Below, one piece after another: positions 1 to 54,750 of a stretch of DNA of 54,750 bases (the stretch's first letter is position 1; every line of letters starts with the position of its first letter). Position numbers and translations under genes: made by a program. Source of the stretch: a virus; IMG/VR virus record IMGVR_UViG_3300022562_001966, positions 1 to 54,750 of that record. One strand, given 5' to 3'. The notes under the pieces are model-generated. The model saw only the letters and a program-made list of their open reading frames with translations. It was not told where the DNA came from and searched no databases.

Positions 1-13
1 ATTAATTTGAGGA

Positions 14-316
14 TTATTCCATCCCTTCGAAAATTGCGGATTGGTGATTGAGTGCCAATTCATACACTTCCAGCATCATTTTTCGGCAAGCTTGAAAAAT
101 CAGTAAATCTTGAATATACCCATATTCAACAAATAGGTTATATTCAAATCGCTTGTAAACATTCTCCATTGTCGTTGCTGTATTTTTTCCATCCCTGCCA
201 TTAATTCGCTTTAAACCTCTAACTTCATCGCTATAGCCTTCAATATCTTTTGATTCAATGAATTTTTCGATCTTTTCAGGAACCAATATGCATTTTTCCA
301 TTACGCGAATGATCAT
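14..316 (-). CDS. Hypothetical protein, paralogue of the next gene upstream
   Basis: This is a 100-residue protein with no domain I recognise. The start is well placed, with GGAG eight bases before the ATG. Its layout resembles that of the 417-848 product: an xLVPexxxxxx stretch near the N-terminus, then ENVY or ETIY, a GY motif and a hydrophobic helix ending in YxxA. The two are probably distant paralogues. If the genome is circular, this is the last gene before the large terminase, the position where a small terminase is often found. No HTH is visible, so that role is only a possibility. Confidence 0.7.
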   Translation of the reverse strand: MIIRVMEKCILVPEKIEKFIESKDIEGYSDEVRGLKRINGRDGKNTATTMENVYKRFEYNLFVEYGYIQDLLIFQACRKMMLEVYELALNHQSAIFEGME

Positions 317-416
317 AATTTATTCTCCAATAAAAGTATTAAATTCCTTTTCGCTGTTTTAAGCATTAGCCATTTTTCTACTTCTACTGCAAAACAAATC
401 ATCCAAACTTGCTGGA
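317..416. other. Short intergenic stretch, nothing identified
   Basis: These 100 bases lie between two minus-strand genes of the same operon. They hold the ribosome-binding site of the 14-316 gene. I see no ORF of more than a few codons, no strong hairpin and no convincing promoter. Confidence 0.4.
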
Positions 417-848
417 TTAACTGTAATCTACCCCGCAAACATCGCCATAACCGCTGATATCAAAGCCATCAATATCTACTGTTTCCAAATCAAGGAATTC
501 CAAACGCTGATTTACAGCATTAAGATAATCTTCTGTATCTATTTCTTCATCTTCAATTAATTCCCATCGCTCATTTGGATAAGAAACAGCATAAGGGTAA
601 ATAGTTTCAAGAAACAATATGGAAGTGATGTATCTTGTATCTGTATACCCCGTTTCATCTTCACATTGTTTTTTCATCCAGTTGTAAATCGTTTCAATAT
701 AACTTGAAGATTTTATTCCTGTGCGATTATGAAATCCTTCCAAAATATGTCGGCATTTCCTCTCCATTTGATCGCATCTTGCACTCAATAATTCATTTAA
801 ATCATCTGGCACCAAGAAATGATGATCAGCTATTTTTAATATGCTCAT
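417..848 (-). CDS. Hypothetical acidic protein, paralogue of the 14-316 gene
   Basis: This 143-residue acidic protein has a strong ribosome-binding site (AAGGAG) before the ATG. It shares the FLVPDDL / ETIY / ETGY / YPYAVSY spacing with the 14-316 product, which suggests a tandem duplication followed by divergence. Its C-terminal 40 residues are rich in Asp and Glu. The start overlaps the end of the upstream gene by 23 bases, as expected for coupled translation in one operon. No function can be assigned. Confidence 0.75.
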   Translation of the reverse strand: MSILKIADHHFLVPDDLNELLSARCDQMERKCRHILEGFHNRTGIKSSSYIETIYNWMKKQCEDETGYTDTRYITSILFLETIYPYAVSYPNERWELIEDEEIDTEDYLNAVNQRLEFLDLETVDIDGFDISGYGDVCGVDYS

Positions 849-1557
849 TTTTTGTCTCCTTATCTATGACAATTACCTCCCATTTAACTTCAGGATTCTG
901 ACTAATCATATCTTGTAATTCATTCATAAATCCAAGAAACATCACAAAAGCATTTTCACCGAATTCATTGATCATTGCGTCTTTGTAATTAATTAATTCG
1001 AGTCGCAATGGTGAAATAAAATCAATTAACGATTCCGCTCCGGTTAAGCCATTCAATTCCGAAAAATCAAATCCAAATCGGCATCGCTGCATCCATGCTG
1101 GATATGGTTCTGACAATCTATATTCATCATTATCATAACCCATAAAAACAGTGCATCGATCAATCATTGGTTCTAATTGAATCAAAGTTTCATTTCCATA
1201 ACTTCCACAAACCGCACTGATTATGTGTAGAAATTCTATGCTGTCAGTTAAGTGCTGTTCAGTATAGATATCGTTTTCAGAAAGAAATTTTTCATATTGA
1301 TTTTTTGTATTTTTAATTATGAATTCCACTAAATCATCAAAATCCTTTGCCCCCATTCCATCATAGAATGACAAATTTGCCGGAGCATTGCTGAACCTGA
1401 ATAAAAGCCAGATTTCTTTTGGTAAATGGAATTGATAGTCAAGCAATTCCAACATATAGTAATCATTAACAACAGATGAAAGTCTTAAACGTTTTTTTCT
1501 GCCTTTTGATACTGCATCTTGGTCAATGACTCTGAATTCATATTCTTCATTATTCAT
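826..1557 (-). CDS. Hypothetical protein, 243 aa
   Basis: No family is recognised. The open frame extends to 1590, but the preferred start is the ATG at 1557, because it overlaps the stop of the upstream gene (TAATGAATAATG) as elsewhere in this operon. The protein looks soluble and mixed alpha/beta, with several aromatic residues and a Cys-rich MQRCRFGFDF patch near the middle. There is no signal peptide or membrane segment. It is translationally coupled to its neighbours. Confidence 0.7.
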   Translation of the reverse strand: MNNEEYEFRVIDQDAVSKGRKKRLRLSSVVNDYYMLELLDYQFHLPKEIWLLFRFSNAPANLSFYDGMGAKDFDDLVEFIIKNTKNQYEKFLSENDIYTEQHLTDSIEFLHIISAVCGSYGNETLIQLEPMIDRCTVFMGYDNDEYRLSEPYPAWMQRCRFGFDFSELNGLTGAESLIDFISPLRLELINYKDAMINEFGENAFVMFLGFMNELQDMISQNPEVKWEVIVIDKETKNEHIKNS

Positions 1558-2008
1558 TATTTTCTGTCTCATTTGTTGATTGAGTTTCACTATCGATTTT
1601 CAATTCATATTTGATCAATAATTTCTTATAAGCAATTTCATGCATATCAATTGAATGCTTATAGACTTCCACACTTTTTTTACTTTGCTCTACTTCTTCA
1701 GTCAATTGTCTTATTTTTTTACGCAAACTTTTAATTATTTTGTCTTTTGGCGTTAGGTCAATCTTCTCTTTTTTTCTATTCTTTTTGTAATTCTTGCCGC
1801 TAATCTGGTTGATTCGATCAACGTATTCACTGTGATAGTTGTAAATTAATACCCTGTTTATCTTGGCCTCTTTTGCCACATTCGAAATATTTATCTGGCT
1901 ATCTTTTGGTATTACAATTGGTCGATTATAAATCAACCTCTGCAATGCCAATTCAATGATTTCTTTTTGGTATGCTCTGATTGATCGGATTGGAGCTTGG
2001 ACTTCCAT
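1550..2008 (-). CDS. HTH plus coiled-coil DNA-binding-like protein
   Basis: A 152-residue protein with a strong ribosome-binding site (GGAGG) and ATG. Residues about 10-55 contain INISNVAKEAKINRVLIYNY, which matches the pattern of small HTH proteins found next to recombinases and integrases in mobile elements (xxxNVAxEAxxxRxxIY). A Lys-rich hinge follows, then a long heptad-like helix at about 80-130. The inferred role is a DNA-binding accessory factor with a coiled-coil dimerisation region. A direct link to the phage integrase is unproven, since that gene is 18 kb away. Confidence 0.75.
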   Translation of the reverse strand: MEVQAPIRSIRAYQKEIIELALQRLIYNRPIVIPKDSQINISNVAKEAKINRVLIYNYHSEYVDRINQISGKNYKKNRKKEKIDLTPKDKIIKSLRKKIRQLTEEVEQSKKSVEVYKHSIDMHEIAYKKLLIKYELKIDSETQSTNETENNE

Positions 2009-2409
2009 TACTTTTTACCTCCATTTTTATCAGCCAATGAATTGAGTAATTTGAATAATTCTGAATTGTGATGGCGTAAATTTGGATAGTAATGCTTTAA
2101 ATACGTTGTTTTCGTTATCAGCCATTTTCTGTTTTTGTTCTGTCTGGCCAATAGATACAATTCTCCCAAACGAAAAAAACAAATCCAGCTATCCATTACA
2201 TCATTGCAATTCGACTGGTTGGAAGGCGCTCGATTGAGAATGGCTTTAAATAATTTAATGATGATGGGCAAAGATTGCGCCCCTGTTTGTTCTTTGATTA
2301 ATTCAATGCCTAAATCATTGCCAGCAGCCAATTCAAATATCCGGCGTTCACTTTCCTCAATACGTATGTATTTTTCTCCGATACAAGCGATTAATTGATG
2401 GCCTTTCAT
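2008..2409 (-). CDS. Hypothetical protein, 133 aa
   Basis: A soluble, basic 133-residue protein with AAAGGA before its ATG. Its stop shares bases with the next start, so the two are coupled. It has a helical middle with Arg, Lys and Trp residues and a C-terminus ending in Lys-Lys. No known domain is recognised. Confidence 0.7.
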   Translation of the reverse strand: MKGHQLIACIGEKYIRIEESERRIFELAAGNDLGIELIKEQTGAQSLPIIIKLFKAILNRAPSNQSNCNDVMDSWICFFRLGELYLLARQNKNRKWLITKTTYLKHYYPNLRHHNSELFKLLNSLADKNGGKK

Positions 2410-2458
2410 GGTTTGATCCTTTGCTTTTGTTCTGAGTTTCTTTTTCCTCGTTTATTAA

Positions 2459-2770
2459 TTAGTCACTGTATTGCATAGCGGCTAAAAAAAGCTTGTGAAC
2501 GGTTTTTAACGCATTTTTATAAATCACTTCTGACTGTTTTTTGCTCTTGCAGAAATCCGCATATAGATCGATGATTTCTGTTTTTCTTTCAATCAATGTT
2601 TGATGCAATCCGAATAAAAAATCGGCTTTTAAGTAATCGTTTGGAAGGGAATTTAAATGGTCAAAACCATCGTGATGGTAGATTTTTGCGATTGAATTCA
2701 TTTCTTTTGGAATGATTATAATTTGATCATGAAGCTTTATTTGAATTTGATTATTATTTGTCATGGTCAT
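2459..2770 (-). CDS. Hypothetical protein, 103 aa
   Basis: A small, mostly helical soluble protein. Two in-frame ATGs lie six bases apart after AGGATG, and the first is used here. An IIIIPKE segment near the N-terminus recalls the LVPE segment of the 14-316 and 417-848 products, so it may belong to the same loose family, but the rest does not align convincingly. Confidence 0.65.
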   Translation of the reverse strand: MTMTNNNQIQIKLHDQIIIIPKEMNSIAKIYHHDGFDHLNSLPNDYLKADFLFGLHQTLIERKTEIIDLYADFCKSKKQSEVIYKNALKTVHKLFLAAMQYSD

Positions 2771-2786
2771 TCATCCTGTTTATTAA

Positions 2787-3119
2787 TTATTCTAATTTCC
2801 CTGTTACTTCAATTTCATCAAATGTATCCATATCCAGCCAGACGCTATCTTGATGCTTTAAACAGCATTCCGATATGTGCTTTAATAATTCGATGGCTTT
2901 TGAGGCGCTTCCCGCATTGTGATCAAGTTCTAGTTCTCGGTGGAAAGCTGAATTCGTTTGGATGGATTTCAGCATTCTATTGACTTGATAAAAGGCAATG
3001 GCCCCTGTCATGCCAGCAATGTATTTAATGCCTTTTCCGGTATAGATGGCGTAGAAATGGGGATTGAGATTGCGATTGAAATTGATCAATTCATCTTCAA
3101 TTTTGATGCTGCATTGCAT
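2787..3119 (-). CDS. Hypothetical protein, 110 aa
   Basis: A 110-residue protein. The ATG at 3119 is chosen over the TTG at 3125 because AAGGAT sits eight bases upstream of it. It contains a Gly/Ala-rich weakly hydrophobic segment (IAGMTGAIAFYQV) and an acidic C-terminus. No family is recognised. Confidence 0.65.
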   Translation of the reverse strand: MQCSIKIEDELINFNRNLNPHFYAIYTGKGIKYIAGMTGAIAFYQVNRMLKSIQTNSAFHRELELDHNAGSASKAIELLKHISECCLKHQDSVWLDMDTFDEIEVTGKLE

Positions 3120-3232
3120 TGCCAAATATCCTTATTTTGGCGAAATGGAATATTTCTAATTGTTATTGTAACGACAATTGTAATTTTTGCTTGTATTATT
3201 TTAGGTTATTTTTTAACCTGCCTTAAAAGCAA

Positions 3233-3253
3233 AAGAGCGCAAAATGCGCTCTT
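3233..3253 (-). terminator. Rho-independent terminator after the 3260-3583 gene
   Basis: A perfect 8-bp stem (AAGAGCGC / GCGCTCTT) with a 5-base loop is followed on the minus strand by TTTTGCTTTT. It lies just downstream of the 3260-3583 stop. A second AT-rich hairpin (AGGTTA / TAACCT) follows at 3213-3229. Confidence 0.75.
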
Positions 3254-3259
3254 AAAGAT

Positions 3260-3583
3260 TTATGGCCAGAACGGATTCAGCATCCATTCTGTTATCGCTT
3301 CAATGTATTTCTTATCCAGAAAGCTTACGGCCTGTACCAAATCAAACTCATTGTCATTTGAATGAGACCAGACCATCAAAGCAAATTGAAGTAAAATAAT
3401 TTGGCCGGTTGAAGCGGTTGCAAAATAGTCATCCACTCTTTGAATGTCATATTCTGGCGAAAATTTATCAAAATTAAACAGCCTGTGAATATGGATGCCT
3501 TTTTCAGCCAGCCAATCAAAATAATGCCGTTGCTCTGCTGTCATGTCGCATTTGATATCAAAATCCTGATCCCATATTTTCAT
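3260..3583 (-). CDS. Hypothetical acidic protein, 107 aa
   Basis: A 107-residue acidic protein rich in aromatic residues, with AAAGGGG before the ATG. It ends directly before a strong terminator, so it is the last gene of the transcript that begins near 4350. No motif is recognised. Confidence 0.7.
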   Translation of the reverse strand: MKIWDQDFDIKCDMTAEQRHYFDWLAEKGIHIHRLFNFDKFSPEYDIQRVDDYFATASTGQIILLQFALMVWSHSNDNEFDLVQAVSFLDKKYIEAITEWMLNPFWP

Positions 3584-3606
3584 AATATTTACCCCTTTCT
3601 TTTTGG

Positions 3607-4002
3607 TTAATTAACAGGCAATGGCCCTATAATACTGGTTGCCATACTTTCAATTTGCTCTTGCGCTGTTCGGCCATCTTCTGACACGAAATGCAATTCT
3701 GTAATCCGGCAAACGCACGCTCGATTGCGGCAACTGTATTGCAGAGCAAATTCATTATTGCCATTCAGGAACGGAAAATTGAATGACATATATGCCTTTC
3801 GATTTTCCGTAATCAAAGTAACTTTCTCTGCTATATCTGTTGATACCAGAACATCATCAATTACCGGAACTCGATTACGATCAATTTGATCAATGGGCAT
3901 AAAACCTGTTACTGGCGATAATACAACGCGCCCAAATCGGTTCTGGTAAACGAATGGCTGATTGGTTTCTGGTATTGACCAGTCGTAATTTCGAGTAGCC
4001 AT
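3607..4002 (-). CDS. Hypothetical protein, 131 aa
   Basis: A mostly beta-strand protein by composition, with AAGGA close before the ATG. It contains a Cys pair (RACVCRI) and a conserved-looking YQNRFGRVVLSP segment. There is no signal peptide. Function unknown. Confidence 0.7.
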   Translation of the reverse strand: MATRNYDWSIPETNQPFVYQNRFGRVVLSPVTGFMPIDQIDRNRVPVIDDVLVSTDIAEKVTLITENRKAYMSFNFPFLNGNNEFALQYSCRNRACVCRITELHFVSEDGRTAQEQIESMATSIIGPLPVN

Positions 4003-4048
4003 GATCCTTATTCCTGTAATTAAGTGAGGTGGGGCTTTCGCCCCTTCC
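4003..4048. other. GC-rich hairpin between genes
   Basis: GGGGC and GCCCC flank a four-base loop in the gap between 3607-4002 and 4049-4285. It has no T-run on the minus strand, so it is more likely an mRNA-stabilising stem than a terminator. Confidence 0.35.
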
Positions 4049-4285
4049 TTATAAATATCGATAAATTCCGTCTTTTACACAAATGACAGTCGGTTCATAA
4101 ATCGCCTTTAGCATGTTCTTTTTTGATCGACTGATTTTCATTTTTTGACAATTAACCGGAGTGCCATCGACTGTGAACCCACCGGCAAGCTTGATTGAAT
4201 TTCCTGAATCTGGGGCATTCAGCACTTCTCCAACCACTTCACCATACATATTCAACATTGCTGCTCGACCTTGATTGCTTGGCAT
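4049..4285 (-). CDS. Hypothetical small basic protein, 78 aa
   Basis: A small basic protein with GAGAGGAAACAAA before its ATG. It is the first gene after a strong operator-type promoter at 4324-4351, so it should be abundant early. The N-terminal half is Gly- and Asn-rich and the middle is Lys-rich (KMKISRSKK). No domain is recognised. Confidence 0.7.
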   Translation of the reverse strand: MPSNQGRAAMLNMYGEVVGEVLNAPDSGNSIKLAGGFTVDGTPVNCQKMKISRSKKNMLKAIYEPTVICVKDGIYRYL

Positions 4286-4323
4286 TTTGTTTCCTCTCTC
4301 ATTCGCTGCTTTGTATAGTTATA

Positions 4324-4351
4324 ATTATAGTCAATTTGCGCTAATTGTCAA
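4324..4351 (-). promoter_or_regulatory. Operator-type sigma70 promoter (site A)
   Basis: On the minus strand, TTGACA (4346-4351) and TATAAT (4324-4329) are perfect consensus boxes, 16 bases apart. The spacer holds the palindrome-like CAATTTG-CG-CTAATTG (plus-strand 4332-4347), a one-mismatch version of the operator at sites D and E. It reads into the 4049-4285 gene. Confidence 0.8.
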
Positions 4352-4365
4352 AGAGAAATTATGAA

Positions 4366-4764
4366 TCAATAGAAAATATTCTCTGGAAACGAAAGCAATC
4401 TAACAAATGATACTTTTTTGATTTCAGTAATCCGCTTTCTTTTTACAAGTTCACAAACGACTTTATGAACTTGCTTTGCTTGCTCAATGTTTGTTGTTCG
4501 ATAACATTGCCTTTGATCAACCCCCCGCCAAATACCGCATCGCTTTGTAAATATCATTGTTTCAAAAATAATCACATCATTGTGCTTATCACGACCATGC
4601 TCAACTGACAGTAACACTGTTGAAATTCGGCATCCGTTGACATAATTTTCAGCCAACTGATTATTCCATTTTGGATATTCCCTTTTGTAATTAAGATAAT
4701 CAATAAAATTAAATGCTTTTATTTCACCGCTTTCATCAAATGTAAAAAACAGTCGATCATCCAT
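4366..4764 (-). CDS. Hypothetical protein, 132 aa
   Basis: The open frame reaches 4806 through TTG codons. The ATG at 4764 is preferred because AAGGA lies ten bases before it. The protein is soluble, with a basic C-terminal half. It is coupled to the upstream 4779-5144 gene. No known domain. Confidence 0.65.
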   Translation of the reverse strand: MDDRLFFTFDESGEIKAFNFIDYLNYKREYPKWNNQLAENYVNGCRISTVLLSVEHGRDKHNDVIIFETMIFTKRCGIWRGVDQRQCYRTTNIEQAKQVHKVVCELVKRKRITEIKKVSFVRLLSFPENIFY

Positions 4765-4778
4765 TAGTGATGATTCCT

Positions 4779-5144
4779 TCAATATTTTAATTTTTTCGGC
4801 AAACAATCCATTTTCTTATTTGCAGATTCAAATATGGCTAAATACTTTTTTGGCACTTTCATATCATTATCAAATTCAGCATCACCAAAATAAGCATGGC
4901 CACGATCAATTAAGCCGTTAGATTCCGAACCGATATCCTTTACTAACACCAATCGTGCAAATACAGGAATTCCAACTTCACTGACTACGGTTCGTTTTGG
5001 CGGCCAAACTTCTGATACTTTTTCCGAGTGTTCATAATCGATAATATCTTGATATTGATCGTCATAACACCACTCACATTTCCATTCGTAACAAGACTTG
5101 ACGCGAATGGAATCTTTAAATTCTTTTGTATTGTATATGCTCAT
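4779..5144 (-). CDS. Hypothetical protein with Cys cluster, 121 aa
   Basis: A 121-residue protein whose start overlaps the stop of the previous gene (TAATGA) behind AAGGG. Near the N-terminus it carries C-x4-C-x2-C (CYEWKCEWC), which could bind a metal, although a fourth ligand is not obvious. The C-terminal tail is basic. Function unknown. Confidence 0.7.
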   Translation of the reverse strand: MSIYNTKEFKDSIRVKSCYEWKCEWCYDDQYQDIIDYEHSEKVSEVWPPKRTVVSEVGIPVFARLVLVKDIGSESNGLIDRGHAYFGDAEFDNDMKVPKKYLAIFESANKKMDCLPKKLKY

Positions 5145-5368
5145 TACCCTTGCGCCTTCTCATATTCTTTAACCAGCTTTTCAGCGTATTTTTTAATCCG
5201 CTCTTTGTATTCAGGTTCATCTGGCACCCAAACACCATAACGCTTCAAACCTTGTTCTTCTCGTCTTGCTTTAAACGCGGTAATCGCTCGTCTGTCTCTT
5301 GCGCGTTTCATTTCCAATTGTTTTGGTGTCAATTCGTCCACTGTGGGAACATATCGCTCGTATGCCAT
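5144..5368 (-). CDS. Small basic protein, possibly ribbon-helix-helix-like
   Basis: A 74-residue basic protein. The stretch LKRYGVWVPDEPEYKERIKK resembles the strand-helix start of RHH or antitoxin-type DNA-binding proteins, where a VxVWVP strand precedes two helices. A basic helix comes before it. The gene follows promoter site B directly. The DNA-binding role is inferred from pattern only. Confidence 0.65.
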   Translation of the reverse strand: MAYERYVPTVDELTPKQLEMKRARDRRAITAFKARREEQGLKRYGVWVPDEPEYKERIKKYAEKLVKEYEKAQG

Positions 5369-5422
5369 TTTGAAGTCTCTCTTTATTTGTTGATGAATTG
5401 TTTATTCAACACTCACTCTAAC

Positions 5423-5451
5423 AGAGTAGGCAATGAGTGCTAATCTGTCAA
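5423..5451 (-). promoter_or_regulatory. Operator-type promoter (site B)
   Basis: On the minus strand, TTGACA (5446-5451) lies 17 bases from TACTCT (5423-5428). The spacer holds CAATGAG-TG-CTAATCT, a diverged copy of the shared operator. It overlaps the 3' end of the 5440-6462 gene and reads into 5144-5368. Confidence 0.65.
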
Positions 5452-6462
5452 ATGATTTAATGTTTCAGGGTTGATATCCTGATTCACACTGGTATCACGA
5501 ACAAACACAATGCGACTGCCAATCGGTTTGTTTTTATGCTCGCCTTTGTAATAGCGTTCATTTATAAGCTGCCGAAAAAACCATCGGCGATAATGCGCTT
5601 TCCGATCACTGTCACTAACCAAATGTTTGCCAACTGTCTGTTTTTGCCATTTGCCGTGATTTAATGGCTCTATGTGTTTTGGCTCTTTTGATTCGGGATA
5701 ACCGCTCTCAATTGCGCCGGGAAAACTTGAGCAATATACCCCCAACATCACAACAAGTCGTGAAATGATGAATTGCAGATGCGAATCTGTTTCTGTTTCT
5801 TTAGACAAATGATCGTATTCGAATTTATTGAATTTACCCAATATTTTTACGTACTCATCATAATTCTGAGATTTCAGCACAGGCAACAATTCACTTTCAG
5901 GAATACAAATTCGTAAAAGTGGCGATACAAGATTGCCGGATTCAACTTTATCCGTGAAATAATTTATTGCTAGGGTTTTATCATTTGCATAATCCCCGCC
6001 GCGATTCATTTTGACTTTGCCAAGTCCTGCTAATTCTGCAAAATTCAGCATGACTTTTTCACGCTCATCTGGCGACATGTAAGAGACCAGCAAACCTTTT
6101 ACTTCTATACCATCGATCGAAAATCCTTTTGGCATCGCCAATATGAATATATCATGCGGCATTTTGAAATGTTCAAGAGTGCTGAAATCGCATTTCGCTT
6201 CATAAAGTGATTTCAGTAATTCAGAACTGGCTGGGAAAATAACATTCCGATCAGAATGGTTGATCCATTGATTTTCCTCCATTAACACAACGGTATCCAT
6301 CGATGGCAATAAATCTTTAACAACATTTGATTTATACAAATAAGTCATTGCCTCTTTATATGCGGCCTTACCTTTTTTCTTGGATTTTTTATTGATGCCT
6401 CGCGTCTTTCGAATGGTTTTTTCCATCGTATCGATAAGCAAAGAATAATAATCGTATTTCAT
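5440..6462 (-). CDS. Conserved-looking phage/mobile-element protein, 340 aa
   Basis: The ATG at 6462 is preferred over the longer frame (to 6546) because AGGA precedes it. The last 60 residues contain HYRRWFFRQLINERYYKG and GSRIVFVRDT, a pattern I associate with proteins of unknown function in phages and integrative elements. A Lys-rich segment lies at about residues 20-35. There is no membrane segment. It is one of the larger early products and its role is unknown. Confidence 0.7.
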   Translation of the reverse strand: MKYDYYSLLIDTMEKTIRKTRGINKKSKKKGKAAYKEAMTYLYKSNVVKDLLPSMDTVVLMEENQWINHSDRNVIFPASSELLKSLYEAKCDFSTLEHFKMPHDIFILAMPKGFSIDGIEVKGLLVSYMSPDEREKVMLNFAELAGLGKVKMNRGGDYANDKTLAINYFTDKVESGNLVSPLLRICIPESELLPVLKSQNYDEYVKILGKFNKFEYDHLSKETETDSHLQFIISRLVVMLGVYCSSFPGAIESGYPESKEPKHIEPLNHGKWQKQTVGKHLVSDSDRKAHYRRWFFRQLINERYYKGEHKNKPIGSRIVFVRDTSVNQDINPETLNHLTD

Positions 6463-6499
6463 AATAGTTTGATCCTGATTTTGTTTATCGCCTATTCCC

Positions 6500-6823
6500 T
6501 CAATCAAGAGGGAATAGGGAATGGAATTTGTTGCGTAAACTTTCAACCATTTTTATTTGTTGCTCGCCAGATTCGTCAAGTAGGGATTGCAAAAATTCCC
6601 TGACAGGCAAATTATAATCGCCATCAACTTCAAATTGAGTCATTAAAACATTGTCGCAATTGACCACCAAGACTGGCTTAAAAAGTCCAGTAAAACCCAT
6701 TTTAAATTCAAGGTTGAATTCTTCACCATTCTTTTCAATTTTTGCAAAATAATGGCGAATATTTTCACCGCGATTAATGTCTTTCAAGTTTTTAACTTTC
6801 ATATATTCTGGCAATTCGATCAT
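6500..6823 (-). CDS. Hypothetical protein, 107 aa
   Basis: The start is set to the ATG at 6823. The longer frame would begin inside promoter site C, whose transcript starts near 6855. The protein is soluble and mixed alpha/beta with no recognised motif. It is the first gene after site C. Confidence 0.65.
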   Translation of the reverse strand: MIELPEYMKVKNLKDINRGENIRHYFAKIEKNGEEFNLEFKMGFTGLFKPVLVVNCDNVLMTQFEVDGDYNLPVREFLQSLLDESGEQQIKMVESLRNKFHSLFPLD

Positions 6824-6860
6824 GGTATTTCTCACTCTTGGTTGTTTTTCACACAATTGA

Positions 6861-6889
6861 AGTATATGCGCTTTGCGCTAATTGTGCAA
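6861..6889 (-). promoter_or_regulatory. Operator-type promoter (site C)
   Basis: On the minus strand, TTGCAC (6884-6889) lies 17 bases from TATACT (6861-6866). The spacer contains the CTAATTG half-site and the same GCGC centre seen at site A. It reads into 6500-6823. Confidence 0.75.
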
Positions 6890-6941
6890 GAGGATACGCA
6901 AGAAATATTTAACTAACTGACTTTGTGGTTTGGAAAGGAAT

Positions 6942-6962
6942 CAGGGGCCATGAAAACCCCTG
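6942..6962 (-). terminator. Possible weak terminator after 6975-7268
   Basis: CAGGGG and CCCCTG form a 6-bp stem around a 9-base loop just downstream of the 6975 stop. The run after it (ATTCCTTT) is only weakly T-rich, so termination may be partial. Confidence 0.4.
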
Positions 6963-6974
6963 TAATCGTTATTC

Positions 6975-7268
6975 TTATTTTCTCATGCGCTTATCGGCTT
7001 TAGGATAAAACGGCGCTGGATCGGCAATGCCATCCCATTGGGCTAGAAAATCAACGGCCTCTTGGTGCGTTCCGAAACAAATACGGCCATTATTCACAAA
7101 GTCTCGATCAAGATCACAGAAAACGCCGACTGTGTATATCATTCGATGTATGCCGTAAAATTTACCATCAATTATGCGTATATGACGATATCCGGCGTGA
7201 AAAAGATGCAGAAATAATGCAAATTCTTCTGGACTAAAATCCTCAGCTTGAGAATCAATAAATTGCAT
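6975..7268 (-). CDS. Hypothetical protein, 97 aa
   Basis: A small protein rich in Phe, His and aromatics in its first half, with a basic tail. The ribosome-binding site is weak. It lies between a possible weak terminator and the three-gene paralogous block. No family is recognised. Confidence 0.6.
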   Translation of the reverse strand: MQFIDSQAEDFSPEEFALFLHLFHAGYRHIRIIDGKFYGIHRMIYTVGVFCDLDRDFVNNGRICFGTHQEAVDFLAQWDGIADPAPFYPKADKRMRK

Positions 7269-7288
7269 ATTAATTGCTCTGGGAATGA

Positions 7289-8278
7289 TTAATGAATAAT
7301 TGGATTCATTTCGGTTTCAGCATCTTGTGATTTTATGGCTCTCTCATAAAGTGTATAGATAATGGTTTCTGTTAAAAATGCAATTGTGCATTTTTCAATA
7401 AATACATCTTTATCTACATTCATTATCTCTGCTAATTCTAATGCAGCATTAATATCATTTTCTTTTATCACATTATGTAGTTTTTCTTTATCATCTTTTG
7501 ACCATGTTTTTATAGTCTTTGTGAAATATGACACCATTCGATTATAGAAAATGGATAATTTATACATGCCAATTGAAAATAACAAAGCTTCTGTATAACC
7601 TGAATTTCTTAATGAAACGCATTTTTTAATACTGTATTCAAGCCGATAATCAAATTCCATTGAGTTAGCCTGTTCTAAATAACCATCCCTTTCAGATTCA
7701 CTCAGACTGATATAGGCGCACTCACCATGATCTTCTATTGATGGGCATTCTTTTGAGAGAAAATATTTATATCCTTCTTTATAATTTTTGTTATCAATGA
7801 AAGTTGCTAAGTCTGGATGCTCTGATTTCAATCTGCCAAGCAACAAATCTTCAACTTCAATCATCTGATTATTGTATAGATTGATATAATTGACAATCTG
7901 AATTAAGAACTGATAACCAAGTTGCAACTTCTTATTTAATACATAATCATTTTCACTATTCTCTAAAATATCTGACAATACATTTATGCTTGGCTCATTA
8001 ATATTTGAATCATTTCTCAGATTCATATCCTCAACAACAAGATCAGCAATTGAATCCCTTGCTTGCCATACCAGAATTTGTTTCTCGAATACTCGATTCA
8101 GTGAAATAAGATCATAAATACATTGCTTGATACCAACGGAATGATTCACTTGCATAAACAGCATAAATCCAGCAATTGGACGACTGATTTTCATATCCTT
8201 TATTCTGTTGTCTATAAATTCTTTTTCACCATCAAGAAATAATTTCGGAATGAGTAATTCTGTATTTTCATTATTCAT
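7289..8278 (-). CDS. Hypothetical helical protein, third gene of a paralogous block
   Basis: A 329-residue, mostly helical protein. The ATG at 8278, behind AAGGAT and overlapping the stop of the previous gene, is chosen over the longer frame. It may share an ancestor with the two genes before it: similar length, helical make-up and a late segment (ALLFSIGMYKLSIFYNRM) that loosely matches their NALGFYYF / SAIGLRFL segments. That match is weak. Function unknown. Confidence 0.7.
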   Translation of the reverse strand: MNNENTELLIPKLFLDGEKEFIDNRIKDMKISRPIAGFMLFMQVNHSVGIKQCIYDLISLNRVFEKQILVWQARDSIADLVVEDMNLRNDSNINEPSINVLSDILENSENDYVLNKKLQLGYQFLIQIVNYINLYNNQMIEVEDLLLGRLKSEHPDLATFIDNKNYKEGYKYFLSKECPSIEDHGECAYISLSESERDGYLEQANSMEFDYRLEYSIKKCVSLRNSGYTEALLFSIGMYKLSIFYNRMVSYFTKTIKTWSKDDKEKLHNVIKENDINAALELAEIMNVDKDVFIEKCTIAFLTETIIYTLYERAIKSQDAETEMNPIIH

Positions 8279-9143
8279 TTTCTGATCCTTTTTGATAAGT
8301 TTCTGCAATTAATTTGTGTTGATTGATTCCTGTAACGTTCAAAATGGCAACCATCAAAAACCATCTTTTCACTTCTCTCTCAATTTGCGCTATTTCTGCT
8401 TGGCTTACATTTGATGTATCTATTACATCTTCATTACAATTGCAGAATCTTTCAAATAGCGGCGGATTGATTTCACCAAAGTAATAAAATCCCAATGCGT
8501 TCGCTACGCCCATTGCGAATTCAGCATTATCCAATATCATGCTTTTCTGAAATGCTTTTGCTTGATGCAATTTAAATTTAGTAGAAAATATTTCATGAAC
8601 CTTTTCGTGATATATATTTTCATTAATCAGCGTCAATTTATTCAGATAGCCATCTGGTTTATATTCAAATCCTCCCATTTTCCAGCGATTGTTATATGCC
8701 CATATTCTTGCTTCCTCTTGACCAAAAGTGTATGCGTCACGAAATTCAGAATTGCTTGCTTTAATTTGATTAATGAATCTGATTAATGTTTTTTTATCAA
8801 GGATAAATCGATCTAAAGCAATTTGATAAGAATCATTGGCTTTTAATGCCTCATAAAATCTTGCTTGTATTTTTCTGCCTTCATCGTCTTTAGGAATCTC
8901 TCCCGCTCTGGAAATAATTACAATAGCCTCTTTAAAGCTTTTCCCACCTGTGATTTCTTCTGATAATTTCTCTAATGTCAGGTTGTTTTCTATCCATCTA
9001 TCCCCTGCCTTTGGCATATTTAATGCCCACAAAACTCCGGCCATGTAATAATATTTGCGGGATAAAAATCCATACGCAAAAGCAGGAACCGCTTTTTCAG
9101 GCAATAATGGCAAGTCAAATTCTGTATCTATATCAATGGTCAT
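8271..9143 (-). CDS. Hypothetical helical protein, paralogue of 9133-10176
   Basis: A 290-residue, mostly helical protein with AGAGGG before the ATG. Two stretches align with the 9133-10176 product: an early GFLSRKYYYMAGVLWALNM segment against GITTDESDFLKGVLYSIGL, and a later QAKA-x(11)-F-x2-G-x3-A-x-G segment. No membrane helix is certain, although both segments are hydrophobic. Start and stop overlap with the neighbours, so the three genes are co-translated. Confidence 0.75.
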   Translation of the reverse strand: MTIDIDTEFDLPLLPEKAVPAFAYGFLSRKYYYMAGVLWALNMPKAGDRWIENNLTLEKLSEEITGGKSFKEAIVIISRAGEIPKDDEGRKIQARFYEALKANDSYQIALDRFILDKKTLIRFINQIKASNSEFRDAYTFGQEEARIWAYNNRWKMGGFEYKPDGYLNKLTLINENIYHEKVHEIFSTKFKLHQAKAFQKSMILDNAEFAMGVANALGFYYFGEINPPLFERFCNCNEDVIDTSNVSQAEIAQIEREVKRWFLMVAILNVTGINQHKLIAETYQKGSENE

Positions 9144-10176
9144 TTCTTTGCCCTCTATTATCTTCTCGATTTTTCACCATCATTGAGAATTCCGCTGCAT
9201 TTAAAGGTTCAATCACTTGATCATCAATGTAATCCTTGGATACTTGTGAAAGGAAATGGAATATGACAGAAAACCGATTTATAAAAATAACGCAATGAAT
9301 ATATTTATTCTCAATCCCAAAGTCTTCAAGTTTTAAATTATCAATAACTTTGTTTGACGATGATAGCCTTTTAATTTCATTAAACTCTTCATCGGATAAT
9401 CTGGCTTTCAAATTTGCATATTTTTTTGCAATTGCTTCAATTGCAGCAATTAAAGGCAGATATAAAAACCTAAGACCAATTGCGCTGCAAAAACCAATAT
9501 TAAACGGACTAACATTATGCAGAGGATTTTTTAACAACCCGCTTGCTTTCGCTTGATCCAGTTCAAATTCTTTGATAAAAGCAAGAGCCTTTGAATTGTA
9601 ATTTTCGCCCAATAATATATTCATTTTCAAAACCAATTCGCCATCAAAAGCATGGTCGCATTCATAATAATCTTCATCTTTCCCTGAATCTAAATCTTTT
9701 AATATCTTTTGCCTGAAATTCATGGCACTGAATGATGCCAATTCAACCCAATTCTCTCTTGATTTACATATTCTTTCCATAAATACATTGAAGCCTTCTG
9801 AGAACAAACATAAAGCAAACACGCATTTATCAGCCAGTTCGCAATTGTCTTTGATCCACTCAATTTCATCTGATTGCTCCAAGCTTGCAATGGATTTTAT
9901 TAATTTGGCTAATTCTTTGTCATCAATTTGCGGATTTGCTTTTCTTGCTGTTTTTTTAATCTCACTCTCTGCAACCAAGTACCCATCTGTTAAAGATTTC
10001 AGACCTATGGAATACAGCACGCCTTTTAAAAAATCACTTTCATCTGTCGTAATTCCAATGGCAATGGCTCTTATTAAATAATCATTAAGCGTTATTGTTT
10101 GTATCCTCATTAGTTGTAATGATGCAACGCCATCATCATAAATGTGAAATAATTTCTTTTTGTCAGATTCATTCAT
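9133..10176 (-). CDS. Hypothetical helical protein, paralogue of 8271-9143
   Basis: A 347-residue, mostly helical protein with AGGT ahead of the ATG. It carries the same two conserved stretches as the 8271-9143 product (G-x7-F-x2-GVLY near residue 50; QAKA followed by a Gly-rich hydrophobic helix near residue 205). The C-terminal tail is basic. It probably arose by local duplication. No known family is recognised. Confidence 0.75.
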   Translation of the reverse strand: MNESDKKKLFHIYDDGVASLQLMRIQTITLNDYLIRAIAIGITTDESDFLKGVLYSIGLKSLTDGYLVAESEIKKTARKANPQIDDKELAKLIKSIASLEQSDEIEWIKDNCELADKCVFALCLFSEGFNVFMERICKSRENWVELASFSAMNFRQKILKDLDSGKDEDYYECDHAFDGELVLKMNILLGENYNSKALAFIKEFELDQAKASGLLKNPLHNVSPFNIGFCSAIGLRFLYLPLIAAIEAIAKKYANLKARLSDEEFNEIKRLSSSNKVIDNLKLEDFGIENKYIHCVIFINRFSVIFHFLSQVSKDYIDDQVIEPLNAAEFSMMVKNREDNRGQRNDH

Positions 10177-10191
10177 TATCTAATACCTATG

Positions 10192-10488
10192 CTATCTGTT
10201 AGTTGATTTTCTATTTAACATCACTTGCCATAATAAACTGACAATAAATACTATTTGGTAGAATGCGATTTCACATGCAATCTCATTTATGAATTTCCAG
10301 AATTCATGCTGCAAATCTGAAGTAATCACAGCAACAAATAACAAAATGGCCAAATCTCTTTTAATTGGCCGAAAACAAAATGACAAAATATCAGGTTCTT
10401 TCCAAGCCCTTAAATTGAAAAACACACAGGCAAGACCAACAATCAAAATACCAAACCAGTGAAAATCAAATATCCAAAACTCAATCAT
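10192..10488 (-). CDS. Small membrane protein, 98 aa
   Basis: About three hydrophobic helices are visible: residues 3-25, 46-58 and 74-92. Charged loops lie between them and a basic tail ends the protein. It is an inner-membrane protein by composition and the only clear multi-pass membrane protein of the early operon. It could act on host membrane processes or superinfection, but nothing in the sequence decides this. Confidence 0.65.
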   Translation of the reverse strand: MIEFWIFDFHWFGILIVGLACVFFNLRAWKEPDILSFCFRPIKRDLAILLFVAVITSDLQHEFWKFINEIACEIAFYQIVFIVSLLWQVMLNRKSTNR

Positions 10489-10496
10489 GGCTTAAT

Positions 10497-10841
10497 CTAA
10501 AATTTCATTTTTATAGTTAACGGATGTTCATCACTGGGCCTGACCTCAATGTATATTCTGCCATTGGCAAGAATGATTAAATGATCAACCATAAATGGAT
10601 CATTCGTCCATTGCTTCCCATCGGCATTAAAACAAAGATCATCAATAGAATTGCATTCCCCTCTTCTCGCCTTTAAATTAACTTGCAGCATTAATTGCAA
10701 GACAAGGGGCCACACTTCATCTAGTCGTTGTTTCTTTAATGCGCTATTTTCAATGCAATATTCCAGCAAAGTGACAACATTAAATTCATTTAGAATCAAT
10801 ATTTCTGATTCATTGAATTCCAATTTCGAATAATCAATCAT
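10497..10841 (-). CDS. Hypothetical protein, 114 aa
   Basis: The ATG at 10841 is chosen because AAGGCG precedes it and it overlaps the end of the upstream gene. The protein is soluble with a helical N-terminal half and a strand-rich C-terminal half (HLIILANGRIYIEVRP). No domain is recognised. Confidence 0.65.
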   Translation of the reverse strand: MIDYSKLEFNESEILILNEFNVVTLLEYCIENSALKKQRLDEVWPLVLQLMLQVNLKARRGECNSIDDLCFNADGKQWTNDPFMVDHLIILANGRIYIEVRPSDEHPLTIKMKF

Positions 10842-11133
10842 TGTATTCGCCTTTGTTGTCAACAAATTTGTGAAATCCATTATTTTCAATCATTGATTTT
10901 GCTGAGGATAAAACTTCACCTATTATTTGTGGGTTACAATTGCTTAATACTGATAAAACTTGATCGTAATTATCTGGATCAAATGTGACCAATATCTGGC
11001 CAACATGAATATCTTTTTTCTGCAAACTTTCATCAAGTTTAATGAATTGCTTTTTTAATACTTTTTCATATCGTTTGAATTCTGCATCGACTGTAAAATC
11101 ATTGGCATTAGTGAAATCCGGTTTTCCTTTCAT
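10834..11133 (-). CDS. Hypothetical protein, 99 aa
   Basis: A helical, Lys/Asp-rich soluble protein with AAAGGTTAAATT before the ATG, the same leader seen at the integrase. It overlaps both neighbours by a few bases. Function unknown. Confidence 0.65.
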   Translation of the reverse strand: MKGKPDFTNANDFTVDAEFKRYEKVLKKQFIKLDESLQKKDIHVGQILVTFDPDNYDQVLSVLSNCNPQIIGEVLSSAKSMIENNGFHKFVDNKGEYND

Positions 11134-11756
11134 AATTTAACCTTTATTTTAATTTGCTTACGTCCAGTAAAAATATGGTTCAACGCCGATACAGGGATAT
11201 CCCACCCTTCCACATTCATCTGCTTCAGTAAAATTTTAAAGCGATTCGGTTTTGGCATTTTAATTAATAAATCGTCTAGATGTTGTTCGCCTAACTCGTG
11301 GTGATTAAGCCAAAACAAAACAGCTTCACGCCATGCTTGTTCGTAACCATAATAGCTAATTGAAAATAACTTATCTGATTTACCATGCCCTCGACTGACA
11401 CAAAATCCTACTCGATAATATTCATATCCCTTGTACCTCTCTTTTCTATCAACTGCAATTTTCATCATAATGCCTGATATGCCTGTTGTTCCTTCTTCTC
11501 TGGCATGAGGCGAATGATCAGCAATCAATTTTGCGGCCTTTTTAGCTTCAACTTGTTGCGCTTTTAATTGCTTATCTATTGAAATAGCTTTATTTATGAA
11601 TTTGTTTTGCTGAGTCAGTGATATGAATTCATTTATATTCTTGCTTTTCCTGAATGAAAAATACTTTTGATACAATTTCCCTGCAATCGATCTGGCTACT
11701 CTTACACCGATAAAATTCGCAGGATGATCGCCATCGTTGTAAATATATACGGCCAT
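11130..11756 (-). CDS. AP2-like DNA-binding protein (tentative)
   Basis: A 208-residue basic protein. The segment at about 100-155 (G-Y-EYYRVGFCVSRGHGKS, FSISYYGYEQAWREA) has the three-strand plus amphipathic-helix layout of the AP2 domain, with the typical YG-x-EA motif. An N-terminal GVRVARSIAGKLYQKYFSF segment could be a second, weaker copy. AP2 domains in phages occur in DNA-binding proteins, often with HNH nucleases; no HNH motif is present here. The role is inferred. Confidence 0.65.
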   Translation of the reverse strand: MAVYIYNDGDHPANFIGVRVARSIAGKLYQKYFSFRKSKNINEFISLTQQNKFINKAISIDKQLKAQQVEAKKAAKLIADHSPHAREEGTTGISGIMMKIAVDRKERYKGYEYYRVGFCVSRGHGKSDKLFSISYYGYEQAWREAVLFWLNHHELGEQHLDDLLIKMPKPNRFKILLKQMNVEGWDIPVSALNHIFTGRKQIKIKVKL

Positions 11757-11797
11757 GCTTTAACCCCATCAAACCAATTAATATTCATCTGCATCGA

Positions 11798-12085
11798 TTA
11801 ATTAATCTTGACCTCTTCATGATATGGTTGAATTTTATACTTAGGTCTTTTCAATTGCGTTAATAATCCTTCCAGTGTTTTTATTGCCTGATCTCTGGAA
11901 AGATTAGAAATGTATGAAAATTGCTTGTCTCCATCAACATAAGGGAAAGTTGCCAGCAAAAAACCAATCCTCTCTTGGCCGGTTTCTTTCTTTAATAAAT
12001 CATGTATTGATCCCCCCAGAGGTTCTATTAATTTACTCAATACAATTTCCAATTCATGTTGATTCAAATCTTTTGTATTCGACAT
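11798..12085 (-). CDS. Hypothetical protein, 95 aa
   Basis: A small soluble helical protein with a strong GAGGTGAG ribosome-binding site. It contains FSYISNLSRDQAIKTLEGLL, a helix often seen in small phage proteins of unknown function. No catalytic motif is visible. Confidence 0.65.
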   Translation of the reverse strand: MSNTKDLNQHELEIVLSKLIEPLGGSIHDLLKKETGQERIGFLLATFPYVDGDKQFSYISNLSRDQAIKTLEGLLTQLKRPKYKIQPYHEEVKIN

Positions 12086-12096
12086 TATCTCACCTC

Positions 12097-12471
12097 TTAA
12101 ACCATGAAATTTGGCGGCCTCTGGCAGAAATCATTAGTTCCAAATTTCCGCCATAAATGCAAAGTATAGGGATGGTTATTTACATAATCCGATTTAGGTG
12201 GATGAAATTGAATCACCAAATCATCATCATCCCAAAACTGCTCTTTAATAAATTGCATTTCATCCCAAGTCGGTGTTCGATTTAATAACGTTGATGTGCT
12301 GACATGCTCCCATCCAAAACCATCTGAAGCGATGCAAATTAAATGAATGGTGCGGCCTGATTTTCTCAATCTATATGGAATACGAAACATGCCATTATTA
12401 CCATAAGATTCATGACTGCTGTAAGCACCGGCTTTTTTCAGCCGGTATTTTTCTTTTACTCTAAATGCCAT
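12097..12471 (-). CDS. Conserved phage protein of unknown function, 124 aa
   Basis: The middle and end carry RTPTWDEMQFIKEQFW, then a QFHPP segment and a NNHPYTLHLWR segment. I recognise this as the signature of a small family conserved across many phages (DUF7694-like from memory). The spacing of W, H and HPP residues suggests a compact enzyme or binding fold, but no activity is known to me. Confidence 0.75.
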   Translation of the reverse strand: MAFRVKEKYRLKKAGAYSSHESYGNNGMFRIPYRLRKSGRTIHLICIASDGFGWEHVSTSTLLNRTPTWDEMQFIKEQFWDDDDLVIQFHPPKSDYVNNHPYTLHLWRKFGTNDFCQRPPNFMV

Positions 12472-12472
12472 T

Positions 12473-13102
12473 TTATTCAGTATCCTTTTTTTCTTCTTTT
12501 TTTACTCTGTATTTTTCAATGAATTTGTCCATATTTTCAATTACCAAAAAGCTGCCATTTTCCTGTATCTGATATTTCAAATCTGGATATTTTTTCAGGA
12601 TTAATGTAATCAAATAACTTCCAGCCAGACAATATCTGGTAAAAATAGTTAACCACCGCTTTACTTCCATGCACAATTCATGTGCTTTTTGCAATTCTTC
12701 AAGATGATCAATAAAATCAGTATCGAAAAAATTTTTCGAGGTTAATTGCTCTTCACTCATTTTATAATAAGGATGGTTTTGTAATTCTTTATTCTTACGA
12801 ATAACTTTGGATCGAAAATACATAAAACCAGAAACAAATTCTTCTAAACCAATTCCAAATAATTTGTTTTGCAAATCGCCAAATCTATCCATTTCCATTT
12901 GCTCAAGTAAATACTGGCATTCCGGCTTGTTATCGAAATATTGAATTGCTACTTCTATTTTATCCAGCATTTCCATAAAAAATGGATCTATTTGAATATC
13001 AGAGATAAATTCCCTCGTTAAAACTTCTCTATCAACAAATGAATCTTTTATCGTTTCTTTCATGTTATTTAATATTTTTTGTGCTGTTTCTTTGCTTTTC
13101 AT
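12473..13102 (-). CDS. Hypothetical helical protein, 209 aa
   Basis: The ATG at 13102, behind a strong AGGAGAAT, replaces the longer frame. The protein is mostly helical and charged, with a hydrophobic stretch (YCLAGSYLITLIL) in its last third that could be one membrane segment or a buried helix. The Lys/Glu-rich tail resembles a flexible end. No family is recognised. Confidence 0.7.
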   Translation of the reverse strand: MKSKETAQKILNNMKETIKDSFVDREVLTREFISDIQIDPFFMEMLDKIEVAIQYFDNKPECQYLLEQMEMDRFGDLQNKLFGIGLEEFVSGFMYFRSKVIRKNKELQNHPYYKMSEEQLTSKNFFDTDFIDHLEELQKAHELCMEVKRWLTIFTRYCLAGSYLITLILKKYPDLKYQIQENGSFLVIENMDKFIEKYRVKKEEKKDTE

Positions 13103-13112
13103 AATTATTCTC

Positions 13113-13379
13113 CTATCGCAAAACCAATCCTGCATTGATCAATAATAACCGCCATTCTGCATAACCGATTACAGAACCGGCTTTAACGCAATCACCAATA
13201 GATTGCTCTGTCCATCGTTGCACAGTTCGAATTGAGCAACCTGTGATTCTGGAAACATCTTCATTTGACCATCCCGCCCAATCTAGCAACCACAACACCT
13301 GATCTGTTCTTGGTGGCAACCAATCCTCCCCTCTTGCCATGCTTGGCCATATTAATTCTGTAATTTCTTTTTTGTTCAT
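13113..13379 (-). CDS. Helix-turn-helix protein, likely transcriptional regulator
   Basis: An 88-residue protein with a strong GGAAGGA ribosome-binding site. Residues 31-56 (WAGWSNEDVSRITGCSIRTVQRW) form a clear HTH. YAEWRLLLINAGL follows, the typical continuation in a family of small phage and plasmid DNA-binding proteins. It is a candidate for binding the shared operators of this region or for activating late genes. This is inference from the motif. Confidence 0.75.
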   Translation of the reverse strand: MNKKEITELIWPSMARGEDWLPPRTDQVLWLLDWAGWSNEDVSRITGCSIRTVQRWTEQSIGDCVKAGSVIGYAEWRLLLINAGLVLR

Positions 13380-13401
13380 ATTTCATCCTTCCTTGATTGA
13401 G

Positions 13402-13872
13402 TTAAGAAACAATCCTCTGAAAAGTTGAATTAATAAAGTGCAATTTCACAATCCGCTCAAATGTATCAATTTTGACCGAATGGCTATAGGAATTATTTAG
13501 CTGCCTGATTATGGGGACAATGTATTTCAAACCATGTAAAACCAACTCTGCTTCTTTGCCTGAATCTCTCAATCTGGCCATCTTAATCTGGTTATTTTTA
13601 AATGATGAATTATTAAGAATGCTCATTTGATTCTGGTTAAAATAAATACTCAAAGCTTCGATATACGTTAATGGCGTCGTTATATCTGCCGGAATAATTC
13701 GTATAAACCACCCCATTTGAAATTTACCCTCTGTCACTTTTATTCTGCATAATTCAAATAGAAAAAACCGTTGATTGAATATTTTCACAAGATTGATCAT
13801 TCTGGTTGTATGATCAATTCTGGATTCAAAATGAAAGCTTAAATTTGATTGAAATATAGGATTGTAAGTCAA
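13402..13872 (-). CDS. Hypothetical protein, 156 aa, TTG start
   Basis: No ATG lies near the beginning. GAGGT sits eight bases before a TTG at 13872, right at the stop of the upstream gene, so TTG is the probable start. The protein is basic and mixed alpha/beta. It belongs to a row of three similar-sized unknown proteins (13402-14777). No domain is recognised. Confidence 0.6.
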   Translation of the reverse strand: MTYNPIFQSNLSFHFESRIDHTTRMINLVKIFNQRFFLFELCRIKVTEGKFQMGWFIRIIPADITTPLTYIEALSIYFNQNQMSILNNSSFKNNQIKMARLRDSGKEAELVLHGLKYIVPIIRQLNNSYSHSVKIDTFERIVKLHFINSTFQRIVS

Positions 13873-13873
13873 C

Positions 13874-14296
13874 TTATTGAACCTCAATCATGAAAGGCTC
13901 ATCCTCTTCATTTCTGTAGATGGATAATTGTTGAGCAAAAGGTAATTTATCTTTGAGAATTTGGATCAGTAAATTTGAGCGTATGCCATGCTTATGTTCA
14001 TTTAGATCAACCAATATCAACATATAAATATGCTGGATAAAAAAATTCTCTAATCCAGCTAAGTTGTCCTTCATAAACATGAGAGTTAGATAATTAAGTT
14101 GGCAATCTTCAATAATCTTAACGGATTGTTTTTTTCTTAAAGGATTTTTCATATCCGTAAATGCCCATTCTCCAATGCTTGTACTGTATTTAAAATGAGC
14201 AAAATTATAATGTATAAGTTGAATTTTAAATTCATCAATCAACCCATTCACATTCTCTTTAACATCGACATTGATATTCAGCTTAAAATCATCCAT
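13874..14296 (-). CDS. Hypothetical protein, 140 aa
   Basis: The ATG at 14296 behind AGGA is preferred. The protein is soluble, with long hydrophobic helical segments (FIQHIYMLILVDL) and a C-terminal EEDEPFMIEV end. Unknown function, coupled to both neighbours. Confidence 0.65.
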   Translation of the reverse strand: MDDFKLNINVDVKENVNGLIDEFKIQLIHYNFAHFKYSTSIGEWAFTDMKNPLRKKQSVKIIEDCQLNYLTLMFMKDNLAGLENFFIQHIYMLILVDLNEHKHGIRSNLLIQILKDKLPFAQQLSIYRNEEDEPFMIEVQ

Positions 14297-14306
14297 TGAA
14301 ATTGTC

Positions 14307-14777
14307 CTATGCAATGAGTTTTTTACCTTTTGAATCTTTGTAACCCCTGATTATTATTTTTGTATAATCAAGAATCTCATCTTTATTGAATTCAATTGAA
14401 GTTATGAAATACGCAATATTTCTAGCAATATTTAAAGCATCAATTTCTCTATGGAATCGGTTTTTGCCAAATAGATTATAAATAAAAATGAATACCTCAA
14501 ATTCCTTGAATTCCCTGTGCGAATACAATCTGACCTTTAAATTAGGAACAAACCAAGACCTGTTTCTAACGAATGCCATCCAATAGTTTTCGCCAGTTAC
14601 ATTTAACCTGATAAACAAGATTTGAACACTGCCATCTGACACCAAAATATGGGTTACTCTTTTATTGGCCTCTTCTACTGAAAAGTAGATTTGAGTATTA
14701 ACTATATTTTCTGGCGAATTTCTGATCTCAACATCTTGCGTCTTTACCAGAGACAATCGTATAGATTTATTTTTCAT
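14307..14777 (-). CDS. Hypothetical protein, 156 aa
   Basis: A basic protein that is strand-rich in its first half and helical in its second. The ribosome-binding site is weak and lies in the gap after the helicase gene, which argues for coupled translation with the helicase. No known motif. Confidence 0.65.
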   Translation of the reverse strand: MKNKSIRLSLVKTQDVEIRNSPENIVNTQIYFSVEEANKRVTHILVSDGSVQILFIRLNVTGENYWMAFVRNRSWFVPNLKVRLYSHREFKEFEVFIFIYNLFGKNRFHREIDALNIARNIAYFITSIEFNKDEILDYTKIIIRGYKDSKGKKLIA

Positions 14778-14789
14778 TGTGATTCATCT

Positions 14790-16373
14790 TCATCCATGAA
14801 CAACATTCATATATTTGCCATTACGCTTCACGGTTATTTCAATCCCATCACCAAGCGATACAAAACGACCAGTTTGGATTAATGCCTGATCAACACTGGT
14901 TGGAATTATTTTTGCCTCCGAATCAATAAAGCGTTTCCACCAATGGACGACATGCATTCTTGCTCTTGGATTTTCGATTGCTATCCATTCTTTTGCGATT
15001 TCTTTCAAGCCTCGAAAATAAGTTACCTGCAAAGTGGTTTGCTTTCTCTGCCATTTCTTTAAATGCAATTCAGTTACCCTTTCTTTCTTTGGCTGACTTT
15101 TAAAGCTTAATAATTCCGCTGTATCCGCCTTTGGCATGTGTTTTGGAGTGCTTTCGAATTCAAATTCATAACCGCACGCGCATTCTCTGATTGATGGATG
15201 CTGCATGGCTTTGCAGATTGGGCAACGCTTCTCTGGGCAATTATCGGAGTTTTCGCCATTTGATTTCTTTCGTTTGGGCGCTTCAATCGTATCAATCGGG
15301 CCATGCTCTGCTGTATTGCCACCAAAATCCAATACAAGGCAATTCTCCTTGCCCTCGAATAATCGCATTCCTCTGCCAAGAATCTGCATCCATAAACAAC
15401 TGGACATTGTTTTACGCAATACAGCAATTAAATCCAGATTCGGGATATCCACCCCTGTTGTCAAAACATCACAATTGGTCAAAAAATCCAACTGGCCTGA
15501 CTTTATTGCATTAAGATAATTTTGCCTTTCAGCTTTTGAGGTTTTGCCTGTTATAGTTTCAACTCTGAATTTCATCTGCCTGAGACATTCAGCGACTTTA
15601 AATGCGTGTTCGATGCCGGAACAAAAAATTAGCCCTGCATTCCGACCGTTAAAATGATCAGCAATCTCATTACATGCCGATTTCAGTAATCCATCCTCGC
15701 TGAATATTTTCTGCATGACAGACTTGTTATAATCCCAGCCTGATTTATCCAAAGAATCAGTATTAAATAGGGTTTCAGTCGGCTTAGGAATCAATGGAGC
15801 AAGAAATCCCCGCTCAATCAACGTGCGAATTTTAATTTCGTAACAGATATCGGTGAACAATGAGCCTTCATCGATCAAATGGCCGGAATCCAAGCGCCAA
15901 GGCGTAGCAGAAAAGCCGATCACTTTTAATCTGGGATTGATGTTCAGCATGGCATCAATCAATTTATGATACATGCCAATGCCTTTAGGATTGAGTAAGT
16001 GGCATTCATCGATCAGGATTAAGTCCCTTTTCCCTAAAATATCTGGTTGCCTGAAAACCGTTTGTACACTGCAAAACAGAATGTTGTTATCGGTATCCCG
16101 TCTGTTAAGTGAAGCTGCATTAATCCCTGCATTCGCTTCAGGCCACACGCTGATTAATTTGTCGTGGTTTTGCTCAACCAGTTCTTTAACATGCGTGACA
16201 ATCAAAATACGCTGGTTGCAATATTGCTGCAACACTTTTTCGGCAAACAATGCAATGATTATGGATTTCCCCGCACCTGTGGGCGCTATGACAATCGGGT
16301 TGCCTGTTCTGTGAGCAAAATATTTGTAAATTGAATTTACAGCATCAAGTTGATAATCTCTGGCCTGAATCAA
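14790..16373 (-). CDS. SF2 DEAD/DEAH-type helicase
   Basis: A 527-residue superfamily 2 helicase of the UvrB/SSL2-like type used by many phages in replication or recombination. Visible motifs, in order, are motif I APTGAGKS (about residue 30), motif II DECH, motif III SATP, a TTGVDIP motif V and QILGRGMRL as motif VI. After the helicase core, C-x2-C-x9-C-x-C (CPICKAMQHPSIRECAC) forms a zinc ribbon, followed by a basic C-terminal region. The start is a TTG, the only suitable codon, with AAGGA eight bases upstream. It follows promoter site F and is the only clear replication-type enzyme in the window. Confidence 0.93.
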   Translation of the reverse strand: MIQARDYQLDAVNSIYKYFAHRTGNPIVIAPTGAGKSIIIALFAEKVLQQYCNQRILIVTHVKELVEQNHDKLISVWPEANAGINAASLNRRDTDNNILFCSVQTVFRQPDILGKRDLILIDECHLLNPKGIGMYHKLIDAMLNINPRLKVIGFSATPWRLDSGHLIDEGSLFTDICYEIKIRTLIERGFLAPLIPKPTETLFNTDSLDKSGWDYNKSVMQKIFSEDGLLKSACNEIADHFNGRNAGLIFCSGIEHAFKVAECLRQMKFRVETITGKTSKAERQNYLNAIKSGQLDFLTNCDVLTTGVDIPNLDLIAVLRKTMSSCLWMQILGRGMRLFEGKENCLVLDFGGNTAEHGPIDTIEAPKRKKSNGENSDNCPEKRCPICKAMQHPSIRECACGYEFEFESTPKHMPKADTAELLSFKSQPKKERVTELHLKKWQRKQTTLQVTYFRGLKEIAKEWIAIENPRARMHVVHWWKRFIDSEAKIIPTSVDQALIQTGRFVSLGDGIEITVKRNGKYMNVVHG

Positions 16374-16405
16374 AGCGACATTCCTTGTCTCAGTGTGATT
16401 CAGTA

Positions 16406-16434
16406 AAAATAGGTGAATTGGCGTGAATTGTCAG
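16406..16434 (-). promoter_or_regulatory. Operator-type promoter (site F)
   Basis: On the minus strand, CTGACA (16429-16434) lies 17 bases from TATTTT (16406-16411). The plus-strand sequence GAATTGG-CG-TGAATTG matches the pattern of site A with a few changes. It reads into the helicase. Confidence 0.5.
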
Positions 16435-16442
16435 ATTTAACT

Positions 16443-16643
16443 TTATTCGAAATCTTCTAAATATATTGCTCGTCTGCAAATATCGCTTTTAACGATCAAA
16501 ACATAACCGATTGAATATGGATCAGAATTACATTGTTGGAAATGGTCAATTGCTTCCTTTTTACTTAATGTTCTGCCTTGATATTTACCTTCTCCCCTGC
16601 CATCAACTGAACTCCCGCCAAATAACAGATACCAGTTCTCCAT
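16443..16643 (-). CDS. Hypothetical protein, 66 aa
   Basis: A small protein with a run of seven G in its ribosome-binding region (AAGGGGGGG) five bases before the ATG. It has a Gly-rich N-terminal loop (FGGSSVDGRGEGKYQG) and a helix. Function unknown. The G-run is a possible spot for sequencing error but lies outside the coding frame. Confidence 0.6.
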   Translation of the reverse strand: MENWYLLFGGSSVDGRGEGKYQGRTLSKKEAIDHFQQCNSDPYSIGYVLIVKSDICRRAIYLEDFE

Positions 16644-16657
16644 CTTACCCCCCCCTT

Positions 16658-16936
16658 CTATTGAATAAAATTTGCAATTAATTTTTCGGCTTTCTTTGTG
16701 CGTTTTAAAGCTTGCGTGAAATGTCGTTTGTGTTGCCCCTTAGTTTTGACGATAACAACTTTGATTAAACCATCGTTTTCATTAACCCAAACCTGAATCA
16801 TTCTTCTGCTGACATTCAGATTTTCAATCAAATCGCAGATTAGAACTGGTTTAGAACATGCCAATAAAATTGCAAGCCTTTGCATTGTAATTTTATTCTC
16901 AATCAATCTTTTTACATCCAGTTCCGTCACAATCAT
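16658..16936 (-). CDS. Winged-helix/HTH-like protein, 92 aa
   Basis: A basic small protein. Residues about 20-60 (LAILLACSKPVLICDLIENL then NVSRRMIQVWV) fit an HTH with a following strand pair (LIKVVIVKTKG). The tail is Lys- and Arg-rich. It is probably a DNA-binding regulator of the early region. Confidence 0.65.
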   Translation of the reverse strand: MIVTELDVKRLIENKITMQRLAILLACSKPVLICDLIENLNVSRRMIQVWVNENDGLIKVVIVKTKGQHKRHFTQALKRTKKAEKLIANFIQ

Positions 16937-16995
16937 ATTTTAAATTTCCCTATTCAGCCTTAATTAAATTAACCCTATAAAACCCTTCAAACCCT

Positions 16996-17020
16996 ACTAG
17001 CCGGTTACTTACCGGCTAGT
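16996..17020 (-). terminator. Hairpin terminator-like element after 17005-17193
   Basis: A perfect 10-bp stem (ACTAGCCGGT / ACCGGCTAGT) with a 5-base loop spans the stop codon of the 17005-17193 gene. On the minus strand it is followed by AGGGTTTGAAGGGTTTT. The stem is strong but the T-run is interrupted, so termination may be partial. Confidence 0.5.
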
Positions 17021-17193
17021 TCCGCATCATGTGCGGCTGTTGAGTGAGTGTGGCCAGCCCAACAATGGCCACACTTTGAGTTGTACCCGCTGGGGTACAT
17101 TTTGTGGATGGGGCTTGTATCGCCCCCATCCTTGCGCCAAACGCGGTAGGTTTGGCCATCGGAACCTGTGTATTTTTCGGCTTGGATTGTCAT
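17005..17193 (-). CDS. Small Cys/His-rich protein, 62 aa
   Basis: A 62-residue protein with AGAGG before the ATG. It contains C-x2-C followed by H-x-H and another H (CGHCWAGHTHSTAAHD), a plausible small zinc-binding site. The N-terminal half resembles a short beta hairpin. It lies directly before the hairpin at 16996-17020. Function unknown. Confidence 0.65.
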   Translation of the reverse strand: MTIQAEKYTGSDGQTYRVWRKDGGDTSPIHKMYPSGYNSKCGHCWAGHTHSTAAHDAELAGK

Positions 17194-17206
17194 GATTGGT
17201 TGCCTC

Positions 17207-17407
17207 TTAAAAAATGGTTTTGATTCCGGCTTGATGTAACTGGTTCTTTATGTGTTCTGGCAAATCAAAAACACCATCATAATCAACAACCGCTCTCGAT
17301 TCCAAATCAATGATTATAATTCCACCATAGCTGAGATCCTCGTGATACCATTCAGCTTTTGTTTGTCGCAATTGAATCGTTTCGCTACTCTTTGCAGATA
17401 ATTTCAT
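17207..17407 (-). CDS. Hypothetical protein, 66 aa
   Basis: The frame is open to 17479, but promoter site D (17439-17466) would start its transcript near 17432. The ATG at 17407, behind GAGGTG, is therefore the likely start. A strand-rich protein (GGIIIIDLESRAVVDYDG). No known family. Confidence 0.65.
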   Translation of the reverse strand: MKLSAKSSETIQLRQTKAEWYHEDLSYGGIIIIDLESRAVVDYDGVFDLPEHIKNQLHQAGIKTIF

Positions 17408-17438
17408 TTTGCACCTCGCATGTGATTTGATAAACTTA

Positions 17439-17466
17439 ATAATACTACAATTAGAGCTAATTGCAA
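17439..17466 (-). promoter_or_regulatory. Operator-type promoter (site D) with perfect palindrome
   Basis: On the minus strand, TTGCAA (17461-17466) lies 16 bases from TATTAT (17439-17444). The spacer holds the perfect 7-2-7 palindrome CAATTAG-AG-CTAATTG at 17448-17463. It is identical to site E over the operator and the -35 box. Confidence 0.75.
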
Positions 17467-17475
17467 GTGATTTTC

Positions 17476-18375
17476 TCAATTTAATTTTGATGGTCGCTTA
17501 CCAAAAGCGAAATAGGCATCGCCCTCTTTTGGCTCCAAAGTGGCTTTGAAAGCGATATGAAGCTTTTTGGCGCTGGATAATTCCAGAACCCCGTCATCAT
17601 CGCGAACCATTGATTCTTTCAAGCCTTTAGGTGCTGATACCCATACCTTAAAACCGCGCTTATCAATGAACAGAATTTTAAGCGTATTCACAAAACGGCC
17701 ATATCCGTCGTGCGCTGCGTGCCATTTTGCTGCCAAAACATACCCATCTAAGCTTATTCGTCCTGTGGTTGCTGGCTGTTTATTCGCTTCCAGAGACTTA
17801 ACAAATGAATCCCAATCATTCCGATCATTAATTTTGGCTTGAACTTTAATAACGGCGCTGGCTTGTTTTTCAGTCAACTCTTCACCGCCAAATGCCTTTT
17901 GACGAATGTCATTCATGAAATCCATATCCCCTTCATACTGACCCAATGCGGCCATTGCTTCAGGATATCGGCGCTCATTGATGGCTTTCACTTCATCCTT
18001 ACGCGCATCTTTTGCGGCCTGTTCTGCCACCTGTTTTTCCATGCGCTTTGCCTCTGCTCTGGCTTGCGCTTTTTCTCTGTTGATGTTCAATTTTTCCAGC
18101 TTTTCCGCTGAATACAGCTTGCATGGACGATAACCCATAAAGCCACTGCCACCACATTTATAACAAGTGTATCCAGTGAAAATCCACTTATCAGCACCAC
18201 CTGCACCACCGCACCGTGAACACGGAATAGCGAGTTGAATGCTGGCCTCATTGTCGTTTTTTACAACAAAAGGCTTGGCAAAATATGGGATATTGCGAGT
18301 GATCATCATTTTGCTATCCATTTTCATGCCACTTCGCAGAAACCAGTCTTTCTTTGCAGTAGATGAATTTTCCAT
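17476..18375 (-). CDS. Zinc-finger protein with DnaJ-like CxxCxGxG motifs
   Basis: A 299-residue protein starting at the ATG at 18375 (AGGG upstream). The longer frame would run into promoter site E. Two CxxCxGxG-type motifs (CSRCGGAGG and CYKCGGSG), about 20 residues apart, form a DnaJ-like zinc-binding module near residues 45-80. A long Lys/Ala/Glu-rich helix at about 90-150 follows, then a mixed C-terminal domain. As the first gene of the leftward early transcript, it may be a single-strand-DNA, replication or host-takeover factor. No enzymatic motif is seen. Confidence 0.7.
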   Translation of the reverse strand: MENSSTAKKDWFLRSGMKMDSKMMITRNIPYFAKPFVVKNDNEASIQLAIPCSRCGGAGGADKWIFTGYTCYKCGGSGFMGYRPCKLYSAEKLEKLNINREKAQARAEAKRMEKQVAEQAAKDARKDEVKAINERRYPEAMAALGQYEGDMDFMNDIRQKAFGGEELTEKQASAVIKVQAKINDRNDWDSFVKSLEANKQPATTGRISLDGYVLAAKWHAAHDGYGRFVNTLKILFIDKRGFKVWVSAPKGLKESMVRDDDGVLELSSAKKLHIAFKATLEPKEGDAYFAFGKRPSKLN

Positions 18376-18406
18376 GATTTTGCCCTCGCTATTTGTGTAT
18401 AAATTA

Positions 18407-18435
18407 ATCTTAGGATCAATTAGAGCTAATTGCAA
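18407..18435 (-). promoter_or_regulatory. Main leftward early promoter (site E) with perfect palindrome
   Basis: On the minus strand, TTGCAA (18430-18435) lies 17 bases from TAAGAT (18407-18412). The operator CAATTAG-AG-CTAATTG at 18417-18432 overlaps the -35 box and spacer. It is the most upstream promoter of the minus-strand early block and faces the plus-strand lysozyme/integrase side, the place expected for a lysogeny-control operator. Confidence 0.75.
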
Positions 18436-18503
18436 GCAGCAGAAGTTAAAATAACTGACTATTTTTCATGCTGACTAAAATCTAATCCAATTAGGCGATA
18501 TCC

Positions 18504-18532
18504 TTAATTGACTTCGGCAAACCATCTATAAT
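18504..18532 (+). promoter_or_regulatory. Possible promoter for the lysozyme gene
   Basis: A perfect TATAAT at 18527-18532 has a poor -35 (TTAATT) 17 bases upstream. A CAATTAG half-site lies at 18488-18494. It may need an activator, which would suit a lysis gene. Weak evidence. Confidence 0.35.
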
Positions 18533-18567
18533 TAAGCGATGGCCCGAATGTCATGGATGGACAAAAA

Positions 18568-18999
18568 ATGAGCATGATCACTAGAACAAAAGAACGGATT
18601 AAAAAAGACGAGGGATTGCGTCTGCGAATTTATAAATGCAGTCAGGGGAAACTCACGATTGGTTATGGATTTAATCTGAGTGACAACCCGATCACGACAC
18701 ACGTTGCTGAAATGCTCTTTAACGATCAGTTTAACAAAAACCTGATCCCGACCATGCAATTTGCCGGAGACACTTGGAATGTGCTTTCTGAAGTTCGACA
18801 GGGGGTATTGCTGAACATGTGCTACCAACTGGGCGCTGAAAAATTGTTCGGCTTTAAGCAAATGAGATCGGCATTGATGGAACTTGAATATGACAAGGCC
18901 GCTGACGAAATGATTGATAGCCTGTGGTATCAGCAAACCCCAAAAAGGGCTGGCAGATTAGCGGCTGAAATGCGACTGGGATTTGAGGCAAAAGAGTGA
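18568..18999 (+). CDS. Endolysin, GH24 lysozyme (T4/P22 type)
   Basis: A 143-residue muramidase that cuts the beta-1,4 MurNAc-GlcNAc bond of peptidoglycan at lysis. The catalytic pattern E-x8-C-x5-T (E15, C24, T30) is that of phage lysozymes, with Cys at the position of T4 Asp20. TIGYGFN follows. There is no signal peptide or SAR segment, so export needs a holin. The ATG at 18568 is chosen because GGA sits six bases before it; an ATG at 18553 has no ribosome-binding site. It lies alone on the plus strand, 4 kb from the holin-like gene, rather than in a classical lysis cassette. Confidence 0.93.
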   Translation: MSMITRTKERIKKDEGLRLRIYKCSQGKLTIGYGFNLSDNPITTHVAEMLFNDQFNKNLIPTMQFAGDTWNVLSEVRQGVLLNMCYQLGAEKLFGFKQMRSALMELEYDKAADEMIDSLWYQQTPKRAGRLAAEMRLGFEAKE

Positions 19000-19100
19000 A
19001 AAAGGACTATAGAAAGAAGCTATCAAGAAACGATGAGATTGTACTTTTTTTAATCGGCTTAATTGCGATTTTTGGGATTGCGCTGATTACGATTTTTTGA
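18996..19100 (+). CDS. Tiny single-pass membrane peptide, 34 aa
   Basis: This short gene begins with GTG overlapping the lysozyme stop (GAGTGA) and encodes 34 residues: a basic N-terminus (KKDYRKKLSRNDE) and one hydrophobic helix (IVLFLIGLIAIFGIALITIF) running to the C-terminus. Overlap with the endolysin and an N-in, C-out layout fit a small holin, antiholin or pinholin-like peptide. The role is inferred from position and topology only. Confidence 0.55.
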   Translation: MKKDYRKKLSRNDEIVLFLIGLIAIFGIALITIF

Positions 19101-19157
19101 ATAATTTCTCAAAACCCCTGCTTGACTTAAATTCAATCGATTCCATTGCTAATTAAT

Positions 19158-19200
19158 CTGGGGAAACTAGCCTTGACTTTTCCCCCAGATTTTCCCAGAC
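19158..19200. repeat. TTTTCCCC repeats, left arm of attP
   Basis: One inverted copy (TCTGGGGAAAC) and two direct copies (TTTTCCCCCAGA, then TTTTCCCAGAC) are packed into 43 bases. Two further copies lie at 19397-19420. Short repeats on both sides of a core are typical of integrase arm-type binding sites. Confidence 0.5.
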
Positions 19201-19231
19201 TTACCTACAGGCCGCATAACTCGGGGGGATT

Positions 19232-19245
19232 TGGCGGAGAGGGAG
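19232..19245 (-). other. Putative attP core matching the 3' end of tRNA-Ser
   Basis: On the minus strand, CTCCCTCTCCGCCA matches the T-stem end, acceptor strand, discriminator G and CCA of many gammaproteobacterial tRNA-Ser genes. No other tRNA part is present, so this is not a tRNA gene. Tyrosine integrases often use the 3' end of a tRNA as attB and carry the same piece in attP. The matching tRNA has not been checked. Confidence 0.5.
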
Positions 19246-19396
19246 ATTTCCACACCCCATTGATTTGCGCCTATAGTGTCACCATCTAGCTTAAAATGCA
19301 CTCTTTTTTTTAGTTTGGTGTCATTTAAAGGATTGCTTTATGATACTTTATAAAGCTAATTGATGCTTTATGAGGCTTTTAAAAGCATTATAGATA

Positions 19397-19420
19397 TTTT
19401 CCCCAAATTTTCCCCAAAGG
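19397..19420. repeat. TTTTCCCCAAA direct repeat, right arm of attP
   Basis: Two head-to-tail copies of TTTTCCCCAAA end just before the integrase ribosome-binding site. They match the copies at 19158-19200 and are probably bound by the integrase, which may also let it repress its own gene. Confidence 0.5.
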
Positions 19421-19427
19421 TTAAATT

Positions 19428-20789
19428 ATGGCTCAAAAATTAAAATGGAAAGTTGATTCACAAAGTCAAATTAACAAAACCCTCGCCCAATTCATTCAAA
19501 TGGAGCTAACTATCGGCAATGGATTGTATTTAAAAACTAACAGTACAGGATCAGGAAATTGGATTTTCAAAAAGACGATCAAAGGGAAAAAAGTAAGAGA
19601 AAATTTTGGCAAAGCCGAAGATATCCCTTTGCAATTGGCCAAAAAATCAACAGAAACTCTGATAAAAAAAATTAAGTCTTTAACTGAAAATGATAGTGAA
19701 GTTGTATTAGGAAATCACAAAATTCGCTCGACAACATATTTCGATGTATATCGTGAATACATCGAAATGAAGTCTAATGAATGGAAGGTTAGAGAAGGCA
19801 AAAAAAAATCTAAAAGTTTAATAAGATGGGAAGGCATTCACAGAGATTACATATTACCAAAAATTGGCAATATGAATCCGCAAAACCTAACTCAAGATGA
19901 TTTCCTTGAAATACTAAAGCCTCTATGGGAAACAAAAAACGAAACGGCAATCAAAACGAAGCAATGCCTGAAGCAAGTTTTAACGTATGCAAAAGCAAAA
20001 AAAATCATTGACATTGATTTACAGATTTTAACTGATCGGGAATATTCGCTAATATTATTAGGAGAAAAAAAGGAACCAGAAAGCTTTGCATCCCTGCATT
20101 TTAGTGAAGTCAACGATTTCTGGATTGCCACAAATAAAAATGAACTTTCATTTAGTAATCTTGCTTTACAGTTTTTAATTCTGACTGGTTTTAGAACAAT
20201 GGAAGTCGCGCAAATGAAATGGAAATGGTTGAGAACCAGAATTATTGATCATGACACAAATGAAGAAGCAACATTTATAGAACTACCGAAACACATATCA
20301 AAAACAGAAGAGTCTTATCTCGTTCCCTGTACATCAGAAATCAAAAAAATTTTGCAACAAGCTATTTGTTTGAGAAAAAAACACAAAAAGCTAAAGCAAA
20401 ATAGTGAATATATTTTTCTCTCGCCATATTCAAACAATCTTGGTAGACAAGAATTTCTTTCTGAAAATGCCATTTTACTTCGAATCAATAAAATGCATAA
20501 AAATAAACTTAAACTCGATAATGTTGGCTGGATAGATCAATATCAGGAAAGGAAAATAACTGGTCATGGTTTTCGCTCAACTTTCAGGACTTTTGGTGGG
20601 GAAAAAACCAACTATGATGAACGATTTTTAGAAGCATGTATAAATCACAGTAAAGATGGAATTTCTAGCGTATATGATCGTGGTAATATGCTTGTTCAAA
20701 AAGTCGATCTGTTTAAAAAATGGACAGAATACGTGACAAAAAAAACTGTAAATACCGACTCGTTTGAGATTAAAGATTTAACGCCATAA
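19428..20789 (+). CDS. int: Tyrosine-family site-specific integrase
   Basis: A 453-residue recombinase of the P4/prophage-integrase type that joins attP to attB and, with an excisionase, reverses this. The N-terminal part (about 1-85) resembles the arm-binding domain of this family (GLYLKT, GNWIFKK, LQLAKK). A SAM-like core-binding domain lies at about 100-200. Catalytic residues are visible: the first Arg in LTGFRTMEVAQMKW (about residue 256), H-x2-R in HGFRSTFR (about 379-382), H in CINHSKDG and the nucleophile Tyr in SSVYDRG (about 416). A good AAAGGT precedes the ATG. It lies next to attP and an AlpA-like gene. Confidence 0.95.
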   Translation: MAQKLKWKVDSQSQINKTLAQFIQMELTIGNGLYLKTNSTGSGNWIFKKTIKGKKVRENFGKAEDIPLQLAKKSTETLIKKIKSLTENDSEVVLGNHKIRSTTYFDVYREYIEMKSNEWKVREGKKKSKSLIRWEGIHRDYILPKIGNMNPQNLTQDDFLEILKPLWETKNETAIKTKQCLKQVLTYAKAKKIIDIDLQILTDREYSLILLGEKKEPESFASLHFSEVNDFWIATNKNELSFSNLALQFLILTGFRTMEVAQMKWKWLRTRIIDHDTNEEATFIELPKHISKTEESYLVPCTSEIKKILQQAICLRKKHKKLKQNSEYIFLSPYSNNLGRQEFLSENAILLRINKMHKNKLKLDNVGWIDQYQERKITGHGFRSTFRTFGGEKTNYDERFLEACINHSKDGISSVYDRGNMLVQKVDLFKKWTEYVTKKTVNTDSFEIKDLTP

Positions 20790-20796
20790 TGTCGCT

Positions 20797-20825
20797 TTGA
20801 AAAATAGCTCATAGTGGCCTTAAAT
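20797..20825 (+). promoter_or_regulatory. Possible promoter of the alpA-like gene
   Basis: TTGAAA (20797-20802) lies 17 bases from TTAAAT (20820-20825). The -10 box sits in the left arm of the 40-bp palindrome, so a protein bound there would block transcription. Confidence 0.4.
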
Positions 20826-20859
20826 GACACTACACAAAGCTTTATGTAGTGTCATTTAA
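20820..20859. repeat. 40-bp near-perfect palindrome between integrase and alpA-like gene
   Basis: Arms TTAAATGACACTACA (20820-20834) and TGTAGTGTCATTTAA (20845-20859) flank a central AAAGCTTT palindrome; only one base pair breaks the symmetry. No T-run follows, so it is more likely an operator, excisionase site or integrase terminator without a tail. A partial copy (GTGTCATTTAA) lies upstream of the integrase near 19316-19326. Confidence 0.75.
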
Positions 20860-20876
20860 CAACAAAAGGTTAAATC

Positions 20877-21068
20877 ATGTTTCAAGATCAAGATTTTATC
20901 CGCCGTGTTGACCTCGCCGCTGAATGGAAAGTTTCTTTAGCCACTATTGATAGGTGGTCAAGAATCGACCCATTATTCCCGCGTAAAATTAAGATAAATA
21001 GCCGTGTGGTAGGCTATCGAAAATCACTAGCCGAAGCTTGGCGCAAAAATAAATTCAAATCAAACTGA
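20877..21068 (+). CDS. AlpA-like excisionase / DNA-binding protein
   Basis: A 63-residue winged-HTH protein of the AlpA/MerR-like excisionase type. Typical features are an FIRRVDLAAEWKVSLATIDRW helix-turn-helix and FPRKIKINSRVVGYRKS, matching the FPxPxxLxxRxxxW wing of AlpA proteins, then AEAW. Such proteins direct prophage excision or switch on integrase genes. It has the same AAAAGGTTAAAT leader as the integrase and lies directly behind the 40-bp palindrome. Confidence 0.85.
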   Translation: MFQDQDFIRRVDLAAEWKVSLATIDRWSRIDPLFPRKIKINSRVVGYRKSLAEAWRKNKFKSN

Positions 21069-21087
21069 TAGATGAATCGCTGCAATG

Positions 21088-21123
21088 TTGCCAAGAGCTA
21101 TCTTTACACTATAAGATAGCTCT
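21088..21123 (+). promoter_or_regulatory. Promoter with built-in 11-bp inverted repeat
   Basis: TTGCCA (21088-21093) lies 16 bases from TATAAG (21110-21115). A perfect inverted repeat (AGAGCTATCTT at 21094-21104, AAGATAGCTCT at 21113-21123) fills the spacer and covers the -10 box. This is a textbook layout for a repressed or autoregulated promoter feeding the 21150 gene. Confidence 0.6.
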
Positions 21124-21149
21124 AAATGATAACTACATATCGCTTGGCA

Positions 21150-21755
21150 ATGACTATGGAAATGAAAAGCTCAAAATATAAGCACCCTGATTTTGCACCT
21201 AAATCTATATCCAAAATCACCTTCATCATCTTATCCCATCTTCAAAACACAAATAGCTCAACTTTGAATGAATTCAAAGAGCATAAAGAAGTTCAAAAAT
21301 TAGCCGATTCTTATATTCTATCTAAGACCCTGTCTAACATGCATCAACAAGGCTATTTAATGAAGCAAAATGGTGGCGCTTATAGAAGAAATCCCAATTT
21401 CACATTAGATAAAAGAGGCAAAATAGTCATTGAATCAGTAAATACCGGAATGACCTCTGTTGTTGAAGGCAAGATAAAACCAAAATCCAAAACATTAGCG
21501 AGCAAATCAAAATCCACCGCCAAAAAAAAGAAATCTAAATCCCTGCAAAAACCCCCCTCTTCTGATCTTCAAATCTCCAAACAAGAACAAACCGCTGAAC
21601 TTGATCCAGAACAAATACAACTCGAAATGTATCTTTCAGAAGATGCGAGAGCCTTTGTAAATAATGCTCAAATTATGATCCAAGAAAATTCAGCATACCG
21701 AAAAGCCTTAATCGATATTCACGGCTTGATAGGACGACTATTGAATTTAAAATAA
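21150..21755 (+). CDS. Probable winged-HTH regulator with basic linker
   Basis: A 201-residue protein. The first 95 residues (SISKITFIILSHLQ, SKTLSNMHQQGYLMKQNGGAY, FTLDKRGKIVI) fit a winged helix, with a recognition helix and a Gly-containing wing. A Lys/Ser-rich linker at about 105-150 and a helical acidic C-terminus follow. The start is uncertain: the frame is open from 21126, but the promoter at 21088-21115 leaves little leader, so ATG 21150 is used. It is a candidate lysogeny regulator. Confidence 0.65.
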   Translation: MTMEMKSSKYKHPDFAPKSISKITFIILSHLQNTNSSTLNEFKEHKEVQKLADSYILSKTLSNMHQQGYLMKQNGGAYRRNPNFTLDKRGKIVIESVNTGMTSVVEGKIKPKSKTLASKSKSTAKKKKSKSLQKPPSSDLQISKQEQTAELDPEQIQLEMYLSEDARAFVNNAQIMIQENSAYRKALIDIHGLIGRLLNLK

Positions 21756-21803
21756 ATATTTAGCAGTAGAAGTCAAACCACTCAACATTAAGGACAATTG
21801 ATC

Positions 21804-22142
21804 ATGACTGAGAAAGTAACCCCACTCAAAAAGAAACTTCTATCTGGCAAAAAAGCACTTGGAAATTCGAAATATGGCTTTCGAGAGGTATGTTCAGACT
21901 TACTTAATCAAGCCGGTAAAAAACATATCAAGGCGATAGAAAAAGGTACGTTTTTAAGCCGAAGCACAATCGAAAGAATGATGGAATTGAATGATTGTGA
22001 ATCGGGACAACCGTATAGGCCAAATGCTGATACCTGTGAACGGATAATGCGCTATTTCAATTTCGAAGCTTCATTTAATCAACTTTCAAACATTAAGCCA
22101 CAATATAGAAATCAGGCAAAAAATCCAGAATTAATTGATTAG
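21804..22142 (+). CDS. Probable HTH regulator (Cro/CI-like fold, tentative)
   Basis: A 112-residue basic protein with AAGGA eight bases before the ATG. Residues about 38-90 (HIKAIEKGTFLSRSTIERMM, then YRPNADTCERIMRYFNF) resemble the helices 2-5 layout of lambda-repressor-like proteins that read 'SrsTvxrm...P.adTxerIxrxf'. No peptidase or dimerisation domain is present. Its stop overlaps the stop of the convergent macro-domain gene by four bases. It is a candidate binder of the CAATTAG-N2-CTAATTG operators. Confidence 0.65.
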   Translation: MTEKVTPLKKKLLSGKKALGNSKYGFREVCSDLLNQAGKKHIKAIEKGTFLSRSTIERMMELNDCESGQPYRPNADTCERIMRYFNFEASFNQLSNIKPQYRNQAKNPELID

Positions 22143-22618
22143 CTTATAAGGGATTTTGGCGCATATTCAACCAATGTATGATCAAGGCCAGATAATTCTT
22201 GATCAATTATTTCACTGATAATGCGCCAATCCCCGCCCCCTAATCCTGCCCCTATTTTTGGATAAGCGAATCGAAAATTTGGCCCAAAAAAATGACTGTT
22301 TCTGATTTTATTCATTACCTGCTGAATGGCTGAATATTCAACATTGATTTTGCCAGACCCAAAATGATATTGCGTATAAGCATTGACCACAAAAAACTGA
22401 TCATTATTCAAGCCGCAAAGTGCAATTGAAAAATCACCCAGCTTTCTCCAATCACCTCGAATCGTCCTTGCGTCCACTGCTTTAATTTCTGGGAAAGCTT
22501 TACTCAATTGCTTGGCAATTCCAGCGCCCATTGTGTTGAAGCAATTACAACCATGAATGACTACATCAAAATTACCTTGCTTGGCAAGATTGATTAAGCT
22601 GCCTTTAATGACTTTCAT
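22139..22618 (-). CDS. Macro-domain protein (ADP-ribose binding/hydrolysing type)
   Basis: A 159-residue single macro domain. The diagnostic parts are VIHGCNCFNTMGAGIAKQL near residue 20 (the Asn and MGxGIA loop around ADP-ribose) and FAYPKIGAGLGGGDW near residue 118, as in the Poa1p/TARG1-like branch. Family members remove ADP-ribose from proteins or nucleic acids or dephosphorylate ADP-ribose 1''-phosphate. In a phage it could reverse host ADP-ribosylation defences such as DarT-type toxins or recycle NAD products; that is inference. Good AAGGTG ribosome-binding site. Confidence 0.9.
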   Translation of the reverse strand: MKVIKGSLINLAKQGNFDVVIHGCNCFNTMGAGIAKQLSKAFPEIKAVDARTIRGDWRKLGDFSIALCGLNNDQFFVVNAYTQYHFGSGKINVEYSAIQQVMNKIRNSHFFGPNFRFAYPKIGAGLGGGDWRIISEIIDQELSGLDHTLVEYAPKSLIS

Positions 22619-22627
22619 TGATCACCT

Positions 22628-22978
22628 TCAATATTGTTGTTTTTTTGAAAACCCCTGACTGATCATTTGTTCGGCAAAATCATCACCATTTGGCAAGGTA
22701 ATGACTGCCGAAAAACGACCATAAATTTGTGGGCGCTTTTTTGATTTAATCACTAAATGAAACTTATTATCAGGGAACAAAAGTAATTTCTCAGCATATT
22801 TTAACGCATCCAATCCATGCTGTTTTTCAGCTTCATTTTTTGGTTTGAATATTTCCGGCGTATCCAAATCATCAACTCTGAAAACTTGAGTTGTGCTGAT
22901 ACCAAAACCCAAATCCAATGTCGCCTCAAATGTATCGCCATCAATGATTCGATCAACTCTGGCTTTGTATAAATACAT
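22628..22978 (-). CDS. Staphylococcal-nuclease-like protein (SNase/thermonuclease)
   Basis: A 116-residue SNase-fold protein. RIIDGDTFEA near the start and all three residues that match the SNase catalytic set are visible: R34 (VFR), E42 (DTPE) and R88 (YGR). There is no signal peptide, so it would act in the cytoplasm, or outside only after lysis. The usual role is Ca-dependent cleavage of DNA or RNA. It sits between the holin-like gene and the macro-domain gene, at the end of the late transcript. Confidence 0.88.
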   Translation of the reverse strand: MYLYKARVDRIIDGDTFEATLDLGFGISTTQVFRVDDLDTPEIFKPKNEAEKQHGLDALKYAEKLLLFPDNKFHLVIKSKKRPQIYGRFSAVITLPNGDDFAEQMISQGFSKKQQY

Positions 22979-22989
22979 AAAGCCCCCGA

Positions 22990-23439
22990 TTATCGCTTTC
23001 CAGTGATGGAGTTTGTTTCTACGCCATGAAATTTATCATAAGATCGCATACCAGCCACACCGAGCAATGAAGCGACAATGAACATCAATTCTCCAACATC
23101 CAATGGGTTTGGCATCGGTTCAGTGTATCTGAGAAAATACGCCACCCAGACTGCTACTTGATGCACAATGCCAGTAAAGCCAAGTGAAATTGCGCCCATC
23201 CAGATAATAGCTGGCCTTGCACCGGCAACAAATAAATCTTTATGTTGCGCCTGAACTTTGTTCACATCGATTTGAGCAAGCATTAATTGCACCTGAAGAT
23301 TCAATGCTTGCAAATCGCCAGATTGCTTTAACTCTTCTAATTTTGCCAATTGCTGTAAACGGGAATCGGCATCTGGCCAGATTTTTTCAATGGCCGATTT
23401 GCCGATTTCGAATATTGCTGTGATGGGATCAATAGCCAT
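22990..23439 (-). CDS. Holin-like protein of the 3TM (GTA-release) family
   Basis: A 149-residue protein. The N-terminal ~65 residues are an amphipathic helical region, followed by hydrophobic segments at about 69-92 and 117-131 around an aromatic stretch (HQVAVWVAYFLRY). The order and the final SYDKFHG resemble the 'holin of 3TMs' family found in gene-transfer agents and many prophages. It would permit release of the cytoplasmic lysozyme, although that gene lies on the other strand 4 kb away. Confidence 0.75.
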   Translation of the reverse strand: MAIDPITAIFEIGKSAIEKIWPDADSRLQQLAKLEELKQSGDLQALNLQVQLMLAQIDVNKVQAQHKDLFVAGARPAIIWMGAISLGFTGIVHQVAVWVAYFLRYTEPMPNPLDVGELMFIVASLLGVAGMRSYDKFHGVETNSITGKR

Positions 23440-23526
23440 AAAGGGGCATTCCTTTGCTGTAATTCAGCCATCCTTGACTGAATGAGGATTTAACAACGTA
23501 CCCTCAAATTATAGCGGCTGATTTGT
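23440..23526. other. Intergenic gap with possible -10 box and hairpin
   Basis: On the minus strand a TATAAT lies near 23510 with no good -35 box. ATTCAG and CTGAAT form a 6-bp stem near 23463-23484. It might help to express the holin-like gene separately from the tail genes. Weak evidence. Confidence 0.3.
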
Positions 23527-24012
23527 TTATGGCTGGATTTTATTCAATTGACCTGCTTCGAGAATGGGCAATCCAGCTTCAGTAGGAATATAAATTCTTT
23601 CACCTGCCTGACTCTGTATATTTTTTATCCAAAGATAACGCAGGTATTCTGAATTACCTTTCAATGATTGTCCAATGATTTGATTGGCCTCTGCCGTTGC
23701 TTTTGCCCTTAATATATCCACCTGATTTTCAGCTTCGGCCTCAATCACCATTGCACTACCCTTTGCCTGAGCCAATGTGATTCTAGCCTCTGCTGTCATT
23801 AACGCGGCCTCTTCTTTGGCTCTGGCATCTTCAATTTGTATTTTCTTTGACCATTCCGCTTCTTTCAACATGGCCTTACCGCGCATTTCTTTTGCATACT
23901 GATTATATATTGGGTACAAATACATCAACAAGCCAATAAACAAAAAACACAAGATGCTACCTGCCAAAAATCCCATCCAAGAATTATCATTGTTGCGATT
24001 GTTTCTGTTCAT
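23527..24012 (-). CDS. Membrane-anchored SPFH/prohibitin-stalk-like protein
   Basis: A 161-residue protein with one membrane helix (residues 13-34) and then a long Ala/Glu-rich helix at about 40-125. The end (QIIGQSLKGNSEYLRYLWIK, then IYIPTEAG) is the signature of the C-terminal stalk of prohibitin/HflK-HflC proteins. The globular SPFH domain that normally precedes it is missing. It lies next to the holin-like gene, so a role in membrane organisation, lysis timing or interference with host HflKC/FtsH is possible but unproven. Confidence 0.75.
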   Translation of the reverse strand: MNRNNRNNDNSWMGFLAGSILCFLFIGLLMYLYPIYNQYAKEMRGKAMLKEAEWSKKIQIEDARAKEEAALMTAEARITLAQAKGSAMVIEAEAENQVDILRAKATAEANQIIGQSLKGNSEYLRYLWIKNIQSQAGERIYIPTEAGLPILEAGQLNKIQP

Positions 24013-24226
24013 TATTCATCCTTTTTCGCTCGTAATAAGTTAACAGCGTATCAATGATTGCATCCAATTCATCCAGAGTCGGATTAAAATGCGTATCATT
24101 GATTGCAAAGGATAGCTTGTTTTTGGCGCGGTAATGTTGAATCTGAAAATTAGTATGAGGGGTTTTGATTTCTAGAAGCTTCAAATAATTGGAAGGCGTT
24201 AAGCGTTCACCCATATCAATCATCAT
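23987..24226 (-). CDS. Hypothetical protein, 79 aa
   Basis: A small soluble protein between two membrane-anchored ones. It ends with a Lys/Gln-rich tail overlapping the next start. AAAGGAGG lies very close to several ATGs (24226, 24223, 24214), so the exact start is uncertain. Function unknown. Confidence 0.6.
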   Translation of the reverse strand: MMIDMGERLTPSNYLKLLEIKTPHTNFQIQHYRAKNKLSFAINDTHFNPTLDELDAIIDTLLTYYERKRMNNEQKQSQQ

Positions 24227-24608
24227 CCTCCTTTTGGATTTTGTCATATAAAATGGTTTGCCGATTAACCAAATAATCGTATTTATGATAAAAATCCTGT
24301 CTGATTTCAGAAAGACGAAAATTCAAATCCTTCTTTAATTCATCGCGCATCATATAGACCTCGGATTTGTGAATGTAATTTTTTTCTAACTCAGAAATTC
24401 TAGATTCAAGTTTATCCCTATCTCTATCCAAACGCCTTATCCACTGTTCGGCATCACCTGATTTCATCGCTTTTGATTCCAAGCCTCGAACATCTTTTTG
24501 CAAAGACTCACGATCAGAATCGATTCTGGCTATCCATCGCTGAGCAAAAAACATGAGAGTTGTGACAATGCCGAAAAATAACCAAGGGAAAAATTCTTTG
24601 TATTCCAT
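24216..24608 (-). CDS. Single-pass membrane coiled-coil protein, 130 aa
   Basis: An N-terminal membrane helix (FPWLFFGIVTTLMFFAQRW) is followed by about 100 residues of charged heptad helix. The layout resembles an inner-membrane spanin (Rz type), although no nested outer-membrane lipoprotein partner is visible. It could also be a tail-region membrane protein. It lies in the putative lysis region with the holin-like gene. Confidence 0.65.
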   Translation of the reverse strand: MEYKEFFPWLFFGIVTTLMFFAQRWIARIDSDRESLQKDVRGLESKAMKSGDAEQWIRRLDRDRDKLESRISELEKNYIHKSEVYMMRDELKKDLNFRLSEIRQDFYHKYDYLVNRQTILYDKIQKEDDD

Positions 24609-25460
24609 TTATGATCGAGTCCAACGCTCAACAAAAGGCGTACTAGGAGTTGAAAACAGTACAATTAAATCATTAGCTGCTGACTCATACGCAATAAAAG
24701 GGCCGGATTGTGACCCCCTAGCCATTTGAAATAATTTACTCTGATACAAAAACGTATAAGTAGAGAAGTTAAAAGCAGAACCTAAGCTTACTTCATATAT
24801 ATAATTCCAGTCTCGATCATTATCAAAACCTGCCAAAAATAAAGTTAAACCATCTGGAGTCATATCAAAATCTGAAGCGAAAAAATTCGCTGTATTTGGC
24901 ATAGTTAAAACATAATGGTTAAATGGAGAAGAAATAGTTGTATCAACACGATAAGGGGTTGATACATTATAAACATCAATTTCAATAGTATTAAAAAATG
25001 TTAGCCTAAGACAAACAAGTTTTGTTCCATTATTAAAGAACTTCCCTGTTTTTACTGATCCCGAAGGGGCAAAATAATATCCTAAATCCTCAGATACAAC
25101 CCACGAATAAGTCCAAAAAAAATTATTTGTTAAATCAAAAGTCATGGCATTATTGTTAGACTGACTTACCCAAAGTCCAGAAGGATTATCTAAGATAATA
25201 TCAATCCCGCCTGAGCCAGAAAAATTTGATAACACAACTTGTTGCGGCGAACCTGAAGTTGGCAAATTACAAGTTGCATGATGGCTACCATACGGGCTAC
25301 CAACTACTCTGATAAAATGTGCAGCCGTTCCCTTTCTAGCCAAACCTCTGAGATTATAACTTGAATTAAAATAATTATGAGTCTGATAAATCAGATTACT
25401 AGGCAGAAGCGATAAATCAACCCCTGCCTGACTAGCAACTATGCCCGGAATAATGGCCAT
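24609..25460 (-). CDS. Beta-rich accessory tail protein, 283 aa
   Basis: A beta-rich protein with repeating F-x-F-x(2-4)-Y-type blades (LSNFSGSGGIDI, MTFDLTNNFFWTYSW, FASDFDMTPDGLTLFLAGFD), which suggests a beta-propeller of WD-like repeats. It lies downstream of the tail fibre, so it may be a tail-tip or receptor-binding accessory protein. The N-terminal MAIIPGIVASQAGVDLS is typical of small phage tail proteins. Confidence 0.7.
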   Translation of the reverse strand: MAIIPGIVASQAGVDLSLLPSNLIYQTHNYFNSSYNLRGLARKGTAAHFIRVVGSPYGSHHATCNLPTSGSPQQVVLSNFSGSGGIDIILDNPSGLWVSQSNNNAMTFDLTNNFFWTYSWVVSEDLGYYFAPSGSVKTGKFFNNGTKLVCLRLTFFNTIEIDVYNVSTPYRVDTTISSPFNHYVLTMPNTANFFASDFDMTPDGLTLFLAGFDNDRDWNYIYEVSLGSAFNFSTYTFLYQSKLFQMARGSQSGPFIAYESAANDLIVLFSTPSTPFVERWTRS

Positions 25461-25684
25461 TACGCGGGTTCATTCTCTTTTTCAGATTTTTTCGCTTGTT
25501 CTGCTTTCATGGCCAACCTTTGATCATCCATTTGCTTTTGAATTTCCTGTGCTTGTTGATTGACCTGTGACGCTAAATCATCAATTAATTCTCGAACTTC
25601 AGAATGCGGCCTTGTATCCAATAATTGCAGAATATATCTGGCTGTATTCAACGTCATTTTCAGTGAAAAATTTTTATCTTCCAT
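25460..25684 (-). CDS. Small helical protein, 74 aa, tail region
   Basis: A Gln/Glu/Lys-rich helical protein with AAGGA before the ATG. Its heptads (ELIDDLASQVNQQAQEIQKQ) fit a short coiled coil. It lies between the long tail fibre and the propeller-like protein, so it may be a fibre chaperone. Inference only. Confidence 0.6.
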   Translation of the reverse strand: MEDKNFSLKMTLNTARYILQLLDTRPHSEVRELIDDLASQVNQQAQEIQKQMDDQRLAMKAEQAKKSEKENEPA

Positions 25685-25709
25685 TTTACATTCCTTCGCT
25701 GTTTATTTA

Positions 25710-28700
25710 TTAAGCTGCTTCTAACCCACCAAACAATACCCATTCTGTTGATGCTCGTTTCCAAGCGGTTACAACTGCCCATTGTTCAGAGGTTTTTGTG
25801 GTAAAGGCACTGGCTTTGTTTAATGTGCCTGTATTTAATGCAATCGTAATCTGACCTGCACCGGATTGCATGATGTTAATTGTAGCTCCAACTGCGTGAT
25901 TTGCATTGGTTATTGTATAGGTTATTGCACCGGCATTGGCAATATCAACCATTGAGCATTCATCTGCTGCGACGGATGATCTGGTTGTTGTAGTTGTTGC
26001 GGATTGGGTTGTTTTGCTCGTTACTTGGCCTGTTGCTTTAATTGAACCAATGGTTTCAATATCGCCATTACCTTTGACCATAACTAAAACTGTGGTTGCA
26101 TTGAGTATGGCCAAGATATTTTCAGTAGCGTCTAAATTTTGTCCAAGACCAGTGCCTTTATAAGCGGTAATATTAATGCATCCCCAACCTGATCCTGTGG
26201 TTGGCGTCTGTCTGTAACCTTGTATTTGCAAACCAGAATTAGTTGATCCATAACCTTTTAAAACCAATCCCCCAGTTGGAGAGGATCTAAAATCACCATA
26301 AGTATTTACTCCCCCAGTTGTTGAAAATGGATTAGTAAAGCCTGTTCTTTTTAACGCGAACAACACCCCTGTTGAACCGCCAAAAAGATTTAATCCATTA
26401 TCGATTACATCTGGACTCGCATCATTACCGGAAATTATTTTTCCGGTAAAATACAAATCATCAAGGGCAGTTATGCTATTGCTTTGAGCATCCAGAGACC
26501 CCCCCAATTGCGGCGTAGTATCTTCAACAACATTGGCTAATCCACCGCCGCCTGCACCAAGCGTAATTATATCTGTGACGCTGTTTGCAGTGCGCTTAAT
26601 CAGAATGTCGCCATCATTTCCCGTACCTGTACCGTCGCTCATCCATAACACGTACTCGCCTTCAACTGGGTTGGCTGGATCAGCAGAAAGCTCTTTGCCT
26701 GAAAGTGCCCCTGCATGACGTGTTGCATTGTTAATTGCAATTCCAGATCGGGAAACAAGATGGCTCAATGTATGTAGCTCGCCACCACCTGTGAGATTCA
26801 ATAAGTGGGTAGTAAAATTACTTATCGTAAAAACGACTGAATCGCTATTTAATGGTTGAAGTCCACCTGATAACAGTGAGCACCCAATAGAGACAGTAGC
26901 GTTTCCTGAAAATAGAGCATTGCTTTGTGAGCCTGAATAGCCATTTAGATTCAGGGCTTTTGCGGAAGTAGTTGTGCCATTACCTTGTATAATCGCACCA
27001 TTGGGGTTGCTTCTAATGCTCAGAAATTGTTCGGAGCCTATGTCGCTTGAATCGTATCCTGACTGATAACCCTGAAACCCTCTATACGTACATAAAAAAC
27101 CATTTCCTGTCATCCGTAGCAAAGTAGCGCCGTTATTTGCAACTGTAAATACATTGTCTGTAGTTGGAATTGCAGTCGAACCGCCTATTCCATCTGATAA
27201 TGCCGCATTAAGATGAATCGCACCTGAATTAAAACCAGTTTGAGAAGTTCCTGCTAAACCGGATAGATTTATGCCGGTAATTGACTGACTGAACCCGGAT
27301 AAATTAAATCCTCCAAGAGACGGATCGAGTTTTGAAGTGGTGCCATAGGCTTTTGCTGGTGCCAGACTGGTGAACGGCTGATTAAGTGAGTCATTTAGCC
27401 AATATTGCGATATGCCATTCAGCGTTCCGGTATTAATCTGAATACTACCAACGTCTGCTCCAGTGATTGGCACTTTTCCTCCAGTAATGAGGCCGCTTGC
27501 TAGCTGTATACGTCCTTGGCCATCAAAGGCTGTTATATTTTTTGAATACGACTTAAAAATCAAACAGTATTGATCATCTTCAAAACTGCCAAACGTGCCA
27601 CTGGAATAACTTGTAGCACCCAAACTAATTGGGGCGCTTATTGATAACGAAGAAAGGTCAGCAATTTGAACCGGAGTATCTGCACCTGCACTAACCCCCA
27701 TCGAACCTGTTTTCCCAACTGCCCCTGAAAAATTTAATAAAATACCGCTTGGTGATTTCAAGATCTTTAAAAAAGTAGTTGTATCAACGCCATCAATCGT
27801 TGTTGAATTTGCATCCGTTATTGCAAAAAACACATTGCCCGTTGCGCCAACCGACTTATTAATAATGATTCCACCGGGCAGCATATTGTGCAAAGTTGGC
27901 TGACTGTAATTCGTGATGATCGAGGCCTCTGCCGTACTGCGAAACTTCTCTACCCCATTCACTCGCGCAATGATATCACCATCAACAATCGGAATATCAA
28001 CACTTGATGTGCCATTAACAATCGAATTGGGAGATCCAGTTCCAGCAATCAAAGCATCAACTTGGCTTTGCGTATAACCCGTATCCGTTGTTAATACGTC
28101 AAAGCCCTGCGATATCAACCCAGATACAAAATTGCCCAAATCACCAAATATAGTGCCAGCAACACTTAAACTACCATTTACGTTGACCCCACCGTGAAAG
28201 AAGGCAACGCTATCTGGATAAGCATCAGTAAACTCAGCAAACAATGTGCCGTTGTGGTTTATTTGTATGTCGCCATTCACTGACGGAATAACAACGCTCG
28301 ATGTGCCATTCACAATTTCATTTGGCAACCCTGCTCCGGCTATTAATGAATTCACTTGTGATTGGGTATAATAACGTGCATCACCTCGCGCATTATTCAA
28401 ATACTGCGTGTGCGGATCACCAATGGTTAAATTCGAAAGCGTGTTATGATCAATGCCAGTTACCAATGAATTCACTTGCGATTGGGTATAATAACGCGCA
28501 TCACCTCTTGCATTATTCAAATACTGAGTATGAGGATCACCAATGGTTAAATTCGAAAGCGTATTGTGATCAATACCCGTCAATAATCCATCAATCTGTG
28601 ATTTGGTATAATATCGAATATCGCCTCTTGTGTTATTCAAATACTGCGTGTGCGGATCACCAACGGTTAAATTCGAAAGATTGTTGTGATCGATTGCCGC

Positions 28701-30605
28701 CATTTGGGAATCAATCTGAGTTTTTGTGTAATATCGAATATCACCTCTAGCATCATTATGATATTGAGCATGATCATCATCGCCCAATCCTGTCATCTGG
28801 CCATGATCGGTAACTATGGCATCCCACTCTGCCGGATAAAAAGTTCCATCGCCAGTCGTTTGTTGATTGGCTTTGTACAATATTCCGTCATCTGGATTTA
28901 CGGCAACAACATTCGCATCATATTGCAAACTGTGATTCATTAAAGGCACGCCTGAAGGTGCGGCCACTTCCCATTGCGATATATCAAACGCACCGGCTGT
29001 GACTGCTTCTTTGGCTTGCCAAATCAAACCATCGCGTCTGACAAAATCATCCTGTGCGTAATTTGATAAGGTGCTGAAATACGGAATAGATAATAATTTT
29101 GTTGGCAAATCTGCTGCATCCAAGCCCCATAATTGGAAATCGGCTCGATTAATACCAATACCACCTTTTATTAATTCGCTGGCAGATGGCGAGGTTCCGG
29201 CTGAATCAGAATAAATTAAACTGAATAAATTATCCGGCGTTCCAAATTGACCACCCTGTAAAGTCACATTTTTAATTGATGATAGGGTACGATCACCGCC
29301 ATCAATAATTGTCTTTGCAGTAGTGTTGCTTGCAATTAATTCAAACTGATCACCTAAGACTTGCTGGCCATTGGTAAATATATATGATCCTGTGCCAATG
29401 CCATTGCTGTAATGCCATGTAAAGCCATCGCTGGCAACAACATCACCGGCATCACCGCTTGTACCAGCAATTGGTGGCCCCCAAGAACCATGAAAATTCC
29501 CAGTAATATCCAGAATGTAATAATCTCCGGCATTGTGGGATGGCGCTGTTGTTGTAGGATCAATAAAACCTTTAAAATTTGGCGTGCCAGAAAGTGAAAT
29601 CAAACTGGCATCAATTTTACCAGCAATGGTTGTTCTTACCAGTTTACCCCCATCCGGCGCTCCCGTACTGACAACCACACTGGTTAATGCTGTATCCAAT
29701 TGTTGTTTCGGAACGGCATGAAGCGGATTGATCGCATTGCCTGAAAGCGTTAAAAGACCTGTTAACGTTCCACCACTGATATTCAATTTTTGCGGATCAT
29801 GCCAATTATCAACATAACCTTTAGTTGCTGCATGAAGGTTATTTACCGGATTTCCACTTAACGTGATTGGGCCTGTGAATGTATCACCGGCTTTATTTGC
29901 TTTCAGCGCCAAACCAGCATCCGTATATTGCTTGGTTGCCGCTTCCAATGGATTTGCTGGATCACCATTTAATACCAATGGCCCTGTCATAGTTCCGCCA
30001 CTCAAAGGCAAACTATTTGCACTGGAATTTTGATTGAAATAATCCAAAGTCACTGGATGATTTGGCAGAGTTGGTGGCCCTGCCAATTCCAATGGGCCTG
30101 TTAAAACGCCACCGGCCAATGGGAGATAACCAGACAAATCCACTTGCGAAGGTATTAAGCCCCATTCTGTACCATCAAATACCAATGTATCGCCCGACAT
30201 AACCGGCTCATTGGCCACTGGCAAACCAAAAGAAGTGTGAACAGTACCATTGGTGTTATTGATGTAATAATCACCAACCGAAGGCGCTAAAGGGGCAACT
30301 GTGGTTGTTGCATCAATGACACCCTGATAATTCTGACCACTGCCGCCGCCTCCACCAAATGAAATGGTGCTGTTATTAATATCGATCACATAAAGCAAAA
30401 CATCATCTGAGCCATCAAAATATTTAACTTCATGAATTCCGGCTGTACTGGTATCCACCCATATCATTCCGGCAATGGCATACGATGGCCTTGCCGACCC
30501 TGAATGACTCGACATTTGCGCTGGAATCCATTGATTAAGCCGATTGGCTAAATCTGTACCAGTATGCAACGCTGGATTAAGAGGCTGATATTCAAATTGG
30601 CTCAT
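25710..30605 (-). CDS. Long tail fibre protein with tandem repeats
   Basis: A 1631-residue trimer-type tail fibre. The N-terminal ~330 residues hold repeated LPLSGGTMTGPL-type segments, common in side tail fibres of lambdoid phages. The middle has about four copies of a 40-residue repeat with YYTxSQ, GDPHTQY and NARGDARYY. Long Ser/Thr/Asn/Gly-rich beta-helical stretches follow, then a C-terminal tip. It probably binds the host surface. It lies directly after the J-like tip gene, as expected. Confidence 0.88.
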   Translation of the reverse strand: MSQFEYQPLNPALHTGTDLANRLNQWIPAQMSSHSGSARPSYAIAGMIWVDTSTAGIHEVKYFDGSDDVLLYVIDINNSTISFGGGGGSGQNYQGVIDATTTVAPLAPSVGDYYINNTNGTVHTSFGLPVANEPVMSGDTLVFDGTEWGLIPSQVDLSGYLPLAGGVLTGPLELAGPPTLPNHPVTLDYFNQNSSANSLPLSGGTMTGPLVLNGDPANPLEAATKQYTDAGLALKANKAGDTFTGPITLSGNPVNNLHAATKGYVDNWHDPQKLNISGGTLTGLLTLSGNAINPLHAVPKQQLDTALTSVVVSTGAPDGGKLVRTTIAGKIDASLISLSGTPNFKGFIDPTTTAPSHNAGDYYILDITGNFHGSWGPPIAGTSGDAGDVVASDGFTWHYSNGIGTGSYIFTNGQQVLGDQFELIASNTTAKTIIDGGDRTLSSIKNVTLQGGQFGTPDNLFSLIYSDSAGTSPSASELIKGGIGINRADFQLWGLDAADLPTKLLSIPYFSTLSNYAQDDFVRRDGLIWQAKEAVTAGAFDISQWEVAAPSGVPLMNHSLQYDANVVAVNPDDGILYKANQQTTGDGTFYPAEWDAIVTDHGQMTGLGDDDHAQYHNDARGDIRYYTKTQIDSQMAAIDHNNLSNLTVGDPHTQYLNNTRGDIRYYTKSQIDGLLTGIDHNTLSNLTIGDPHTQYLNNARGDARYYTQSQVNSLVTGIDHNTLSNLTIGDPHTQYLNNARGDARYYTQSQVNSLIAGAGLPNEIVNGTSSVVIPSVNGDIQINHNGTLFAEFTDAYPDSVAFFHGGVNVNGSLSVAGTIFGDLGNFVSGLISQGFDVLTTDTGYTQSQVDALIAGTGSPNSIVNGTSSVDIPIVDGDIIARVNGVEKFRSTAEASIITNYSQPTLHNMLPGGIIINKSVGATGNVFFAITDANSTTIDGVDTTTFLKILKSPSGILLNFSGAVGKTGSMGVSAGADTPVQIADLSSLSISAPISLGATSYSSGTFGSFEDDQYCLIFKSYSKNITAFDGQGRIQLASGLITGGKVPITGADVGSIQINTGTLNGISQYWLNDSLNQPFTSLAPAKAYGTTSKLDPSLGGFNLSGFSQSITGINLSGLAGTSQTGFNSGAIHLNAALSDGIGGSTAIPTTDNVFTVANNGATLLRMTGNGFLCTYRGFQGYQSGYDSSDIGSEQFLSIRSNPNGAIIQGNGTTTSAKALNLNGYSGSQSNALFSGNATVSIGCSLLSGGLQPLNSDSVVFTISNFTTHLLNLTGGGELHTLSHLVSRSGIAINNATRHAGALSGKELSADPANPVEGEYVLWMSDGTGTGNDGDILIKRTANSVTDIITLGAGGGGLANVVEDTTPQLGGSLDAQSNSITALDDLYFTGKIISGNDASPDVIDNGLNLFGGSTGVLFALKRTGFTNPFSTTGGVNTYGDFRSSPTGGLVLKGYGSTNSGLQIQGYRQTPTTGSGWGCINITAYKGTGLGQNLDATENILAILNATTVLVMVKGNGDIETIGSIKATGQVTSKTTQSATTTTTRSSVAADECSMVDIANAGAITYTITNANHAVGATINIMQSGAGQITIALNTGTLNKASAFTTKTSEQWAVVTAWKRASTEWVLFGGLEAA
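28320..28790. repeat. 120-bp tandem repeats inside the tail fibre gene
   Basis: About four copies with a 120-bp period; copy boundaries near 28367, 28487, 28607 and 28727 share GTATAATAxCG-type sequence. Each encodes a 40-residue fibre unit. The two copies nearest the C-terminus are almost identical, which suggests recent duplication and scope for copy-number change. Confidence 0.85.
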
Positions 30606-30623
30606 TTCGCAAATCCTTTTGCG

Positions 30624-33600
30624 TTAAAATTCCTTGCCATATCCGTATGCTGTCCAGTCAATCTCACCTGAAATTGGCTGGCCATCGGCGTTAAAAACAG
30701 TAACGTCAAATCCATATTTCGTTACTGCTGATCGATTAAAATAGTCACCTGCATTGGCATTTTGCAGCGAAATGGAAACGGTTGGCGGCTTTGTGAATGC
30801 GGTAGCAAAATTAATTGTGGTTGCTTGTGCATCTATGGCCACATCATTTCCTGATTCAGTTCGCTCTACCCAATCTGCCAACACTAAAGCCTGAAATACA
30901 GATGGACGATAATTGATCTCTTTTGTATCAAGACGAATCGCAAACTCAATATCCGTTGCCGTTACATCGGCTACTATCAGTTTAGTCCAACTATTGCTTT
31001 CGATTGGAAAACTGCCATCGGTATATCGATAGTAAATTTGGGCATCAACAAAATTAAGTCCTTTACCAGTCAGAGAAGGTTGTAACGGGACAGCTACTTG
31101 CAACGGGATAAACCAAGGATCGCCTAAATCTTCATCAGAGGCTAAAACCGCTGTTTGTATATCCGCACTCAAACGAACCTTGCTTGGCATGGAAAAATGA
31201 ATTCCCTTCAATACCGGATCAGGGTAATACCAGCCAACTTCCTGACCTGCTACCAATTCCAAATACCCCATATCCTGAACTGTATTGTCATGGACGCCAT
31301 TTGCAAATGGATCAAACTGTATAACATCAAATAGATCAACGCCGCTGATATCTTCAATTTGTGCCTTTGTTACTGCTGCATTGGTGCTGTAATTATTTGA
31401 AGCATCCACTGCTTTTATAAAATACAATCCTGTTCTCAATGGCACTGTAATACTGTTTGAATCAGGGGCAATATAATCAATCAATCGGCTGGAAGTTTGC
31501 CATGTTCCGCTTTCCATGCTGCTGTGTCGGATTTCATAATGATGAACTTCTGACAAATCATCTGGCAAAGTCCAGAACAAATAAATCGATTCAGATTGTG
31601 CATTTGAATTCAGCATTTCAATATCAGGTGGTGGGGTTGTATCCTGATTTATTGTGTATAAAGTATATCCTGCCTGACTGATCCCAACCCTTTCAACAAC
31701 GGCAACCACTGAATAATTCAAGATTAAAGCTTGATCCAATCGTGAGATATTTACATCATCCAGTTGTAACTTTGTCTCTGTCGTTGTGCCCAAATTCGTC
31801 ACACCAAAATCACCATCATTACGATAAACACGATAGTAATTTGGAAATCCATTATCAGGTGGCAACCAACTTAACGTTAACTTGGAAATCTTCTGGCCAT
31901 TCTCAATAACAACATTTTCGATAACATGAACATTTAATGGCGCTCCAATTGAATAATTATTCTCAATGCCAATTCTAGGCACCCTCTCTGGTATTGGCCC
32001 ATAAATGGCATCATCAACTTCCAATCTCTGTTCAACCAATCTTAGAGTTGCAGAAAAATCAGAACCCGCTGTAATTTCCTCGACAATGAATGGCGCTTTA
32101 ACTTGTTCTGTTACGCCATATTCCAAGATATCCCCAATGATTAAGGAATCCGCTTCGCCAGAAGGTAATTCAAGTTGATTGGATGAAATTTGCGTTACAG
32201 GAATTATTTGCTGTGATCGCCTCATTCGAATGGTATCCGCTGCCTGATACTCTACATCTGGATCAGCGCCAAAATCAGCAAATTGAAAATTCTGATTGGG
32301 GAAATTCGCGGTATAACGTGCAATGCCTCTTGTTACTCTGACTTCATCAACATACCCATTGAATGAAGAATTATCCCATCCATTTCTGCCAATCAGTGTT
32401 CCAGCATTAGCAAATGGGGATTTAGAGAAATCAATATCAACCATGCCTGTATAAACAGATTCTTTTCTACCATTGACAAACAAGCGTAAAATATCACCAC
32501 TTCTGGTCAAAGCAACGTGATACCATTGATTCGCCTCTATGATCGTTTCTGATAAAAGTAACGCATAATCATCTGCCAAATCATACCCAGAAAAAGCGAT
32601 TCGATTTCTTTTATACGGGGTTGTTGCATAAGCACCATATAAAATAATTTGTCTCGATCCCGATACAAATGAAGCATTATTGTAATTGGAAAATAAAGGC
32701 TGATTATTAGCCGACCTGTCTGAACAATTCATCCAGAACTCAATTGTAAAATCGATATCTTGGCCAAAATTGAAATGACTGTTTTTCTCTATTTGCAAAT
32801 AACGAATCGCAGGTGATGGACGCAAATTACAAGACTGACCAAATTTTGATTGCGCTGAATCAATGCGTGCATTTTGTGCGATTACTGATTTTCCGTAGCT
32901 GGATGAATCAATGAAATTTGTACTTTGATTTACTCCATCGCAATGCAGCAAAAGAACCACATTTTGCCAATAAGGATCACCCAAACCTGCCGATTGGATT
33001 TGTTCATCAAGGGTTATAACATCACCTTGAATATCAGCAATACGACAAGGCACGCCCCCAATTCGAATTGTATCATTTGCAACCAGAACAACATCACCTC
33101 TAGTTGCCACCAAATTTTCAATATCCAATCCACATTCAATCCGCTCTCTCTGTAATTTTGCGGTAGCCAAATAATACCGACCCAAACGATAGGCTTGTTG
33201 ATATCGAGTTGTTCCGGCTAAATTAAGATTCTCAAAAACAGTTGCATTTGAAAAATCATAACCATCGTTATAAACAACCACTTCGGTTGGTTCATAATTA
33301 TACGCTTCATCTTGAATGCTGATTTTCAAACCGTGTGGTGGACGAACATAAGAAACCGTTGTTGTGAAATTCCGGCAATTTTTCGGAGTGATTAATTGAA
33401 CAGGTGGGGTATCCAAAGTATCTCTGACAATACTGTATTTGCCATCCGTTCTTGATGGTGCTGCTCTGCCTGTACTGCAAACCGTCTGCAAAACTTGCTT
33501 AACCGTAGTTTCACCATCGATGATTAAATTACATTGGAATTGTGCAACGCCATCATCATTTGGTGCTGATTGATCACAATAATCTGCCCAAGCTTTGATG

Positions 33601-35435
33601 GCTGGCAAATCCATTAACCTGTCTCGATCAGCCAATGACACAGGAAACTTAGTTGCTGACCCCATTAATACATCACAATAAATCCAAGCCGGATTATTAC
33701 TTACTTGCAACGTCCAATTCGAGCCATCCCATACTTCAACCTGACTTTCTGCAACGCAACTTAACGTGTCAATAACGCCGCTGATTTCATCTGTAGCCTT
33801 AACTTTTAATTCCAATACCGTATGCGCGGTTTCCGGTTCAAAAACAATCGGGGTTGAATAAAGGCTATTTAAATAAATCCAGTTAAATTCATTAAAATAG
33901 TATTTCTTTGGATTTGGTGAGAGCCTTGTAATTCTAATATCATATTCTGCTGCAACATCAAAATCGACATTAAGACTTGTTTCAAATGGCTCAGTTTTTC
34001 TACCCTGAAAAACGGATTCTTGGGCAGTTTGATACACTGTCCAAAAAAGCAATCGATTAACGAACAATGGTGCATCAGAAGGCAATATTCCAAAATTTGT
34101 TGGCTGACCTGTAGTATCATCAAAAGGCCATTCCCAAGGGCCACTGCCTTTTCTACGACTGGCCTTGATTCTGGCTGGCAAAGGATGATCAAACGTCATG
34201 ACATAATCTGCCTTGCTTCCATTCACCGTTCTATTGGTTACTGTTACTAAAGGTAATAAATCATGTATTTTTAATCTTTGGCCAATGCTGAAATGGTATG
34301 AATACCATGAAGATGTACTGATATCATCATTGATAAATTCAATCTCTGTTCGACCAACTTCCAACCCAAGGTATTCATAACCATCTGCTTCAACCCAATG
34401 ATCCCAATCATTATGGTTTAGAATTTTACCTATCTCAAAATTGGCAGAACTTCTATATAACGCCTTTGTGACTAATGGAACCCAAATCCCTGCCACACCA
34501 TTCACTATTTCTCTTACTTCCAGTTTTACTTTAACAATGGCACTTCCATACGTACCATACGTTTCATTAATATAGTAAAAGCCTTGAGGAAAACTTAAAT
34601 CAATAACCGCTCTTTTTGTGTTTTTTGCGGTTCTGCGAATGACTCCGGCCTGATCAACTTTTGCCCCAACTTGCTGAACATCCCTTGATTCATCAAATAA
34701 TACCAACTGATTACTCGATGTGTAATTTTCATGAATTCTGTATTCTCTGTCTTCTGGCTTTGTGAAAACTTCTCGCAAAGGCGTTTCACCAATTTTTATA
34801 GTTTCTTCATCAATTTTTAATGGCCCATAACCAAAGTCAAACAACATGGTCAAATACTGTTGATCTTGGCCATAAATGTTTGTGAAATTGGTTGTAAATG
34901 GCGGCGCTGGCAATTTAGGAAAAACACGCATTTTCCCATATAATCTTTGCACACTGCCCAATGGAACAAGTTCATTATTCTGGCTGGTAAATTTGAAAAA
35001 TGGGCTTGTTCTGCTTTGATTGGAAGGCTGAACAGGGGGTTTTATTAAACCGCTCTGGATGGCATTGATTACCAAACCACCTGCAACCATAACTATGGCT
35101 CTGGCATAAACGTTGCCAATACCTGCTGTAAACACACTCAAACCAATTGAGGCAATCAGACCCAATGCGGATTTCCCATCATCACCACCGGCTGGCAAAA
35201 CATACAACAAAATATGATCATTATTTGATGGAATCAAATTCTGCCATTGGATTTCATCTTCACCATTTTTTTTAACCCGTACAAATTCAATTAAATGTTG
35301 TGGCAAAAATCGATTGGCAAATTCCAATAAAGTTTCACCGGCATGTAATCTTGTTTCAATGGTTTTGCCATTCAGCCAACCATTTCGGGCAATGATATTC
35401 GCGCCATTTGATTCAATTGGTTTTATTTGATTCAT
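30624..35435 (-). CDS. Central tail tip / host-specificity protein (lambda J-like) with LamG domain
   Basis: A 1603-residue protein. The first ~120 residues include a hydrophobic double segment (GLIASIGLSVFTAG, AIVMVAGGLVINAI) like lambda gpI and then SVQRLYGKMRVFP, so gpI-like and gpJ-like parts appear fused. Residues ~370-760 are the baseplate-like J core. A LamG/concanavalin-type domain sits at about 830-1060 (WYHVALTRSGDILRLFVNGR, GYVDEVRVTRG). FnIII-like repeats follow. It probably forms the tail tip that contacts the receptor. Confidence 0.9.
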   Translation of the reverse strand: MNQIKPIESNGANIIARNGWLNGKTIETRLHAGETLLEFANRFLPQHLIEFVRVKKNGEDEIQWQNLIPSNNDHILLYVLPAGGDDGKSALGLIASIGLSVFTAGIGNVYARAIVMVAGGLVINAIQSGLIKPPVQPSNQSRTSPFFKFTSQNNELVPLGSVQRLYGKMRVFPKLPAPPFTTNFTNIYGQDQQYLTMLFDFGYGPLKIDEETIKIGETPLREVFTKPEDREYRIHENYTSSNQLVLFDESRDVQQVGAKVDQAGVIRRTAKNTKRAVIDLSFPQGFYYINETYGTYGSAIVKVKLEVREIVNGVAGIWVPLVTKALYRSSANFEIGKILNHNDWDHWVEADGYEYLGLEVGRTEIEFINDDISTSSWYSYHFSIGQRLKIHDLLPLVTVTNRTVNGSKADYVMTFDHPLPARIKASRRKGSGPWEWPFDDTTGQPTNFGILPSDAPLFVNRLLFWTVYQTAQESVFQGRKTEPFETSLNVDFDVAAEYDIRITRLSPNPKKYYFNEFNWIYLNSLYSTPIVFEPETAHTVLELKVKATDEISGVIDTLSCVAESQVEVWDGSNWTLQVSNNPAWIYCDVLMGSATKFPVSLADRDRLMDLPAIKAWADYCDQSAPNDDGVAQFQCNLIIDGETTVKQVLQTVCSTGRAAPSRTDGKYSIVRDTLDTPPVQLITPKNCRNFTTTVSYVRPPHGLKISIQDEAYNYEPTEVVVYNDGYDFSNATVFENLNLAGTTRYQQAYRLGRYYLATAKLQRERIECGLDIENLVATRGDVVLVANDTIRIGGVPCRIADIQGDVITLDEQIQSAGLGDPYWQNVVLLLHCDGVNQSTNFIDSSSYGKSVIAQNARIDSAQSKFGQSCNLRPSPAIRYLQIEKNSHFNFGQDIDFTIEFWMNCSDRSANNQPLFSNYNNASFVSGSRQIILYGAYATTPYKRNRIAFSGYDLADDYALLLSETIIEANQWYHVALTRSGDILRLFVNGRKESVYTGMVDIDFSKSPFANAGTLIGRNGWDNSSFNGYVDEVRVTRGIARYTANFPNQNFQFADFGADPDVEYQAADTIRMRRSQQIIPVTQISSNQLELPSGEADSLIIGDILEYGVTEQVKAPFIVEEITAGSDFSATLRLVEQRLEVDDAIYGPIPERVPRIGIENNYSIGAPLNVHVIENVVIENGQKISKLTLSWLPPDNGFPNYYRVYRNDGDFGVTNLGTTTETKLQLDDVNISRLDQALILNYSVVAVVERVGISQAGYTLYTINQDTTPPPDIEMLNSNAQSESIYLFWTLPDDLSEVHHYEIRHSSMESGTWQTSSRLIDYIAPDSNSITVPLRTGLYFIKAVDASNNYSTNAAVTKAQIEDISGVDLFDVIQFDPFANGVHDNTVQDMGYLELVAGQEVGWYYPDPVLKGIHFSMPSKVRLSADIQTAVLASDEDLGDPWFIPLQVAVPLQPSLTGKGLNFVDAQIYYRYTDGSFPIESNSWTKLIVADVTATDIEFAIRLDTKEINYRPSVFQALVLADWVERTESGNDVAIDAQATTINFATAFTKPPTVSISLQNANAGDYFNRSAVTKYGFDVTVFNADGQPISGEIDWTAYGYGKEF

Positions 35436-35835
35436 TATCATTCCATCGATAAAAACCCAACACTCGTTTATTCCATTGGATATTGTTTATATTTTCAACA
35501 CATGAATTCCGGCCTTTCAAAGTATGAAGCATTAAATTATCGCCAATCATAATGCCACAATGCATCGGGTATCCCGCTATGCGTAACATAACCATATCAC
35601 CCACTTTTACATCAACTGGATCAACTGTTATCCATTTCTGCAAATGCGTCATAAACATTGGTTCAATGTTTTCTTTAGTACCTGAAAACGCAATGACAGG
35701 TGGTTGAATTTGAAATACTTCCAACATCACTTTTTCAACCAATTCCCAACAATGCAAACCAACTTTATCCACGTCAGGTGTGCGATAAGGAATGCCAATG
35801 TATTTAGAAAAGTCTAGGCGCTTGCGCTGGATCAT
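35413..35835 (-). CDS. NlpC/P60 tail-tip peptidase (lambda K-like)
   Basis: A 140-residue NlpC/P60 cysteine peptidase domain. The nucleophile Cys is in GLHCWEL and the His in MHCGIMIGDN; VGDMVMLRI lies between them. In lambda-type tails this part trims peptidoglycan or helps assemble the tip. The ATG at 35835 (GGTGA upstream) is used. It lies directly before the J-like gene, as in lambda (K-I-J order). Confidence 0.9.
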   Translation of the reverse strand: MIQRKRLDFSKYIGIPYRTPDVDKVGLHCWELVEKVMLEVFQIQPPVIAFSGTKENIEPMFMTHLQKWITVDPVDVKVGDMVMLRIAGYPMHCGIMIGDNLMLHTLKGRNSCVENINNIQWNKRVLGFYRWNDNESNKTN

Positions 35836-36277
35836 AACGTTCACCGATGGCAGGAAATTTCTGATTCCAAATATCTGTCAGTATCAAAGTCGCTCGAATC
35901 GTAAATTCATCAATGGTGATTAATTGAGTTTCTAGATAATTCAATTCCAACTCAATAACGTCTGGCTGAGAATAAAGGGCCAATTTAATTTCAAATTGAA
36001 TCGGATTTCTTGCCGTCCTTATCCCATCAATTAACATACGATCAACGTTATCAATTGCCAATTGAACTTGTTCAACGGATTCCAAAGAATCGCTTGGCAA
36101 AATCACATCAAAAGCATAAGGTTTAAATTCAACACCATTGCTCATTATTGGGTGATCACTACCGGCCACTACATGATAAATTGCACCATCAATATTAATT
36201 GTTAAAAGCACCAACCATATTTCCGCTGTGACTCGCTGCAATAAACTGGTTGTCGCATTTCCGCTTAACGTTCTCAT
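35804..36277 (-). CDS. Minor tail protein (DUF1833, lambda L-like position)
   Basis: A 157-residue protein with the features of the DUF1833 tail family: an N-terminal helix, YHVVAGSDHPIMSNGVEFKPYAFDV and a C-terminal RYDPAQAPRLF. It overlaps the K-like gene. In this position related phages have the L-like tip protein, although DUF1833 is not obviously homologous to L. Confidence 0.8.
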   Translation of the reverse strand: MRTLSGNATTSLLQRVTAEIWLVLLTINIDGAIYHVVAGSDHPIMSNGVEFKPYAFDVILPSDSLESVEQVQLAIDNVDRMLIDGIRTARNPIQFEIKLALYSQPDVIELELNYLETQLITIDEFTIRATLILTDIWNQKFPAIGERYDPAQAPRLF

Positions 36278-38250
36278 AAGTTGACCCTTGCATTCATTAA
36301 AAAGTCACTGATCAAAATATCATTACAGATATCGCCTGATTCAAATTCTATGAAATCAACATCAATGGCTGCACCAGATATGCCCGATACTGTATTTAAC
36401 AAAGTATTCGAATCCAAATTATAAACATAAAACGTCCATTCATTATTGACTGAATCAAACTCACTAACAATTCCGTACCATACATTTAATGAAATTGTGA
36501 CTCCAAGATTTTGCTGAAATATCGCAGGTGGCCCTGCAATTGGAAATTGATCAACGGCCAAAGTTCCAGTGTTTGGATTTATAGAAAACAGAATTAAATT
36601 TGAATCTGAATCAATTATCGTAATTCTGTTATTCAAAATCTGCGTATCAGTTAAGCATTTGAACTTGAATGAACAGGTTAATAAGTCGCCCATTTCTGTT
36701 ATTGCTTTTGAAAGCGTTTCATGGAAACCTGTATTCGAACCTATTATTTGCAAAGCAGAACCATAGTTATCATTAACTACTGAAAATAATGATGGTGATG
36801 ATTCTGTATAAGAACTGATATTAGTGAATGTTTCAGCCAATACATTAAAAGGTGCAACCTTGATTTCAGAAAACCGAATCTCGTCACTAACGGTTGCATC
36901 ATTTAGGTTATGAAATAATATTTGCTCAACTTGATAAACAAATTCATTCACTAACTCATCATTACCCAATTGCACTTGTGTTTGAGCATCTAAAAGTTCG
37001 ACAAACCAAGTTACACCATCAAAATACGCTTCTAATTCATACCAGATATTATCGGCCAATGAGGGATAAGCAATATTCAATAAATCAAAATCTATTCCCA
37101 CTCCCCTATTCAGCCAGATATTAAAATTATCCGAAGCGCCAACCAGATTTACCAATGTTTCGCCATCGCCAGTATTTGAAATAAACTTGAATTTAAACCC
37201 GACATAATGAATCAAACCTATATTCTGAACATTTCTGCTTGCTGTGACTGAATTATTTGATTCGATATTCATGGCTTTACCATAAGTATCCGTCACAAGG
37301 GAAATTTCGCTTGGCTGATCGATTGTATAAGGTATCAAATCATTGAATGGCTCATCCAATATTAACTCTGGATCAATCGGAATAGGCGCATTAACAACAT
37401 AGCCATCTGTAATTATGCCATTCGATCCATCAAGAATTCTTAAAGTGATATCCTGATATGGGAGCATGGAACCTGACCATTCAACTTCCCCTTGCTCGCT
37501 GACTGTAATCGTATTTCCATTAGAATCAGTATTGGGATAAATATACTGATCACCATCATTGGCAATCGGGGCATTGCCAGAAAATGAATTAACCGTGACA
37601 TAGGAAAATCCAATTTCTGGAATCAAGACAGGGGTAATGAACTGAACACCACCTGATTGCAGAACCATTGATTGGCCCATTTTTGTTGCTGCATTTTGTG
37701 GGTAAACAAAATCAAACTGTGTAGTCAGTGAATTGATAATATTGTGATTAGATTGTGTCACTGAATTTAATCGGCTATCGACACTTTGATAAGCACCATT
37801 TTGCCAACTTACTACAATGTTTGATGCATCCAAGCGAATTGGATTGCCATTATTTACAGCGTTAATCACTGGGGATGCTGGCTGAGAATTAAATTGCATT
37901 TGCCACTGGCAACTGACACGAAATGCAGCAACTTTGTTATGCCCCATTATCATTTCAATTTTAGGACTCTGAACAAAACGATATCGATTTATTTCTTTGG
38001 TAATTGGATGGCGATACTCGAATTCATTTATTCCTTGCAAGCAATCCGTTTCAAAGAATTCCATAAACAATGCATACAGTTTTGCATCCAAAGTCCATGA
38101 CAAATTAACGGTTCTCATTTCCAGAGTTGATCGTCTTCTGACTTTAGGTGGCCCAACATCAACATTTGTTATCAGAGTATTTGGTTCATCCTGCTCTGAC
38201 CATGTTTGAGAGCAATCCGGCAACCCTGCCTTCCACTGAACCAATGCCAT
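36274..38250 (-). CDS. Minor tail protein (M-like) with two LamG-like repeats
   Basis: A 658-residue protein. The first ~130 residues (MALVQWKAGLPD, TVNLSWTLDAKLYALFMEFF, FEYRHPITKE) resemble the short minor tail protein of this position. A long extension follows with a linker and then two related ~160-residue beta-sandwich units, each starting ILDEPFND / LAETFTN and running through VTDTYGKAM / VNDNYGSAL and WYELEAYFDG / WYGIVSEFDS. These look like concanavalin/LamG folds and may bind glycans. Confidence 0.8.
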   Translation of the reverse strand: MALVQWKAGLPDCSQTWSEQDEPNTLITNVDVGPPKVRRRSTLEMRTVNLSWTLDAKLYALFMEFFETDCLQGINEFEYRHPITKEINRYRFVQSPKIEMIMGHNKVAAFRVSCQWQMQFNSQPASPVINAVNNGNPIRLDASNIVVSWQNGAYQSVDSRLNSVTQSNHNIINSLTTQFDFVYPQNAATKMGQSMVLQSGGVQFITPVLIPEIGFSYVTVNSFSGNAPIANDGDQYIYPNTDSNGNTITVSEQGEVEWSGSMLPYQDITLRILDGSNGIITDGYVVNAPIPIDPELILDEPFNDLIPYTIDQPSEISLVTDTYGKAMNIESNNSVTASRNVQNIGLIHYVGFKFKFISNTGDGETLVNLVGASDNFNIWLNRGVGIDFDLLNIAYPSLADNIWYELEAYFDGVTWFVELLDAQTQVQLGNDELVNEFVYQVEQILFHNLNDATVSDEIRFSEIKVAPFNVLAETFTNISSYTESSPSLFSVVNDNYGSALQIIGSNTGFHETLSKAITEMGDLLTCSFKFKCLTDTQILNNRITIIDSDSNLILFSINPNTGTLAVDQFPIAGPPAIFQQNLGVTISLNVWYGIVSEFDSVNNEWTFYVYNLDSNTLLNTVSGISGAAIDVDFIEFESGDICNDILISDFLMNARVNL

Positions 38251-38252
38251 TA

Positions 38253-40766
38253 TTATGTTCCTCTTCTCTGAATTCCGTATTGGCCGCTAAGGGTATTATC
38301 GAATCGGCCTCTTGCAATGGCACTTTCGATTGTACTTTCAATCATTACATCAACTGTTCTGCCATCACTGCTTCTACGCTGAGTTGTGGTTGTTTCATTT
38401 CCACTGTTGTTGATAATATTGACAGCAACATTATCAGCAATACTACTTGATGCAGAACTCGTATACGCATTTGTTAATGGCACACTACTCTCAACATTTC
38501 CGCCAAATAATTTACCCCCCAAAGATTTCAGGTAATCAAACCCCTGAGTGATAAATGATGCACTTCCAGTATCACCGCTTGATGAAGCATTATTTGGATC
38601 AGTAATTAATCCAATATCACTGAAGAGTTTTCGGAATTGCTGAGATACGAATAATCTTGCTGTATCTTCAAGAATTGAATTTATCATATCCCTGAAACTG
38701 GCTTTGCCTGTTTTCGCAAACTCAATAAAAGCATCCGTCATGTGTCCAACCGCTTTTTCTGAAACGTCATTCAGGATTTTTTGCATTTCAGTTAATTCTT
38801 TTTTCATATCTTTAGCAGATATACCAAACGCCTTTTGCAAAGCGATAACCTGTTTTTCAGTCAATCCATACAAATCAGCCATTTCTTTTATTTTTTGATT
38901 AATTTCATCTTGCTCTTGTCCCTGCTCAATGATCTCAACCATTTTTATCTTTAACTGATCAGCCAAAGGTGCAGCATCACCCAAATACTTAACTAATGCT
39001 GCATATTCTTCAAACGTCCCTGTTGATCGAACATCATCCAGTTTGGATAATGCCTTTTGCGTTTTTTCGGAATCTTCTGAAAGCTTGTAAAATATCTTTT
39101 GAACATCATCCAGTGATTCTTTGTATTCCTTTAATTTGCGTTCATCAAAAGCTTTTTGAATGGATTTTTCCGCACGCTCAAATGCTTTAGGATCAATATC
39201 AAAATCGATCTTTCCATCTGTTTTTAATTTCTGTAGTGTGGATTGCAGTTCTCTTAAATCCTTTAATTCTCGCTTTCTTTCCTCTTCAGCAGTTTCATTG
39301 GATTCAACCAGCTTTTGATAACTTGACGTTGAATCTTTGATCAGTTTGTTTATCTCTTTGTTTTCTTCTTTAATCCTCAACAACTTTTCAAGCTGCTGCT
39401 CATCCAACCCAAGTTTTAAATAATTCTGTTTAAGATACTCATCATAAGACTGATTTAATAAATCCTGTTGAATCAATTTTTTTGCATCTGCATCTGCCTC
39501 TTCAACGGCCAAAACGCTAAGCAATTTTTCTTGGCCAATGCGTCCTTGCAAAGCCAATTCTCTAGTTTGCGTTAATTTCTCTTGCAAATGCTGTTGTTGC
39601 TGAGTTGCTTCATTTATTTCATTTAATCTGCTTCTTAATTCCTTAAATTTAGGATTAGCTTTATCTAAACTTCCAGCTAGAAATTCTGCATTTGTTTGAA
39701 CATCAATATCATTAATAATATCCAATAAAGCTTGCGCTTCTTTTCCACTTATTTTTAAACCTAAAACCAATTCACTAATCCCAGCATCACGGCCAAAAAG
39801 ACCGCCAAGAATAGTTTGATATTCTTTAGCAAGGGAGTTTGCCTCACCTTTTACCAAGCTGGTTAATGCTTTTACTTTTCCCTCACTGGCTTTGATGGCA
39901 TTTTCTAAGGAATTTGCAGTGATATCTTCTGAAATTCTATTTTGAATATCATCTACTTCTTTCAGTTGATCTATATAGGACGATAAATCAATTTTATCGA
40001 AAGTTTCACCGATGCCTACCAATGCATCATCAAGCTCTTTGGTGCTTCTTTTTAATCCAGCAGTTGGCGATATTGATTTCTGCAATTCATCAATGTATTT
40101 TCCAGCAAAGATACCAACTGCCGTTGCTGCCAAACCTGCTACTGCACCAATGGCACCAAAGGCACCTAATACCTGTGGAACTTGTTGGGTGAATGCAACG
40201 GATGCTCTTGTTCCATTTTGGATAGAAACACCAAAGTCAGTGACTTGGTAAGCGGTATTTTGTGCTAACTGACGAAATCTGGCTAACCCTTTTCCTGATT
40301 GCTCAACCGCTGCGCCTGTTCCAAGTTGCTTTGCTTGTAATTTTTCAAGTTCATTCGAATACAAATTAATGATTGAAGCATTGTCTTTTGCATTAAGCTT
40401 CAGTTTCTTTAATTCATTATTTAAGAAAGCAACTCTTGTTGGAATTTCCCGCAACTCTTGTTCGGCTCTGGCCAGTGAGTTTTTCCACTGATCCATCGAA
40501 GTCTGATTTTCTTTTGCGGTTCTTGATGCAGTCTGTAATGGGCCATTTAATTGTCGTGTGGCCTGTGTTAATTTTTTTACTTCCTTTTCAACTTCTTCAA
40601 TACCTTGACCACCATTTTCACCAACCTCTTTTAATGATTGGTGAATGTTCTTTGCTTGATCAGTTAATTCTTTCGAGGCTTGTGCAAAACCATTTAAAGC
40701 CGTTCGAACGGATTCATCCATTTCGGCTTTAATCAGCAATATATATTCTTCAGTATTATCTGGCAT
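38253..40766 (-). CDS. Tape measure protein (lambda H-like)
   Basis: An 837-residue coiled-coil protein. Two regions mark it as a lambda-type tape measure: VAFTQQVPQVLGAFGAIGAV with a hydrophobic segment near residue 200, and the C-terminal FAKTGKASFRDMINSILEDTARLF. It sets tail length and is injected with DNA. At about 0.15 nm per residue the tail would be roughly 125 nm (inference). Long helical stretches fill the rest. Confidence 0.93.
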   Translation of the reverse strand: MPDNTEEYILLIKAEMDESVRTALNGFAQASKELTDQAKNIHQSLKEVGENGGQGIEEVEKEVKKLTQATRQLNGPLQTASRTAKENQTSMDQWKNSLARAEQELREIPTRVAFLNNELKKLKLNAKDNASIINLYSNELEKLQAKQLGTGAAVEQSGKGLARFRQLAQNTAYQVTDFGVSIQNGTRASVAFTQQVPQVLGAFGAIGAVAGLAATAVGIFAGKYIDELQKSISPTAGLKRSTKELDDALVGIGETFDKIDLSSYIDQLKEVDDIQNRISEDITANSLENAIKASEGKVKALTSLVKGEANSLAKEYQTILGGLFGRDAGISELVLGLKISGKEAQALLDIINDIDVQTNAEFLAGSLDKANPKFKELRSRLNEINEATQQQQHLQEKLTQTRELALQGRIGQEKLLSVLAVEEADADAKKLIQQDLLNQSYDEYLKQNYLKLGLDEQQLEKLLRIKEENKEINKLIKDSTSSYQKLVESNETAEEERKRELKDLRELQSTLQKLKTDGKIDFDIDPKAFERAEKSIQKAFDERKLKEYKESLDDVQKIFYKLSEDSEKTQKALSKLDDVRSTGTFEEYAALVKYLGDAAPLADQLKIKMVEIIEQGQEQDEINQKIKEMADLYGLTEKQVIALQKAFGISAKDMKKELTEMQKILNDVSEKAVGHMTDAFIEFAKTGKASFRDMINSILEDTARLFVSQQFRKLFSDIGLITDPNNASSSGDTGSASFITQGFDYLKSLGGKLFGGNVESSVPLTNAYTSSASSSIADNVAVNIINNSGNETTTTQRRSSDGRTVDVMIESTIESAIARGRFDNTLSGQYGIQRRGT

Positions 40767-41547
40767 TTCTTACCGCCCCTCGTCTGACATTCAGGAACTT
40801 AATCTTAATTGCCCAAGCACCCAAATACTGAAGCTTGCCCCAATTCGCTCGCCCCTCTTCTGTTCTCAATGGTGGCTGACCAATTTTTTCCAATACAGCC
40901 TTTGACCTGAAAGCCTTAACCTGAATTGCACTGGAAAATTTTCCTTTAATTCCCAGTTTTTTCTTAATTCGCCTTGATGCCAATCCAAAATAACCTCCAC
41001 CATGATCCTTTAAATTGGCATCCTTTAATGGCTTTTTAATTCGCAGAGAACCTTTCACTTTGCCTTTGGTATTGAGGTATTGTTGCCAAGGATCAGCAGA
41101 TGTGATCACGATATAATCACCAAAAGAAAAATCATTAATCGTATTGACTCCGGTAATATCACGCAAAGCTGGTTTACTTAAATCATCGCTTCCAAGAAAA
41201 ACCTTTACCGATTTGGGAACACCTTCCCGAATAGAACCCCAATTGGCGGCTCTTTTCTCTGCTGTTGTCGCAAAAATATTTGCGAATTCCTTAATGGCCA
41301 TCTTTATAGCCGCTTCAACCCAAACAACTCTGACTTCTTTTCTTGCACTGTTAATATCAACAACGCTATCAGCCAATCTGTTATCAACTGATATTGTGTA
41401 AGGCTCACCCTCACGCTCTTTAATCTTGGCCGTAACTATGGATTTTGCTTTATCACGAAAATAGGGCAAAGCTTCATTATCAATCAATGCTTTTAATTGA
41501 TCGTGTAATGATTTTGCTGGCCCTTTTATTTCCGCTTCAAATATCAT
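40756..41547 (-). CDS. Tail-region protein of unknown function, 263 aa
   Basis: A basic 263-residue protein between the chaperone and tape measure genes, a place normally empty in lambda. Its N-terminus is helical; a Lys-rich middle (RIKKPLKDANLKDHGGGYFG, RRIKKKLGIKG) and a basic end (RRGAVRNAR) follow. No motif is recognised. It may be a minor tail or chaperone-associated protein. Confidence 0.65.
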   Translation of the reverse strand: MIFEAEIKGPAKSLHDQLKALIDNEALPYFRDKAKSIVTAKIKEREGEPYTISVDNRLADSVVDINSARKEVRVVWVEAAIKMAIKEFANIFATTAEKRAANWGSIREGVPKSVKVFLGSDDLSKPALRDITGVNTINDFSFGDYIVITSADPWQQYLNTKGKVKGSLRIKKPLKDANLKDHGGGYFGLASRRIKKKLGIKGKFSSAIQVKAFRSKAVLEKIGQPPLRTEEGRANWGKLQYLGAWAIKIKFLNVRRGAVRNAR

Positions 41548-41759
41548 TTATTAAACAACCCGCTCAATTGCTCTGGCGTAAATTCCGTTACATCAATTGC
41601 TTTAGGTTTGTTTTTATTTTGATAGTATCTAAGCCAGCCTAAAAACTCTTTTAACGGCATTTCTTCAAGAATCTTATAAACTGGCATTCGAAGTTGTTCA
41701 GCTAAAATATAGAGCGTTTCATCCCAATCAGTCTTGATCTTCACTTGAAATAAAACCAT
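41544..41759 (-). CDS. Tail assembly chaperone, T part (likely made by frameshift)
   Basis: A 71-residue frame starting at ATG right after a TAA in the same frame and overlapping the upstream chaperone by 32 bases. Its position before the tape measure, small size and YILAEQLRMPVYKILEEMPL fit the T extension of a GT-type chaperone, which binds the tape measure during tail assembly. It could be made by +1 (or -2) slippage within the overlap or from its own ATG. Confidence 0.7.
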   Translation of the reverse strand: MVLFQVKIKTDWDETLYILAEQLRMPVYKILEEMPLKEFLGWLRYYQNKNKPKAIDVTEFTPEQLSGLFNK

Positions 41760-41976
41760 TTAAGCGAAAAGCCGTTTGAGTAATTTGTTTCATTAACGGC
41801 ATCAATGATCGGAAATCAGTACCACCAATAGGCTGATTGTTTTTTGTGACGCATTTCATAATGATTTCTTTCTGCAACACTTCGGCGCTTTCATTATTGG
41901 CCACATTAAGCAAATCCAAACCTTGTTCTACTGTTAAAGCATGAACTTCAAATTCACCAACTTTTTCAAATTTCAT
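41728..41976 (-). CDS. Tail assembly chaperone, G part
   Basis: An 82-residue protein starting at ATG 41976 behind GGAATTGTGA. It has the strand-helix-helix layout of the G-type chaperone (VGEFEVHALTVEQGLDLLNV). Its end lies in the +1 overlap with the next frame. It follows the tail tube gene, as in lambda. Confidence 0.75.
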   Translation of the reverse strand: MKFEKVGEFEVHALTVEQGLDLLNVANNESAEVLQKEIIMKCVTKNNQPIGGTDFRSLMPLMKQITQTAFRLNGFISSEDQD

Positions 41977-42071
41977 TTCACAATTCCTTTTCGTTAGGGT
42001 GGTGGGCAGAACGAAGGTTGGAAGTGACCTTTGGCGCATTGCTGCTAACCACTACCCACCATAAACTTCCA
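41977..42071. other. Hairpin between tail tube and chaperone genes
   Basis: GGTGGGCAG (about 42001-42009) and CTACCCACC (about 42053-42061) can form a long-range stem with a 40-base loop, without a T-run. It may lower chaperone expression after the highly made tube protein. Tentative. Confidence 0.35.
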
Positions 42072-42743
42072 TTAAGGGTTAACGTACCTGATTTGTGTGT
42101 TTTGATTCATGGTTGCTGTCCAAGCAATACCGCCTTCCAACGGCGCTTGCCAGCTTACGGAACCGACTGTAACTATCCCCACCAAGTAGCCATAATCTTG
42201 AGGGAATCGCACCTTGAATACCCGATTGGCACCATCCATTTCTGCTGCCAATACTTCCTGATAGCCAGAATCATTCGGATCGACATAGCCGCCAATGGTG
42301 ATATTCCCCAATTGAGGATTGCCGCCAACGCTACTTGCGGTATCACAAAAGGTTGCCGTTGAAATGGATTGAGTTGTTGATTCGCCGATATCTAATTGAC
42401 TCAGACAAAGACTGACAAAATCAGCAGAGCCATAAAGAGTTGCCGTAATGCTTCCACCAACTGCACCTGTTGAAGACGATAAATCAATTCCAGCCAAACT
42501 AAACTGACTGGCAGTTGGCGTCACATCAGAACCAACAAGAAAAGATTTTCCGTTTAACTCTTCAAAACCAGTATTGGAACCGAAAACTACAACGTCACCA
42601 ACATTTGGCGCTGCACCCAAAGGTGTTGTTAAATCAATAACAGGGGGATTTGCGGCAGATATCGCTGAAATATCCAAGGCATCACCGCTTGCACTTCCAT
42701 TTAATAATTCAATGACAATGCCTTTCGTTGAAATAGCTGTCAT
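42072..42743 (-). CDS. Major tail tube protein
   Basis: A 223-residue Gly/Ala/Ser/Thr-rich protein with strong GGAGG before the ATG, as expected of an abundant structural protein. The second half (FCDTASSVGGNPQLGNITIG, EMDGANRVFKVRFPQDYG) matches the lambda V-like tail tube fold by pattern. The first ~100 residues form an extra beta-rich part. The gene lies between the terminator-type and chaperone genes. Confidence 0.85.
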   Translation of the reverse strand: MTAISTKGIVIELLNGSASGDALDISAISAANPPVIDLTTPLGAAPNVGDVVVFGSNTGFEELNGKSFLVGSDVTPTASQFSLAGIDLSSSTGAVGGSITATLYGSADFVSLCLSQLDIGESTTQSISTATFCDTASSVGGNPQLGNITIGGYVDPNDSGYQEVLAAEMDGANRVFKVRFPQDYGYLVGIVTVGSVSWQAPLEGGIAWTATMNQNTQIRYVNP

Positions 42744-42819
42744 AATGGCCTCCTTGCCTTATAACAATATTGATGGCGGCATTATCAAAGCTTAACTCGT
42801 TGCCACCAACGCGAGTTAA

Positions 42820-43206
42820 TTACGCATTGTGCTGACACTCATATTCAATTAAAAATGTCACACCGTAATAATTTTCATCCGTGAAATCTTCTGCTGTATT
42901 GGACTCAATCAGATTAACTACTCCGGTTAAATCTAATCTGCTCATTAATAACTCGATCTCTGATTCGGCCAATGATAATACCGCTGCATCGCCAAGACCG
43001 ACTGGCCCAAAATAATAAACCTGAAACGAACCTGACTCTTCTCGATCACCACAATAATTTAACTTCTGGTTACTGGAAAAACCCCATTCCACTGTACACC
43101 AATAATCATCATTTGGAGCCTGTTCCAAATTCACTGTGTCGTAAAATGGCACTGTTCCCAATGCCAACCAATCACGAATTGTTTGTCTCAATATCAGGCT
43201 TGCCAT
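42820..43206 (-). CDS. Tail terminator-like protein
   Basis: A 128-residue protein in the place of the tail terminator (lambda U) directly before the tube gene. Its length and beta-alpha-beta layout (FYDTVNLEQAPNDDYWCTVEW, FQVYYFGPVGLGD, ESEIELLMSRL) fit. It caps the tail at the connector. The assignment rests mainly on position. Confidence 0.7.
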   Translation of the reverse strand: MASLILRQTIRDWLALGTVPFYDTVNLEQAPNDDYWCTVEWGFSSNQKLNYCGDREESGSFQVYYFGPVGLGDAAVLSLAESEIELLMSRLDLTGVVNLIESNTAEDFTDENYYGVTFLIEYECQHNA

Positions 43207-43378
43207 AAGTCCTTTCTGATTCGGTTATTGCGTCTTGCAATGTTTTCCAATTGGTTACTTTTTGCCCATCAAATAAGGCAAAAACAATTCCGCCTTTGCA
43301 TGGCTTGAACAACTTAATAATGCGATGGCCATTTTCATTTCGCCAACTGCAATGACTCGTCTGAACAAATCCGCTCAT
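43172..43378 (-). CDS. Small protein in the connector region, 68 aa
   Basis: A basic 68-residue protein with AAAGGG before the ATG. It overlaps the terminator-like gene. No family is recognised. Confidence 0.6.
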   Translation of the reverse strand: MSGFVQTSHCSWRNENGHRIIKLFKPCKGGIVFALFDGQKVTNWKTLQDAITESERTYGKPDIETNNS

Positions 43379-43704
43379 TTCCCTTTACAGTAGCAAGTAT
43401 AGCTAACTACAGAACCATCAACCCTAGATCGATGAATGATTACCAAATCAATAATGAATTTGACGCCTTGTAAGTCCAACACTGAATCAAACTTTTCTGG
43501 CTTGATTGGCAAATCATCGGCATCAAATTGTAGGCTGACACCATTAATTCCATAAGCATTAACAATCTGATCATTTTCACGCTTTGTACTTTGAAAAATA
43601 ACCTTATCAACAACCGCTGTTTGTTGTGGCGCTTTTGCTTGTGTCCATGTCATCTGTTGACCAAGATGTTTTTTCAACTCGACAAATTCAGATTTTATTA
43701 ACAC
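43375..43704 (-). CDS. Head-tail stopper/adaptor-like protein, GTG start
   Basis: A 109-residue protein. GGAG six bases before GTG 43704 suggests this start; the frame opens three bases earlier with TTG. It occupies the head closure position between the connector and the terminator genes and has a strand-rich build. Function from position. Confidence 0.65.
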   Translation of the reverse strand: MLIKSEFVELKKHLGQQMTWTQAKAPQQTAVVDKVIFQSTKRENDQIVNAYGINGVSLQFDADDLPIKPEKFDSVLDLQGVKFIIDLVIIHRSRVDGSVVSYTCYCKGK

Positions 43705-44300
43705 CAAATTCTCCGATAATCATTCAAAATGCCAATTACATTCATCGGCAATCCAGTCGCAATATCAATATCACCACCACTACTAGAACTGCTGTTCACA
43801 TCAAATTCCACTCTGGCACCATCGCTGGATATGGCCTTTACACCACTTGAGGTTGTTCCATCATTTACATAAGTGAATTGGCTCCACACCTGATCAAATA
43901 TCATATACATGGCCATTTTTAATCCGCCAACCAAAGGATCAGTCATGGTATACGTAATTGAACATTCATGACTCCGAAAAGGCGTATCACACATCATAAG
44001 GCCATTCACTTTCAACAAATGATAATTCGGAACAGTTTCATCAGAACCAGCCACGATATTATCTATTGAAACGGTTGGATACCCTTTCAAAGAAATCGTC
44101 ATTGTATTGATATGGGTGAATTCTTCAGTTTCTTGTCCGGTTTCTGAATACAAAATTCGATTCAGATAATTTTCCATCCAAGCGATTGTCATTGCATAGG
44201 CTTGATTAATTTCATCATCCTTTGCAACATCAAGACCATTCAAGCCAATTCGAATTCTTAACGCCATTAAAGTATCGGAATCTGGAATTGCCGTTGTCAT
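43698..44300 (-). CDS. Head-tail connector protein (gp6-like)
   Basis: A 200-residue protein with GGAGG before the ATG. The helical N-terminus (TLMALRIRIGLNGLDVAKDD and AYAMTIAWMENYLNRIL) is typical of gp6-type connectors that join portal and stopper. A Ser/Gly-rich stretch (NSSSSSGG) lies near the C-terminus. Confidence 0.8.
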   Translation of the reverse strand: MTTAIPDSDTLMALRIRIGLNGLDVAKDDEINQAYAMTIAWMENYLNRILYSETGQETEEFTHINTMTISLKGYPTVSIDNIVAGSDETVPNYHLLKVNGLMMCDTPFRSHECSITYTMTDPLVGGLKMAMYMIFDQVWSQFTYVNDGTTSSGVKAISSDGARVEFDVNSSSSSGGDIDIATGLPMNVIGILNDYRRIWC

Positions 44301-46645
44301 TATTCAGCCTCCAAAAGCGGAATCCAATGCGGTGAAGACATGACACCTTTAATGGGAACTTTTGCGGCCAAATATAGGGATTTCCCATTTTTAACAACAT
44401 CACCCTTGCCATACGCTTTGTTTTCACTCCAAACACCCCTGAACCACTTCATTTCAATGGCATCATCATCAGGTGGTTCAGGGGGTTTGGCCAACTGCTT
44501 CACAGACTGAAGCATCTTGTTTTCCACTTCGAATACATGGCCATCTGACATGACAAAAACCAATGCTTCATCTTCACATTGAATTTCGACTAAAGTTGCA
44601 GCATCCTTGCCGCATTCGCCATCCTTGCCATCTTTTCCATCAACACCATTTTTCCCTCGCTGGACAATCATCTGGGCCTTACCATTAATACACATAAAGG
44701 TACTGCCACCATCGATGTAAAAATCCCCTTCCAGCAAGTCTTCTGGACTTTTCGGCTTATGTTTAATCCACCTAAGACCAGAATTACCAACCCGTTCCCA
44801 ATCCTCAGAAACGCTTGGCACACCATTGGTATTCTTTAGGGCTTTAAAACACTGACCAATATTGGCTTGTACCTCTTCACCTTTAAGGTAAATTTCGCCT
44901 TTGACATATTGTTTTGTGTCAAACCCTAAGCCAGCAATACCATTCTTGCCATCTTTACCATCCTTTGGTTTTGGCAAGGATTCCAAATACGATTTCACCA
45001 TTTCTTCAACGGCTATCATCGACTTGGTATAAAATTCATGACTTTGTTTTTCTATGTTCTCTATAATTTCATGTTCAATCTTTTTTTTGACAGTGTTCAA
45101 ATATGAATCAATATATTTCGTGAAATGCTCATTGAGTCGTAAATCATCGACTAATTTTTCAACGTCAATTTCAATTTCTAAATTAGCATTGTCCTTTATT
45201 TTAGTTTCCAAGGCTTTTATTAAATTAGAATATGCATCTAGCTTTTCTTTAACTTCAACTTTGGCAACTTCTATTTCAGTTTGAATATCAACCCTGATTT
45301 GATTCTCAAATACCTCAGATATTTGCTTGCTGATTCCAGAAACGTATCTTGAAAAATCGTTACTTTTGATACATTCTTTGAGTACATTTTCTGGCTTAAA
45401 TTTATAAGCCAATTGATTCAATCCACTTTGCCAATTTCGATCAACAGAATCAATCGACCAACTTAAATGGTCAATCTTCTCTTGAAATTTCTTTGTCATA
45501 CTTTCTTCTGAAGAAATTTCAACGGATTTCAGTTTTTTATCAAAGGATGATTTTAAATCAGATTCAATTTTTCTTATCTGGATTTTTAAGTCTTGTTTGC
45601 AAACCCTATCTTTAAGATCGTTATTGATACCCAAAACTGAATCTTTGATGGTCTTTTCAATTGCCTCTTTTTCGCTCAAAAAGGCATCAAAGTTTTTATT
45701 CCATGCCTCTTCAAATCGAAATGTGAATATTGCAATCACAGAATCAACAAATTCTTTCGATTCAAGGAATTTCAAAACATCGAATTCATTATCAGTTTCA
45801 GAAAGCAATTTAATCTGCTGTCTTAATTCAAAGCAGTCTTTTTCAAATGATTGCTTTAACTCATTCTGAAAATCAGAAATAACCTGAACCCTTTCATCAA
45901 TTCTCTGATCAAAGCAAGATTGAAATTCAGGGATTTCTTTAATCTGGAAAAACATATCGCTTGGATCAGGTTTGATTTCCCTGACCTCTGTTAATTGTTT
46001 TGCCAGAAATTCCAAATATTCTTCTATTTTCTTGAAACTCACATCAAACGATTTTTCAAAACCATTGAGTTGGCTTTCGAAATCGGATTTAATTTCATCT
46101 AAACAGGCAAATCTGCCTTTGACTGATTCAATTTTTTCATTGATTAAATTTAACTCATCCGTATTGGATGCTTTATTCGATTGAATAGAAGATTCAAGGT
46201 CTTTTAATGAGCAATTTAACTGTTCGAAATCGACTACTATTGAATCAATTCCTTTCTTCAATTCATTCGCTACGCTGATTTCTTCAACTAAATCGCAAAC
46301 ACTCTTTTCAATTTGCTCAATCGCCTGAATATGCGGTTGCATCAATTCCTTATTTTGTTTTTCACAAAAATCCAGAAATTGGGTATCTTTTATTTCAAAT
46401 TTTCCATCAATATCTGAAATAGTCTTGATTAAACTTTGTTCAAATGAGTTTTCTATATCAACCAATTTTTCAGCAACCAAACTTAATTGCTGTTTAAGAC
46501 CATCAACATCTACTCTGAATTCAGTATCACGAATGTTTAGATTTTGATCTATTTCTAATCGCAATTCGGCCATTTTGGTTTTTAATGCTGATCCAAATTC
46601 ACCGGCAACACTTTTAATAATCGCAATCTGGTTCTCTTTGCTCAT
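44300..46645 (-). CDS. Coiled-coil / collagen-like virion fibre protein
   Basis: A 781-residue protein between portal and connector. The first ~560 residues form long coiled-coil helices. Then come GKDGKNG and GVDGKDGKDG collagen-like triplets, two chitin-binding-like units (QYVKGEIYLKGEEV.., ending WERVG, and ENKAYGKGDVVKNGKSLYLA) and a C-terminal HWIPLLEAE. Such a build suits a trimeric head or neck fibre that sticks to glycans. The role is inferred. Confidence 0.7.
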   Translation of the reverse strand: MSKENQIAIIKSVAGEFGSALKTKMAELRLEIDQNLNIRDTEFRVDVDGLKQQLSLVAEKLVDIENSFEQSLIKTISDIDGKFEIKDTQFLDFCEKQNKELMQPHIQAIEQIEKSVCDLVEEISVANELKKGIDSIVVDFEQLNCSLKDLESSIQSNKASNTDELNLINEKIESVKGRFACLDEIKSDFESQLNGFEKSFDVSFKKIEEYLEFLAKQLTEVREIKPDPSDMFFQIKEIPEFQSCFDQRIDERVQVISDFQNELKQSFEKDCFELRQQIKLLSETDNEFDVLKFLESKEFVDSVIAIFTFRFEEAWNKNFDAFLSEKEAIEKTIKDSVLGINNDLKDRVCKQDLKIQIRKIESDLKSSFDKKLKSVEISSEESMTKKFQEKIDHLSWSIDSVDRNWQSGLNQLAYKFKPENVLKECIKSNDFSRYVSGISKQISEVFENQIRVDIQTEIEVAKVEVKEKLDAYSNLIKALETKIKDNANLEIEIDVEKLVDDLRLNEHFTKYIDSYLNTVKKKIEHEIIENIEKQSHEFYTKSMIAVEEMVKSYLESLPKPKDGKDGKNGIAGLGFDTKQYVKGEIYLKGEEVQANIGQCFKALKNTNGVPSVSEDWERVGNSGLRWIKHKPKSPEDLLEGDFYIDGGSTFMCINGKAQMIVQRGKNGVDGKDGKDGECGKDAATLVEIQCEDEALVFVMSDGHVFEVENKMLQSVKQLAKPPEPPDDDAIEMKWFRGVWSENKAYGKGDVVKNGKSLYLAAKVPIKGVMSSPHWIPLLEAE

Positions 46646-48171
46646 TTCTCTGCCTTTTTGGAATCAGTATCAGCCATTGCTTTTGCTATCGCATCACGAA
46701 CAATTAAATCAACATATTCCGCATCCAGATTATCATCCGGTAAATCCACTGGTTTATTTAATATTTCTTGGATGCTTTTTAAAGTTGACTCTAAACGATT
46801 AAATTTTTCGTCATTATCATTTTCTTGATCATCATCGGATTCATCATCTTTCACATCTTCATCCTCTGATTGATCTTCTGATTCATCATTTGAGGCAGGT
46901 TCATTATTCAACTCATTCGCATTTAACTCTTGCAACAATGAAACACTGGTCATCTGTCTTTGTAGGAAAATATCATCACCACCTTCAACTGGGGATAGCC
47001 CTTCTTTCCTTCTCACTTCATTTGGACTCATAACACCATTTTGAATGGCTCTGCCATAACTTTGCATCCTTTCCGCTAAATCGGTTCTCAGCAATGCAGT
47101 CGTATCCATTTCAATACGGCGCTGAATGCTGTTATAGCCAAACAGACGATCCAAACCACGTTCATACCGCTCAATTAATCCACCCAATGACACGCTCATC
47201 CAATGGGAAATTAATTGCTCAATATTGGATAAATTCGCATTTTCTAATTGCCCCAATAATGGTGGTGGAACACCCACCGCTCTGGCAATTTCCTCATTGC
47301 TCATTTTTATGGTTTCAATAACTTGAGCATCTTGTGAATTCAACGCCATCGGATTCCATTTCAAACCACCGGCCAATATCGGAATTCCACCCGCTCTCAT
47401 CGCTGCCGATTGCTCATCAAATGCGGTTCTGAGTTGTCGCATTTGTTCAGGGGATAACAGTTCATCCGTGACCAGCACGCCACTTGGACGCCTGAAGTTT
47501 TTGAAGAAAGCAATTTGTGATCGACTTAAAGCAGAAAATATACTGGCTGAAATTCCGGCGGCATTGAATGGGGAATCACCAAGTAAAGGATTCTTATTTG
47601 ATACCTTCCATTTGAATATAAATACATCACGCATTGGAATCATCATTGTCGCATCTGACAATTTTGTCATGACTCCATCCTGATTAAGCATCACAAATGG
47701 CTCTTTACTCTCTTGATCGATATAAAGATTCCAAGTCGATGGCGTTAAAACATGCATCTGATCAATTTCAAATCGGGTATTTCTGAACCCGACAATACAA
47801 GCCATACCATGTGTGACCACATACTGAAAAACACGCGCATTAAAATCAGAACCCGTTTCATAAGGATTTGGGTTAGAAAGCACTCTTGCCGCAACACTGT
47901 TCAATCTTTCAGTGACGTTTCGATCTTTATCGAATTCCAAAACTTGCGGCCTTAATTGCGCTCCGGCACTACTGTGCAAATGGATTGCTCCGGCAATCGC
48001 CGGAATATGTTCCATTAAATATGGGGATAATGAGAGGTTACGTTGCCAACCATCTTCTAGCGGATCAAGTTCGAATACGCCGCCTAATTCGCCAAATCCA
48101 TGAAATGGGCCTAACCACTGACCTTCCGTTGAACCGCCAAACCATGATTTAACTTTTGTTAGCAGACCCAT
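46642..48171 (-). CDS. Portal protein (HK97 type)
   Basis: A 509-residue portal with family features: SAGAQLRPQV, FNARVFQYVVTHGMACIVG, FKWKVSNKNPLLGDSPFNAA, RRPSGVLVTD and EIARAVGVPPPLLGQLENAN. The C-terminal ~80 residues hold a very acidic stretch of Asp and Glu. It forms the ring at the unique vertex through which DNA enters and leaves. Unusually it lies after the capsid gene. Confidence 0.93.
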   Translation of the reverse strand: MGLLTKVKSWFGGSTEGQWLGPFHGFGELGGVFELDPLEDGWQRNLSLSPYLMEHIPAIAGAIHLHSSAGAQLRPQVLEFDKDRNVTERLNSVAARVLSNPNPYETGSDFNARVFQYVVTHGMACIVGFRNTRFEIDQMHVLTPSTWNLYIDQESKEPFVMLNQDGVMTKLSDATMMIPMRDVFIFKWKVSNKNPLLGDSPFNAAGISASIFSALSRSQIAFFKNFRRPSGVLVTDELLSPEQMRQLRTAFDEQSAAMRAGGIPILAGGLKWNPMALNSQDAQVIETIKMSNEEIARAVGVPPPLLGQLENANLSNIEQLISHWMSVSLGGLIERYERGLDRLFGYNSIQRRIEMDTTALLRTDLAERMQSYGRAIQNGVMSPNEVRRKEGLSPVEGGDDIFLQRQMTSVSLLQELNANELNNEPASNDESEDQSEDEDVKDDESDDDQENDNDEKFNRLESTLKSIQEILNKPVDLPDDNLDAEYVDLIVRDAIAKAMADTDSKKAEK

Positions 48172-48184
48172 TTTATTTTGCGCC

Positions 48185-48283
48185 TTAAACGAAATTAGAA
48201 ATAAGAATAGCTGATAAAACAGATAAGAAAGGCAAAATGAAAACTAAAAACATAATAAATAGAGTCATTTTAAAAATATCCAT
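48185..48283 (-). CDS. Possible tiny membrane peptide, 32 aa
   Basis: ATG 48283 opens a frame for 32 residues that are almost all hydrophobic (MDIFKMTLFIMFLVFILPFL then SVLSAILISNFV). It sits in the gap between the 48288-48668 and portal genes. No clear ribosome-binding site is visible, so it may not be translated. Confidence 0.35.
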   Translation of the reverse strand: MDIFKMTLFIMFLVFILPFLSVLSAILISNFV

Positions 48284-48287
48284 GACA

Positions 48288-48668
48288 CTATTCTGAATCT
48301 CTATTCTTTTGGCCTTTGCCGCCAGAATTTCCATTACCATTCCCTCCATTATTTTCAGGGGTGTCCTTATCCTTATCCTTGTCCTTATCTTTTTCTTTTC
48401 CATGCCCTTCGCCACGTCCATTTCCGTTGTTTTCATTTTCGACAACTTTGGATGGCTTTCTGGATCGCGTTCTTGGCTTGTGATTCGGATGAACTTTTGG
48501 TTCCATCACTTTGGTTTCATACGAAACACCGTTCTCAACGATTTCTTCATAAAATCGGTTATGATGCTTTCTTGCCTTGCCTTGTTTCACTAAATTCTCA
48601 CACTCTTCAATCGTTGACTGAGTTGCTCGTCTGCCATTGCGAGTATATTTTATAAGCACTGCCTTCAT
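48288..48668 (-). CDS. Low-complexity protein between capsid and portal, 126 aa
   Basis: The first ~70 residues are basic and helical. The rest is low complexity: KDKDKDKDKD encoded by CCTTAT-type hexamer repeats (plus-strand about 48363-48400), then Gly/Asn-rich GGNGNGNSGG. It lies downstream of the terminator behind the capsid gene. It may be a head decoration or morphogenesis protein. Unknown. Confidence 0.65.
   Translation of the reverse strand: MKAVLIKYTRNGRRATQSTIEECENLVKQGKARKHHNRFYEEIVENGVSYETKVMEPKVHPNHKPRTRSRKPSKVVENENNGNGRGEGHGKEKDKDKDKDKDTPENNGGNGNGNSGGKGQKNRDSE
48363..48400. repeat. Hexamer repeat encoding Lys-Asp
   Basis: About five copies of a CCTTAT/CCTTGT hexamer (GTCCTTATCCTTATCCTTGT) encode KD pairs. 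Such a run is prone to slippage and may vary in length between isolates. Confidence 0.7.
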
Positions 48669-48685
48669 CGTATAATTCTCCCCTT

Positions 48686-48710
48686 AAAAAAGGGGCCGTT
48701 AAGCCCCTTT
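48686..48710 (-). terminator. Strong Rho-independent terminator after the capsid gene
   Basis: On the minus strand AAAGGGGC-TTAACG-GCCCCTTTTTT forms an 8-bp stem, 6-base loop and T-run just downstream of the capsid stop. It would cut down expression of the portal and tail genes relative to capsid. Confidence 0.85.
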
Positions 48711-48723
48711 CTGCCAACTTGAA

Positions 48724-50160
48724 TTACCAAGTCAACCCTGTGTAATGCACAACCGCATTAGGTTGCATAAAGCCCCAACTGCAAGGTTTAACGGCTTTGA
48801 TACCAACTGAATGCGTTTGAAACAGTGAACGGCCAACTGCACCCACTTGCGCCAATCCAGCGCCGGGGCCGGAAATCGGAATACCCGCATTGCGAGGTAC
48901 TTGCCCTGCTGTTCCCAGTTCGCCTGTACCATCATCTGCCTGAGTTGGCGCTACACCATCAGCATTAGCTTCGATTACTGAGGCGTAATCGTTCACGTCG
49001 AACTCGGTAGCGTCAAATGCAGTCGCAAGTTGCGCGGCATCAACCATGAAGGCAGTATGTTCTGGAATATTGAGTGATGAAACTACTTCAAGATTCATCA
49101 AACGACCATTTGATAATTCTTGGCGGAACAAAAATTCACCCAATGCAGTTTGCATAAATCCAACACTGGTTTGATCATTGACGTTAATGCACAACACTGG
49201 CCGTTGACCCAAACCATTGCCTGTCAATGCTGCCATACCAGCTTTGATATCCGCTACAACCGCATCAATACCACCACCCGCTGTACCTGCCAATGGAGTT
49301 GACCCATTACCAATACCGGCTGGACGAATACCAGCAACCATTGCGCTTGAATCTAAAAACGCAGTATCCAATTCAACTGACATATCATCCAGAATGGCTT
49401 GGCGAATCACGCCTTGAATTGCCGGGGTTGCACGTTGCGCCAATTCCTTGCTGAAAGTAGAAATAACTTTCATGGAATATCGCCCCAGAACTTCAGAGGT
49501 AATCCCCAACCTTCCAACTGGAATTACACCACCCTCGCCAACAAATGCACCGCCCATATTCGCGCCTGTTCCTAAACGCGGCATTCTGCGAGGAATTCGA
49601 ACAGTATTAAAACCACCAAAATTCAACACCAAGCCTCGACTGGCCAACGCCGCTGCAACGCTTAAAGGCGTCAACAGATTGATAAAGCCTTGTGTATCCT
49701 CTTCAACCAGTTCACTTGCAAACTCGGTATCAAAAGTAGTTCCCAATGCCACGCCGGTTTTCAAATGCATGACATGTTCCAGAGCCTTGTTTTTAGAAAA
49801 CCGCTCAACACGAACTTGCTCTGGGGTTTTCTTCTGACAATGCGCGATAAAATGACAAATAGCTTCTTTCAGCCACAAGTCTTCACGATCTTCTTTTTTG
49901 CCAAAAGCGCCCGTATTAATCATCGGGGAACCGGCCACTTGTTGTGCGGCGGCTCGCTCTGCCAAGGCTTTTTCGGCTTTCTGCAAGGTATCAACATGTT
50001 TGGTTTCTTTCTCAACTTGAACCGTCATGGCGTCAACCTGTTCCAGAACCGTGTCATCGTCTGGGGTTTCCTCCAATGCTTTTGTCAGTTCAAGCAAAGC
50101 ATCCTTGCTGGCAACCAGTTTGTCTTGCGCCTCTTTAATGCGCTCACTCAACGTTTTCAT
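48724..50160 (-). CDS. Major capsid protein (HK97 fold)
   Basis: A 478-residue capsid protein. The first ~80 residues are a charged coiled coil (delta domain, TLSERIKEAQDKL, VQVEKETKHV) that acts as built-in scaffold and is removed by the prohead protease. The HK97-fold region follows: GTTFDTEFASELVEE, RGLVLNFGGFNTVRIPR, GAFVGEGGVIPVG, KVISTFSKELAQ and a C-terminal domain ending WGFMQPNAVVHYTG. The start overlaps the protease stop. Confidence 0.95.
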   Translation of the reverse strand: MKTLSERIKEAQDKLVASKDALLELTKALEETPDDDTVLEQVDAMTVQVEKETKHVDTLQKAEKALAERAAAQQVAGSPMINTGAFGKKEDREDLWLKEAICHFIAHCQKKTPEQVRVERFSKNKALEHVMHLKTGVALGTTFDTEFASELVEEDTQGFINLLTPLSVAAALASRGLVLNFGGFNTVRIPRRMPRLGTGANMGGAFVGEGGVIPVGRLGITSEVLGRYSMKVISTFSKELAQRATPAIQGVIRQAILDDMSVELDTAFLDSSAMVAGIRPAGIGNGSTPLAGTAGGGIDAVVADIKAGMAALTGNGLGQRPVLCINVNDQTSVGFMQTALGEFLFRQELSNGRLMNLEVVSSLNIPEHTAFMVDAAQLATAFDATEFDVNDYASVIEANADGVAPTQADDGTGELGTAGQVPRNAGIPISGPGAGLAQVGAVGRSLFQTHSVGIKAVKPCSWGFMQPNAVVHYTGLTW

Positions 50161-50729
50161 TACTGAAAATCCCTTTTCAATATTCGCTTTGCTGCGATAA
50201 TGGCTTGTGCGGCTCGCTTCCTGCGAACCTCTTTGGTTAAATCGCCTGACTCGGCAATGGTTGGATTAATATCACTGGACTGGATATCAATTCCGAAACT
50301 TTTTGCAATTTGCATCGCTTCTGGATGGCATGGCACGCTGACAACGCTACATTCCATCAATTCCAATTGATCAAAATGTATACCGCCCTCTTCATTCAAA
50401 TCACCTGAACCCGTAAAACCAATACTGGCACCTAACGGCACACCATCTGCAATTAACTGCTTTACCATCTGTCCAAGATTGGTTGATGCAACTTTTAAAT
50501 CCCCAATCAACTGCCCTGATTTCACACGCAAGTTATCCCAAAAGCCAATGGGTTGATCACTCTTGTGTTGCCATAGACAGATTAATTTTTTGGAGAGATT
50601 AGGGGCATACGCTCTTGGATCAATCGTATCCATTACCCGATCAGGGGTAATCGAACTCATGACAAAAACAGCATCGTAATCAGGGTTGTCTGATTTTGTG
50701 ATTTTTACGGGGAGAAATTTTTTCTTCAC
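50160..50729 (-). CDS. Prohead protease (HK97/U35 family)
   Basis: A 189-residue serine protease that matures the capsid. The catalytic His is in LWQHKSDQPIGF and the Ser in GVPLGASIGFTG, with a following ELMECSVVSVPCHP typical of the family. The basic C-terminal tail (EVRRKRAAQAIIAAKRILKR) is likely trimmed. It overlaps the capsid gene by one base. Confidence 0.93.
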   Translation of the reverse strand: MKKKFLPVKITKSDNPDYDAVFVMSSITPDRVMDTIDPRAYAPNLSKKLICLWQHKSDQPIGFWDNLRVKSGQLIGDLKVASTNLGQMVKQLIADGVPLGASIGFTGSGDLNEEGGIHFDQLELMECSVVSVPCHPEAMQIAKSFGIDIQSSDINPTIAESGDLTKEVRRKRAAQAIIAAKRILKRDFQ

Positions 50730-50826
50730 AGTGATTCCTCAATTTTAAAGAATCACCGTTCGCGGCTTTATCCCGTTCGGATTTCAGAAGTTGTCGCTCT
50801 CGTTTTCCCAAGCGTTTACGTGACAT
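50680..50826 (-). CDS. Small basic protein upstream of the protease, 48 aa
   Basis: ATG 50826 (GGA seven bases upstream) opens a 48-residue frame (MSRKRLGKRERQLLKSERDK then a mixed tail) that overlaps the protease start by 50 bases. It is Arg/Lys-rich and may bind nucleic acid or simply couple translation to the protease. It is not strongly supported. Confidence 0.45.
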   Translation of the reverse strand: MSRKRLGKRERQLLKSERDKAANGDSLKLRNHCEEKISPRKNHKIRQP

Positions 50827-50861
50827 TTTTCATTCCATAAAAAATAGCTCACGTCAAAAAT

Positions 50862-50879
50862 AATACAACATATTGTATT
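50862..50879. promoter_or_regulatory. Palindrome between divergent protease and exported-protein genes
   Basis: AATACAA-CATA-TTGTATT is a perfect 7-4-7 inverted repeat in the gap between the minus-strand head genes and the plus-strand 50932 gene. The minus strand has TTGTAT 16 bases from TATTTT around it. It is a likely operator at divergent promoters. Confidence 0.55.
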
Positions 50880-50931
50880 TTTGTAAAGCCATGCAACACT
50901 TATCTAGTCATTCACAAAACGGGAAAGGAAA

Positions 50932-51540
50932 ATGAAACCCAAAAATGATACTTCATGTAGCAACAAGTTATATCATGATACAACAGTTAGCATCATAATT
51001 TCGCTCTGCATGATCATCCTATTGAGCGTAACAATGGTGGTTTTCGCCGCTGAACCTGAACCAAGAACCCCAGAAGATTTAAAACAACTTGAAAAATACG
51101 TTGAACCAGAAATTATCGATGGGGATTATTCAACAAAACTCAGAGTCACATGGAAAGCCCCAACCGCTTTTGTTGATGGAACAGATATGCATCCAGACCA
51201 GATCAAAGGCTACAATCTATTTGTTAAAAAGGACGATGAAGAAAAAAAATATTTAGGCTGGTTCAATTTCGATTACAAAATGAATCCGCCATTAGAATAC
51301 GACTTCAGAGTTACGGATGCCGGGAAATATTGCGTTTCAATGACAACCAACACTTTTGAGCATGGTGGAAGCAATGAATCAGAAACCAGTTGTGTTGATT
51401 ACGATGATGAAGCGCCATTCATTCCACGCGAACCTGCGATTCCACTTGAAATCAAAATCAAAATTCTTGCCCCAAGTGAATTTGAAGTTCAGATTGAATC
51501 CGAAACCATGCCGATTGATAAACCGGGCCAGCAACCCTGA
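50932..51540 (+). CDS. Exported FnIII-like protein, moron candidate
   Basis: A 202-residue protein on the strand opposite to its neighbours. A hydrophobic segment at residues 18-40 (VSIIISLCMIILLSVTMVVF then AAEPEP) is a signal peptide or anchor. The mature part (KLRVTWKAPTAFVDG, IKGYNLFVKKD, LEYDFRVTDAGKYCVSM) has the strand pattern of a fibronectin III-like domain, with a Cys pair and a proline/acid-rich tail. It is followed by a bidirectional terminator. Surface exposure and opposite orientation suggest a lysogenic-conversion gene. Confidence 0.75.
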   Translation: MKPKNDTSCSNKLYHDTTVSIIISLCMIILLSVTMVVFAAEPEPRTPEDLKQLEKYVEPEIIDGDYSTKLRVTWKAPTAFVDGTDMHPDQIKGYNLFVKKDDEEKKYLGWFNFDYKMNPPLEYDFRVTDAGKYCVSMTTNTFEHGGSNESETSCVDYDDEAPFIPREPAIPLEIKIKILAPSEFEVQIESETMPIDKPGQQP

Positions 51541-51567
51541 ACATTTGGCATTAAATCATAATCATAA

Positions 51568-51596
51568 AAAAAGCCTAGCGATTTGCTAGGCTTTTT
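51568..51596. terminator. Bidirectional Rho-independent terminator
   Basis: AAAAAGCCTAGC-GATTT-GCTAGGCTTTTT is a perfect 12-bp stem with T-runs on both strands. It lies between the convergent 50932-51540 and 51614-52432 genes and insulates the cassette from the head genes. Confidence 0.92.
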
Positions 51597-51613
51597 ATTG
51601 ATCAGAATAAATA

Positions 51614-52432
51614 TCAATCAATTTCCCCGTAAATTTGAAAGTCTGAGATTGGATCGATATACGCAAACTCTGCATTAACAATATTGCCCTCTGCATCGAT
51701 ATCAAAACCAACATAACCAACTGGCAACGTAGTCACAACATGATCACCAACCACATTGTAATACAAAGTCTCAAACCCAACATGAGCATAACCTTGTCGC
51801 AAACTGACTTGATGATTGACCACATTTGCCACTTCGCCATCATTGTAGAACAAAGTATCCAAACACTGAAAAAATGGTGATAAAGACTGATTGCTGGAAA
51901 CAATTTCATCAAGATAATTCACTCCGGCAATTTCACCGACTTGGCAAGCCTGAAACCCACCCGCCAAGACATAATCATCTTGATTGCCATCGCCCAATGT
52001 CGCTACCGCAAAAATTGGGATCACATGGCTTGAATATTCATATTGATAATCAGTGTAAGTGATTCCACCATATTCATATTCAACCAGTGTTCTTTCTGAC
52101 AACACAACTTCAATTGCCATCGACATAACATTTGTCATGACGCCATTAATTTCAACCATGTTATTGGCTTTGACAATATATGCACCATCAACCGTTTTAT
52201 CCGCACCCCAGATAACCGAACCATTTTGAATGCTGGTTACAGCCAATCTCAATCTGAATGATTCATCCCGGCTCATAAATGCACTGGTATTGACTTGCTC
52301 AACAACCGGCACCGACGTTTCAGGATTCGACTTAGTTTGAGGTGGGGTATTGTTTGTACCTGCCGTACCACCACCGCAAGCCATCATCACACTTGCCAGA
52401 ATTCCAATCACACCCACTTTCAACATTTTCAT
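51614..52432 (-). CDS. Lipoprotein, 272 aa, moron candidate
   Basis: A signal peptide with lipobox VMMAC (Cys at about residue 19) is followed by a Gly/Thr/Asn linker and a beta-rich domain of Tyr, Asp and Val strands (YEYGGITYTDYQYEYSSH). Lipidation and outer-membrane sorting are predicted from the lipobox. Phage lipoproteins often block receptors or superinfection. It is the last gene of a three-gene set that ends at the bidirectional terminator. Confidence 0.85.
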   Translation of the reverse strand: MKMLKVGVIGILASVMMACGGGTAGTNNTPPQTKSNPETSVPVVEQVNTSAFMSRDESFRLRLAVTSIQNGSVIWGADKTVDGAYIVKANNMVEINGVMTNVMSMAIEVVLSERTLVEYEYGGITYTDYQYEYSSHVIPIFAVATLGDGNQDDYVLAGGFQACQVGEIAGVNYLDEIVSSNQSLSPFFQCLDTLFYNDGEVANVVNHQVSLRQGYAHVGFETLYYNVVGDHVVTTLPVGYVGFDIDAEGNIVNAEFAYIDPISDFQIYGEID

Positions 52433-52459
52433 GATAACTGCTCCAATATCACTTTTAAC

Positions 52460-52678
52460 TTATTCGTGTGGCAAAGTCTGTCCACAGGAAGGACAAACAC
52501 CCATTGCATCGGCTTTCATTTTCCTGAGTTGCCGCGAAATACTTTGATGCGAAACTGAAAACAGCCTTCCCGCTTCATTTATCGATGTATTTGGCTCTTT
52601 TTCCAAATACTGAATAGCCCTTTCCGTTTTACTGATTTGCTTCGCTTCCAATTTCGCTATCAATTTTTTGTTGATCAT
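52460..52678 (-). CDS. Small HTH protein with C-terminal zinc knuckle
   Basis: A 72-residue protein. SINEAGRLFSVSHQSISRQL is a resolvase-like HTH, and CPSCGQTL near the end is a C-x2-C pair. It lies between two lipoprotein genes and is coupled to the one before it (TAATG). It may regulate the cassette. Similar small HTH proteins with C-terminal CPxCGQ occur in phages, sometimes as small terminase-like or regulatory proteins. Confidence 0.75.
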   Translation of the reverse strand: MINKKLIAKLEAKQISKTERAIQYLEKEPNTSINEAGRLFSVSHQSISRQLRKMKADAMGVCPSCGQTLPHE

Positions 52679-53193
52679 TATTTTCTCACTTTTAAATTGT
52701 CATTTACTGATTGAGCAAACCCAACAATATACGTTGCCGGAATATCAACCAATACTTTACTGCTTCCATTAAATTGCAATTGCAACCCTGTCTTAGAATA
52801 CTTTTTAATCTGCCAAGGCATAATTCGAATCTTCACCCAATCCAACCCTCTGCAACCGGCTGAACCACACGCGAGATAATAATCTTGGTGGTAAACATTG
52901 AATTCTGAACCCTCTGCATCCAGAGCATAATCGAAATCAGCAAAATACGTTGAATTCGACAATATATACAGTTCATACATTAACCAGCCATCTTTGTCGG
53001 CAATCGCTGTTAATTGGTATTGTGGCCCTCTGCCAGAAATATAAGGCGCTTCAAAGCTTTGCGTTTGATGAAAAGCATCATAACTGTATTTTGAACCATT
53101 TTTGACGCTTTCCAGTTTATGAGGATTCACGCAACCTGTAACCGCAACAATACTGAAAGCCACTAACAAAACTGGTTTAATCACTGATTTCAT
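52678..53193 (-). CDS. Lipoprotein, 171 aa, moron candidate
   Basis: A signal peptide with lipobox VTGC (Cys at residue 21) is followed by a beta-rich domain with a Cys pair (YYLACGSAGCRG). The first gene of the cassette, it starts 67 bases after its own promoter's -10 box. It lies right after the terminase gene in transcript order. Function unknown; exposure on the outer membrane is predicted. Confidence 0.85.
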   Translation of the reverse strand: MKSVIKPVLLVAFSIVAVTGCVNPHKLESVKNGSKYSYDAFHQTQSFEAPYISGRGPQYQLTAIADKDGWLMYELYILSNSTYFADFDYALDAEGSEFNVYHQDYYLACGSAGCRGLDWVKIRIMPWQIKKYSKTGLQLQFNGSSKVLVDIPATYIVGFAQSVNDNLKVRK

Positions 53194-53259
53194 TGTTAAT
53201 TTCCCAATAAAAGGCCAAATTGCTTGTGAAAGTCAATATGGCCAATATCTCATGATTAA

Positions 53260-53288
53260 ATAGTAGATCATTTCTTGCAACGTTGCAA
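53260..53288 (-). promoter_or_regulatory. Promoter of the lipoprotein cassette with 16-bp palindrome
   Basis: On the minus strand TTGCAA (53283-53288) lies 17 bases from TACTAT (53260-53265). CTTGCAACGTTGCAAG at 53274-53289 is a perfect 16-bp palindrome that covers the -35 box. This gives the cassette independent, probably repressible, expression. Confidence 0.65.
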
Positions 53289-53313
53289 GTGTTATTGTGC
53301 AAATTGTGAACTA

Positions 53314-54570
53314 TTACCCAATCAACGCCCTTGGATCAAACGCCGGTTCAAGCTTGGCAATTAAGGGATAAACGGCCATTAACATCGCAACCAAACCATC
53401 AATCTTTTGAGTCGATTTTGATTTATCTAACTTGCGTGACCCTGCTGGATCGCGCACAACAATGGCATGTGATGCGCCCAAGTTCAAAATTGGATGATTG
53501 CCGGTTTTGAACTTGGCTTTCAATAATTCCGTTTCCATCGCTTCAACACGAGGCGACATTGATTGATAGCCTTGACCAACTTCTGACCATTTTGCGGATA
53601 GAGCAAATTCCTTTCTCATCGCCGCTGCTTTAAATTCGGATATTCGCCATCGATCAAATTCTATACTGTTAACTTCGATGCCAGCCAATTGCAACTGGAT
53701 ACGCAAAAACTCAGCCACCCAATCGTAATCAACCGTAACACCTGCTGGACTATTTAAAACACCCATTTCCACCCAGCTTGTATATGGCACCTTATCACGA
53801 CGTTCTCTATCTTTAATTCCGGTTTGTGGCGAAAATGCATAAGGATAAACGTGAATAAATCCATCATCATCTTGCGCTGCAATTACTGCAACAGTTAAAT
53901 CATTTTTCTGTGACAAATCCAAACCGATATGAACGCCTTTTTCTTTGAACACCTTCCAGTCTGGCTTGTCGCAATTTTCCTTCCAAACAGTGGGCGCTAG
54001 CCATAAACATTCACGGCTAACTCTGCGATTAAAAATCAGGTTCAAAACACCATTTTGTTTTTCTGGTATCCTTTTCGCCTGTTCAATTTGATTTTTCAAA
54101 TCCTTCATTGATCGATAACCACCATACAACGATGGATTGGCCGCATACCAATTTTTTTCATCATCCAAATCATTATTTTTTGCCGCATACAAATGGCAAA
54201 TGGTATTTGTAGGCTGATCCCGAATGGCGGAATCAATTTCCAAACTTAGAAATGCTGCATCCGAAGGCGCTTGTGTTGAAATGATAAATGATCGGGAATC
54301 TTCATACGTTCCCAGTGAAGAAAACAACATATCCAGAAATTCATCTTGAGGCGAATCAATCTGGCCAGCTTCATCCAATACCAAAACATAAATTGCCTGA
54401 CCATGACCTGATTTTGCATCACGGCTTAAACTCTGATACTCAACATTTTTATTTAAGCCGATAATCAATTTTTTGGATGGAACAACTCGATAAAGCCCGC
54501 TTAAATCTGGCGACATTTCCAGAATCAAAGACATTAATCGATAAATTAAGCTGGCCTGTTCCCTTGTCAT
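53314..54570 (-). CDS. Large terminase, main part after a frameshift
   Basis: The ATPase and nuclease parts of an HK97-type large terminase. Visible are MTREQASLIYRLM, YVLVLDEAGQ (Walker B), FIISTQAP (motif III), and nuclease residues in HIGLDLSQKND, EFDRWRI and KIDGLVAMLMA. The ATG at 54570 is not a true start: the Walker A part lies upstream in another frame. It packages DNA with the portal. Confidence 0.88.
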   Translation of the reverse strand: MTREQASLIYRLMSLILEMSPDLSGLYRVVPSKKLIIGLNKNVEYQSLSRDAKSGHGQAIYVLVLDEAGQIDSPQDEFLDMLFSSLGTYEDSRSFIISTQAPSDAAFLSLEIDSAIRDQPTNTICHLYAAKNNDLDDEKNWYAANPSLYGGYRSMKDLKNQIEQAKRIPEKQNGVLNLIFNRRVSRECLWLAPTVWKENCDKPDWKVFKEKGVHIGLDLSQKNDLTVAVIAAQDDDGFIHVYPYAFSPQTGIKDRERRDKVPYTSWVEMGVLNSPAGVTVDYDWVAEFLRIQLQLAGIEVNSIEFDRWRISEFKAAAMRKEFALSAKWSEVGQGYQSMSPRVEAMETELLKAKFKTGNHPILNLGASHAIVVRDPAGSRKLDKSKSTQKIDGLVAMLMAVYPLIAKLEPAFDPRALIG

Positions 54571-54750
54571 TGCCTTGCGCTACTGGCCCAACCAAAAAAG
54601 CTAAGCAGATTACGGCCATGACTAACGTTTTCCCCCCTCGCCTCCCCATCGATAATATCGCTTTGTCGATATGCTCTGGACTATCAAACGCGGCCAAAAT
54701 AAATGCCTGTTGAAAAATATCCAACTCTAAAGGCTCACCTATTTTTTTGC
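54449..54750 (-). pseudogene. Large terminase, N-terminal part, frameshifted and cut by the window edge
   Basis: This frame carries GEPLELDIFQQAFILAAF and Walker A MGRRGGKT, then LAFLVGPVAQ, after which it goes out of frame with the main part. The expected next residues, of the type RNSQIVSGA before MTREQ, are missing, so about 23-26 bases are gone, not one. The frame is open at 54750, so the true start is outside the window; a TTG at 54724 behind AGGTGAG is an alternative. Confidence 0.75.

Follow-up and report, generated by a model that had tools for sequence, protein, structure and literature searches.

An operator-like site shared by at least four, and probably six, early promoters of an unclassified siphovirus-like phage

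The window analysed here is the whole of IMG/VR record IMGVR_UViG_3300022562_001966, a linear DNA of 54,750 bp without end repeats. The phage is taxonomically unclassified. Its integrase and HK97-type terminase mark it as probably temperate and siphovirus-like. Portal, capsid and tail genes lie on the minus strand. As in temperate phages, a tyrosine integrase gene is present together with an AlpA/excisionase-like gene (Table 1); from these genes we infer lysogeny, and a repressor is thus expected in this phage. The terminase large subunit is split over two frames near 54570 (54452-54750 and 53314-54570), either because the contig is in error or because the frameshift is real, and its N-terminus runs past the end of the record; its homologue L010 is uninterrupted (590 aa). 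Repeats of about 120 bp are found at 28360-28660, within a gene (25710-30605) encoding a 1631-aa protein.

Table 1. Positions of promoters, operator-like sites and selected genes in the window.
Feature	Position	Strand	Description
Promoter A	4324-4351	minus	TTGACA-16-TATAAT; site 4332-4347, CAATTAGCGCAAATTG, 1 mismatch; upstream of gene 4049-4285
Promoter B	5423-5451	minus	TTGACA-17-TACTCT; site 5431-5446, AGATTAGCACTCATTG, 3 mismatches; upstream of gene 5144-5368
Promoter C	6861-6889	minus	TTGCAC-17-TATACT; site 6869-6884, CAATTAGCGCAAAGCG, 3 mismatches; upstream of gene starting at 6825
Promoter F	16406-16434	minus	CTGACA-17-TATTTT; site 16415-16430, CAATTCACGCCAATTC, 4 mismatches, weakest; upstream of helicase gene
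Promoter D	17439-17466	minus	TTGCAA-16-TATTAT; site 17448-17463, CAATTAGCTCTAATTG, perfect; upstream of gene starting at 17408
Promoter E	18407-18435	minus	TTGCAA-17-TAAGAT; site 18417-18432, CAATTAGCTCTAATTG, perfect; upstream of gene 17476-18375
Helicase	14790-16373	minus	phrog_16, E 1e-98
92-aa winged-helix-like protein	16658-16936	minus	D operon; alternative candidate; HTH_11 E 0.02, MJ223 E 0.087, both weak
Lysozyme	starts 18553	rightward	
Tyrosine integrase	19428-20789	plus	marks the phage as probably temperate
AlpA/excisionase-like gene	20877		
30-bp dyad	21094-21123	plus	AGAGCTATCTT-N8-AAGATAGCTCT; two AGAGCTA copies; candidate diverged seventh site
Favoured repressor candidate	21126-21755	plus	starts at 21126 or 21150; possible winged helix
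114-aa possible HTH protein	21798-22142	plus	downstream of the 21126 gene; weaker candidate; no firm family match
Terminase large subunit, HK97-type	53314-54570		

As listed in Table 1, the 16-17-bp spacers of six sigma70-type promoters each hold a 16-base site that overlaps the end of the -35 box. An earlier note had described these sites as copies of CAATTAG-N2-CTAATTG lying between or over the -35 and -10 boxes on the minus strand, and every coordinate was verified. Its account of the individual copies was borne out as well: D and E are perfect and identical, A departs by one mismatch, and B, C and F are diverged. An early gene, with a sequence resembling a ribosome-binding site, directly follows each promoter, and promoter A matches the sigma70-type consensus at 12 of 12 positions. 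The six sites share a single orientation. Their minus-strand consensus, CAATTAGCNCWAATTG, has C at base 8 in all six cases, a position falling inside the "N2" of the earlier note; given this C, the set as a whole is not truly symmetric. Sites D and E have 20 nt in common (CTTGCAATTAGCTCTAATTG), with unrelated flanks. In site C, the half on the -35 side is perfect and the opposite half is broken. Site F reads GTGAATTG-GC-GTGAATTG on the plus strand, nearer a direct repeat than a dyad, and is the least secure of the six.

What the sequence shows directly is where the sites lie and that they are not random. Allowing at most one mismatch, three sites were observed against none in 60 third-order simulations; allowing up to three, the window contained 13 against 5.6 +/- 2.7 in shuffles. 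With a matrix built from A, D and E, site C ranks next. Leave-one-out ranks among 109,500 positions were 10 for C, 47 for F and 54 for B, so that B and F are indistinguishable from background in a genome-wide matrix scan. When the -35 and -10 hexamers were held fixed and only the spacer letters were shuffled, P values were 0.00055 for B, below 5e-5 for C and 0.0016 for F. The six sites score between 10.5 and 21.7 bits, and in the late-region gaps scanned nothing on the minus strand exceeded 8.2 bits. Altogether, A, C, D and E exceed chance by a wide margin, and B and F also exceed it once their promoter position is taken into account; a shared 16-base repressor-like site is present in four early promoters at minimum and probably in six.

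The same scan (matrix from A, D and E) upheld the expectation that strong sites would be confined to promoters, with the reservation that chance matches do occur in coding DNA (8381, 11347 and 33557). The match at 8381, which reaches 15 bits, was rejected as an operator: it lies within a coding sequence and showed no promoter boxes on inspection. Additional full copies had been proposed near the lysozyme gene (18488) and the integrase gene (19355). Both turned out to be half-sites only (CAATTAG, GCTAATTG) and were discarded as operators. The one at 19355 falls within att/excision-like repeats; here, at 19335-19371, overlapping inverted repeats (GCTTTATGATACTTTATAAAGC, ATAAAGCTAATTGATGCTTTAT) precede the integrase gene and contain the operator half-site GCTAATTG. 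They are perhaps an att arm or excisionase sites.

Several copies of one operator-like motif thus stand at separate promoters, as in a dispersed-operator regulon, and a regulon of this type under a phage repressor, a kind of circuit already known, appears to be the best reading of the sequence. We put at roughly 0.7 the probability that a single phage-encoded repressor uses the sites as its operators and would thereby silence the early promoters separately. In the lysogen, a repressor dimer would occupy the 16-bp near-palindrome that lies between the two promoter boxes and overlaps them, thereby blocking RNA polymerase. The leftward early genes, with the helicase gene behind promoter F among them, would then be shut off operon by operon, with no single master switch. 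Since D and E are perfect dyads and A is nearly so, tight control is predicted at these promoters; C would come next, and B and F would be held more weakly. Counting against this proposal, the record is linear and breaks within the terminase gene, so the repressor gene could sit in the missing sequence.

A lead to the repressor came from the core of the perfect sites. Across the 54.75 kb, AGAGCTA has only four copies: one each in D and E and one in each arm of the dyad at 21094-21123. This dyad sits on a promoter-like sequence, TTGCCA (21088)-16-TATAAG, directly before the rightward 21126/21150 gene, which adjoins the integrase and AlpA-like genes. The 9-mer TAGCTCTAA is present three times in the window (D, E and 21117). 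Sharing of these words with D and E suggests that the same regulator acts on the 21126/21150 gene; were that gene autoregulated, its product would be the repressor. On this basis the product is the most likely candidate, predicted to autoregulate through a diverged double operator core in its own promoter. The identification is tentative, with the odds leaning somewhat against it, and the core-word comparison, made post hoc, is a lead and not proof. The dyad could instead act as an RNA hairpin (z -4.4). In the collections searched, the protein has no detectable homologue. Profile comparison gives a weak winged-helix hint (Stf76, E 0.57), and a single-sequence AlphaFold model of low confidence (pLDDT 39) has a helix-helix-helix-strand-strand order.

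Three proteins, starting at 21804, 21150 and 13113, had been proposed earlier as possible binders. The 21150 protein gains independent support from its own promoter, which holds the only other AGAGCTA copies, but nothing specific emerged for the other two. Gene 13113-13379 encodes an 88-aa protein with a sigma70 region 4-like HTH (Pfam Sigma70_r4_2, above cut-off). Searches for a repressor by homology (tblastn, Pfam, PHROGs, NCBIfam, PDB, gammaproteobacterial genomes) returned nothing firm, and no CI/Cro match was found in profile scans of the regulator candidates; single-sequence AlphaFold models had pLDDT values of 39-46. The repressor is possibly novel. A fuller version of the proposal, which we regard as rather unlikely to hold in all its parts, is that a repressor of an undescribed family (21126/21150) autoregulates through the double-core operator of 30 bp and, by means of one symmetric operator per spacer, silences six or more separate early operons, early genes being released on induction in an order set by a graded affinity (highest at D, E and A, lower at C, lowest at B and F).

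Other explanations can be set against a regulon of this kind. The pattern may be partly illusory, with D, E, A and C forming a real repeated promoter element and B and F being ordinary sigma70 promoters in which TTGACA followed by an AT-rich spacer mimics a half-site. The low ranks of B and F when left out of the matrix speak for this, as does the direct-repeat character of F; the spacer-shuffle P values, with the promoter boxes fixed, and the invariant C kept in both sites speak against it, and we consider it unlikely, though deserving attention. Less probable still is that the sites serve a lytic, Cro-like autoregulator that turns early promoters down later in infection. The best candidate for such a protein is the product of 16658-16936, expressed from promoter D, within whose operon it lies; this product may be Cro-like, and in N15-type phages Cro and the prophage repressor both use such operators (PMC4488713). 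However, the winged-helix matches are weak, and the core is shared outside D and E only in the 21126 promoter, which is not specific to 16658. This explanation is moreover compatible with the action of a prophage repressor, as both proteins could share the sites.

We judge it improbable that the sites are bound by a host transcription factor, for example a repressor resembling MarR or LexA, so that the state of the host would gate the early phage genes. Dyads of this size suit many repressors of hosts, host sites are indeed employed by phages such as P1, in which P2coi has an annotated LexA site, and homology searches gave no firm match to a phage repressor. Yet a text search of the literature for the motif letters brought up no such host motif, and a site used so densely, at six early promoters in a single phage, points rather to a phage-encoded protein. 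The least probable explanation is that the sites bind an activator turning the early promoters on. MerR-type activators use dyads located in spacers, but require these to be overlong (19-20 bp); the spacers here measure 16-17 bp and the -35 and -10 boxes are already good (12 of 12 in A), so this mode is unlikely. Because spacer length is already optimal and the sites overlap the footprint of RNA polymerase, repression is far likelier than activation.

The proposed dispersed-operator regulon has its nearest parallel in phage P1, where the C1 repressor has 22 dispersed operators per genome, with the 17-bp sequence ATTGCTCTAATAAATTT (PMC8546580). In both phages the operators are many and scattered, and in P1coi and P2ref the C1 operator lies between -35 and -10, as do the six sites here (PMC8546580). 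The core GCTCTAAT is common to the C1 consensus, D and E, and 12 nt of E (GCTCTAATTGAT) recur in P1 Oref. This resemblance may be due to chance; C1 operators are asymmetric, whereas D and E are perfect dyads. A matrix built from seven annotated C1 operators failed to retrieve the six sites, which ranked from 27 to about 2400 among some 109,500 positions, and neither phmmer nor blastp gave a significant match to C1, Lxc or Coi among all ORFs of the window. The P1 system itself was rejected on these grounds: the layout would work like that of P1, but the tests for belonging to a P1-type system failed.

Cluster A mycobacteriophages (L5/Bxb1) also combine one repressor with many genome-wide sites oriented with transcription; however, their 20-30 sites are asymmetric, mostly lie outside promoters and stop elongation, whereas about six are present here, all in promoters (PMC6550527). 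Stoperators of that sort, which call for many asymmetric sites in transcribed regions, were rejected, strong sites being found here only in promoters. N15 and phiKO2 control early promoters through a set of about five related palindromes, three OR and two OL operators, but these are clustered at two loci, in contrast to one site per promoter over 14 kb (PMC4488713). Small dyad operators overlapping early promoters recall OL and OR of lambda CI/Cro; tandem tripartite operators, a divergent cI/cro pair and, among the proteins scanned, a CI-like protein are all absent. A lambda-type switch was rejected, as there was no CI/Cro profile match and promoter E, divergent from the lysozyme gene, has a single site. 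The earlier note rightly contrasted the layout with the two operators of lambda, but P1 and cluster A mycobacteriophages provide existing examples of dispersed operators.

No relative found carries the operator. Megablast against phages gave no match, and no close relative was present in the collections searched; viral contigs for the most part have just one gene or a few in common with the phage, at roughly 30-56% identity. None of these contigs contained the operator, which leaves the sites without a phylogenetic footprint. The exact operator-promoter pattern was absent from the viral contigs. A looser pattern matched 119 of them, almost all with near-identical flanks resembling conserved coding stretches, and no window protein was shared with these 119 contigs. 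The text search mentioned above found the motif letters nowhere in the literature. A phrog_7839 protein (12097-12471), to which no function is assigned, is common to otherwise mostly unrelated phage contigs, at about 44-61% identity.

If the proposed regulon is correct, a single phage protein could silence numerous early operons together, much in the manner of the P1 repressor, and an HK97-type siphovirus would join P1 in having a dispersed-operator layout. For an orphan temperate phage with regulatory proteins unlike anything in the searched databases, the analysis provides a concrete, testable map of the proposed regulon and names a candidate repressor. It also illustrates how, where homology fails, core words shared with operator dyads in promoter spacers can by themselves lead to the gene of a repressor.

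Two other dyads were observed near promoters. At 50860-50887, a dyad (AATACAATATGTTGTATT) occupies the spacer separating TTTACA from TATTAT; a small leftward ORF follows downstream, ahead of gene 50160-50729. Downstream of the terminase, a different perfect palindrome, CTTGCAACGTTGCAAG (53274-53289), covers the -35 box of the promoter for gene 52678-53193, possibly a separately regulated accessory gene.
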